Assembly: GCA_903834475.1 (NCBI GenBank)
Contig: CAILJH010000053.1
Location: forward strand, 1 to 42,833
Source of the DNA: an uncultured Prolixibacteraceae bacterium
GTDB taxonomy: Bacteria > Bacteroidota > Bacteroidia > Bacteroidales > Prolixibacteraceae
DNA length: 42,833 nt
Direction: 5' to 3'
Part shown: in pieces, positions 1 to 42,833 of the stretch
Layout: each line of letters begins with the position of its first letter
How positions within the stretch are numbered: position 1 is the stretch's first letter
The notes under the pieces: model-generated
The model's database searches: none
Seen by the model: the letters and a program-made list of their open reading frames with translations, nothing else
What the model was told of the DNA's origin: nothing
Program-made: the position numbers and the translations under genes

Positions 1-1
1 A

Positions 2-3000
2 ATCTATGCCAATCCTGACGACCGGAATATCTATATTTCAAAATTGTTCAAACAGGGAAGCATTACCGATTATGAATTGTCATTTCAAAACAAAGACGGT
101 TCAATAGTTCCTGTTGCTGTTTCATCGCGTGTGTTTTTCGCTGCTGATGGAAATCCGGTAACCATTTCCGGAAGCATGCGCGATATTACTGAACGGAAAC
201 AAACCGAGTTGGTTTTAAAGCAAAGCAATCAAAAATGGGAAGCTATTATTGGGGCCTCACCTGATGGAATTGGAATCGTATCGTTAGAAGGGAAACTGCA
301 GCTGGCATCGGATAAATTAGCGACCATGTATGGCTATTCCGTCCTGGAAAAAGAGCTTTTTATTGGAAAAACAGTATTCGAATTTATTGATCCGTCAGAT
401 TATGAAAAACTGATCGGCAACATTCGCAATTTGCTCAATAACGAGTTTAACCAAACCTCTTCAGAATATTTGTCTGTACGGAAAGACGGCAGCCGATTTT
501 ATACCGAATTGAATTCCAGTATTTTATATGACAGCAATGGCGATCCTGAAAGCATCATGTATGTTCAGCGCGATATCTCAAGCCGGAAAATAGCAGAGGA
601 ATCTATCCGTGAAAGTGAAGAAAAGTACCGCAATATATTTGTTAATGCTCAGGAAGGAATTTTTCAAACCAATGTGGATGGTTCCTATCGTTCGGTAAAT
701 CCGGCTCTGGCAAAAATTTACGGATTTGAATCGTCTGAGGAATTGATGAACAATCGGTCTGATATTTCAAAAGATTCCTATTTAGATCCCAACGAACGTG
801 AGAATTTTTTGAGATTGATGAAAGATCAGGGGTTTGTTAAAGGGTACGAGTACGAAGTAAAACGTAAGGATGGGAGCAGCATTTGGTTATTTGAAGATGC
901 TAAAGCAATCAAGGATAAAAATGGTGATATTCAGTATTTCGAAGGATTCGTGGTTGATATCACCGAACGCAAACTGACAGAAAATGCCTTAAATGATAAA
1001 AAAAATCTCTTAACTAACCTGATTATCAATCTGCAGGAAGGCATTTTGCTTGAAGACGCGAACCGTAAAATCGTATTGACCAACCAACTGTTCTGCGATA
1101 TGTTTGGAATTCCGGCTCCACCAGAGGTAATGGTAGGTGCCGATTGTTCCGGATCGGCTGAAGACAGTAAATTCTTCTTTAAGAATCCCGTCAAATTCAT
1201 TGCGGATATCAATTTAGTTCTCGAGGAAAAAAAAGCCGTTTATAATGACGAACTTGAACTGGCCGATGGACGGTATTTCGAACGCGATTATATTCCTACT
1301 TACCTCGATAATCAGTACAGCGGTCATTTATGGAAATACCGCGATATCAGCAATCGCAGAAAAGCAGAAGAAGGATTTAAAAAAATTTCGCAGGCTGTTG
1401 AACAAAGCCCTATCGTAAATTATATCACTGACCTGAAAGGCGCGATTGAGTATGTAAATCCTAAATTGCTGGAATTAACCGGCTATTCTAAGGAAGAACT
1501 GATTGGAAAAAATCCAAGGATTTTCAGTTCCGGTGAAACATCAAGAGAAGATTATGCGAAAATTTATCAAACCATCAGTTCGGGTTTGGAGTGGAAGGGA
1601 GAGTTTCATAACCGGCGGAAAAACGGAGAATTGTTTTGGGTTTCAGCCCTGATCTCTCCGGTTACCGATTCGAAAGGAAAAATCACCCATTTTCTGGCGG
1701 TTGAAGAAGACATTACCGAACGCAAAGAAAAAGATAAAGAAATACAAAAGCTCTCGCATGCCCTGGAGCAAAGTCCTGTCATCATTATCATGACCGACCT
1801 GAATGGAAATTTCGAGTACGTAAATCCTGCATTCCACGCCATTACAGGATACCGTCCCGATGAAATTGCCGGGAAAAGTACCCGGATCCTGAAATCAGGG
1901 GAAACAGACAACGAAATTTATCAGGATATGTGGGAAACCATCAGCGCAGGTAACGACTGGTATGGTGAATGGATGAATAAAAAGAAAAGCGGCGAGTTCT
2001 TTTGGGTGAATGTTTCGGTTACACCATTTCGCGATGACCACGGAAATATCACCAATTACTTAGCCGTGGAACAGGATATCTCGGCCCGGAAACTTGCTGA
2101 AAAGGAAATACAGGACCTCAATGCAAATCTGGAATTAAAAATTGCTGAAAGAACTTTTGAACTCGCTCAGACCAATGAAAATCTGCTGACCGAAATTGAC
2201 GAACGAAAACGTGTATCAGAAGCACTTATCGACAGCGAAAGCAATTACAGGTCGGTAGTCGAAAATGTGAATGAAGTTATTTTCCGGACTGATGCCGAAG
2301 GATTGTGGTTGTTCCTGAATAAATCGTGGACCGAAGTTACCGGCTTTAGTGTGGCAGAATCGCTGGGCCAGTTGTTTGTCAATTACGTTCATCCTGACGA
2401 TAGGGCACGAAACTGGGAATTATTCGAACCACTCATAAAACGCGAAAAAGAATATTGCCGGCACCAGATCAGGTATTTAACCAAAGATGGCGGATTCCGG
2501 TGGGTTGAAGTCTTTGCCCGTCTGGGAATCAACGAGCAAAATGAAATTACCGGTACATTTGGCACACTTCAGGATATTACTGAACGCCGGGAGGCCGAGG
2601 CTGCATTGGCTATCGAAAAACAGCGGCTTGCCTCGATCATCGAAGGCACCCATGTTGGTACCTGGGAATGGAATATCCAAACCGGAGTTACCATTTATAA
2701 TGAACGGTGGGCCGGAATTTTGGGCTACACGCTCGATGAACTTGCACCGGTAAGTATCGAAACCTGGATGAAACTGGCACATCCTGATGATTTTAAAATC
2801 TCGGGCGAAATGCTTGAAAAACATTTTTCAGGTGAGTCCGATTATTATTCGTTTGAATCGCGGATGAAGCATAAAAACGGCCATTGGACCTGGGTTTTAG
2901 ACCGGGGAAAAGTGAATGCCTGGGACGAAAACGGAAAACCGCTGCTGATGTCGGGAACACATCAGGATATCAGCGAACAGAAACAAGCAATTGACGAGCT

Positions 3001-6000
3001 TGAAGAAAGCAGGGAGCGACATCGTGGATTAAGCGAGGCAGCTTTTGACTCCATTTTCTTTTCGGAAAAAGGAATTTGTATTGAGCAAAATTCGATGGCC
3101 GAAAAGGTGTTTGGTTATACCACCGAAGAAGCACTTGGCCATTACGGTACCGACTGGATTGTTCCTGAAGACCGGAAAATAGTCATGGATAATATGATGG
3201 CCGGCAATGAAGAACCATACGAAGTAAACGCACTGAGAAAAGACGGAACAACATTCCCCTGTTTGTTAAGCGGGAAAATGATGTATTATAAAGGAAGAAA
3301 CGTCCGGGTTACTTCGCTGCACGATATTACCGAACGAAAACTGGCAGAGGATGCGTTAACTCAAATGTCATCCCGCTTAAGTCTGGCACTGCGGGCCAGT
3401 GGCATCGGCGTGTGGGATTTCGATATCGTTAATAATGCTCTTATTTGGGACAACCAGATGTTCGCCATTTACGGAATCAGGGAAGAAGATTTCAGCAGTG
3501 CGTATGAGGCCTGGCTGAATGGTCTGCATCCGGATGATAAGATACGGGGTGACGAAGAAATACAGATGGCCATTCGCGGCGAAAAAGAATTTGATACCGA
3601 GTTCCGGGTCGTTTGGCCTGGTGGCAATGTACATTTTGTAAAAGCTTTGGCTGTCGTTGAGCGCGACAATTCCGGAAAAGCTCTCCGGATGATCGGAACC
3701 AATTGGGATATCACCCTTCAAAAGCAGGCTGCGAACTTTGAAAATGAGTTACTTCAATTATCCCCCAAATTAACCGGAATATCATTTTCTGAAATCAATT
3801 CTGCCATTGATATGGCTATCGGCCGGATCGGAAAATTCCTTTCTGCTGACCGGGCTTATATTTTTGAATTCAATGCGGAAGAAACAACCATGAGTAATAC
3901 GCATGAATGGTGTAATGAAGGAATTCATCCTGAAATTGAAAACCTTCAGGGAATCCCATATAATTTGCTTCCAAATTGGATGGAAGTTCTTAACCGGAAT
4001 GAAAATGTGATCATCCCTTCGGTGAAAGATTTACCGGAAAACTGGAAACCTGAACGTGAAATTCTGGAGCCACAGGGAATTCAATCATTAATAGTCATTC
4101 CGCTGCTGACAGATGGCAATTTAATCGGATTTGCCGGATTGGACTCTGTTGTAAATAAGAAAGAATACAATACCGGCGAGATCAATATCCTGAAGGTATG
4201 GAGTAGTATGCTTGCCAGTTTAATCAAGGATCGGAAATCTGAATACTTACTGGAACAGACCCGCCAGAATTATGAAACATTCTTTAATACCATCGACGAT
4301 TTTCTGTTTGTATTAGACGAACAAGGAAACATGATTCACACCAACCATACCGTTATTAACAGGCTGGAATATGCTCCGGAAGAATTGCTTTCAAACTCAG
4401 TTTTGATGGTTCACCCCGCTGAACGCCGCGAGGAAGCCGGACGAATTGTAGGTGAAATGCTTCAAGGCATCACCGAATATTGTCCTGTACCATTAGTCAC
4501 AAAGGCAGGCCGCTTGATATCAGTTGAAACCAGGGTAAAACCGGGTTTCTGGGATGGAAAACCTGTGATCTTCGGAGTCAGCAAGGATGTTTCGCAAATC
4601 AAGCTGTCAGAAGAAAAATTCTCCAAGGCATTTCAGTCCAATTCAGCCATGATGGCCATTTCAAGCGTTAATACCGGCAAATTCATTGAGATTAACGATT
4701 CCTATGTCAAAACACTTGGCTATTCGCGCGAAGAAATGATTGGACAAACTTCGGCGGATATGAATATTTATCTGGATTTGGAAACAAGGACTGACATTTT
4801 GGAAAAATTAAAGCAAAATATTCCGGTCAGGGAATTGGAAATAAAAATTAAAACAAAATCCGGAAATATATTAACAGGCATATTTTCAGCTGATTACATT
4901 GTAATCGGCAATGAAAACTGCATTTTGGCTTTATTGGTCGACATTACCGACCGCAAAAGAGCGGAAGAAGATATTAAAAAGGCGCGCCTCGAAGCAGAAC
5001 AGGCCAATATGGCTAAAAGCGAATTTCTTTCGCGAATGAGCCATGAACTCAGGACACCAATGAATTCGATCCTTGGATTTGCCCAACTGCTCGAAATGGG
5101 AGAACTGAACCTGAGGCAAAAGAAAGGAGTTACCCACATTCTGAAAAGCGGAAAACATCTGCTGGATCTGATCAACGAAGTACTCGACATTTCGAGCATT
5201 GAAGCAGGCCGTATATCGCTCTCGATCGAACCGGTTCAATTAGGCATTATCATTCCTGAAATGCTTGACATTGTTCGCCCACAGGCCGAACAGCGACATT
5301 TATTGATTCAGTCGAAGAGTACAGTCACTGGTCAGTTATTTGTTAAATCCGACCGGCAGCGATTAAAACAGGTACTGCTGAATTTGCTGAATAATGCCAT
5401 CAAGTACAATAAAGACGGTGGTTCAGTTTTGATTCAGACTGAACTCAGGCAAGAGATTGGTACGGATAGGCCACAAATCCGGATTTCTATCACTGATACA
5501 GGTTTGGGAATTTCGCAGCACGACATTCCTAAGCTATTTATGCCATTTGAACGTATCGGTGCGGAAAAAACCAGAACCGAAGGCACCGGACTTGGACTAT
5601 CTGTAGTCAAGAGATTAATGCAGGCCATGGGAGGAAATCTTGGTGTTGAAAGCACTCCGGGTGAAGGAAGTACCTTCTGGATCGAATTGCCTCAAAGTGA
5701 AAGTCCTTTAAACGGGGTTGAAAAAATTGGTGAGCTTGCCGGTATTGAATCAAAATCAGATCATAAAACCGGAACAATCTTATGCATTGAAGATAATGCT
5801 TCAAATATCGAATTGATTGAACAAATCCTTTCTTATCAGCATTCCGGTATTCGGTTAATTGCCTGCACCAATGGTAATGAGGCAGTCAAACTGGCGAAAG
5901 AATATACTCCGGATTTGATCCTGCTTGATCTGAACCTTCCTGACATTCACGGCAGCAAGGTGCTTAAACTGTTAAAAGCCGAAAAACAAACTATGAATAT

Positions 6001-6160
6001 TCCTGTAGTTGTGATCAGTGCCGACGCAATGCCTCACCAACAGAAACGGTTCCTGGAGGCAGGAGTGCAGAATTATTTAACCAAACCGCTGGATATCAAA
6101 GATTTTTTACACGAAGTTGATCTGTATATTCCAGAAAACAAAGCACAGGATATCAGTTAA
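2..6160 (+). CDS. Multi-PAS/GAF hybrid sensor histidine kinase with receiver domain (5' partial)
   Basis: Hybrid histidine kinase, predicted cytoplasmic in the visible part. The frame is open from nucleotide 2 and already encodes the end of a PAS domain (NPDDR, then KDGS), so the gene starts before the window; TTG at 44 is not the start. By sequence reading it holds the tail of one PAS domain (to about 215) and eleven more PAS/PAC units: about 230-590, 618-975, 1000-1350, 1380-1725, 1750-2090, 2240-2595, 2625-2980, 3018-3340, 3370-3720, 4265-4600 and 4620-4950. A coiled-coil linker lies at 2090-2240 and a GAF domain at 3770-4240. HisKA follows with phosphoacceptor His in SHELRTP (codon 5042-5044), then HATPase_c (N box NLLNNAIKYN, G boxes DTGLGI and GTGLGL) and a receiver with Asp in LLDLNLPD (codon 5927-5929). 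Ligands are unknown. The next kinase starts 26 nt downstream. Confidence 0.95.
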   Translation: MYANPDDRNIYISKLFKQGSITDYELSFQNKDGSIVPVAVSSRVFFAADGNPVTISGSMRDITERKQTELVLKQSNQKWEAIIGASPDGIGIVSLEGKLQLASDKLATMYGYSVLEKELFIGKTVFEFIDPSDYEKLIGNIRNLLNNEFNQTSSEYLSVRKDGSRFYTELNSSILYDSNGDPESIMYVQRDISSRKIAEESIRESEEKYRNIFVNAQEGIFQTNVDGSYRSVNPALAKIYGFESSEELMNNRSDISKDSYLDPNERENFLRLMKDQGFVKGYEYEVKRKDGSSIWLFEDAKAIKDKNGDIQYFEGFVVDITERKLTENALNDKKNLLTNLIINLQEGILLEDANRKIVLTNQLFCDMFGIPAPPEVMVGADCSGSAEDSKFFFKNPVKFIADINLVLEEKKAVYNDELELADGRYFERDYIPTYLDNQYSGHLWKYRDISNRRKAEEGFKKISQAVEQSPIVNYITDLKGAIEYVNPKLLELTGYSKEELIGKNPRIFSSGETSREDYAKIYQTISSGLEWKGEFHNRRKNGELFWVSALISPVTDSKGKITHFLAVEEDITERKEKDKEIQKLSHALEQSPVIIIMTDLNGNFEYVNPAFHAITGYRPDEIAGKSTRILKSGETDNEIYQDMWETISAGNDWYGEWMNKKKSGEFFWVNVSVTPFRDDHGNITNYLAVEQDISARKLAEKEIQDLNANLELKIAERTFELAQTNENLLTEIDERKRVSEALIDSESNYRSVVENVNEVIFRTDAEGLWLFLNKSWTEVTGFSVAESLGQLFVNYVHPDDRARNWELFEPLIKREKEYCRHQIRYLTKDGGFRWVEVFARLGINEQNEITGTFGTLQDITERREAEAALAIEKQRLASIIEGTHVGTWEWNIQTGVTIYNERWAGILGYTLDELAPVSIETWMKLAHPDDFKISGEMLEKHFSGESDYYSFESRMKHKNGHWTWVLDRGKVNAWDENGKPLLMSGTHQDISEQKQAIDELEESRERHRGLSEAAFDSIFFSEKGICIEQNSMAEKVFGYTTEEALGHYGTDWIVPEDRKIVMDNMMAGNEEPYEVNALRKDGTTFPCLLSGKMMYYKGRNVRVTSLHDITERKLAEDALTQMSSRLSLALRASGIGVWDFDIVNNALIWDNQMFAIYGIREEDFSSAYEAWLNGLHPDDKIRGDEEIQMAIRGEKEFDTEFRVVWPGGNVHFVKALAVVERDNSGKALRMIGTNWDITLQKQAANFENELLQLSPKLTGISFSEINSAIDMAIGRIGKFLSADRAYIFEFNAEETTMSNTHEWCNEGIHPEIENLQGIPYNLLPNWMEVLNRNENVIIPSVKDLPENWKPEREILEPQGIQSLIVIPLLTDGNLIGFAGLDSVVNKKEYNTGEINILKVWSSMLASLIKDRKSEYLLEQTRQNYETFFNTIDDFLFVLDEQGNMIHTNHTVINRLEYAPEELLSNSVLMVHPAERREEAGRIVGEMLQGITEYCPVPLVTKAGRLISVETRVKPGFWDGKPVIFGVSKDVSQIKLSEEKFSKAFQSNSAMMAISSVNTGKFIEINDSYVKTLGYSREEMIGQTSADMNIYLDLETRTDILEKLKQNIPVRELEIKIKTKSGNILTGIFSADYIVIGNENCILALLVDITDRKRAEEDIKKARLEAEQANMAKSEFLSRMSHELRTPMNSILGFAQLLEMGELNLRQKKGVTHILKSGKHLLDLINEVLDISSIEAGRISLSIEPVQLGIIIPEMLDIVRPQAEQRHLLIQSKSTVTGQLFVKSDRQRLKQVLLNLLNNAIKYNKDGGSVLIQTELRQEIGTDRPQIRISITDTGLGISQHDIPKLFMPFERIGAEKTRTEGTGLGLSVVKRLMQAMGGNLGVESTPGEGSTFWIELPQSESPLNGVEKIGELAGIESKSDHKTGTILCIEDNASNIELIEQILSYQHSGIRLIACTNGNEAVKLAKEYTPDLILLDLNLPDIHGSKVLKLLKAEKQTMNIPVVVISADAMPHQQKRFLEAGVQNYLTKPLDIKDFLHEVDLYIPENKAQDIS

Positions 6161-6186
6161 AATAACAAAGTAACAATACAAATACC

Positions 6187-7806
6187 ATGATTGATTCAAC
6201 CTTGAAAAATGCAAATATTCTGATAGTCGATGATCAGGAAGCAAATATTGACGTATTGGAAGGTTTACTCGAAATGCAGGGATACTCAAACATCAAATCG
6301 ACAGTTGATCCACGGGAAGTAATAAGCCTGCACGCTGAATTTAATCCTGACTTAATTCTACTTGATCTGTCCATGCCCTATCTTTCAGGATTCGAAGTGA
6401 TGGAACTCTTGAATTCAAATGTTCCGGACAACACCTATTTACCCATCCTGATTCTTACTGCCGATGTAACATCAGAAGCAAAACAACGCGCACTTTCAGC
6501 AGGTGCAACCGATTTCCTAACCAAACCATTTGATTTGGTTGAAGTTGGATTGCGAATTAAAAATATTCTATATACCAGCTTTCTTCACCAGCAATTACTT
6601 AACCAGAACCAGATTCTGGATATCAAGGTAAAACAAAGAACGTTTGAGCTTGAAAAAATGAATATTGAATTGATGATAGCTAAGGAAAAAGCTGAATCGA
6701 GCAACCGGCTAAAAACCTCATTTCTGAATAATATTTCACACGAAATACGCACCCCTTTAAATGGAATTTTAGGATTCGGGCAAATACTGTCAGAAGGCAA
6801 TTTTTTACCTGAAGAAAAAAATTTGTATTTGACGATGTTGAATAATAGCAGTGACCGGTTGATTGATACCGTCACTAACTTTTTGGATATTTCGTTACTG
6901 AATTCAGGAAGTCAGGACGTATTCAAAAAAGAAATAAATCCTGAAGATCCGATCATTACAGTAATGAGGAAATTTGAAGCAGCGTGTTATGCTAAAAACA
7001 TAAGTTTTACAACTCAACTGCCATCCAAAGATCACAGCATCAAAATGCTTACTGACAGCGATTTGCTATATAAAATACTTTATCAGTTAATCGACAATGC
7101 AGTTAAATTCACGAAGGAGGGAACAATTACTGTAGGTTATGAAAGGCACGAAAACGAATTTCATTATTTCGTAAAAGACTCAGGTATAGGTATAACTGAG
7201 GAAGTCAGAAAATCCATCTTTGGCCATTTTATTCAGGAAGACAGCACCGATACCCGTGGTTATGAAGGTAGCGGACTTGGCTTGGCGGTTGCCAAGGGAT
7301 TTGTGGAATTATTGGGAGGGAATATCTGGCTCGATTCAGAAAAGGGAAAGGGTTCTACGTTCTATTTCTCACTTCCCGGTATTCAACAAGCTACCCGGAA
7401 TGACGTTCAGAATGCCATTAGTTCGTCCCATACTTTAACTTCCAAACTTACTTTGCTTGTTGCTGAAGATAATGATATCAACTTTATTCTGATAAAACTG
7501 CTTTTAAAAGATGATTTAATTGAAATTTTTCATGCCAGCAACGGACTGGAAACCATCGAATTATGTCATCAGCATCCGGAAATAAATCTCATACTAATGG
7601 ATCTAAAAATGCCTGAAATGGATGGTTTTGAAGCCACCAGACAAATTAAAAGTTTCAGGAGAAATCTTCCAATTATTGCCGTATCAGCTTATACTGAAAA
7701 CGAAGTCCGGTTAATGGCCATGCAGGCTGGCTGCGACGATTTTATCACCAAACCGATCAATAAGGAAATCATTTTCCGCAAATTGAGAGAATTTAGCCTG
7801 ATTTAA
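6187..7806 (+). CDS. REC-HisKA-HATPase-REC hybrid histidine kinase without a sensor domain
   Basis: A 539-residue kinase with receivers at both ends. REC1 has the DD pair near the start (VDDQEAN) and Asp60 in LLDLSMP. A short coiled coil of about residues 135-175 leads to HisKA with His185 in SHEIRTP. HATPase_c has DNAVKFT, DSGIGI and GSGLGLAVAKG. REC2 has EDND near its start and Asp472 in LMDLKMPEMDG. There are no membrane segments, PAS or other input domain, so its input is probably phosphotransfer to REC1, plausibly from the large kinase 26 nt upstream, with which it is likely co-transcribed. No DNA-binding regulator or HPt protein is encoded in the window, so the output is not visible. 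A terminator follows about 90 nt downstream. Confidence 0.95.
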   Translation: MIDSTLKNANILIVDDQEANIDVLEGLLEMQGYSNIKSTVDPREVISLHAEFNPDLILLDLSMPYLSGFEVMELLNSNVPDNTYLPILILTADVTSEAKQRALSAGATDFLTKPFDLVEVGLRIKNILYTSFLHQQLLNQNQILDIKVKQRTFELEKMNIELMIAKEKAESSNRLKTSFLNNISHEIRTPLNGILGFGQILSEGNFLPEEKNLYLTMLNNSSDRLIDTVTNFLDISLLNSGSQDVFKKEINPEDPIITVMRKFEAACYAKNISFTTQLPSKDHSIKMLTDSDLLYKILYQLIDNAVKFTKEGTITVGYERHENEFHYFVKDSGIGITEEVRKSIFGHFIQEDSTDTRGYEGSGLGLAVAKGFVELLGGNIWLDSEKGKGSTFYFSLPGIQQATRNDVQNAISSSHTLTSKLTLLVAEDNDINFILIKLLLKDDLIEIFHASNGLETIELCHQHPEINLILMDLKMPEMDGFEATRQIKSFRRNLPIIAVSAYTENEVRLMAMQAGCDDFITKPINKEIIFRKLREFSLI

Positions 7807-7897
7807 TGCCATTACCCCGAACTTCAGGAATGGTGGTAGCGACTTTAAACTTTCGGGAAATAAGCTATATTTTGTAAACCTCCAGACAGAATAATTA

Positions 7898-7927
7898 CCC
7901 TGATCACAGCCGGTCAGGGCTTTTTTT
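7898..7927 (+). terminator. Rho-independent terminator after the kinase pair
   Basis: A CCCTGA/TCAGGG stem with a 10-nt loop is followed by GC and a run of seven T. It lies about 90 nt after the second kinase stop, so it probably ends the kinase operon. The rest of 7807-8054 shows no gene. Confidence 0.7.
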
Positions 7928-8054
7928 ATGGCGAGTTTTCAATAAAATTGAGAATGCAATAGGAGTAACCCATTTATTTGGCACGAAAAGCGATACAAAT
8001 AAAACGAAAAAACCTCTGTAAAATATTGATTTACAAAGGTTTTGTTCCTAAAAG

Positions 8055-8127
8055 TGACCCAGCTGGGATTCGGACCCAGGACCCCATCCTTAAAAGGGAT
8101 GTGCTCTACCAGCTGAGCTACTGAGTC
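8055..8127 (-). tRNA. tRNA-Lys (anticodon TTT)
   Basis: A complete 73-nt cloverleaf on the minus strand. The acceptor stem is GACTCAG/CTGGGTC with one T-G pair, followed by a D arm GCTC/GAGC, an anticodon stem CATCC/GGATG with loop CTTTTAA (anticodon on + positions 8092-8094), a 5-nt variable loop and a T stem CTGGG/CCCAG. The discriminator base is A, and CCA is not encoded, so it must be added enzymatically. The T loop reads TCCGAAT, with C where almost all tRNAs have T (pseudouridine) 55. A close match to the Bacteroidota promoter lies just upstream. Confidence 0.95.
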
Positions 8128-8162
8128 ATCCTTAAATGCCTTATCTTATTGATAAAGCGCTG

Positions 8163-8192
8163 CAAAGGTAAGCGCTATTTTCTTTTATGCAA
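8163..8192 (-). promoter_or_regulatory. Bacteroidota-type promoter of tRNA-Lys
   Basis: On the minus strand, TTG (8192-8190) is separated by 19 nt from TACCTTTG (8170-8163), an exact match to the -33 TTG / -7 TAnnTTTG pattern. The predicted start is near 8155, about 30 nt before the tRNA 5' end. Confidence 0.7.
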
Positions 8193-8317
8193 CCCGAAGC
8201 GGCAAATAAACTCAAAAAACATGCAGAATTCATAAACAAAGAATAATTCACCCGAGATCCAACAACGCTAATAAAATTACGTTAATTTAGCTAACAATAA
8301 AACTGCAAAAACGGATT

Positions 8318-9121
8318 GTGAAAAACAAAGTAATCGTTATAACAGGAGCTTCTTCAGGAATCGGGCGTGCTTTGGCCAAAGAATTTGCTTCACAAGGCGC
8401 CCGGTTATCATTGGGAGCGCGCCGTACAGAGCTACTTGAAGAACTCCTGAAGGAACTTTCTGAAACCGAAATCCTCATTCAGAAAACCGATGTAAGTATC
8501 GAAAGTGACTGCCGTCAACTGATTGATGAAACCATTAAGCGTTACGGACAGATCGACGTATTGATCAACAATGCCGGAATTTCTATGCGTGCAGTCTTTG
8601 AAGATGTTGATCTGAAAGTGATCAAACAACTCATGGACGTGAATTTTTACGGAACGGTTTATTGTACCAAATTTGCTTTGCCATACCTCCTGAAAACCAA
8701 AGGCAGTCTGGTCGGAGTCATTTCCATTGCCGGTTATGTGGGATTGCCGGGCAGATCGGGCTATTCGGCTTCAAAATTTGCGATTCGTGGATTTCTTGAT
8801 ACCGTCCGAATTGAAAACTTAAAAAGCGGATTGCATGTTTTGGTTGCTGCTCCGGGATTTACAACTTCCGAGGTGCGAAAAGCAGCCCTGACCAGTAATG
8901 GATTACACCAGGGCGAAACACCGCGCAATGAGAACAGTATGATGTCGGCCGAAGAATGTGCGCACCATATATTGAATGCGGTAAAAAAACGAAAACGCCA
9001 ACTGATTTTAACATTTGCTGAAGGGAAACTCACCGTTTTTGTTGGTAAATTTTTCCCGGCATTGCTCGATCGAATAACTTATAAAGTCATGTCCAGAGAA
9101 CGCAACTCACCTCTAAAATAA
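8318..9121 (+). CDS. Short-chain dehydrogenase/reductase (classical SDR)
   Basis: A 267-residue NAD(P)-dependent oxidoreductase of the classical SDR family. It has the Rossmann motif TGASSGIG at residues 9-16, NNAG at 84-87, catalytic Ser136, and YSASK with Tyr149 and Lys153. An Arg pair after beta-2 (GARRTE) suggests a preference for NADP(H). The C-terminal part (about residues 230-260) is hydrophobic and basic, as in SDRs that associate loosely with membranes. The start is GTG at 8318, chosen because the beta-1 strand begins right after it. The thioesterase gene starts 22 nt downstream and the two are probably co-transcribed. The substrate cannot be told from sequence; fatty-acyl or ketone substrates would fit the neighbour. 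Confidence 0.93.
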   Translation: MKNKVIVITGASSGIGRALAKEFASQGARLSLGARRTELLEELLKELSETEILIQKTDVSIESDCRQLIDETIKRYGQIDVLINNAGISMRAVFEDVDLKVIKQLMDVNFYGTVYCTKFALPYLLKTKGSLVGVISIAGYVGLPGRSGYSASKFAIRGFLDTVRIENLKSGLHVLVAAPGFTTSEVRKAALTSNGLHQGETPRNENSMMSAEECAHHILNAVKKRKRQLILTFAEGKLTVFVGKFFPALLDRITYKVMSRERNSPLK

Positions 9122-9143
9122 TTCTACTATTTCCTGAACAACT

Positions 9144-9554
9144 ATGATAATTTCTGAAACAAAGATTAGGGTTTACTACCAGGATACCGATAAAATGGGC
9201 GTAGTCTACTATGGTAACTATGCACGTTATTACGAAATTGGCCGTACCGAGATGATTCGTGAACTGGGTTTCACCTACAAACAGATGGAGGAATTGAATA
9301 TCCTGCTTCCTGCCCGAAGCCTGAAAATAAATTACCTGAAATCGGCCTATTACGATGATTTGTTAACCATTCGGACAATCATCGACTCGATTCCCAAGGT
9401 CAAGTTTCCGATAAAAACAGAGATTTACAACGAAGTTGGAGAGTTGATCAATTCAGGAGAGGTTGTATTGGCATTCTTCAGTGCACTAACGAATAAACCC
9501 ACTGCTGCACCTAAATTCTTCACTGACGAATTAATCAGGCTTTTCAACAATTAA
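9144..9554 (+). CDS. Acyl-CoA thioesterase, YbgC/FadM (4HBT hotdog) family
   Basis: A 136-residue single hotdog-fold thioesterase. The family signature DTDKMGVVYYGNY is at residues 14-26, and Asp16 matches the catalytic Asp of 4-hydroxybenzoyl-CoA thioesterase. It is followed by the helix YYEIGRTEMIRELG. The length is usual for YbgC proteins, which hydrolyse short- or medium-chain acyl-CoA or acyl-ACP. It lies 22 nt after the SDR gene. The E. coli ybgC gene sits with tol-pal, which is not the case here, so a specific role in the envelope should not be assumed. Confidence 0.9.
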   Translation: MIISETKIRVYYQDTDKMGVVYYGNYARYYEIGRTEMIRELGFTYKQMEELNILLPARSLKINYLKSAYYDDLLTIRTIIDSIPKVKFPIKTEIYNEVGELINSGEVVLAFFSALTNKPTAAPKFFTDELIRLFNN

Positions 9555-9673
9555 AATCGATGAATGAGTATTGAACATCTATTGATTTGATTATAAATAA
9601 TTAAGATTCCCAAAAGCAATTCCGCATAAATTCGTATTTTTAGAACGCTGTAAAAAACATTAAAATTACACTC

Positions 9674-10204
9674 ATGGAAGAACTGGCAGTCGGGACCCGC
9701 GTTGATCATCCGCGTTACGGTGAAGGTATCGTCAGCAAAAATAAAATCACTTCGTATGAAATCTTTTTTGAACGGGGTGGAAAAATTGAAATCACAAAAC
9801 ACAATGAAGATCTGGAAGTTATTGAGACTGCGGCAGAAAAACCGAAGAACTCTTTAACACTGGCAGAAGTTGAAAAAGTATTGCGATATGTGCTCGAAGA
9901 TCAGAGTGCACTTCAGGAAATTGTTCCTCTTGGAGAAAAATGGACCGGAGGCAATATGCTTCTGCAACCGGCAAACCTTTCACTAAAACCGAAAGAAATA
10001 CCGATTGAAGCCTTTTTTCACAAAATTGTTATGCTGCGTGACCGGCTTCGGGTGCTTGAACAAAACATAAACAGCCATGCTGGATTATCGGACGAAGAAA
10101 AGGTAAACATGCAGCAATACATTACCCGTATTTACGGATCATTAACCACTTTCAATATACTTTTTGCCGACAAGGAACACTATTTTGTTGGCGCAAAATC
10201 TTGA
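9674..10204 (+). CDS. Unrecognised protein with N-terminal Tudor/KOW-like segment
   Basis: A 176-residue soluble protein that I do not recognise as a named family. Residues 5-30 (GTRVDHPRYGEGIV and following) resemble the small beta-barrel at the C-terminus of UvrD/PcrA helicases and CarD-like proteins, which bind RNA polymerase or nucleic acid. The rest looks helical: about residues 60-85, and a heptad-like stretch at 115-140 rich in Leu and Arg. There is no signal peptide or membrane segment. It ends 5 nt before the ATG of the esterase gene, so the two probably share a transcript, though no shared function is evident. RNA-polymerase or nucleic-acid binding is an inference from the short N-terminal motif only. 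Confidence 0.75.
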   Translation: MEELAVGTRVDHPRYGEGIVSKNKITSYEIFFERGGKIEITKHNEDLEVIETAAEKPKNSLTLAEVEKVLRYVLEDQSALQEIVPLGEKWTGGNMLLQPANLSLKPKEIPIEAFFHKIVMLRDRLRVLEQNINSHAGLSDEEKVNMQQYITRIYGSLTTFNILFADKEHYFVGAKS

Positions 10205-10209
10205 TTCTC

Positions 10210-11112
10210 ATGAAAACAATATTAGCTTTTTTCACTTTGGTTATCATCAGCTTTTCAACTATGGCGCAGGATATAAAACTTAAAGTATGGCCGAACGGAG
10301 CGCCCGACAGCAACGGGATGACACTACCCGAAGAACTGTTTGAAGGAAAAATGGTACGGAATGTTTCAGAAGCGCAAATCTATGTGTATTTGCCAAAAAT
10401 GGGAATAAACACCGGAGCAGCCGTGTTAATTTGTCCGGGTGGAGGATATGGAATTGAAGCGATGGACCACGAAGGCTATCAGTTGGCTGAATGGCTTGCT
10501 CAGCAAGGAGTTGCCGGCATTGTACTAAAATACCGCCTTCCGTATGGACATGATCAGATTCCGTTGGAAGATACGCAACGTGCCATTCGTCTCGTTCGGC
10601 AGAAGGCCGCTGAATGGGGAATCAATCCGATAAAAATTGGCATTGCAGGTTCATCGGCCGGAGGTCATTTAGCTTCGACAGCCGGAACCAGATTTGATTT
10701 GGGAAATCCTGAATCGGTTGATCCGATTGATAAGTACAGTTGTCGTCCCGATTTTATGCTACTCCTTTATCCGGTGATTACATTCAACGAAGAATTCGGG
10801 CACATGGGTTCACGCACCAATCTGATTGGCACAGGAAACAAATGGGATCTGGTTGCAAAATACTCCAACGAACTGAATGTGACAGCCCAAACCCCACCCA
10901 CTTTTTTAGTTCTTTCGGATGACGATTCCGCTGTACCAACACGCAATTCGATCGAATTTTACATGGCCCTGAAGAAGTTCAAAATTCCGGCAGAAATGCA
11001 TATTTTCAGGGATGGCGGACATGGCTTCGGAATGACCAAAAAGAATCTTCCGGTTGATCAGTGGCCTAATTTGTTCGCCCAGTGGATGAAAGCACAGGGA
11101 ATTACCAAATAG
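10210..11112 (+). CDS. Secreted alpha/beta hydrolase, BD-FAE/acetyl-xylan-esterase-like
   Basis: A 300-residue esterase-type alpha/beta hydrolase with a signal peptide (hydrophobic stretch to about residue 18, then TMAQ), so it is periplasmic or exported. The oxyanion-hole motif CPGGGYG is followed by the nucleophile elbow GSSAGG with Ser149. Acid residues lie in the DDD cluster at 237-239, and His271 lies in GGHGFG. This set is typical of Bacteroidota carbohydrate esterases that remove acetyl or feruloyl groups from hemicellulose. ATG at 10210 is chosen over an in-frame TTG at 10201, because the signal peptide begins at the ATG and the TTG overlaps the upstream stop. A CE2-like esterase is encoded at 14.9 kb. 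The substrate is inferred. Confidence 0.88.
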   Translation: MKTILAFFTLVIISFSTMAQDIKLKVWPNGAPDSNGMTLPEELFEGKMVRNVSEAQIYVYLPKMGINTGAAVLICPGGGYGIEAMDHEGYQLAEWLAQQGVAGIVLKYRLPYGHDQIPLEDTQRAIRLVRQKAAEWGINPIKIGIAGSSAGGHLASTAGTRFDLGNPESVDPIDKYSCRPDFMLLLYPVITFNEEFGHMGSRTNLIGTGNKWDLVAKYSNELNVTAQTPPTFLVLSDDDSAVPTRNSIEFYMALKKFKIPAEMHIFRDGGHGFGMTKKNLPVDQWPNLFAQWMKAQGITK

Positions 11113-11122
11113 AAGACAGTTC

Positions 11123-11279
11123 GAAGTGCCTAAAGTTCAGAGTGCCTTAAGTTAATTTCAGTTAGGCACACCAAACTCTGCGAATTTCAGACACTTATAA
11201 TTATCAATAGTTTAATAATTGGATTGTTCAATTGATTTTTACTCCAGGCACTCCGAACTTTAGTACACTTTAGGCACTT
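11123..11279. repeat. Imperfect palindromic intergenic repeat (AGTGCCTAAAGT family)
   Basis: The left arm at 11123-11147 reads AAGTGCCTAAAG-TTC-GAGTGCCT. Its inverted partner at about 11246-11279 is the same with a 9-10 nt insertion that duplicates TAAAGT. About 100 nt of A+T-rich DNA separates them. The unit AGTGCC(T)TAAGT is also repeated directly inside the left arm. It fills the gap between the esterase and the Nudix gene and encodes nothing visible. It may be a small non-autonomous mobile element or a REP-like sequence. Confidence 0.65.
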
Positions 11280-11292
11280 TTAATCTTTTTTC

Positions 11293-11832
11293 ATGTATTC
11301 AAACACTCACCCGGTTAATGTACTGAAGTTTTGTCCGCGATGTGGTTCTGTACATTTTCCGGCAACCGGCAACCGTTCGTTCCAGTGCGACGACTGTTCA
11401 TTTAATTATTATGTCAATTCGTCGGCTGCCGTAGCTGTCCTGCTTTTCAACGAAAAAGGCGAATTGTTACTGACCCGCCGTGCTATTGAACCTCATCTCG
11501 GAAAGCTTGATTTACCCGGAGGATTTATTGATCCGATGGAATCAGCTGAACAGTCTGCCGTGCGCGAAATTCAGGAAGAATTAGGCATTCCTGTTCATTC
11601 GTTGAAATATTTCGGCTCTTTCCCAAACGAATATGTTTTTTCCGGATTTTCTGTTTTCACCATCGATCTGGCGTTTTTTGCCCAAACTGAAAACTTAAAC
11701 GAAATGACTGCAATGGACGATGTGGCGTCGTTTGAATTTCATAAGCTTCAGGATATCGATCCGAAAGAAATGCCCTCTATTTCAATGTTTAACATCATCA
11801 AAGAACTTATAAAACGTGAAGGAACATATTAA
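11293..11832 (+). CDS. Nudix hydrolase with N-terminal zinc ribbon
   Basis: A 179-residue pyrophosphohydrolase. A four-Cys zinc ribbon (Cys14, Cys17, Cys32, Cys35) precedes a complete Nudix box at residues 77-99: G-x5-E at Gly77 and Glu83, then REIQEELGI with the metal-binding Glu residues. The zinc ribbon recalls the NADH pyrophosphatase NudC, but the protein is shorter and lacks the NudC N-terminal domain. A nucleotide-sugar or NDP-type substrate is equally possible. The C-terminus overlaps the GTG start of the aminopeptidase gene by 17 nt, suggesting translational coupling. Confidence 0.92.
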   Translation: MYSNTHPVNVLKFCPRCGSVHFPATGNRSFQCDDCSFNYYVNSSAAVAVLLFNEKGELLLTRRAIEPHLGKLDLPGGFIDPMESAEQSAVREIQEELGIPVHSLKYFGSFPNEYVFSGFSVFTIDLAFFAQTENLNEMTAMDDVASFEFHKLQDIDPKEMPSISMFNIIKELIKREGTY

Positions 11833-13600
11833 AAAACGAATTTCAGACCTGCGCGCAATTATGCAGGTTCAGGGACTGGACGCCTACATTATTTATGGAA
11901 CCGATCCTCATTTGAGCGAATATTTACCTGAATACTGGCAAACCAGATCCTATATTTCCGGTTTTACAGGTTCTGCCGGAATGGTCATTATTAGTTGCGA
12001 GAAAGCTGCGCTTTGGACCGATTCGCGGTATTTCCTCCAAGCTGAAGAAGAACTTTCGGGTACCGGAATTGAACTGGTTAAAATGCGAACATCTGGCCAT
12101 CCGGAGCCCGCAGAATGGCTTAAGCTGAATCTCAAATCAGGAGCCTGTGTCGGTACTGATGAAGGATGTATCTCCGTCTGCCAGTTCCGGAGCATGCAAA
12201 ACAGCCTGAATCAATCCGGAATTATCCTGATGGAGTCTGGTGATTTATTTACCAAAACCTGGTCGGATCGCCCTACCCTGCCCGATTCGCCGGTTTACGA
12301 ACACGACATACGATACGCCTGTACCGACCGAAAAACAAAAATCAGCAGCATTTGTACTGAACTGGAAAAATCCGGAACAAACCTGCAAATTATCACCGCT
12401 TTGGACGATCTCGCCTGGAGCTTCAATCTTCGCGGAAACGATGTGGAATGCAATCCGGTTTTTATGGCTTATGCAATTGTTTCCAGAGAGGAAACAATTA
12501 TATTCATCGACAGCCGGAAACTACCTTCGGAATTAAAAAATAAACTGGAATCAGAAAATTTACAAATCAGGGAATATACAGGATTACTGAGCCATTTGGG
12601 TAGTTTACCAAATACAACACGGATCTTATTTGACCCGGAACGAACGAATCAAGCCATTTTAAGTAGTATTCCTGAACATTGTCAACTATTTGAAGGTCTG
12701 TCGGTTCCGTGCCGTTTAAAAGCGATCAAATCGGAAGCCGAAGTCAGAAATATCAGGCAAGCGATGCGAAAAGATGGAGTGGCAATGCTCGAGTTCCTGC
12801 ACTGGCTGGAAAACAATCTGGGAAAGGTTCCGGTAACTGAGTATACCGTTGCTGAAAAACTGATTGAATTGCGAACCAAACAACCCGAATTTAAAGGCAT
12901 TAGCTTCTATCCTATCGTTGGATACAAAGAACATGGAGCCATTGTTCATTTTCATGTTACCGAAGAAAATGCGCTTCCTGTTCAGAAAGACGGATTTCTG
13001 CTTTTTGATTCCGGAGGACAGTACAGCGATGGAACTACTGATATCACCCGGACCATTGCCTTGTCAGAATTGACTTCCCGTCAAAAAACTGATTTTACGA
13101 TGGTTTTAAAAGGAATGATTTCGCTGACCTTGGCAAAATTTCCGGTCAATACCCGTGGTTACCATCTCGATATCCTGGCACGAAAAGACATGTGGAAACA
13201 TGGACTGAATTACGGCCACGGAACAGGCCACGGAGTGGGATATTTTCTGAATGTACACGAAGGACCAATGGCTATCCGCCAGGAATTTAATGAACGGGTC
13301 ATTGAAGCCGGGATGGTACTGTCGAACGAACCGGCTCTTTACCGTTTGGGTGAATATGGATTGAGAACTGAAAATATGATGGTTTGCCTGAAAGACGAAT
13401 CAACCGAATATGGCAATTTTCTTCGTTTCGATACCCTGACCCTTTGCCCGATTGACACCAAAGCCATCGACAAAAGCTTGCTTAATCCTGAGGAAATTGA
13501 TTGGCTCAACAGCTATCATCAAAGAGTTTTTGATGAATTGGAGCCTATGGTTGATGATGAATTGAAGGGCTTTTTAAAAGAGCTGACAAAGGCAATTTAA
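11816..13600 (+). CDS. Xaa-Pro aminopeptidase (aminopeptidase P, M24B family)
   Basis: A 594-residue cytoplasmic metallopeptidase that releases the N-terminal residue from peptides with Pro at position 2. Two creatinase-type N-terminal domains (about residues 8-140 and 150-300) precede the pita-bread catalytic domain and a short M24 C-terminal domain, the same layout as the long eukaryotic-type (XPNPEP1) enzymes and longer than E. coli PepP. The two-metal ligands are all visible: Asp398, Asp409, His472, Glu505 and Glu519, within DSGGQYSDGTTDITRT, GHGTGHGVG, NEP and RTEN. The start is GTG at 11816, inside the end of the Nudix gene; no later start keeps the N-terminal domain whole. Confidence 0.95.
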   Translation: MKEHIKKRISDLRAIMQVQGLDAYIIYGTDPHLSEYLPEYWQTRSYISGFTGSAGMVIISCEKAALWTDSRYFLQAEEELSGTGIELVKMRTSGHPEPAEWLKLNLKSGACVGTDEGCISVCQFRSMQNSLNQSGIILMESGDLFTKTWSDRPTLPDSPVYEHDIRYACTDRKTKISSICTELEKSGTNLQIITALDDLAWSFNLRGNDVECNPVFMAYAIVSREETIIFIDSRKLPSELKNKLESENLQIREYTGLLSHLGSLPNTTRILFDPERTNQAILSSIPEHCQLFEGLSVPCRLKAIKSEAEVRNIRQAMRKDGVAMLEFLHWLENNLGKVPVTEYTVAEKLIELRTKQPEFKGISFYPIVGYKEHGAIVHFHVTEENALPVQKDGFLLFDSGGQYSDGTTDITRTIALSELTSRQKTDFTMVLKGMISLTLAKFPVNTRGYHLDILARKDMWKHGLNYGHGTGHGVGYFLNVHEGPMAIRQEFNERVIEAGMVLSNEPALYRLGEYGLRTENMMVCLKDESTEYGNFLRFDTLTLCPIDTKAIDKSLLNPEEIDWLNSYHQRVFDELEPMVDDELKGFLKELTKAI

Positions 13601-13629
13601 CGATCCGAGATAACTACAAATCTAATTCA

Positions 13630-13730
13630 GAGCGTCATTGCGAACGAAGTGAAGCAATCTCAACTCATTCTACTTTTCAGATTGCTTCAGTTCGTTTCCG
13701 TTACACTTCAACTCCTTCGCAATGACGCTC
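13630..13730. repeat. Compound inverted repeat (GCGTCATTGCGAACGAA...GAAGCAATCT family)
   Basis: The left arm at 13630-13660 contains GAGCGTCATTGCGAA then GAAGCAATCT. The right side contains the inverse AGATTGCTTC at 13680-13689 and TTCGCAATGACGCTC at 13716-13730. The 26 nt between the right-side blocks (13690-13715) keep a partial match to the left arm. The sequence resembles dispersed palindromes common in bacterial intergenic regions. It sits between the aminopeptidase stop and the convergent terminator. Confidence 0.8.
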
Positions 13731-13784
13731 CGAATCTGCTAGTGTAATTTTGCAGACTTGTCTTAATTCAGACATTTGAATCAT

Positions 13785-13823
13785 AAAAAAACCGTCTCAG
13801 AGCAAGTCCAAGACGGTTTTTTT
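13785..13823. terminator. Bidirectional terminator between convergent genes
   Basis: AAAAAAACCGTCT (13785-13797) pairs with AGACGGTTTTTTT (13811-13823) across a 13-nt loop. The A-run and T-run make it work in both directions. It serves the aminopeptidase gene (+) and the TIM-barrel gene (-). Confidence 0.9.
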
Positions 13824-13839
13824 ATGATTATTTGAAGAC

Positions 13840-14718
13840 CTATTGTTTCACGTAATCGGCCTTTAAAAGGAAGTCGAGTGATTGTTTCACACCGTCGATT
13901 GGATTTGAATTAAATTCTTCCACTTCAACAATGTAATGTTGCATACCAGCTGTTTTTGCATTGTCGAAAATCGGTTTAAAATTCATCTTGGCATCACTTC
14001 CGCCTAATTCTTTTAAATCCTTCACGTGCCACAATTCGAAACGGCCAGGATAAGCTTTGAAATAATCCACCGGATTTTTACCACCTTCGGTAATCCAGAA
14101 TAAATCCATTTCAAACATTACTTTTTTAGGATCGGTATTTTTCAGCATGCAATCATAAATAGTCTGTCCATCAACCTGTCCAAATTCATGACTATGGTTG
14201 TGGTAGCCAAAACGAATACCTGCAGCATTGCATTTTTCGCCAACCGCATTGAAATATTCGCAATAACGTTTAGTTCCTGCGATGCTTTCGTAGCCTACTT
14301 TGTCCATAAAAGGCTGAACAATGTATTTTACACCGGCGGCTTTATGAGCAGCAATTGCAGTATCCCACCATGCCATACATTTATCCCATCCGGCCTTGTC
14401 AGGAACTGCTTGTCCGCAATGTGATGAAAAGAAATTTAATCCGTTTGCATCGCACAAAGCTTTAAAAGCAGCAGGTTCCATTCCATAGAATTTTCCATCG
14501 TTATACCCTGCGGCTTCAACAATCTGGTAACCCTGTTTGCCCACTTTTTCGACAACGGTTTTGATGTCTGAGGATTTTATGGCCTCGCGCACAGAATACA
14601 ATTGAAGACCAACTTCTTTGCCATTTTTAGAAGCAGCAAAGGAATCAATTCCACCAATAACACAGGCAGTCAACAAAATGACTGTCAATGACTTTTTAAA
14701 ATTAAAACTTAAACTCAT
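13840..14718 (-). CDS. Secreted sugar phosphate isomerase/epimerase-like TIM-barrel protein
   Basis: A 292-residue protein of the xylose isomerase-like TIM-barrel superfamily. The N-terminal signal sequence has KK, then a hydrophobic stretch, then either LTAC (a possible lipobox) or SFAAS (a possible signal peptidase I site), so it is exported. Family features are VGLQLYSVR at the mature start, the EAAGY strand, FFSSHCGQ, GYHNHSHEF and MFEMDLFW, followed by WHVKDL and a late VEVEEF. His and Glu residues in these strands are the usual metal-binding positions. Exported members are common in Bacteroidota carbohydrate loci; the reaction is unknown. ATG at 14718 is preferred to an in-frame start at 14769, because the signal peptide begins there and a promoter -7 element lies between. 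The CE2-like gene is 139 nt upstream. Confidence 0.88.
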   Translation of the reverse strand: MSLSFNFKKSLTVILLTACVIGGIDSFAASKNGKEVGLQLYSVREAIKSSDIKTVVEKVGKQGYQIVEAAGYNDGKFYGMEPAAFKALCDANGLNFFSSHCGQAVPDKAGWDKCMAWWDTAIAAHKAAGVKYIVQPFMDKVGYESIAGTKRYCEYFNAVGEKCNAAGIRFGYHNHSHEFGQVDGQTIYDCMLKNTDPKKVMFEMDLFWITEGGKNPVDYFKAYPGRFELWHVKDLKELGGSDAKMNFKPIFDNAKTAGMQHYIVEVEEFNSNPIDGVKQSLDFLLKADYVKQ

Positions 14719-14776
14719 GATAAATAATTTATTAGATTTAGAATAGTTGTATATAACCCGGTCTTTCAACCTTTAG

Positions 14777-14807
14777 CAAAAGTAACTTCAAAAAACCAAT
14801 ACTGAAA
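14777..14807 (-). promoter_or_regulatory. Candidate Bacteroidota promoter of the TIM-barrel gene
   Basis: On the minus strand, TACTTTTG (14784-14777) matches the -7 consensus exactly. TTTC (14807-14804) lies 19 nt upstream in place of TTTG. The predicted start is near 14770, giving a leader of about 50 nt to the ATG at 14718. It suggests that this gene can be transcribed independently of the esterase gene upstream. Confidence 0.5.
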
Positions 14808-14857
14808 CAGATTGTTGAATTTTGTTTCTGAAACAAGTAGAAAATAAGTTCAATCCT

Positions 14858-15955
14858 TTAAAACTCACTACCTAAATATTCCCAACCCAGAACACTGGAG
14901 ATAACAGGCCATACGTGAGCTGCCATTTTCTTTGCTCCGGAATAATTCGGATGTGTATCAGATCCCAGGTCTTTTTCCGGATTCATCAGATAAGTCGGAA
15001 TTCCAACAAAATAGACATTCTTCTTTCCTTCTGCTGACCTAAAATTCTCAACCATTTCCTTCACGTACGAATAACATGGTTCGTCAGTCATAGGACCAAC
15101 AACGCAAAAAACAGGTAAGTCACCATATTGTTTTTGCACCTCGTTAATCAATTTTTCGTAAGCAGCGATAAAGACCGATTTGTCAGGATATGGTTTTGTG
15201 CTGAAATCATTTGTTCCCAGGTTGATTACCACCAAATCAGGCTTCCATTGACTGAAGTTCCAAAGCGGTTGTTCTTTTTCATCGAAAACACGATTGAAGC
15301 GGACGGGCATTGTTCCTGTTGGCGAAACTTTTTCCTTGTATCCGTAATTACGCACAACACCTTCACCTGAATGTGCCACAATGTGGTAATCGGCATGGAA
15401 TGCGCGGGCCATAATTGGAGCATAACTCATGAAATTGTTTTCGGTCGATGGTTTCCATCGCTCACTTTTTGTTTTGCCTTCCGTGCCGTAACCACAGGTA
15501 ATCGAATTGCCAATAAACTCGATTTTGCGGACAGGAATTTCCATCCATGGAAGCATTTCACCATTTTCAGAAATCACGATTCCTTTGAACGTACCAATCC
15601 CCTGGTTTCCTTCGGTACGTTTGTAAATTTGTATTTTATGAATCTGAGATCCAAGTCCGCCGGCGATCAGAATGGTTGTATCGCTCTTAACTTCAATCGT
15701 TTTTGAAGGCTGATCATCGACCAGAACATTGTAATAATTGTGACCGGTGTCGCTCATCCGAACTGCACAATCCGTACTTCGGATGTTGAATTGGATGTAC
15801 ACTCCCGACCAATCATAGCGAATTTCATTCGGATTTGAAAAATCGAAACGGCCGACATAACGAAAAGCTTGATTGCTGGCCGGAACAAATTTGGTTTGGG
15901 CAGGTACAGATGCGCCAATTAGTAGAATTGCAAAAGCAAGAAGTAATGTTTTCAT
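14858..15955 (-). CDS. Secreted SGNH esterase, CE2-like (jelly roll plus SGNH domains)
   Basis: A 365-residue secreted hydrolase. The signal peptide ends near ASVPAQ. An N-terminal beta-sandwich (about residues 20-140, with YVGRFDF and WSGVYIQFNI) precedes an SGNH domain. Block I is GNSITCGYG with nucleophile Ser151, block III is LGTND, and block V is DTHPN with Asp333 and His335. This two-domain arrangement is that of carbohydrate esterase family 2, which removes acetyl groups from xylan or glucomannan. ATG at 15955 is preferred over 15976, because the charged-then-hydrophobic signal peptide starts there. With the other esterase (10.2 kb) and the downstream TIM-barrel protein it suggests use of acetylated plant polysaccharide; this role is inferred. 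Confidence 0.9.
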   Translation of the reverse strand: MKTLLLAFAILLIGASVPAQTKFVPASNQAFRYVGRFDFSNPNEIRYDWSGVYIQFNIRSTDCAVRMSDTGHNYYNVLVDDQPSKTIEVKSDTTILIAGGLGSQIHKIQIYKRTEGNQGIGTFKGIVISENGEMLPWMEIPVRKIEFIGNSITCGYGTEGKTKSERWKPSTENNFMSYAPIMARAFHADYHIVAHSGEGVVRNYGYKEKVSPTGTMPVRFNRVFDEKEQPLWNFSQWKPDLVVINLGTNDFSTKPYPDKSVFIAAYEKLINEVQKQYGDLPVFCVVGPMTDEPCYSYVKEMVENFRSAEGKKNVYFVGIPTYLMNPEKDLGSDTHPNYSGAKKMAAHVWPVISSVLGWEYLGSEF

Positions 15956-16014
15956 AGTAATCTTTATTATAGGCATTTAACATGTTTTTTCAGTGTGAAT
16001 ACCCCAGTTGATAT

Positions 16015-16045
16015 GCTCCCTTCGACTGCTTCGCGCTCAGGGAGC
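16015..16045. repeat. Hairpin repeat GCTCCCT...AGGGAGC
   Basis: A 7-bp perfect stem (GCTCCCT at 16015-16021, AGGGAGC at 16039-16045) encloses a loop with TCGACTGCTTCGCGCTC. There is no T-run, and it lies upstream of the esterase and just past the PaaI-type gene stop. It resembles the CCCTTCGACTGCGCTCAGGG palindromes scattered through many bacterial genomes. Confidence 0.65.
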
Positions 16046-16070
16046 ACAGTATCGGACTTCGGTCTTCAAA

Positions 16071-16556
16071 CTATTCTTCCTCAAAAAATGCATCAATCCC
16101 CGGATAGTTATATTTTTCGCGGGCATCAGTTTCGGACAGCAGAAAAAACTTAAACTCGGCTTCGGAACATACAATTCCGGAAGAATTGATTAACCGCGAC
16201 TGAATTATTGCTGTTCGCTTGTGTTGCTCAACCAGGCTTGCACGAATAGTTATCTCACCTTCGTCGATCATTAATGGTTTCCTGAACCGCACTTTCATTT
16301 CGCCTGTCATGCCAACGGTGCCGCATTTGACGTAAACCAGCCATCCGGCAATTTCATCGAGTAAAGTCGATTGTATTCCGCCATGAAGTATCTTTGGATA
16401 GCTTTGCAGAATTGGTCGCGGATTCCAGAACGAAACCACCTCGTCGCCGTCTTCCCAAAATTCAAGATGCAATCCAAATTCGTTGTATGGCGAACATCCG
16501 AAGCATTGATAAACTTCAGGATCGTCGTTCAGGTGAATATTTTTGATTTTTCTCAT
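16071..16556 (-). CDS. PaaI-type hotdog thioesterase
   Basis: A 161-residue hotdog-fold protein of the PaaI/YdiI group. It has an N-terminal CFGC motif (Cys18, Cys21) with following N-x-x-GL, and the helix motif HGGIQSTLLDE with His58, Gly59-Gly60 and Asp67. The beta-sheet core follows (VRFRKPL, EITIRASL). Such enzymes hydrolyse acyl-CoA or hydroxyacyl-CoA thioesters. The frame is open to 16634, but ATG at 16556 is preferred: an exact -7 promoter element ends 6 nt before it, and family homology starts there. The substrate is unknown. The acidic tail (FFEEE) is not conserved in the family, as far as I know. Confidence 0.88.
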   Translation of the reverse strand: MRKIKNIHLNDDPEVYQCFGCSPYNEFGLHLEFWEDGDEVVSFWNPRPILQSYPKILHGGIQSTLLDEIAGWLVYVKCGTVGMTGEMKVRFRKPLMIDEGEITIRASLVEQHKRTAIIQSRLINSSGIVCSEAEFKFFLLSETDAREKYNYPGIDAFFEEE

Positions 16557-16562
16557 GGATTG

Positions 16563-16596
16563 CAAAATTAGAAAACCCTCATAAAGATCAGGCAAA
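16563..16596 (-). promoter_or_regulatory. Bacteroidota promoter abutting the PaaI-type ATG
   Basis: On the minus strand, TTTG (16596-16593), a 22-nt spacer and TAATTTTG (16570-16563) fit the -33/-7 pattern. The -7 element ends 6 nt before the ATG at 16556, so transcription would begin at or within a few bases of the start codon. This favours the short start and suggests a leaderless mRNA. Confidence 0.55.
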
Positions 16597-16714
16597 ATCT
16601 TCACATCTTTGAAAATTTTATTGGCTGTATTCATTCAAATCAAGACACAATCCCCTATTTCATTATAATATTGTATCCATTTGGATTGGATCGAATCAAT
16701 TTCGTCTGAAAATA

Positions 16715-16745
16715 TTGCCGTTTATCTTCATTTTTGGTAGTTTAG
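16715..16745 (+). promoter_or_regulatory. Possible promoter of the nucleoside phosphorylase gene
   Basis: TTG (16715-16717), a 20-nt spacer and TAGTTTAG (16738-16745) match the Bacteroidota pattern with one mismatch in the -7 element. The ATG is 22 nt further on. Confidence 0.35.
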
Positions 16746-16767
16746 AACATTCAAAATAATATTCCGG

Positions 16768-17637
16768 ATGATTAAATCTTCTGAACTGATAATAAATGCC
16801 GATGGCAGTATTTTCCATTTGCACCTCAAACCTGAACAATTAGCGGACGATGTAATTCTGGTCGGCGATCCGGGAAGAGTGGAACTTATCTGCAAACAAA
16901 TGACCGACATCGAATTTCTGATTCAAAACCGGGAATTTGTTTCGACAACCGGAAAATTCAATCATAAGCGCATAACCATTGTATCTACCGGAATTGGAAC
17001 TGACAACATCGATATTGTAGTGAATGAGCTCGATGCTTTGGCAAATATCGACTTCACAATCCGGGAAATAAATCCGGTTCTGCGAAAACTCAACCTCATT
17101 CGTATAGGCACTTCAGGAGGACTTCAGGATTATCTTCCTTTAAATTCGTATGTTATTTCACAAAAGGCCATTGGGTTCGATGGGTTGCTTAATTTTTATG
17201 CCAACCGTAACGCGATAGCCCATCTGCCTTTCGAAGAAGCTTTTAAACTGCACACCAGTTGGAGAGAGCAGTTAACTTCGCCTTATGTGGTTGAATGTTC
17301 CCACGAATTATTTTCGAAAATACACCGGAATGATACCTTTTCAGGAGTGACAATTTCTGCTCCAGGGTTTTACGGTCCACAAGGAAGAGTACTCCGTTTA
17401 CCTTTGGCCGATTCGCAATTGAATGAAAAAATTGAGTCTTTCGTATTTGAAGGACAAAAAATTACCAACTTTGAGATGGAGTGTTCGGCCATTTATGGAT
17501 TATCCAGATTACTTGGCCATGAAGCGCTTACCATTTGTCTGATCATTGCCAACAGGGTAAAGAAAGATGCCAATTCAGACTACCATGAGTCTATGGAGTC
17601 ATTGGTCAGCCTTGTTCTCAACCGCTTAACCAGTTAA
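16768..17637 (+). CDS. Nucleoside phosphorylase (PNP/UDP family, uridine phosphorylase-like)
   Basis: A 289-residue phosphorylase of the PNP_UDP_1 family, which splits a nucleoside with phosphate to base and ribose-1-phosphate in salvage. It has GDPGRV (phosphate loop) at residues 33-38, TGIGTDNIDIVVNEL at about 72-86, RIGTSGGL (phosphate and ribose contacts) and NFEMECSAIYGLS, the Glu-Met-Glu motif that binds ribose hydroxyls. The latter is closer to uridine phosphorylase than to trimeric PNP. The length is somewhat above E. coli Udp (253 residues), with an insertion around residues 130-190. The SirB1-like gene starts 12 nt downstream, so the two are probably co-transcribed. Confidence 0.92.
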   Translation: MIKSSELIINADGSIFHLHLKPEQLADDVILVGDPGRVELICKQMTDIEFLIQNREFVSTTGKFNHKRITIVSTGIGTDNIDIVVNELDALANIDFTIREINPVLRKLNLIRIGTSGGLQDYLPLNSYVISQKAIGFDGLLNFYANRNAIAHLPFEEAFKLHTSWREQLTSPYVVECSHELFSKIHRNDTFSGVTISAPGFYGPQGRVLRLPLADSQLNEKIESFVFEGQKITNFEMECSAIYGLSRLLGHEALTICLIIANRVKKDANSDYHESMESLVSLVLNRLTS

Positions 17638-17649
17638 AGCAATTTAACT

Positions 17650-18516
17650 ATGAATGAACATGAATTGGATTCACTGATTGCCTTACTTGACGACCCGGAT
17701 GACTCGGTTTTCAATCTTGTTTTGCATGAAATCCTGAAAAAGGATATCTCTGTTGTCGAACATCTGGAGCATATCTGGGAAACCAGTCTGGATGGATTGG
17801 TTCAGCAGCGGCTGGAATTCATCATTCAGCAAATTCAATTTAACGACACCCGAGTCAAGATAAAGAATTGGGCCAACCAATTATCCATTGATTTATTTGA
17901 AGGACTTTTTCTGATTTCCAGGTACTATTATCCTGAATTAAAATTAAAGCCGATCAAGGTTCAGCTGGAAAAAATTAAGAAAGACATTTGGCTCGAATTC
18001 AGAAACTCACAAACAGCACTCGAAAAAATCACCATCATTAATCACATTTTCTTCCATCATTACAAGTTTGCTATCGACCGCGTCAACCCTGATTCTCCTC
18101 AAAATTGTTTCATCAATCGCATTTTAGACTTCCGAAAAGGGAATCCGATATCGATCTCCATTTTATACACCTTAATTGCCAGGTCTCTCGGCCTGCCTGT
18201 TCATTATATCGATATTGAAAACACCCCCTTGATTGGGTATTTTGACAAAGATATTGCCCAACTCGTTCATGGTGAAGAATTCGAAAACCCGGTTTTGTTT
18301 TACATCAATCCATCGAATAAAGGGGCCATTATCGGACCTAAAGAAATTGAATACATTCACAATTCTACTGAATCGCACGTCCGGTTAAAACTGACAGAAC
18401 CTTGCACCGACCGGATAATTATTAAACGACTGGTAGAAAAACTCATTACTTCTTATCAGGAACTTGGCATAATGGATAAGGTAGAATACCTCACTGACAT
18501 AGCTTCTATGTTATAA
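17650..18516 (+). CDS. SirB1/transglutaminase-like (Transglut_core2) protein
   Basis: A 288-residue soluble protein. Residues 1-100 look like helical repeats (LDDPDDSVF, then EFIIQQIQ). The centre holds the Transglut_core2 signature: NRILDFRKGNPISISILYTLIARSLG around residues 155-185, then VHYIDIENTPLIGYF. The Cys of true transglutaminases is not obvious in the usual position; the only nearby Cys is in the NCFINR segment just before the motif. The family is widespread but its function is unsettled. It is probably co-transcribed with the phosphorylase 12 nt upstream. Confidence 0.82.
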   Translation: MNEHELDSLIALLDDPDDSVFNLVLHEILKKDISVVEHLEHIWETSLDGLVQQRLEFIIQQIQFNDTRVKIKNWANQLSIDLFEGLFLISRYYYPELKLKPIKVQLEKIKKDIWLEFRNSQTALEKITIINHIFFHHYKFAIDRVNPDSPQNCFINRILDFRKGNPISISILYTLIARSLGLPVHYIDIENTPLIGYFDKDIAQLVHGEEFENPVLFYINPSNKGAIIGPKEIEYIHNSTESHVRLKLTEPCTDRIIIKRLVEKLITSYQELGIMDKVEYLTDIASML

Positions 18517-18616
18517 TTTTCAGCTTCATTCCATAATACATTCGTCTTTGACTTTTTAATGATTCTATGTGATCCTAACTGGTAGATCTGAATACTTCCG
18601 GTTATTCATATAAAAA

Positions 18617-18648
18617 CGAAAGGCTTTCCTGAATTGGAAAGCCTTTCG
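18617..18648. terminator. Strong hairpin terminator of the adhesin operon (also convergent)
   Basis: A perfect 13-bp stem (CGAAAGGCTTTCC/GGAAAGCCTTTCG) with a 6-nt loop. On the minus strand it is followed by TTTTTA, so it mainly ends the 24-kb adhesin operon. On the plus strand it also lies after the SirB1-like gene, with only a weak T-tract. Confidence 0.85.
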
Positions 18649-18672
18649 TCTTATGTTCTGATCAACTGATCA

Positions 18673-20889
18673 TTAGAAGTAGTAAACGTTCTTGGTTCCA
18701 CGTTTAACTTTGCGGATATTCGGATTCAGAATCTCTATCACTGTGCGGCGGTTTGCCTGATGATCCACTTCCGGACAATCAACGCCATCGGCACACTTGT
18801 TGATTAACTGAGACTCACCTAAACCTTTAGCCACCAAACGGGCAGCAGCAATTCCTTTGCTTTCAAGATATGCGACTACCGATTCAGACCGGTGCTGCGA
18901 TAAAGTCATATTCGATTCAGCAGTACCACGGCTATCGGTGTGAGAATCAATTTGTATCCTGACATCCGGATTGTCAATCAGAATACGTACCAATTTATCA
19001 AGCACGATGGCAGCATCCGCCCGGATATTAAATTTGTTCAAATCGTAATACAAGTCATCAAGAATGAACTGTTTTCCAGCAGTAATTTTTTCCAGCTCGA
19101 TAGTCATTGAATATTCTCCAGGCTCTTTGCCTTCACTTGAATACTCTACTGTGTTATCAAAGTATTCGGGTGAAGAAGCGAAAAATTTATAATTCGTCGA
19201 TTTTTCCATTTTCATCCGGATAACGCCATTGTTATCCTCCAATTCATTCGGATCGTATTTGCCTTCCGAGATATCAACAATTACACTCGGAACAATCAAG
19301 CCTGTTTCTTTATCCAACACTTCGATGGTCAGATATGGATTGTTTCTTCGCAGGAAGACATCCTCCTTCTGACGGAAATCAAATAAGGTTTTCTGTATTT
19401 TGATATCTTTTTTCTCGGGAAGAAAGGTTTTATTCTCAGCAAGAAGCTGATATTTCAACCCCGGTTTGACTGAAAAATCAACCGATCCAACAGCGTCAGC
19501 CACCTTCGAATCAATTACTTTCCCATCATCAGCCATTAACGAAACTTTTGTTCCGGGCATGATTTCCTTGCTGTGCCCATCAAAACTGAGCACATTTAAT
19601 TCAATTTCGTTCACCTTGAAACGGTAGTTATCATCGTCGCCTTTTCCTCCCGGCCGGTTTGAAGTAAAGAATCCTGAAAGGGAATCGGTATTAATTACAA
19701 AACCAAAATCATCGTGTTGCGAATTTAGAGGTGCACCTAAATTGACAACGAGATAGTTGCCGCTCTCTTCCTTTTTGGCAGCGAAAACATCCAATCCTCC
19801 AATACCTGGCTGACCATTTGAAGCAAAATACAGAAACCCGTTTTTATCGACGTACGGGAACATTTCTTTTCCCCGCGTATTGACACTTTCGCCCAGATTA
19901 ATTGGTTTGCCCCATGTTCCGTTGTTCCATTCCGATTTATAGATATCAGTTTCACCAAATCCGCCTGGCATGTCGGAAACAAAATAAAGTGTTTTATTGT
20001 CAGGAGAAAGAGCCGGATGGCCAACCGAATAAAGATCACTGTTAAATGGAAGTTCGCGAATATTTTTCCACTCTTTGCCAACAAAATCAGCAATAAATAT
20101 TTTCAGGTTATTTACTCCCTCCGGTGTCCTGCCCACCTTTCCTTTCAAAAAGTTGTTCCGGGTAAAGTAAATTGTTTCAAAATCAGTGGTGAAACAAACA
20201 GGGCCTTCATGAAACCTTGAATTCAGTGCTGATGAAAATTTATCATCGCTTTTAAATACCTGATTCGATCCGGGCTTTGTTACATACAAATCAAGAAAGG
20301 GCTGATTGTTCCATTCAAAGCTATTACGGACCATCGAGAAGCTGTCTTTAGCTGATGAGTACACCACGCGATCTTTATAAAAAGTCGGGCACATGTCGAC
20401 ATACTTCGAGTTACCTTCAAGGTTGGTAACCGTTATGTTCTGAATATTCTTTTTTAAGTTTATCAGCTGATTGATATTGTCGAGTTGTTTTGTGGCCCGC
20501 TGATCTCCAGGCAAAACTACAATGTACTTTTCGAGCCATGTTTTGGAATCTTCAATACGACCGTCGATCCGGAGCAATTGGGCATAGTCATAATAATCCT
20601 GAGGTTTCTGGTCATCTACCTGGACTAAAAGGGCATAATAAGTCAAGGCCTTCTTATAATTCACCATTTTATAATAGCTGTAGGCTAATTGCTGAATGTA
20701 TTTTGCATTTGCAGGGTCATCCTTGTGCAATATCTCATAGATTTCAGCTGCTTTGCTATATGCAAAGTTTTCATAAAGAGCATCAGCCTTCTTTTCTGAG
20801 GATGACTGTGCATAAGAATGTGCCGGCAACAAAAAAGCAGCGAGCAGAAACATTACTGGCAGAAATATCTTTATTCGTATAGATTTCAT
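18673..20889 (-). CDS. PorE-like OmpA-family protein (TPR, PD40 propeller, OmpA C-domain)
   Basis: A 738-residue exported protein with a signal peptide ending near SYAQ. TPR-like helices occupy about residues 33-150. A PD40/WD40-like beta-propeller occupies about 165-425; its blades include HPALSPDNKTLYFVSD, FPYVDKNGFLYFAS and FTSNRPGGKGDDD. A beta-rich region at about 430-620 could be a carboxypeptidase-regulatory-like domain. The OmpA peptidoglycan-binding domain covers about 625-730 (IDSHTDSRG, LSQHRSESV, HQANRRTVIEI). This order matches PorE, the T9SS protein that anchors the outer-membrane complex to peptidoglycan. It lies 14 nt after the PorP/SprF-like gene in the adhesin operon, so it is likely a locus-specific PorE paralogue. 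It could instead be one of the many OmpA/PD40 proteins of unknown role. Confidence 0.9.
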   Translation of the reverse strand: MKSIRIKIFLPVMFLLAAFLLPAHSYAQSSSEKKADALYENFAYSKAAEIYEILHKDDPANAKYIQQLAYSYYKMVNYKKALTYYALLVQVDDQKPQDYYDYAQLLRIDGRIEDSKTWLEKYIVVLPGDQRATKQLDNINQLINLKKNIQNITVTNLEGNSKYVDMCPTFYKDRVVYSSAKDSFSMVRNSFEWNNQPFLDLYVTKPGSNQVFKSDDKFSSALNSRFHEGPVCFTTDFETIYFTRNNFLKGKVGRTPEGVNNLKIFIADFVGKEWKNIRELPFNSDLYSVGHPALSPDNKTLYFVSDMPGGFGETDIYKSEWNNGTWGKPINLGESVNTRGKEMFPYVDKNGFLYFASNGQPGIGGLDVFAAKKEESGNYLVVNLGAPLNSQHDDFGFVINTDSLSGFFTSNRPGGKGDDDNYRFKVNEIELNVLSFDGHSKEIMPGTKVSLMADDGKVIDSKVADAVGSVDFSVKPGLKYQLLAENKTFLPEKKDIKIQKTLFDFRQKEDVFLRRNNPYLTIEVLDKETGLIVPSVIVDISEGKYDPNELEDNNGVIRMKMEKSTNYKFFASSPEYFDNTVEYSSEGKEPGEYSMTIELEKITAGKQFILDDLYYDLNKFNIRADAAIVLDKLVRILIDNPDVRIQIDSHTDSRGTAESNMTLSQHRSESVVAYLESKGIAAARLVAKGLGESQLINKCADGVDCPEVDHQANRRTVIEILNPNIRKVKRGTKNVYYF

Positions 20890-20903
20890 AAGAATTTGTA
20901 TTA

Positions 20904-21851
20904 CTAAAAGTATCGTGGTGATAAAGTCTTTCTATTTCTGAAGGCAACATCATAGCTTATAAAAACTTCATGTGTGCCCTGATTGTATGGACTCAACAGC
21001 GAATTCGTCAAATCGTAGGAATACCCCAGACTCAACTGGTCTGTAATATCAAACTTGACCATACCACCAAAAGAGTCGCCAAGGCGGTACATTGCACCTA
21101 CCCAAAGTCTTTCCTGAAGTAACAAAGCGGCTGAGAACTCAGCAGAAACAGGCGATCCGGTTACCATTCGAATGGTTGTTGACGGCTTAAATTTAACGCC
21201 TTCGCCAAGGTCGACGACAAATCCTCCGGTCAAAAAGATGTGACGATTTTCTTTATTGGCAGCTTTCAGGGTATTTCCATTATCGGATAAACTGTTCTGC
21301 AGCAACTTCGGAATTGAAAAACCAAGATAATACCGGTTGGAATACAGATAGGTACCTACTCCAATATTCGGAAGATACATGGTTCGTTTACCATTCAGCA
21401 ATATCAGTTCATCGTTTTGGCCTCCGCGAAGATTAAAAAGATTTACATCAAAAATATTTACACCGCCTTTTAGTCCGAATGAAAGTTTTGAACGATCAGA
21501 TACCTTTAAATGGTAGGAATAATCGGCATAAATACCGGTCTGTTTTGTTGGTCCGATTTGATCATAGATCAAACTTAATCCAATACCCACATTGTAGCCC
21601 GTAAACGGACTGTTCACCGAGATTGTCAGTGTTTTGGGAGCACCATCGAGACCAACCCATTGCTGCCTGTTCATAGCTACAAAATTCAGAGTTCCCCTGC
21701 TACCAGCATAGGCCGGGTTGATTGATACCGGATTATGCATGTATTGGGTAAACATGGGATCCTGCTGTGCGGTAGCATTCCAGATATTGAATAAAAGCAT
21801 CAGCAATATGATAATGCCCTTCTTCAGATCAATTTTTCTATAAATCATCAT
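20904..21851 (-). CDS. PorP/SprF-family type IX secretion membrane protein
   Basis: A 315-residue outer-membrane beta-barrel protein of the PorP/SprF family. The signal peptide ends around ATAQQ. The hallmark QDPMFTQYMHNPVSINPAYAG follows at the mature N-terminus, and the C-terminus shows alternating beta strands (SLGYSYDLTNSLL, FISYDVAFRNRK). In Flavobacterium johnsoniae, SprF is needed for surface display of the large adhesin SprB, encoded just upstream, and family members pair with T9SS substrates carrying type B sorting domains. Here it follows the giant adhesin by 26 nt, in the same order. ATG at 21851 is preferred over TTG at 21875, which gives an unlikely N-terminus. Confidence 0.93.
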   Translation of the reverse strand: MMIYRKIDLKKGIIILLMLLFNIWNATAQQDPMFTQYMHNPVSINPAYAGSRGTLNFVAMNRQQWVGLDGAPKTLTISVNSPFTGYNVGIGLSLIYDQIGPTKQTGIYADYSYHLKVSDRSKLSFGLKGGVNIFDVNLFNLRGGQNDELILLNGKRTMYLPNIGVGTYLYSNRYYLGFSIPKLLQNSLSDNGNTLKAANKENRHIFLTGGFVVDLGEGVKFKPSTTIRMVTGSPVSAEFSAALLLQERLWVGAMYRLGDSFGGMVKFDITDQLSLGYSYDLTNSLLSPYNQGTHEVFISYDVAFRNRKTLSPRYF

Positions 21852-21877
21852 GATTCGAACTGTTTTTAAAGTCAATA

Positions 21878-22150
21878 CTACCTTTCCAGATATATATATC
21901 CTGCTTTATGCTTTTGAAGTTGAATACCGTAATCAAGAACATAAAAATATGTTCCAACCGACAAGGCTGAGCTTCCTACAGTATTCTTATTGGAATTGCC
22001 TTCCCAGTCGTTTAGATATCCGGATTTTTGATAAACCACATTTCCCCAGCGGTTAAATATAGTCAGCTTGCTTGTCGGATAAAATTCAATCCCTTCAATA
22101 TGGAATGTATCATTCTGTCCATCGCCGTTCGGTGTGAAAATTTGATTTAC
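21878..22150 (-). other. T9SS type B C-terminal sorting domain of the giant adhesin
   Basis: The last 90 or so residues carry FTPNGDGQND, KLTIFNRWGNVVYQK, a WEGN variant of the usual WDG, GTYFYVLDY and the final KAGYIYLER. This is the gliding motility-associated C-terminal (CHU_C-like) domain that directs export through the type IX system. Confidence 0.92.
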
Positions 22151-25100
22151 CACAATCACATCATTGATTGTAATTGTCACCTTAGCCTGATCGCAATCAC
22201 CATTGGCATCACATAACTCGTAGGTGAAGCCGTCGGTACCGGTAAAGCTTAGATTTGGAGTATAGGTATATGTTCCGTTGGTATTGAAAACCAGTGTTCC
22301 GTTAGCCGGCGGAGTTACAATACTCCAGATGTTACCTCCATCACCACTTAAAATATCATTTTCAGCCACCGTTGATTCCAGTACAGCATCAATATGGAAA
22401 CTAACCGTGTCATCATTAGCCACAGGAAGATCGTTTATTGATCTCACCGTAATGGAGACTGTTGCATCAGAGCAATCGCCATCGATGTCGCAGAGTTTAT
22501 AAATAAATTTTTCAATACCATTATAGTTCAATTCCGGAGAATAGGTATAAGTACCGTCAGGATTGAATAACAATTCGCCATGCCCGGGCTGACTAACAAT
22601 TGTCCAGACGTTGCCACCATCACTGCTTGGTGTATCGTTGGTTGATACATTGCCGCTTACAGCAACTTCCTCATCGGTTGAATTAACATCATCAATTGCA
22701 AAAGGAACGTCATTTCCCGGAGCGAGAATCAGGTAAACAGTAGCCTGATCGCAGGCTGTTGGCATTCCATTATCGCAAACTTCATAGACAAACCGATCGA
22801 GTCCGTTATAATTTGCATCTGGTGTATAAATGAAAGTACCATTGCTGTTCAGTTTCAATCCTCCATGTATCGGTTGTATCACCGGAGAAGTATTTACTGA
22901 CTGGGTATTTCCTTCAGGATCGTTGTCGTTGGTCATAACATTCCCGGTAAGAACAACATCTTCACGTCCAAAGAAAATATCATCGGTTGCAAAAGTTGAA
23001 TTGCCAGTTGGGTTAGGTAATATATCGATCGTCACCTTAGCCACATCGCATAAAGCGGGAGTCCCTAAGTCGCAGACAGTATATTGAAAACTTACCTGAC
23101 CGATAAAATCTGCCAAAGGAATAAACGTGAAAGTACCGTTCGGATTGAGTGTCAGACTGCCGTTGACGGGAGCTGAACCCAGCAAAATCACACTGTTCGG
23201 ATTCAGATTGCCATCCGGATCAAAGTCATTGCTGATTACGTTTCCTTTCACCGGATATCCGACAGAACCCTGATAAACATCGTTATTGGCTATCGGTGCG
23301 CTGTTCGGTGCAATGGTAATATCAATTACCTTAATGCTTACTGTCGCCTGATCACAAAGCGATGGTATTCCATTATCACACACCTCATATACAAAACTGT
23401 CATTTCCAATGAATCCTGAATTCGGAGTATAAGTATATATGCCATCCGGATTAATAATCACAACACCATGTGCTGGCAGATTAACCAGATTTGTTTTGAT
23501 TGATAACGGGTCTCCTTCCGGATCACTGTCATTGGTCAGTAAATTTCCGCTAACCGGTTTATCCTTAAATGTGATAGCAATATCGTCCTTGGCTATCGGT
23601 GCATCATTAAACGGTTTAATAATCAAATATACCGTGGCCTGGTCACATGCTGTTGGAGTACCATTATCACAGACTTCGTAGGCAAAGTGATCAGTACCGT
23701 TATAATTCGGAACAGGAACATATTTAAACGTGCCGTTGGAATTCAAGATTAAGGTTCCATGGCTTGGAGAAACAATTGGTGAAGTATTTACCTTTTGAAC
23801 ATCTCCCTGTGGATCGTAGTCATTGGAAAGCACATTACCGGATATCGGGTTGTCTTCATTTCCTACGAAACTGTCATCGGTCGCAAAGGTTGAATTACCA
23901 TTCGGATTGGCTTGCATTTCTATTGTCACTGTTGCTATATCGCAAAGAGCCGGAGTCCCAAGGTCACAAACCTGATATTGGAAACTTACCTGCCCGAGGA
24001 ATCCTGCAAGCGGAATATACGTGAAAGTACCATTGACATTCAAAGTCAGTGTGCCGGTGGCTGGTGCTGAACCGATCAGAGTCACACTGTTTGGATTCAG
24101 GTTACCGTCCGGATCAAAGTCATTACTGATCACATTTCCTTTTACCGGCAACCCGATTGAACCCTGATAGGCATCGTTCATCGCTACCGGCGGATTATTG
24201 ACTCCACTCAAATCGATAACTTTGATAGTAACTTTAGCCTGATCACATAATGATGGAGTGCCATTATCGCATACTTCATAGACAAAACTGTCGGTTCCGG
24301 AGAAACCGGATTTTGGTGTATAGGTGTATGTTCCATCAGGATTGATCACTACCGTTCCGTTCAACGGATTTACTGCCGGAGCAATTTTGAGGATCAACAG
24401 ATTGCCATCCGGGTCACTATCATTGGTAAGTACGTTACCAATGACCGATTCGCCCTTGAAGGTAGTATTAATGTCGTCCATTGCAACCGGTGGATTATTT
24501 TGCGGAGCAATGATCAGATAAACCGAAGCCTGATCGCAGGCTTTTGGTGTACCACTGTCGCAAACCTCGTAGACAAAATGATCCTGTCCCCAATAATTTG
24601 GCGCCGGTGTATAAGTGAAGGTTCCGTTTGCATTCAGCACTAAGGTACCATGTGCAGGCAAAGCTACAGCAGATGTATTAACAGTTTGAATATCTCCCTG
24701 AGGATCATTATCGTTTGTCAGCACATTACCTGTAATCGGATTGTCTTCTTTCCCGAAGAAAAGGTCGTCGGTAGCAAAGGTTGAATTGCCATTCGGATTG
24801 GCCAGTATTTCGATGGTCACAGTTGCCATATCACAAAGGGCTGGCGTTCCCAAATCGCATATCTGGTAAACAAAACGAACCTGACCCAGGAAACCGGCAG
24901 CCGGGACATACACAAATGTTCCGTTTGAATTTAAGGTGAGGCTGCCACTTGCCGGAGCTGAGCCGATAAGTTTTACACTATTGGGGTTCAGGTTACCATC
25001 CGGGTCAAAGTCGTTGCTGATCACATTGCCCTTCACTACCAATCCAATTGAACCCTGATAGGAATCGTTAATGGCTACCGGTGCATTATTTGCTCCTGAT

Positions 25101-28100
25101 ATATCAATTACCTTAATGGTTACTTTGGCCTGGTCACAGAGTACAGGGCTGCCGTTATCACAAACTTCGTAAACAAAAACATCAATTCCTGAAAAACCTG
25201 AATTTGGAGTATAGGTATAAGTTCCATCCGGATTAATCACTACAGTTCCATAAGTCGGAGGAATAGCCGGTTTGGTGCTGATCGTCAGTACATCGCCTTC
25301 AGGATCACTGTCGTTGGTCAGCACATTGCCACTTACTTTTATATTTTTAAAGGTAGTATTGATGTCATCTTCGGCCACCGGAGGATCATTTTGCGGAGCA
25401 ATAATCAGGTAAACATTCGCCAGATCACATGCTTGCGGAGTTCCATTATCGCAAACCTGGTAGACAAACTGATCGGTTCCAAAGTAATTTGGCGCAGGAG
25501 TATAAATAAACGTACCGTCTGAATTCAGAATAACTGTCCCATGCTTTGGAGAAACGACCGGGTTAGTATTCACCGTTTGGATGTTTCCCTGAGGATCATT
25601 GTCATTAGCTAAAACATTCCCTGTTATCGGTTTGTCTTCCTTTCCAAAGTAGCTGTCATCCGTAGCAAAAGTTGAATTTTTTTCAGGATTAGCCAGTATG
25701 TCAATTGTTACGGTGGCGATATCGCAAAGCGGAGGTGATCCCAAATCACATATGCGATATTCAAAACTTACCCGACCGATGAATCCGGCATTCGGAATAT
25801 ATGTAAAAATCCCGTTTGCATTCATAGTGAATGATCCATTGTTCGGATCCAATCCGATGACAGTTACACTATTCATGTTCAGGTTACCGTCCGGATCAAA
25901 ATCATTACTGATAACGTTTCCTTTTACCGGTAATCCGACAGAACCCTGATAGGCATCATTAACGGCTACCGGATTATTGTTTGCACTGGTATAATCAATT
26001 ACCTTGATGGTCACTTTGGCCTGAGCACATAAGGAAGGAATACCGTTATCGCATATTTCGTATACGAAGCTGTCGGTTCCGGAGAAACCTGAATTTGGAA
26101 TATAGGTATAGATTCCGTCCAAACTAATTATCACAGATCCGTGTGCAGGTGAACTGACCGGACTTGTTTTAATGGTGATAAGGTTACCGTCCGGATCACT
26201 GTCGTTGGTAAGGACATTGCCGCTTACCTTCAAATCCTTAAATGTGGTGTTAATGTCGTCCATTGCGACCGGTGGATCATTAACAGGTGTTACGGTTATT
26301 TGAACTGTCGCGCCTGCACAATCATTGTCGATATCACACAAAAGGTAAATGAATGTATCAGTTCCTGTAAAATTTGCATCAGGGGTATAATTGTATTTTC
26401 CATCTGCGCTCATGGTAACTTTGCCGTGTGAGGCTCCACCAAAAGTGCCAAAGAGGCTCCATTTATTTCCGCCATCTCCGCTTGGTATATCATTGGCAGC
26501 AACCGTTGCACCAATGATTGGAGTGTCTTCTAAAGTCGAATTGACATCATCCTCAGCTAACGGAATATTATTTACTGAACTTAAAAAGATCGTTACCCTG
26601 GCCTGATCACAGTCACCATCAGAATCGCAAAGCTGATAGATAAAATAATCAGTACCGTTGAAATTGGCTTTCGGAATATAATTATAAGTACCATCTGGGT
26701 TCATCGTAACCGTACCATTTGCAGCACCGCCATTCACTCCAACTAAACTCCAGGCATTGCCGCCATCACCGCTGGGGATATCATTGCCCGTAACAGATGC
26801 TCCAATAATCGGAACATCTTCCAAAGTTGTAATGACATCATTGACCGCTACCGGCAAGTCATTGACCGCTGTAATGGTAATGCTCACGATCGCCTGATGG
26901 CAATCTCCGTCAATATCGCAAAGCTGATAAGTAAAACTGTCATTTCCATGATAATTAGCATTCGGAATATAATTATATATGCCATTGGAGTTCATCGTTA
27001 CACTGCCATGAATTGCTCCGCCATTTGTACCAACCAGGCTCCATACATTGCCGCCATCACCACTCGGTACATCATTGGCCGCAACATCTGCGCCGATAAG
27101 CGGAGTATCTTCAAGAGTTGTATTCAGATCATCGTTGGCAAATGGCAGATCATTAACCGGAATAACATATATCGTTACAGTTGCCACAGAACAATCAGGA
27201 GTTGGATCACAGATTGAATAGGTAAAACTGTCGTATCCATTATAATCAGCATTTGGTGAATAAACAACCTTGTCATCTGCAGGATTATTTGGAGTACCAC
27301 CATCATTGACATAAACAGTTCCGTGTAAGCCGTTATTCGCAGTTATTCGTCCTGTCGAAGGCCCGTCATCTCCAAAAATATCATTGACAAGTACTTCGAT
27401 GGTAATCGGCGTATCTTCCAGTGTCGTTGCAGAATCATCGGCAGCAACGGGATAATTTTCATCATCTATAATCGTACCGGTGGCCGTATCGCTTGTATTG
27501 CCAGCAGTTCCTGAATCAACTGATTTAACGGCGATGGTAAAGGTTTCGTCCTTTTCATCAATTAAATCCTGAATCGTTGGAACAACAACATTGATGCCGA
27601 CAGAACCAGCTGGTATGGTTACAGTAACATTTGCAGTATTATAATCGGTGTTACTTGCAGTACCGTTGGTCAACCCAAATGTCAGGGAAATGTCGCTGGA
27701 ACTTGGATTACTCAAAGTTACCGGGAAGATTACATCACTACCTTCAGTGGCACTGGCATCTGCAATTGTAACTGATGGAGCAGCATCATCATCCAGAATT
27801 GTACAAATACCTTGTGAAACAGAGATAGTACCATGATCAGGATTTGAAAGGTTCACATAGAAATTCTCGGTCGGTTCATAAATAGTATTGTTCGTGATTG
27901 GAACCGAAACAGTTACTGAGCTTGAACCTCCCGGTATGGTGTACACCACATTATTTATGGAAGTATAATCAGAAGTAGAAAGTGCAGTATTGTCGGTAGT
28001 GTTTACAGTGAACGAAACATCGCATGTTCTCGGATTGCTTAGGCTGACCGTGAAAACAGCATTGCCGTCATTTTCGTGTACCGATATGTTACCGATTGAA

Positions 28101-31100
28101 AGTACCGGAGCATTGGTGTCAGTCACAGTTACTGTTGCATCGCAGCTTGAAAAATTATCACTGTTATCAGTTACAGTTAAGGTTACATGGTTTGCGCCAA
28201 TATCAGAACAAGTGAATGAAGTTTTGGAGGCAACAACCGACTTAATTCCGCAATTGTCGGTGCTGCCGTTATTGATATCAGCAGCATTTAATGTGGCATT
28301 GCCAGATAGATCCAAATTAAGAGTCACATTTTTGCAAATAGCAACCGGTTTTTCATTGTCAGTAACTTTTACATTCTGAACACAATTTTCAGAAACATTT
28401 CCGGCTGCATCAGTTGCAGTCCAGGTGATGGTTGTAGTTCCGACCGGATAAACCGCTGATAAAGCCAGTACATCCGAACGAACACCCATAACAGATATTG
28501 ATGCCGAACAATTGTCAGTTACAGTCGGATTAACTATCGTGACTGATGCGCCGCAAACTCCAGCCACAGCTGGCAAGGTAATCTGAGCAGGGCAGATTAT
28601 CACTGGTTTTTCGTCATCAGTTATGGTCACAGTCTGATTGCAGCTTAATGATGTATTTCCTGCCAGATCAGTAGCAGTCCAGGTAATTGTTGTAATTCCA
28701 ACCGGATAAACCGATAATAGAGTCAAGGCGTCTGAACGAACTCCGGCAAAAATAAAGCTTGATGAACAATTATCCGTTGCAGTTGGATTTGAGATGAAGA
28801 CCGAAGCTCCGCAAACTCCTGAATCAGAAGTCTGAATAATATCTGACTTACAAACAATGGTTGGTTTCTCTTTATCTGTTATGGTGACAGTCTGGTTGCA
28901 GCTCAATGAGGTATTTCCGGATGCATCGGATGCAGTCCAGGTAATTGTAGTGATTCCTACCGGATAAACTGCGGATAAAGCCAATGCATCCGAACGAACT
29001 CCTGCAAAAGTGAAGCTTGTCGAACAATTATCTGTAGCCATAGGATTTGCAATTGTCAATGCTGCACCACAAACTCCCGCATCGGCTGTTTGGGTGATAT
29101 TTGCCGGACAAATGATTACTGGTTTTTCATGATCAGTAACAGTAATCGTTTGATCGCAACTCAATGAGCTGTTTCCTGATGCATCCTTAACAGTCCAGGT
29201 GATGGTAGTATTTCCTACCGGATATAAAGCATTCAGTGCCAATAAATCCGAACGGACTCCAATAAAGGTAAACGATGACGAACAATTGTCAGTTGCCGTT
29301 GGATCAACAACAGATAATGAAGCGCCGCAAGCTCCGGCATCGGCTTCAAGCGTGATATTTTCAGGGCAATTTATTACTGGTTTTTCATCATCTGTTATTC
29401 GCACAGTTTGATCGCAACTTAATGAGGTATTTCCTGCCAGATCGGTTGCAGTCCATTTAATGGCAGTGATTCCAACCGGATAAACTGCAGATAAGGCCAG
29501 AGCATCCGAACGAACTCCCGAAAAAGTAAAGCTGGTTGAACAATTGTCAGTTGCTGTTGGATTATCTATGGAAACTGAAGCCCCGCAAACTCCGGTGTCG
29601 GCTGTCTGTATAATATTTGCAGGACAGACAATAACTGGTTTCTCATTGTCAGTTACAGTAACAGTCTGGTTGCAACTCAATGAGGTATTTCCTGAAACAT
29701 CAGTTGCAGTCCAGCTAATCGTGGTAATTCCCACCGGATAAACTGCGGACAAAGGCAATGCATCCGAACGAACTCCCGCAAAAATAAAGCTTGTTGAACA
29801 ATTATCTGTTGCGGTAGGATCGGTAATAGTCAGGGCAGCACCGCAAACTCCGGTATCGTTTGTTTGGGCAATATTTGCCGGACAACTGATTACAGGTTTT
29901 TCATGATCAGTAACTGTTATCGTTTGATCACAACTCAACGAGGTGTTTCCTGCGGCATCAGTTGCAGTCCAGGTGATGGTCGTATTTCCAGTTGGATATA
30001 ATGCGTTCAGTGCTAATAAATCTGAACGAACTCCGGTAAAAGTAAAGATTGAAGAACAATTGTCGGTAGCTTTTGGAGGAGTGATAGTTACCGAGGCCTG
30101 GCAGGCGCCGGCATCGGTGTTTTGAGTGATATAATCAGGACAAGTAATGACCGGCTTTTCGTCATCAGTTATTGTAACAGTCTGCGAACAACTTGCTGAA
30201 GTGTTTAAAGCCGCATCGGTTGCAGTCCAGGTAATTGTTGTGATTCCAACCGGATATACCGCTGATAAAGCCAAAGCGTCCGAACGAACTCCGTTGAAAG
30301 AAAAACTCGTTGAACAATTGTCGGTTGCTGTTGGATTAACAACTGTAACAGCAGCTCCGCAAATTCCGGCATCTGCTGTTTGCAAAATATTGTCAGGACA
30401 AATAATAACAGGTTTTTCATCATCTGTTACAGTAATAATCTGATCACAAGTTAAAGAAGTATTTAAAGCTGCGTCAGTGGCAGTCCATGAAATCGTAGTT
30501 GTTCCAACCGGATAAACATCATTCAGTGCCAAGGCATCTGAACGAACTCCTTTAAAAATAAAGCTTACCGAACAATTGTCAGTCGCTGTTGGATTGGATA
30601 TTGAAATTGCTGCACCGCAAACTCCCGCATCGGATGTTTGAGTAATATTTGCAGGACAGATTATTACTGGTATTTCATTATCTCTAATGGTAATATTAAA
30701 ACTGCAGGTTTTAGTGCCGCAGGTATTTGTTGCGGTGATGACAACGGTAGTAACTCCTGTATTAAACACTGAACCGCTCCCCGAACCGGCACCACTGCCT
30801 GTGGTCGATCCCGTGAATAAATAGGTAACTCCAGGATCTGGCACTCCGGATGTAACAGCTGAATAAGAAACCATTGCACTACACAGATTTAATTCAGTAT
30901 GTTGCAAAATATCTGAAGGACAGGTGGTAAATACTGGTTCCTGATTTACTGAAACTGAAGTCGTGGTTGAACTACAGCCGGTAATTGTATTTGTAAAAGT
31001 AAAGTTTACCGTTCCTGAAGATAATCCGCTTACAATTCCTGAATTAGTTACTGTTGCGACTGCATTATTGCTGCTGCTCCATGTTCCACCTGTTCCAGGT

Positions 31101-34100
31101 GATAATGTGATAGTGCTTCCAACACATACGGAAGCTGGAGCCGAAACAACCGGTAATGGGTTTACATTTACCAGGACACTTTGCGAATCAGAACAACCCG
31201 TGGCGGTTATCGTTTCAACTATCGTGTAGTTTGTTGAAACCGAAGGATTCACTGTTGGATTGGCCAAATTGGAGGTAAACCCAAGCGGTGAAGAAGTCCA
31301 GCTATATGTACTTCCTGAAACAGGCAATGCTCCAAGAGTTGTGCTTGATCCAATACAGATCGTCCGGTCTGATCCGGCGATTACACCAGGCAATTTATTG
31401 ATGGTTACCGATTGTGTTGCGCTTGTGGTTCCACATAATCCGGTCGAAGTAGCAGTAATAATTGCAATTCCGTCATAAGATGCCGACCAGTTCATGACTC
31501 CGGTAGAGGAATTGATTGTCCCTGCTCCGGCTGGTGAAACACTGTAAGTTATAGCTGTACTATTGGCCGAGATGGCAGTATAAGTCTCATCTGCAGCATT
31601 CTGACAAAGCGTTGTTGCACCAGCTGTAAAACTGGTAGTCCCGGTAGATGGATTTACTGTTACTGTTCGTGTTGCACTGCTTGTTCCACATAATCCGGTG
31701 GCATTGGCAGTGATCGTTGCTGTTCCGCTGAACGAGGCAGACCAATTCATAAGCCCGGTGGACGAATTGATTGTTCCTGCTCCGGCTGGTGAAACACTAT
31801 AAGTTATTGATGTACTATTGGCTGCTGTGGCAGTATATGTTTCATCAGCTGCGTCCTGACATTCGGTGATTGCACCGGCAGTAAAGCTGGTTGAACCAAT
31901 GGTAGGATTTACTGTAACTAAACGGTCTGCATGGGTTGTTCCGCAAGATCCGCTTGCAGTAGCTGTGATGGTAGCAGTTCCGCTGAATAAGGCTGACCAA
32001 TTCATGACACCTGTTGATGAATTAATTGTCCCTGCACCGGCTGGTAAAACGCTATAAGTTATTGACGAACTGTTTGCTGATGTTGCGGTATAAGTTTCAT
32101 CAGCAGCATCCTGACATAAAACAATGGCACCTGCAATAAAGCTGGTTATTCCAGTGGTTGGAGTCACTGTGACTGCACGATCGGCAAAGGTGGTACCGCA
32201 CAAGCCGATAGCAGTGGCTCTCACTGTAGCTGTTCCGCTAAACGATGCGGACCAGTTCATAACCCCGGTGGAGGAATTAATTGTTCCGGCTCCTGCCGGT
32301 AAAACACTATAAGTTATAGAGGTGCTGTTGCTTGAAGTTGCAGCATAAGTTCCGTCAGCCGCATCCTGACATTCTGTTGTTGAACCAGCTGTAAAGCTTG
32401 TCGCACCGGTGGTTGGATTTACAGTAACTACACGATCTGCCTGAGTTGTTCCGCACAAACCAGTGGCGGTAGCCGTGATTGTGGCAGTTCCGCTGAAAGA
32501 GGCCGACCAGTTCATTACCCCTGTAGAAGAATTGATTGTTCCAGCTCCGGCCGGTAAAACGCTGTAGCTTATGGATGTACTGTTCGCCGCTGTGGCAGAA
32601 TAAGTTTCATCAACAGCATCCTGACATTCGGTGATAGCACCGGCAGTAAAACTGGTTGCACCAGTTGTTGGATTTACAATGACAACACGGTCAGCAAAGC
32701 TTGTACCGCACAAACCGTTAGCTGTGGCTCTCACCGTGGCAGTTCCACTGAAAGAGGGTGACCAGTTCATCACACCGGTGGAGGAATTGATTGTTCCTGC
32801 TCCCGCCGGTGAAACGCTATAGCTTATCGAAGTGCTGTTTGCTGCAGTGGCGGTATAGGTTTCATCGGCTGCATCCTGACATTCAGAAATTGATCCGGCT
32901 GTAAAGCCAGTAATCCCCGTACTTGGATTTACTGTTACAACACGGTCGGCAAAGGTACTACCGCATAATCCGGTAGCTGTAGCTCTCACTGTGGCTGTTC
33001 CGCTGAATGAGGCCGACCAGTTCATTACTCCGGTTGAGGAATTAATAGTACCTGCTCCTGCCGGTGAAACAGAATAACTTATTGAAGTGCTGTTTGCTGC
33101 CGTGGCAGTGTAGGTTTCATCAGGTGCATCCTGACATTCAGAAATTGATCCGGCAGTAAAGTTGGTTGTACCAATGGTAGGATTTACAGTCACTATGCGG
33201 TCTGCATGGGTTGTTCCGCATAATCCGGTGGCTGTTGCAGTAATCGTAGCTGTTCCGCTGAACAATGCCGACCAATTCATTACGCCGGTAGTTGAATTAA
33301 TTGTTCCTGCTCCGGCAGGTGAAACGCTGTAAGTTATTGAAGTATTGTTAGCTGCTGTTGCGGTATAAGTTTCATCGGCAGCATCCTGACATTCAGAAAT
33401 TGCTCCTGCGGTAAAGGTGGTTGGTCCGGTAGTTGGATTTACAATGACAACACGGTCGGCAAAGGTTGTACCGCACAAACCGTTAGCTGTGGCTCTCACT
33501 GTGGCTGTTCCGCTGAACAATGCTGACCAGTTCAGAATTCCGGTAGATGAATTAATTGTTCCTGCTCCGGCTGGTGAAACACTGTAAGTTATTGAAGTGT
33601 TGTTAGCTGCTGTTGCAGTATAAGTTTCATCAGCTGCATCCTGACAAACAGTGGTTGCTCCGGCTGTAAAACTGGTGGTACCAGTGACTGGATTTGAGTT
33701 GATTGTTATTGAAGTACGTGTACTGCTCTTGCAATTTGTTGTTGAATTTCTTGCTTCAGCATAATAAACTCCTGCAGAAGCCGGAGTATAACTTAATGTA
33801 CCCGTTGCCAATGCGGTTCCGCCGGAAGGCACATTATACCAATCTACAGTTATTCCGGAAGAAACACTTGCTGTAATTGCCGGAACTGAACTCCCCACGC
33901 AATATTCCTTATCCCCGCCACTAAGCGGAGCAGAAATAACCGGACAACTGCAATCTGGAGCTGTAATCGATAATGTTGTGGCACAACTTACAGCGTCTGT
34001 AAGAGTAAGTACAATATTCGTACCCGTTGGAACAGCACTTACTGTCCACAAATTGCCTACATGATTGACAGTTCCCGAAGTACTTGTTACTGTTCCTGAA

Positions 34101-37100
34101 CTCACAGTTACACTAACCGAATAAGTTAGCAGATTTAATGCACAGGTTGCCGGAGAAGCGATCACCATGGTAGGCAATGGATTTACAGTAACCGGATAGT
34201 TGGTAGCGATTGCTGCAGTACATCCGTTTCCATTCGTATAATTAACTGATACACTTTGGGCACCAGTATTATCCCATGTTACAGTTACTGAATTATTGCC
34301 GGTTCCGCCTCCGGAAGTAATTGTTCCACCGGCTGAAACATTCCATTGATAATTGCTCATACCAGCCTGAGTAGTATAAACATTTCCGGTTGAAGCCTCG
34401 CAAACAGTTGCTGGTCCGCCTGTGAAAGTTACGACTGGCAAAGGGTTAACTGTAATTGTTGCACTTCCGGTCATATTGGATGTACATGAACTTGAAGTAT
34501 TGGTCGCAACCACAGTATATAATCCGGCAGTAATTTTGTTGCCAAAACTAATTGCACTTCCTGTTCCGGTTACCGGACTTCCAGAATTAACACCACTCAG
34601 TTGCAACTGATAATTTACCCCGGTTTGGGAATTGCTTAAACCAACTGCTATACCCGATGCGCCAGTACAGAATGATCCGCCACCGGTCACATTATAGCTT
34701 AGTGGCAATGCACTTACTGTTACGTTGTAAATAGTCGGAGTGATTGCAGTACAAGCGTTTCCATTGTCATAATTAACCGAAACGCTTTGCGATCCGGCGG
34801 TGTTCCATGTCACAGTTACCGAATTATTACCGATTCCTCCTCCGGAAGTAATCGTTCCCCCTGCTGAAACAATCCAATCATAGTTGCTCATGCCAGCCTG
34901 TGTGGTATAGACATTCCCTGATGAACCGGCGCATACGGATGCAACTCCGGCAGTAAATGTTACCGTGGGTAATGGATTAACTGTAACCGATGCAGTTCCG
35001 GTCATATTTGAGATACATCCGGTTGAAGCATTGGTTGCTTCGATGGTGTAAGTTCCGGCAGTAAGCTGGGAACCAAAATTTATTGCACTCCCGTTACCTG
35101 CGATTGGTAATCCGGTATTGACTCCACCAATATGCAATTGATAATTGATTCCGGTTTGTGAATTACTTAAGCCTACAGCGACTCCTGAACCTCCGGCACA
35201 AAATGAACCGCCTCCGGTTACTGTGTATATAGTTGGTAATGGATTTATTGAAACACTCACGCTGCCTGTCATGATAGAATTACAAGATGTTGAAGCATTG
35301 GTCGCAACAACGGTATAGGTTCCGGCACTTGACTGGGAACCAAAGCTGATTGCAGAAGCTGTACCTGCAACCGGACTTCCGGTATCTGATCCATCAATCC
35401 TTAACTGATAATTTACTCCAACCTGAGAATTACTCAAACCTACAATAACTCCTGAACCACCACTGCAATACGATCCACCTCCGGTTACATTATACGTTAA
35501 AGGAAGAGCAGTTACAGTTACAGTAATGTTTCCATTCATATTCAAAATACAACCGGTAGAGGCATTGGTTGCTTCGATCGTGTATGTTCCGGCAGTAACC
35601 TGTGCACCAAAATTTAAGGCACTACCTGTACCTGAAATTGGTAATCCGGTATTTACACCTCCGATATGTAATTGATAATTTACTCCCGTTTGAGATCCAC
35701 TTAAACCGATAATTACACCTGAACCTCCGCTGCAATCCGTTCCACCACCTGTTGCATTAAAGATTGTGGGTAATGAATTTGTGCTAATACTAACACTTCC
35801 TGTCATAGTCGAGGTACATCCGGTTGATTCAGTTGTAGCAACAACGGTATATGTACCGGTAGCAGTCTTGACACCAAAGCTCAGTGCACTACCGTTACCA
35901 GCTATTGCAGAACCATCATTTACTCCGCCAAGTTGTAACTGATAGTTGACCCCGGTTTGCGAATTACTCAAACCTACTGCTGCACCTGAACCTCCGCTGC
36001 AATAGGTACCGCCTCCGGTTACAATGTAAGCTGTGGGCAATGGATTTATGGTGACAATCGCAGTACCTGTCATATTTGATGTACAGCCGGTAGAAGAATT
36101 CGATGCAATCACTGAATAAGTTCCGGCAGAAGTTTGAGCACCAAAACTTATTGAACTGCCGGTTCCGGATACCGGACTGCCGGTATTTACGGCTCCAATC
36201 TGCAACTGATAGTTGACTCCGTTTTGAGAACCAGTCAAGCCGATAACCACTCCGGATCCACCACTGCAATAGGAACCACCTCCGGTTACTGTATAAACTG
36301 TTGGCAATACGTTAACCGTAATGGTAACACTTCCAGTCATATTTGCGATACAAGCTGTTGTAGCATTGGTAGCTATTACAGTATAGTTGCCTGCAGCAGT
36401 CTGCGTACCAAAGCTTAATGTAGCGCCAGTGCCAGCTATCGGACTTCCTGTGTTTATACTATTTAGTTGCAATTGATAATTTACTCCGCTTTGCGAATTG
36501 CTTAAACCAACTGCTAATCCGGATCCACCACTGCAAAATGATCCGCCACCGGTAACATTGTAAGCCGTGGGTAAGGGATTGATGCTCACTGTTGCACTGT
36601 TATTCATACTTGAACTGCAGCTTGTTGTGGCATTTATTCCAACAACAGTATATGTACCGGCGGCTGTCTGCAAGCCAAAGCTAATTGCACCTGCAGTTCC
36701 TGCTACTGGCAGACCGGTATTAACTCCGCCGATCTTTAGTTGATAATTAACTCCGACCTGCGAATTACTTAAACCTATTGAAACGCCAGTTCCACCTGAA
36801 CAATAGGATCCGCCTCCTGTCATATTATAGACAGTGGGCAGCGGATTCAAAGTAATGGTCACACTGCCTGACATTGTTGAAGTACATGTTGTTGTGGTAT
36901 TCGTTGCAACTACGGTATAGGTTCCTGCACCAGTTTTATTTCCAAAACTGATCGCACTACCGTTACCTGTAACCGGAGTTCCGTTATCTGAAACGCCCAG
37001 CCTTAACTGATAAGTGACTCCTGTTTGTGAACCACTTAAACCGACAACAACTCCTGAACCTCCGGTACAATCAGTTCCACCACCGGTTACCGTATACAAA

Positions 37101-40100
37101 GCTGGCAACGGATTTACAGAAACAGTTGCGCTTCCGCTCATATTTGAAGTACAACCCGTTGAAGCATTAATTGCTGTAACAGTATAAATTCCGGCACCAA
37201 TCTTATTTCCAAAACTAATGGCATTGCCGGTTCCGGCTATTAAGCCACCGTTATCAACACCAGCTAATTGCAACTGATAATTTACTCCTACCTGAGAATC
37301 ACTCAATCCGATGGCAACTCCGGAACCACCACTGCAATAAGAACCGCCACCCGTTACAGTATAAACTATCGGTGAAGCATTAACTGTTACAGGATAAACT
37401 GTTGCACTTGCAGATACACATCCGCTAACATTCATATAAATTACCGAAACGCTCTGAGGACCAGCAGTATTCCAGGTTACGGTCACACTATTATTTCCAC
37501 TTCCACCTCCGGATGTAATTGTTCCACCTCCGGAAACCATCCACAGATAACTGCTCATACCGGATTGTGTGGTATAAGTATTTCCGGTTGAACCTTCGCA
37601 TGCGGTACTTACACCAGCGACAAAAGTAATTACGGGTATTGGATCAATAATTACAACAGTACTTCCTGACATATTGGAACTACACCCAGATATTGGATTG
37701 GTAGCAACAACAGTATAAGTTCCGGCAGATAACTCTAACCCAAAACTTAGCGCGCTTCCTGTGCCTGCCAATGGCAGTCCGGCATTCGTTGCACCAATTT
37801 TTAATTGATAATTGACTCCGGTTTGAGAGTTACTCAATCCTACAGCTACACCTGATCCTCCGTTGCAATAATTTCCGCCTCCAGTAACATTATAGACAGA
37901 AGGAAGTGGGTTAATTGTGATAATCGCACTTCCTGTCATAGTCGATGTACAACCGGTAGTTGCATTTGTTCCAACAACGGTATAGGTTCCGGCAGATAAC
38001 TGTAAGCCAAAACTTAAAGCACTGCCGGTTCCGGCAACTTCAGCACCAATATTTGATGCTCCTAATTTTAACTGATAATTTATTCCAATTTGTGAACTAT
38101 TCAGAATTATCGAAACGCCAGTTCCTCCAGTGCAGTATGATCCACCACCGCCAACAAAATATAAATTGGGTAATGCATTCACTGTTACCGGGTAAACAGT
38201 AGCACCCGCTGCGGCACATCCGGTTCCATTCGAATAATTCACCGAAACGCTTTGAGCTCCTGAGGTATTCCAGGTAACCGTCACTGTATTATTTCCTGAT
38301 CCACCTCCGGCTGTAATCGTACCTCCGGCTGAAACAGTCCATACATAATTACTCATTCCAACCTGGGTGGTATATACATTTCCTGTTGAACCTGCACATG
38401 CGATTGGCACTCCTGAAATAGTAACCACGGGTAAAGGATTAATGCTTAGATTGACAAATCCTGTCATATTTGCGGTACATCCTGTGGATGTATTGGTTGC
38501 CACAACAGTATATGTTCCGGCAGCAGTCTTGTTTCCAAAACTTAGTACACTTCCGGTTCCGGCTATCGGACTACCGGTATTTACGGCACTAATTTGTAAT
38601 TGGTAGTTTACCCCAACTTGCGAAGCACTCAATCCAACAGGTAAGCCGACACCTCCACTGCAATAAGCTCCTCCTCCGGTTACACTATATAGCGTGGGCA
38701 GTGCATTAACATTGATAGTCCGGGTTCCATTTACAGCTGGACAAATTCCGGGAACATTTGTTGTTAATGTCAAAGTAACTGTTCCTGAAAAATTTGCTGC
38801 CGGAGTATAAGTTACTGCAGCCGGAGTAGCAGTCTGTGCAATACTGCTTAATGCGCCACCACCGGTAGATATGGACCAAGCTGAAGTACTGGCTGAACCA
38901 CCGAAGCTTGCACCGCTTAAGATTATTGCTGATGGGCTGGATGACTGACAAGTGTTAAGGGTTACACCTGGAGTCACGGTAGCAGCAGCATTTACAGTAA
39001 TTGTAAAAGTCTGATCGGCAGATTTGTCAACTCCTCCGTTGGCAGTACCTGCATTATCCTGAATATTTAATGCAATGGTTGCCGATCCTGAAGTTGAATT
39101 TGGAGTAAAAGTTAATACTCCTGAAGAACTTACTGATGGTTGAACACTAAAAATTGAAGAATTACTATTGCTGGTAATATTAAATAACAGTGATTGGGAA
39201 GATTCGTTGGCTGGCCCGGAGCTAATTGCAGTAGCCCATGAATTAACTGTCTGAGCACCAATTGCCACACATACGGTTTGATCAGCACCAACAGTAAACG
39301 ACGGAACATCGTTCACCGGAGTAACAGTAACAATGATAGTAGCAATATTGGAGGCTACGCCCTTATTATCCTGAACGGTATAATTTACTGCAGTTGCTGT
39401 TCCGTTAAAATTCAACACCGGAGTAAAAGTGACTAATCCTGAAGAATTAACCGAATAAGTACCTTGATTTACAACGGTAAAAGTAGTTTGAATTCCGGCT
39501 GTTGCAGGATCCAGATCGACAGTCGCCACATTAACAGTTCCGTCGGTATCGTAATCATTCGTTGTAACATTAAAACTTACAGGACTATCTTCGTTTGTGG
39601 TTGCAACATCGTTCACGGCGATTGGAGCCTGGTTCGCCCATAGATAGAATTCATCAATACCACTGGTTGGCAATAAATTAGTCAGGAGATTTCCGGAGTT
39701 ATCTACCAAATTGTTTGTAGCTGCCAAATCAATTCCGAGATAATCCCAATTAGTTGAAGGAATATTGGAAACCCGAATTGTATAAACCGAAGCTCCAATT
39801 TGGGTCACCTGCGAGATCAATGTCCCCACTCCACCTAATCCACTGGTCTGGAAATCATCAGCAGTAATATTTTGAGTTACAGGTTCGCTGAAAGTAAGTT
39901 TGAATTCCACCCAACCCTGAAGAAGCAGGTCGCTTGATGAAACAGATTGAGCTGTAGGATTAAAACGTTCGATTGAAGTCAGCGTGGGCGGTATGTTATC
40001 CATCCCCAATGAAGTATCAATCACTAATTCAGAAAAAGTTGGATCATAAAGTACCGCACCATCGCTATACGTAACCCAGGCCACCACATCGTATATGCCA

Positions 40101-42646
40101 TTAGGCAATACATTAGTTGTCAGGCTCCAGTTGCCATTACTGTATACCAATCCAGATAAAGTGGTATAGGTAACTCCATTCACTTTCACACTCATGGACG
40201 TCACTGTAACGGCAGGAGAGCCGGCCACACTGTTGCCATAAGTTCCAGTCAATGTAGGTGTGGTATCAGCTGTTGTTGCAGGGTTAACTGTTGGTTCAAC
40301 ATAGGTCTTGCCGGAGGCAAAAGCAGGTCCCGGACTAAAATCCAGGTAAAAATAAACTGTGCTGCTATTGGCCACATCACCCATCTTTATCCCGAATGAG
40401 CTAATTGCAGCATACAGTGCCTTCACCCGGTACTTGTCTGAAGTTGCGCTTCCATTGGCAGCAATGGTAGCATTAAATCCATCATTTACTCCATCGGTGT
40501 TCTGAAAATGAACAAAATTGGAGCCCATATTTGTTTGTGAAAGCGTCGTATTCGTAGCAATAGTATACTGAGCAAAACCGCCAAATTCCTGAAATTGAAA
40601 TTGGTTCGCACCCGCAGCATCAATATCCCAGGAGTTTAGTGAAACATTTTGAAGGATAACTCCTGATCCGGCATGGGTGGTTGCATTGTAAGTACCATTC
40701 TTGATAAAGTCAATCCTGAACTCGGCATTTCCACCGGCTGCAGTTGTTACCATGTCCGTCTCAAAAAAATTCGTGTTAACAGGAGAAGAAACACCGGTTT
40801 CATAACCGTTTATAGTAATATTGGTCAAGGCAACCGTAGTAATAATTGCATCAATAGCTTGTCCATTGACAGTAATAATATGATCAAACAGAACGATATC
40901 GCCAACGACTTTACCAGTTCCAACTTTCGCTGTAGAACTATTAAATAGTAAAGGATTATTATTTACATTATAAACAGGAAGTGAAGTGCTTACATAAAAT
41001 CCGACGAAAGCAACCACTTTGTTCAATGAAACATCCTGGATGTCATTTGCAGTTCCTGAAGGAGTATATGAAAGCAATGCATTGACACTTGTACTTACAG
41101 ATGTGCCCAGGGTTAGAGTAATCTCATTCGTTGTAGAATTAACTGCCACAGCAGTAACCGAAATTGGCAATCCGCTTTGAGTCAAAACAAAGTTGCTTGT
41201 CAAAGGAACAGATGTTGATTTTAATCCTGAACCAGTTTCTGTGAAGGCCAAAGTAAGAATATTTCCACCCGCTGAGGCTTTATTTGGAATTGGAGCAGTC
41301 TGGTCAATGATCGTTAAAGCCAATTGTGCTGTTGATACACCCGTATTTCCGGCGACATCAATGATATTTGCCGTTAGATTATGAACACCAAGTGCGAGTG
41401 TACTCAGGGTAATGTTTTGTGTGGTACGGTTCCATGTGCCGGCAGTAAGATCACCTGCAAGAATGGCATAAGAACCAACAACTAAATTGCCATTGCTGGC
41501 GTCGAAAATCTGAACTGTTTCGCCGGCAGAAAGACCGGAAACTCCAGTTAAATTCAGACTTACAACAGGCTTGTTCACATTGGTAATATTGTCAAGAAGG
41601 CTTCCGGAATTGCTTCCAGGGGTAAGAATCAATGGAATAGATGCCAAACTGGAAGGAACTGTGGTATCAATTGTTATTGTTTTTGTGGCAAACTGACCAG
41701 TTGCAATAACGGTATTACTTGTATTTATAACAATGGTATGGTTTCCACTCGTTAATGTTGTCGCAGTGTAGTTATACGTCCAGGCAACGTTGGTCTGATT
41801 TGCAGAAACTGTAATTGCTCCTTTGTAAAGGTTGTCAACCCACAAATATAAATTGTTCGTTCCACCGCCGGAAGTATATAAACCACCAAAAATCAAAGTC
41901 TGATCGCTGGTAATAAAATCTGTACCACTAATTCCGGTATCTGTAGTGATCGAAGTAATAGAGGCAGTAGTCACCGCAAGCAAATTCGGATAATCTGATA
42001 GATTTAATGAACTGGCCTTCAATTCACCACCTGAATTTATTGCTTCCAATTCCCAGTTACCACCCAAAACTGAAGCACCAGTAAAATCTTCTGAAGCCGC
42101 AACATCAGCACCTGTTAGTTGGCTAAGTTCGTTGATGAAATCGTGACCTGACTTACCTTGAGCCACATTACATCCATAAAGAAGCAAATCGCCTATGTCA
42201 GAAAGACTTTGGCCCCAAGAGGTTAATTGCGAGCTATAGCTGTCAATGGTATGGCTTGAAAGTGATGCGTTTCCAAGTCTTATTAAGCCGGTAGAACCAT
42301 GCGAAACGATATGGATTGCAGTAAGATTATTTCTGTTTTTAAGAATATTTGTGATTTGCTGAACTCCATCAGTGCTTTTCTCCAGACAGATAATCTCAAT
42401 TCCGTTATGGGTATCACTGATCAGCGAATTAATATCTGTAACATTACCATCAATAAAGAGAATCTCGTTAAAACCAGACTCAGAAACCATCTTGTCAGGA
42501 GAATTGCCGGCAATAGATATTGATTTATCTCGTCCGCCAGGTTCAAAGGCAATCGATCGTGAAAATACATTGTTCGATAACATCATGAAGAAAATACTTG
42601 CAGTGAAGTATTTCCAAATCAAATAAAAGTTCATCATATTTTTCAT
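21878..42646 (-). CDS. Giant multidomain surface adhesin with T9SS type B sorting domain and N-terminal DUF4347
   Basis: A 6,922-residue exported protein of roughly 0.7 MDa (estimated), uninterrupted through 20.8 kb. In order: signal peptide (about 1-29); DUF4347 (61-222) with His116 and Cys159; Ig-like and Swm-like domains, one cadherin-like domain and more Ig-like material (to about residue 1317); 13 TGGGxYCSGG repeats with four PKD-like domains; two Ig-like domains; nine 85-residue CQDAADE repeats; Ig-like, Big_2-like and one degenerate HYR-like segment; nine exact 86-residue HYR repeats plus one degenerate copy; two Calx-beta domains; 18 cadherin-like domains with DPDGN-type calcium sites; and a gliding-type C-terminal domain (PNGDGQND, NRWGNVVY). 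It resembles SprB-class adhesins: T9SS-exported, calcium-stiffened surface fibres for attachment or gliding. PorP/SprF-like and PorE-like genes follow directly. It differs from known SprB mainly in its DUF4347 domain. Confidence 0.95.
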   Translation of the reverse strand: MKNMMNFYLIWKYFTASIFFMMLSNNVFSRSIAFEPGGRDKSISIAGNSPDKMVSESGFNEILFIDGNVTDINSLISDTHNGIEIICLEKSTDGVQQITNILKNRNNLTAIHIVSHGSTGLIRLGNASLSSHTIDSYSSQLTSWGQSLSDIGDLLLYGCNVAQGKSGHDFINELSQLTGADVAASEDFTGASVLGGNWELEAINSGGELKASSLNLSDYPNLLAVTTASITSITTDTGISGTDFITSDQTLIFGGLYTSGGGTNNLYLWVDNLYKGAITVSANQTNVAWTYNYTATTLTSGNHTIVINTSNTVIATGQFATKTITIDTTVPSSLASIPLILTPGSNSGSLLDNITNVNKPVVSLNLTGVSGLSAGETVQIFDASNGNLVVGSYAILAGDLTAGTWNRTTQNITLSTLALGVHNLTANIIDVAGNTGVSTAQLALTIIDQTAPIPNKASAGGNILTLAFTETGSGLKSTSVPLTSNFVLTQSGLPISVTAVAVNSTTNEITLTLGTSVSTSVNALLSYTPSGTANDIQDVSLNKVVAFVGFYVSTSLPVYNVNNNPLLFNSSTAKVGTGKVVGDIVLFDHIITVNGQAIDAIITTVALTNITINGYETGVSSPVNTNFFETDMVTTAAGGNAEFRIDFIKNGTYNATTHAGSGVILQNVSLNSWDIDAAGANQFQFQEFGGFAQYTIATNTTLSQTNMGSNFVHFQNTDGVNDGFNATIAANGSATSDKYRVKALYAAISSFGIKMGDVANSSTVYFYLDFSPGPAFASGKTYVEPTVNPATTADTTPTLTGTYGNSVAGSPAVTVTSMSVKVNGVTYTTLSGLVYSNGNWSLTTNVLPNGIYDVVAWVTYSDGAVLYDPTFSELVIDTSLGMDNIPPTLTSIERFNPTAQSVSSSDLLLQGWVEFKLTFSEPVTQNITADDFQTSGLGGVGTLISQVTQIGASVYTIRVSNIPSTNWDYLGIDLAATNNLVDNSGNLLTNLLPTSGIDEFYLWANQAPIAVNDVATTNEDSPVSFNVTTNDYDTDGTVNVATVDLDPATAGIQTTFTVVNQGTYSVNSSGLVTFTPVLNFNGTATAVNYTVQDNKGVASNIATIIVTVTPVNDVPSFTVGADQTVCVAIGAQTVNSWATAISSGPANESSQSLLFNITSNSNSSIFSVQPSVSSSGVLTFTPNSTSGSATIALNIQDNAGTANGGVDKSADQTFTITVNAAATVTPGVTLNTCQSSSPSAIILSGASFGGSASTSAWSISTGGGALSSIAQTATPAAVTYTPAANFSGTVTLTLTTNVPGICPAVNGTRTINVNALPTLYSVTGGGAYCSGGVGLPVGLSASQVGVNYQLQISAVNTGSPIAGTGSVLSFGNKTAAGTYTVVATNTSTGCTANMTGFVNLSINPLPVVTISGVPIACAGSTGNVYTTQVGMSNYVWTVSAGGTITAGGGSGNNTVTVTWNTSGAQSVSVNYSNGTGCAAAGATVYPVTVNALPNLYFVGGGGSYCTGGTGVSIILNSSQIGINYQLKLGASNIGAEVAGTGSALSFGLQLSAGTYTVVGTNATTGCTSTMTGSAIITINPLPSVYNVTGGGNYCNGGSGVAVGLSNSQTGVNYQLKIGATNAGLPLAGTGSALSFGLELSAGTYTVVATNPISGCSSNMSGSTVVIIDPIPVITFVAGVSTACEGSTGNTYTTQSGMSSYLWMVSGGGTITSGGGSGNNSVTVTWNTAGPQSVSVIYMNVSGCVSASATVYPVTVNASPIVYTVTGGGSYCSGGSGVAIGLSDSQVGVNYQLQLAGVDNGGLIAGTGNAISFGNKIGAGIYTVTAINASTGCTSNMSGSATVSVNPLPALYTVTGGGTDCTGGSGVVVGLSGSQTGVTYQLRLGVSDNGTPVTGNGSAISFGNKTGAGTYTVVATNTTTTCTSTMSGSVTITLNPLPTVYNMTGGGSYCSGGTGVSIGLSNSQVGVNYQLKIGGVNTGLPVAGTAGAISFGLQTAAGTYTVVGINATTSCSSSMNNSATVSINPLPTAYNVTGGGSFCSGGSGLAVGLSNSQSGVNYQLQLNSINTGSPIAGTGATLSFGTQTAAGNYTVIATNATTACIANMTGSVTITVNVLPTVYTVTGGGSYCSGGSGVVIGLTGSQNGVNYQLQIGAVNTGSPVSGTGSSISFGAQTSAGTYSVIASNSSTGCTSNMTGTAIVTINPLPTAYIVTGGGTYCSGGSGAAVGLSNSQTGVNYQLQLGGVNDGSAIAGNGSALSFGVKTATGTYTVVATTESTGCTSTMTGSVSISTNSLPTIFNATGGGTDCSGGSGVIIGLSGSQTGVNYQLHIGGVNTGLPISGTGSALNFGAQVTAGTYTIEATNASTGCILNMNGNITVTVTALPLTYNVTGGGSYCSGGSGVIVGLSNSQVGVNYQLRIDGSDTGSPVAGTASAISFGSQSSAGTYTVVATNASTSCNSIMTGSVSVSINPLPTIYTVTGGGSFCAGGSGVAVGLSNSQTGINYQLHIGGVNTGLPIAGNGSAINFGSQLTAGTYTIEATNASTGCISNMTGTASVTVNPLPTVTFTAGVASVCAGSSGNVYTTQAGMSNYDWIVSAGGTITSGGGIGNNSVTVTWNTAGSQSVSVNYDNGNACTAITPTIYNVTVSALPLSYNVTGGGSFCTGASGIAVGLSNSQTGVNYQLQLSGVNSGSPVTGTGSAISFGNKITAGLYTVVATNTSSSCTSNMTGSATITVNPLPVVTFTGGPATVCEASTGNVYTTQAGMSNYQWNVSAGGTITSGGGTGNNSVTVTWDNTGAQSVSVNYTNGNGCTAAIATNYPVTVNPLPTMVIASPATCALNLLTYSVSVTVSSGTVTSTSGTVNHVGNLWTVSAVPTGTNIVLTLTDAVSCATTLSITAPDCSCPVISAPLSGGDKEYCVGSSVPAITASVSSGITVDWYNVPSGGTALATGTLSYTPASAGVYYAEARNSTTNCKSSTRTSITINSNPVTGTTSFTAGATTVCQDAADETYTATAANNTSITYSVSPAGAGTINSSTGILNWSALFSGTATVRATANGLCGTTFADRVVIVNPTTGPTTFTAGAISECQDAADETYTATAANNTSITYSVSPAGAGTINSTTGVMNWSALFSGTATITATATGLCGTTHADRIVTVNPTIGTTNFTAGSISECQDAPDETYTATAANSTSISYSVSPAGAGTINSSTGVMNWSASFSGTATVRATATGLCGSTFADRVVTVNPSTGITGFTAGSISECQDAADETYTATAANSTSISYSVSPAGAGTINSSTGVMNWSPSFSGTATVRATANGLCGTSFADRVVIVNPTTGATSFTAGAITECQDAVDETYSATAANSTSISYSVLPAGAGTINSSTGVMNWSASFSGTATITATATGLCGTTQADRVVTVNPTTGATSFTAGSTTECQDAADGTYAATSSNSTSITYSVLPAGAGTINSSTGVMNWSASFSGTATVRATAIGLCGTTFADRAVTVTPTTGITSFIAGAIVLCQDAADETYTATSANSSSITYSVLPAGAGTINSSTGVMNWSALFSGTATITATASGSCGTTHADRLVTVNPTIGSTSFTAGAITECQDAADETYTATAANSTSITYSVSPAGAGTINSSTGLMNWSASFSGTATITANATGLCGTSSATRTVTVNPSTGTTSFTAGATTLCQNAADETYTAISANSTAITYSVSPAGAGTINSSTGVMNWSASYDGIAIITATSTGLCGTTSATQSVTINKLPGVIAGSDRTICIGSSTTLGALPVSGSTYSWTSSPLGFTSNLANPTVNPSVSTNYTIVETITATGCSDSQSVLVNVNPLPVVSAPASVCVGSTITLSPGTGGTWSSSNNAVATVTNSGIVSGLSSGTVNFTFTNTITGCSSTTTSVSVNQEPVFTTCPSDILQHTELNLCSAMVSYSAVTSGVPDPGVTYLFTGSTTGSGAGSGSGSVFNTGVTTVVITATNTCGTKTCSFNITIRDNEIPVIICPANITQTSDAGVCGAAISISNPTATDNCSVSFIFKGVRSDALALNDVYPVGTTTISWTATDAALNTSLTCDQIITVTDDEKPVIICPDNILQTADAGICGAAVTVVNPTATDNCSTSFSFNGVRSDALALSAVYPVGITTITWTATDAALNTSASCSQTVTITDDEKPVITCPDYITQNTDAGACQASVTITPPKATDNCSSIFTFTGVRSDLLALNALYPTGNTTITWTATDAAGNTSLSCDQTITVTDHEKPVISCPANIAQTNDTGVCGAALTITDPTATDNCSTSFIFAGVRSDALPLSAVYPVGITTISWTATDVSGNTSLSCNQTVTVTDNEKPVIVCPANIIQTADTGVCGASVSIDNPTATDNCSTSFTFSGVRSDALALSAVYPVGITAIKWTATDLAGNTSLSCDQTVRITDDEKPVINCPENITLEADAGACGASLSVVDPTATDNCSSSFTFIGVRSDLLALNALYPVGNTTITWTVKDASGNSSLSCDQTITVTDHEKPVIICPANITQTADAGVCGAALTIANPMATDNCSTSFTFAGVRSDALALSAVYPVGITTITWTASDASGNTSLSCNQTVTITDKEKPTIVCKSDIIQTSDSGVCGASVFISNPTATDNCSSSFIFAGVRSDALTLLSVYPVGITTITWTATDLAGNTSLSCNQTVTITDDEKPVIICPAQITLPAVAGVCGASVTIVNPTVTDNCSASISVMGVRSDVLALSAVYPVGTTTITWTATDAAGNVSENCVQNVKVTDNEKPVAICKNVTLNLDLSGNATLNAADINNGSTDNCGIKSVVASKTSFTCSDIGANHVTLTVTDNSDNFSSCDATVTVTDTNAPVLSIGNISVHENDGNAVFTVSLSNPRTCDVSFTVNTTDNTALSTSDYTSINNVVYTIPGGSSSVTVSVPITNNTIYEPTENFYVNLSNPDHGTISVSQGICTILDDDAAPSVTIADASATEGSDVIFPVTLSNPSSSDISLTFGLTNGTASNTDYNTANVTVTIPAGSVGINVVVPTIQDLIDEKDETFTIAVKSVDSGTAGNTSDTATGTIIDDENYPVAADDSATTLEDTPITIEVLVNDIFGDDGPSTGRITANNGLHGTVYVNDGGTPNNPADDKVVYSPNADYNGYDSFTYSICDPTPDCSVATVTIYVIPVNDLPFANDDLNTTLEDTPLIGADVAANDVPSGDGGNVWSLVGTNGGAIHGSVTMNSNGIYNYIPNANYHGNDSFTYQLCDIDGDCHQAIVSITITAVNDLPVAVNDVITTLEDVPIIGASVTGNDIPSGDGGNAWSLVGVNGGAANGTVTMNPDGTYNYIPKANFNGTDYFIYQLCDSDGDCDQARVTIFLSSVNNIPLAEDDVNSTLEDTPIIGATVAANDIPSGDGGNKWSLFGTFGGASHGKVTMSADGKYNYTPDANFTGTDTFIYLLCDIDNDCAGATVQITVTPVNDPPVAMDDINTTFKDLKVSGNVLTNDSDPDGNLITIKTSPVSSPAHGSVIISLDGIYTYIPNSGFSGTDSFVYEICDNGIPSLCAQAKVTIKVIDYTSANNNPVAVNDAYQGSVGLPVKGNVISNDFDPDGNLNMNSVTVIGLDPNNGSFTMNANGIFTYIPNAGFIGRVSFEYRICDLGSPPLCDIATVTIDILANPEKNSTFATDDSYFGKEDKPITGNVLANDNDPQGNIQTVNTNPVVSPKHGTVILNSDGTFIYTPAPNYFGTDQFVYQVCDNGTPQACDLANVYLIIAPQNDPPVAEDDINTTFKNIKVSGNVLTNDSDPEGDVLTISTKPAIPPTYGTVVINPDGTYTYTPNSGFSGIDVFVYEVCDNGSPVLCDQAKVTIKVIDISGANNAPVAINDSYQGSIGLVVKGNVISNDFDPDGNLNPNSVKLIGSAPASGSLTLNSNGTFVYVPAAGFLGQVRFVYQICDLGTPALCDMATVTIEILANPNGNSTFATDDLFFGKEDNPITGNVLTNDNDPQGDIQTVNTSAVALPAHGTLVLNANGTFTYTPAPNYWGQDHFVYEVCDSGTPKACDQASVYLIIAPQNNPPVAMDDINTTFKGESVIGNVLTNDSDPDGNLLILKIAPAVNPLNGTVVINPDGTYTYTPKSGFSGTDSFVYEVCDNGTPSLCDQAKVTIKVIDLSGVNNPPVAMNDAYQGSIGLPVKGNVISNDFDPDGNLNPNSVTLIGSAPATGTLTLNVNGTFTYIPLAGFLGQVSFQYQVCDLGTPALCDIATVTIEMQANPNGNSTFATDDSFVGNEDNPISGNVLSNDYDPQGDVQKVNTSPIVSPSHGTLILNSNGTFKYVPVPNYNGTDHFAYEVCDNGTPTACDQATVYLIIKPFNDAPIAKDDIAITFKDKPVSGNLLTNDSDPEGDPLSIKTNLVNLPAHGVVIINPDGIYTYTPNSGFIGNDSFVYEVCDNGIPSLCDQATVSIKVIDITIAPNSAPIANNDVYQGSVGYPVKGNVISNDFDPDGNLNPNSVILLGSAPVNGSLTLNPNGTFTFIPLADFIGQVSFQYTVCDLGTPALCDVAKVTIDILPNPTGNSTFATDDIFFGREDVVLTGNVMTNDNDPEGNTQSVNTSPVIQPIHGGLKLNSNGTFIYTPDANYNGLDRFVYEVCDNGMPTACDQATVYLILAPGNDVPFAIDDVNSTDEEVAVSGNVSTNDTPSSDGGNVWTIVSQPGHGELLFNPDGTYTYSPELNYNGIEKFIYKLCDIDGDCSDATVSITVRSINDLPVANDDTVSFHIDAVLESTVAENDILSGDGGNIWSIVTPPANGTLVFNTNGTYTYTPNLSFTGTDGFTYELCDANGDCDQAKVTITINDVIVVNQIFTPNGDGQNDTFHIEGIEFYPTSKLTIFNRWGNVVYQKSGYLNDWEGNSNKNTVGSSALSVGTYFYVLDYGIQLQKHKAGYIYLER
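22151..27454 (-). repeat. 18 cadherin-like domains of the giant adhesin
   Basis: Eighteen tandem domains of about 95-105 residues. They typically open with PVAxDD or FATDD, continue with NDxDPxG calcium-binding loops, then GTxxxNPDGTYTYxPNxxFxGxDxFxYxVCD and end in an xATVxI strand. Every copy has a pair of Cys around the CDxGxPxxCD turn. The first four and last two contain a PSGDGGN insert in place of DPDGN. Confidence 0.9.
22709..26275 (-). repeat. Four copies of a three-domain (about 892-bp) super-repeat
   Basis: Within the cadherin-like array, domains 5 to 16 are four copies of an ordered triplet: type 1 opens (P/A)P(V/I)AxDDI, type 2 opens with NDxYQGS and DFDPDGNLN, type 3 opens STFATDD and NDxDPQG or DPEGN. 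Equivalent landmarks (the STFATDD codons) lie near 22,990, 23,883, 24,774 and 25,665, spaced about 891-895 bp. The total is 3,567 bp, 1,189 codons. Confidence 0.9.
28355..30676 (-). repeat. Nine HYR repeats of 86 codons (258 bp)
   Basis: Nine tandem HYR-type domains, each EKPVIxCPxxI...GVCGA...ATDNCS...GVRSDxLAL...YPVGxTTIxWTATD...SLSCxQTVTITDD. The block is exactly 9 x 258 bp. Each copy has four Cys. A degenerate tenth copy follows (opening EKPVAICKN) and a degenerate one precedes it. Confidence 0.92.
31391..33685 (-). repeat. Nine 85-codon (255-bp) repeats with CQDAADE motif
   Basis: Nine tandem copies of TGxTSFTAG...ECQDAADETYTATAANSTS followed by YSVSPAGAGTINSSTGVMNW and a GLCGTT turn. 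The block is exactly 9 x 255 bp, with two Cys per copy. Copies are nearly identical (most differences are single residues), indicating recent duplication or gene conversion. I do not recognise a named domain with confidence; the fold is probably Ig-like. Confidence 0.9.
34172..38695 (-). repeat. Thirteen 90-codon TGGGxYCSGG repeats with four PKD-like domains
   Basis: Thirteen copies of an Ig-like repeat of about 89-90 residues (VTGGGSYCSGGSG, LSNSQxGVNYQL, GTYTVVATN, TGCTSNMTG). PKD-like domains (CAGSTGNVYTTQ, GMSNYxW, TVTWNTAG) lie after copies 1, 3, 12 and 13. Each TGGG copy has two Cys. Both types occur in other large Bacteroidota T9SS adhesins. Confidence 0.88.
41981..42466 (-). other. 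DUF4347 domain (caspase-like His/Cys pair) of the giant adhesin
   Basis: Residues 61-222, just after the signal peptide. The core pattern is a beta strand ILFIDGNV, then IHIVSHGSTG with His116, a GNASLSSHTI segment, and DLLLYGCNVAQG with Cys159, then LTGADVAASEDFTG and GGNWELE. The HG and C positions fit the His-Cys dyad of caspase-like (clan CD) peptidases. Activity is not shown; the family is recognised mostly at the N-terminus of large bacterial surface proteins. Confidence 0.8.
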
Positions 42647-42660
42647 GCGATTAGGCTATT

Positions 42661-42692
42661 AAAATCTACTCTAAATAAAACACCAGATTCAA
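42661..42692 (-). promoter_or_regulatory. Possible promoter of the adhesin operon
   Basis: On the minus strand, TTG (42692-42690), a 21-nt spacer and TAGATTTT (42668-42661) match the Bacteroidota pattern with one mismatch. It would leave a very short leader to the ATG at 42646. The rest of 42647-42833 shows no gene. Confidence 0.3.
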
Positions 42693-42833
42693 TCTTTGAT
42701 TACTTTGTAGCATGGCGGTTTACGGGCAATATATTGTTGACAAGATAAAGGCGAAAATTCAATAAACCTTGCTTCTTTGCTCATTCACATCATGAATTCG
42801 GTAATTGAAAGGCCTGTTTGAATAACTACAACT

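Follow-up and report, generated by a model that had tools for sequence, protein, structure and literature searches.

The closest solved relative of the domain described here is Tce1 (PA0256) of Pseudomonas aeruginosa, a putative cysteine protease according to its 2026 publication; in the accessible text, Tce1 is soluble and travels inside Hcp3 as cargo of a T6SS (PMC13323088). PDB entry 9qpe names Tce1 a DUF4347 protein; with its chain G, the DUF4347 fold is no longer unseen. As for T9SS surface proteins, the accessible parts of one paper describe anchoring of type B proteins through the CTD to PorP-like partners, and PorE was postulated for non-mobile type B proteins (PMC9143113).

The window analyzed here is one entire contig (42,833 nucleotides) of an uncultured Prolixibacteraceae bacterium, whose draft genome is 66% complete. 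It contains the following features:

21878..42646, minus strand, gene of the 6922-aa T9SS type B surface adhesin (ATG start, uninterrupted ORF)
42560..42646, minus strand, residues 1-29, hydrophobic stretch at the N-terminus, probably a Sec signal peptide (sequence inspection and hydropathy)
41984..42463, minus strand, residues 62-221, DUF4347 domain (PF14252 and AF2 model)
42299..42301, minus strand, His116, putative catalytic histidine, directly after strand 3 (motif IHIVSHGSTGL, AF2 model)
42170..42172, minus strand, Cys159, putative nucleophile, directly after strand 4 (motif LLLYGCNVAQG, AF2 model)
41978..41992, minus strand, aromatic-x3-Leu tail, Tyr219 to Leu223, closing the domain in most relatives (alignment)
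41060..41629, minus strand, residues 340-529, Big_13 and SWM Ig-like modules (domain matches)
27647..33646, minus strand, slice with nine HYR stretches and a Calx-beta domain (domain matches)
22151..27646, minus strand, slice with 18 Big_9/cadherin-like repeats (tandem-95; domain matches)
21881..22150, minus strand, T9SS type B sorting domain (TIGR04131/CHU_C; profile matches)
20904..21875, minus strand, PorP/SprF-family shuttle/anchor (TIGR03519, 282 bits, cut-off 90.55)
18673..20889, minus strand, OmpA-domain protein similar to PorE and CHU_0125 (scores of 384 and 452 bits, which do not reach the curated thresholds, 600 and 620)

The adhesin start codon lies only 187 bp away from the contig end. 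At its C-terminus, the protein scores 57 bits with TIGR04131 (cut-off 35) and also hits PF13585 CHU_C; together with the ORF and the gene context, this bears out the preliminary description of a 6,922-residue T9SS type B surface protein. Residues 1-1340 are kept in a truncated orthologue from a second genome of the genus, and the dN/dS values of this comparison are 0.06-0.19 in four of the seven segments. The maximum 12-residue hydropathy of the N-terminus is 1.56, below the 2.31-3.09 of seven stand-alone DUF4347 relatives. The domain had been placed right after the signal peptide; it is indeed near the N-terminus, but a linker of ∼30 residues lies between.

As in the SprB/SprF systems of Flavobacterium johnsoniae, a PorP/SprF gene lies immediately downstream of the gene for a giant, repetitive type B substrate; unlike there, a PorE-like gene comes next. 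A SprA gene is also present. The adhesin would leave via Sec, as its N-terminus suggests, and then cross the SprA translocon. By analogy to P. gingivalis and F. johnsoniae, the type B CTD may hand it to the PorP-like product of the adjacent gene, which may in turn connect it with the PorE/OmpA-like protein at the peptidoglycan. With the CTD anchored, the N-terminal DUF4347 would be distal; given the published type B anchoring, such display at the fibre end is quite likely.

The PF14252 match covers profile positions 1-162 of 164 (E 7.3e-54, 182-188 bits); with 182.4 bits where 24.6 is the cut-off, a chance match is excluded. The interval reported earlier, 41981..42466, corresponds to residues 61 to ∼222, and the His116/Cys159 pair, in SHG and YGC contexts and 43 residues apart, was located in the translated ORF. 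The AF2 model of residues 55-230 (pLDDT 93.6, pTM 0.90) is of caspase type, as had been suspected, sharing fold order and His/Cys placement with the clan CD families C80, C11, C14, C13 and CHAT. PDB sequence searches returned 9qpe_G as the only significant clan CD chain, and no significant sequence match to CHAT was found. Tce1 and the adhesin domain are 16% identical, with an aligned range that stops before the aromatic-x3-Leu tail; the His-Cys spacing is 54 in Tce1 (His186, Cys240) compared to 43 here. Judged from predicted fold, His/Cys placement, solved-structure matches and conservation, the domain almost certainly adopts the caspase/haemoglobinase (clan CD) fold.

In other large DUF4347 proteins, from Pseudomonadota, Cyanobacteriota, Chlorobiaceae and Planctomycetota, the domain likewise lies within 200 residues of the N-terminus (77 of 80). 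Different from the probable signal peptide of the adhesin, a signal-peptide-like start was seen in at least 4/80, many frames being incomplete; on the same incomplete frames, at least 26/80 have two or more RTX-type motifs and at least 16/80 the LEPR motif. These motifs point to other export routes, in line with the earlier statement that DUF4347 occurs in large proteins of other secretion types. In 60 scanned proteins >700 residues, the additional families seen most often are Big_9 (9), RTX repeats (8), Cadherin_5 (6) and L-type lectin (4). Fusion of DUF4347 to a T9SS sorting domain also occurs in another lineage, there with type A. Thus, from the proposal of an uncharacterised protease-tipped T9SS fibre, the clan CD resemblance and type B context stand, whereas the fold is known from Tce1 and a type A fusion exists.

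We lean towards a catalytically competent domain, in which His116 and Cys159 would most likely act together as a functional cysteine-peptidase dyad. With marginally less assurance, we favour a surface-anchored type B fibre whose N-terminal clan CD domain performs limited cleavage of a surface partner, which may be its own fibre, another fibre nearby, or a cell or matrix that it touches. The accessible literature demonstrates cleavage for no DUF4347 protein, and terms Tce1 'putative'.

It is rather unlikely that the fold is a binding or stabilising end-piece, its dyad being a relic or used for binding. A new observation is a small exported, stand-alone DUF4347 relative that lacks both catalytic-type residues. 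It is encoded by distant relatives of this bacterium, in 7 of the 393 genomes from its order, and at all seven loci a surface-protein-like gene follows 9-42 bp downstream; an end-piece role therefore needs no catalysis, and catalysis is not universal in the family. Pseudo-orthocaspases, another family, give precedent for dyad replacement, there by Tyr/Ser (PMC6426788, accessible text). Tce1 showed no toxicity in the accessible text (PMC13323088). However, the rows without the dyad group together in a side branch of their own, albeit on long branches, away from the adhesin domain, and among profile-found relatives His is retained in 72/73 and Cys in 73/73 rows although the rest is divergent (38-48% identity to the adhesin domain, 81-row set).

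Less probable again is self-clipping during export, leaving the mature fibre trimmed or without the domain, as C80 domains of the same clan self-cleave in MARTX/clostridial toxins (PMC4357240, PMC12445089, accessible parts). The N-terminal position fits, as does the conserved tail outside the Tce1 match (Tyr/Trp/Phe in 78/81 and Leu in 75/81 rows). However, Pro directly follows the conserved Leu in 12/81 rows, which is unfavourable for cleavage; between the two orthologues, tail identity is only 38%, and the poorly conserved linker after the domain argues against a single fixed cut there. Modelled confidently (block 161-170, pLDDT 92), the tail may be merely structural. Attack on other cells upon contact is very improbable: DUF4347 occurs in a T6SS cargo and forms the C-terminal end of one RHS protein, but an anchored fibre has no evident delivery route into a target.

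Taken together, a caspase-shaped domain with both catalytic-type residues intact probably sits at the free end of this giant surface fibre, and a cutting or capping role of the poorly known DUF4347 domain is now testable.

The DUF4347 domain of the window lies at the N-terminal end of one intact adhesin, encoded in a draft genome (3.6 Mb, 66% complete) on contig C53, the whole of which makes up the window.

21878-42646, minus strand: adhesin ORF, 6,922 residues, intact
Residues 62-221, minus strand: DUF4347 (PF14252), profile positions 1-162 of 164, 182.4 bits in Pfam (curated cut-off 24.6)

The N-terminus of the adhesin is hydrophobic, as judged by eye and hydropathy only, and forms a candidate Sec signal peptide. 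Following DUF4347, the protein contains Big_13 and SWM (Ig-like) modules, PKD/Ig repeats, nine HYR stretches, Calx-beta, 18 Big_9/cadherin-like repeats and the CHU_C/TIGR04131 domain. The type B T9SS assignment of the preliminary description was borne out: the TIGR04131 sorting domain scores 57.1 bits (cut-off 35), one PorP/SprF gene (TIGR03519, 282 bits) is located directly downstream on the same strand, 2 bp away if its start codon is taken as listed, and SprA (2684 bits) is encoded in the genome, indicating that the T9SS translocon is present. Including the window adhesin, the genome has five TIGR04131 matches, four of which are above the cut-off. We infer that the downstream PorP/SprF-family protein is the cognate shuttle of the adhesin. 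The second gene downstream, also on the same strand, encodes an OmpA-domain protein; it best resembles CHU_0125 and PorE, with scores below the cut-offs of both models. Elsewhere in the window, a frame of at least 2,052 residues (positions 2-6160) contains many PAS-like units, with histidine kinase and receiver regions at its end; a response regulator/kinase comes next, at 6187-7806 (both by eye).

His116 and Cys159 are exactly where they had been placed. In the AF2 model of the domain, the secondary structure elements are ordered β1-α1-β2-α2-β3-hairpin-α3-β4, which is the core order of the caspase/haemoglobinase fold when compared with the clan CD description in the accessible part of PMC4357240. 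The His is two residues past strand 54-60 and the Cys is two past strand 94-103 (AF2 model numbering), as in clan CD, and clan CD chains are present among the structural matches of the model. In the model, five sheet strands are clear, with short bridges and a hairpin besides; for clan CD, the central sheet is expected to have six strands or more. With core order, dyad placement and structural matches in agreement, the likeness to clan CD peptidases suggested earlier stands, and the predicted clan CD fold and dyad of the window DUF4347 are well supported.

Using the single domain as query, the PDB sequence search gave no match; using a 22-row profile, it returned chain G of 9qpe at an E-value of 0.064. 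This chain, labelled in the PDB as DUF4347 domain-containing protein, is Tce1 (PA0256) of Pseudomonas aeruginosa, and it is convincing as a DUF4347 relative because of the fold comparison, not because of the sequence match. The other matches listed for the profile (designed barrels, PCNA and a pilin) were read as chance. CHAT (PF12770) was rejected as a sequence relative, with a non-significant hhalign probability of 0.4 of 100 over 13 columns round the His motif. C80 is absent among the 50 VIA rows listed, which excludes nothing. As described in the available text of PMC13323088, Tce1 was observed within Hcp3 rings and was termed a putative cysteine protease from its likeness to the TcdB protease domain; neither E. 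coli nor yeast grew markedly differently when expressing it, and the toxicity relieved by an active-site change is that of Tce2, not Tce1. PA0256 had been noted earlier as having an uncharacterised DUF4347 domain (PMC8262886, in the part accessible). The DUF4347 fold thus has published structural support, at least in what these sources make available. Within the literature searched, part of it as partial text, we did not find cleavage by a DUF4347 protein demonstrated, nor any test of an adhesin-borne copy; the accession PF14252 is absent and DUF4347 itself is scarcely mentioned, its name occurring in four papers.

To assess conservation of the dyad, 73 rows were collected by profile, independently of the SHG and YGC motifs. 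All are from the window's phylum and comprise the window, locus L002, 29 further loci, two additional tandem copies and, lastly, 40 places that were fetched; four fragments and two sub-threshold matches of 78 places were omitted, and L003, a dyad-less protein, also lies outside the set owing to its failure at the E-value filter. The His is present in 72/73 rows (Tyr in L028) and the Cys in 73/73; Gly190, Gly196 and Trp198 are found in 72, 72 and 73 rows, respectively. Alignment A2 (81 rows, including 80 named loci of several phyla) gave His in 80/81 rows (Asn in L068) and Cys in 81/81, but its loci were retrieved with patterns that include SHG or YGC, which biases it as a test of conservation. 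By eye, the dyad is retained in the weak relatives L160-L165, L171 and L175. Conservation of the dyad holds among the profile-found domains, but not throughout the family: the dyad is gone in L159 (by eye) and in seven small, separately encoded relatives (hereafter stand-alone proteins). Compared with the truncated orthologue in G021, the second genome of the genus, residues 62-201 are 81% identical with a dN/dS of 0.19, whereas the flanks are relaxed: dN/dS is 0.87 in the linker before the domain and 0.68 in the tail behind it, where identity is 38%. Residues 202-340 (window 41627-42043) are 38-41% identical to the orthologue, against 81-93% on both flanks, like a swapped module.

DUF4347 is widespread, and a scan of named genomes returned at least 586 stretches encoding relatives. 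The best 80 of these, which were kept, come from Cyanobacteriota, Pseudomonadota, Planctomycetota, Chlorobiaceae and others. Among these 80 ORFs, the domain lies inside the first 200 residues in 77. Regular expressions applied from the first start codon, with many frames cut, gave a signal-peptide-like start in 4/80, at least two RTX-type motifs in 26/80 and a LEPR motif in 16/80. In the 60 of the best 80 that were scanned for companions (over 700 residues), Big_9 (nine), RTX repeats (eight), Cadherin_5 (six) and L-type lectin (four) are the commonest. Joint transfer of DUF4347 with the Big_13/SWM modules that come after it in the window is not supported, with Big_13 in one of the 60 relatives and SWM outside the 25 families listed. 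Closer to the window, the domain is rare: it occurs in 5/395 genomes of the class (window 188 bits, next 77), 9/393 of the order (next best 47 bits) and 3/61 close relatives of the window genome. Matches in the phylum sample are concentrated in a single family, f42, which accounts for 28 of the 33 genomes that have one; another family, f48, has it in 2/92 genomes. In the midpoint-rooted tree, the window and its orthologue are grouped (98) and nest, with modest SH-aLRT values of 87-88, among domains that have the dyad and come mostly from other phyla, which is consistent with horizontal acquisition of DUF4347 by a T9SS fibre.

Several further occurrences were recorded. Viral contigs gave three matches by profile and none by single-protein query. 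On plasmids (hits H13-H20), DUF4347 is part of an Ig-like protein, with 19 records from Escherichia, 8 from Citrobacter and others from Hafnia. One Methanomassiliicoccales archaeon MAG (L066) encodes a DUF4347 protein that begins with a strongly hydrophobic stretch and has RTX-type motifs, although the sequence may be mis-binned. In L175 (24-3362), an RHS-repeat protein has a DUF4347-like domain at its C-terminus, where such proteins usually carry a variable effector domain. L173 (3025-6192) and L174 (2974-6345) each have an ORF of about 1,100 residues with DUF4347-like domains in tandem, two in the former and three in the latter, whose motifs are of the GHG/GC type; the two ORFs sit in similar clusters of neighbouring ORFs. 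In L025 and L029 (1501-1959 in each, plus the preceding copies), tandem DUF4347 domains lie near the N-terminus; the first copy is divergent with the dyad retained.

Fusion of DUF4347 to a T9SS sorting domain is not limited to type B, judging from the domain matches of one protein of family f48.

L176, 2394-5999: 1,201-residue protein, DUF4347 at residues 90-253, T9SS type A sorting domain at the end

The type A domain scores 47 bits with TIGR04183 (against 23) and 41 bits with PF18962 (against 27). The second f48 DUF4347 protein is interrupted by the contig end, and the part present has no sorting domain.

The newest part of the analysis, beyond the reach of a sequence-only first reading, is the dyad-less stand-alone gene adjoining surface-protein genes. 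The stand-alone proteins, traced from weak DUF4347 matches in the window's order, are 142-159 residues in size, with a hydrophobic N-terminus and both motifs absent.

L034, 3939-4388: stand-alone gene
L181, 7015-7494: stand-alone gene
L182, 7055-7528: stand-alone gene
L183, 2413-2862: stand-alone gene
L184, 4768-5202: stand-alone gene
L185, 9540-9992: stand-alone gene
L194, 1498-1926: stand-alone gene

The six scanned with Pfam (L194 was outside that scan) are all above the DUF4347 cut-off, at 31-47 bits. The profile built from six of the proteins finds seven such genomes of 393, in seven different families, and also recovers the window's own DUF4347 at 2.5e-14; its ninth match (G870, 9.5e-4), inside a long transporter-like frame, was set aside as chance. 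At all seven loci, the stand-alone gene precedes, by 9-42 bp and in the same orientation, an ORF whose start resembles that of an exported surface protein. The visible lengths of these ORFs, most of which are cut, range from 328 to 2,832 residues, and in L183 and L185 the frame is split into two ORFs. The downstream ORF of L034 has one MBG domain and a weak NIDO match, that of L182 has eight MBG_2 stretches, and that of L194 gave no NCBIfam match. A T9SS-type end was found in both loci where the end is reachable, the other five exceeding the contig or the stretch read: in L185, a type B domain (53.8 bits) closes the second ORF, and a PorP/SprF gene (254 bits) comes after it; in genome G931, the long frame has a type A match at its end, which at 26 bits barely exceeds the cut-off of 23. 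Thus, the same domain family that is fused to the N-terminus of a T9SS fibre in the window also stands elsewhere as a separate gene just before such genes. The dyad-less rows form one clade (98) apart from the window, on long branches for which the tool warns of long-branch joins; with that caveat, a recent common origin of the fused domain and the stand-alone genes was rejected.

According to the accessible parts of PMC9143113 and PMC12618676, cognate PorP/SprF proteins, often encoded directly downstream, collect type B proteins and are thought to anchor them, sometimes via PorE to peptidoglycan. Where a type B protein has a PorE-like neighbour, it is postulated to be non-mobile (PMC9143113, same limit), and the window locus would fit that class. 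With the C-terminal domain anchored via PorP/SprF, and maybe PorE, the N-terminal DUF4347 would be distal, and its display at the tip is likely by analogy with other type B proteins. The proposal of an uncharacterised protease-tipped fibre is partly supported: its predicted fold, dyad and probable tip location stand, but the fold of the domain family was already solved in Tce1 (PMC13323088, in the part available).

Place in the chain, not distance from the cell, is constant across DUF4347 proteins, because in T1SS-type relatives the N-terminus is the cell-proximal end. Given this constant place, a role set by position alone is less likely than a generic activity or an effect on the N-terminal region of the chain itself. 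We lean towards the window DUF4347 being a putative competent peptidase that would make limited cuts.

Beside the peptidase reading, a broader proposal, which we hold only tentatively, is that DUF4347 may be a hitherto unrecognised accessory module of T9SS fibres in two forms. One would be a dyad-bearing N-terminal fusion, seen in the window genus and, with a type A sorting domain, in another family; the other would be a separately exported protein that lacks the dyad and is encoded immediately before the fibre gene. Jointly, they would act as a (pseudo)protease partner of giant-adhesin N-termini, as escort, cap or processing factor. A non-catalytic cap, to be weighed with the dyad-less proteins on one side and the near-invariant dyad of the profile-found rows on the other, is in our judgement unlikely. 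Self-processing, which partly overlaps the other readings, appears quite unlikely. As for the C80-like criterion, InsP6-triggered autocleavage after Leu, Leu223 is conserved, yet Pro is next in 12/81 rows of A2; together with the linker divergence, this disfavours fixed self-cleavage after Leu223.

DUF4347 begins large surface proteins across many phyla, and its putative peptidase role becomes experimentally approachable now that a clan CD layout and an intact dyad are predicted. The dyad-less gene adjoining surface-protein genes provides a second handle. Should the N-termini of fibres be the target of both forms, these would reveal a missing component of the building or trimming of surface fibres in Bacteroidota.
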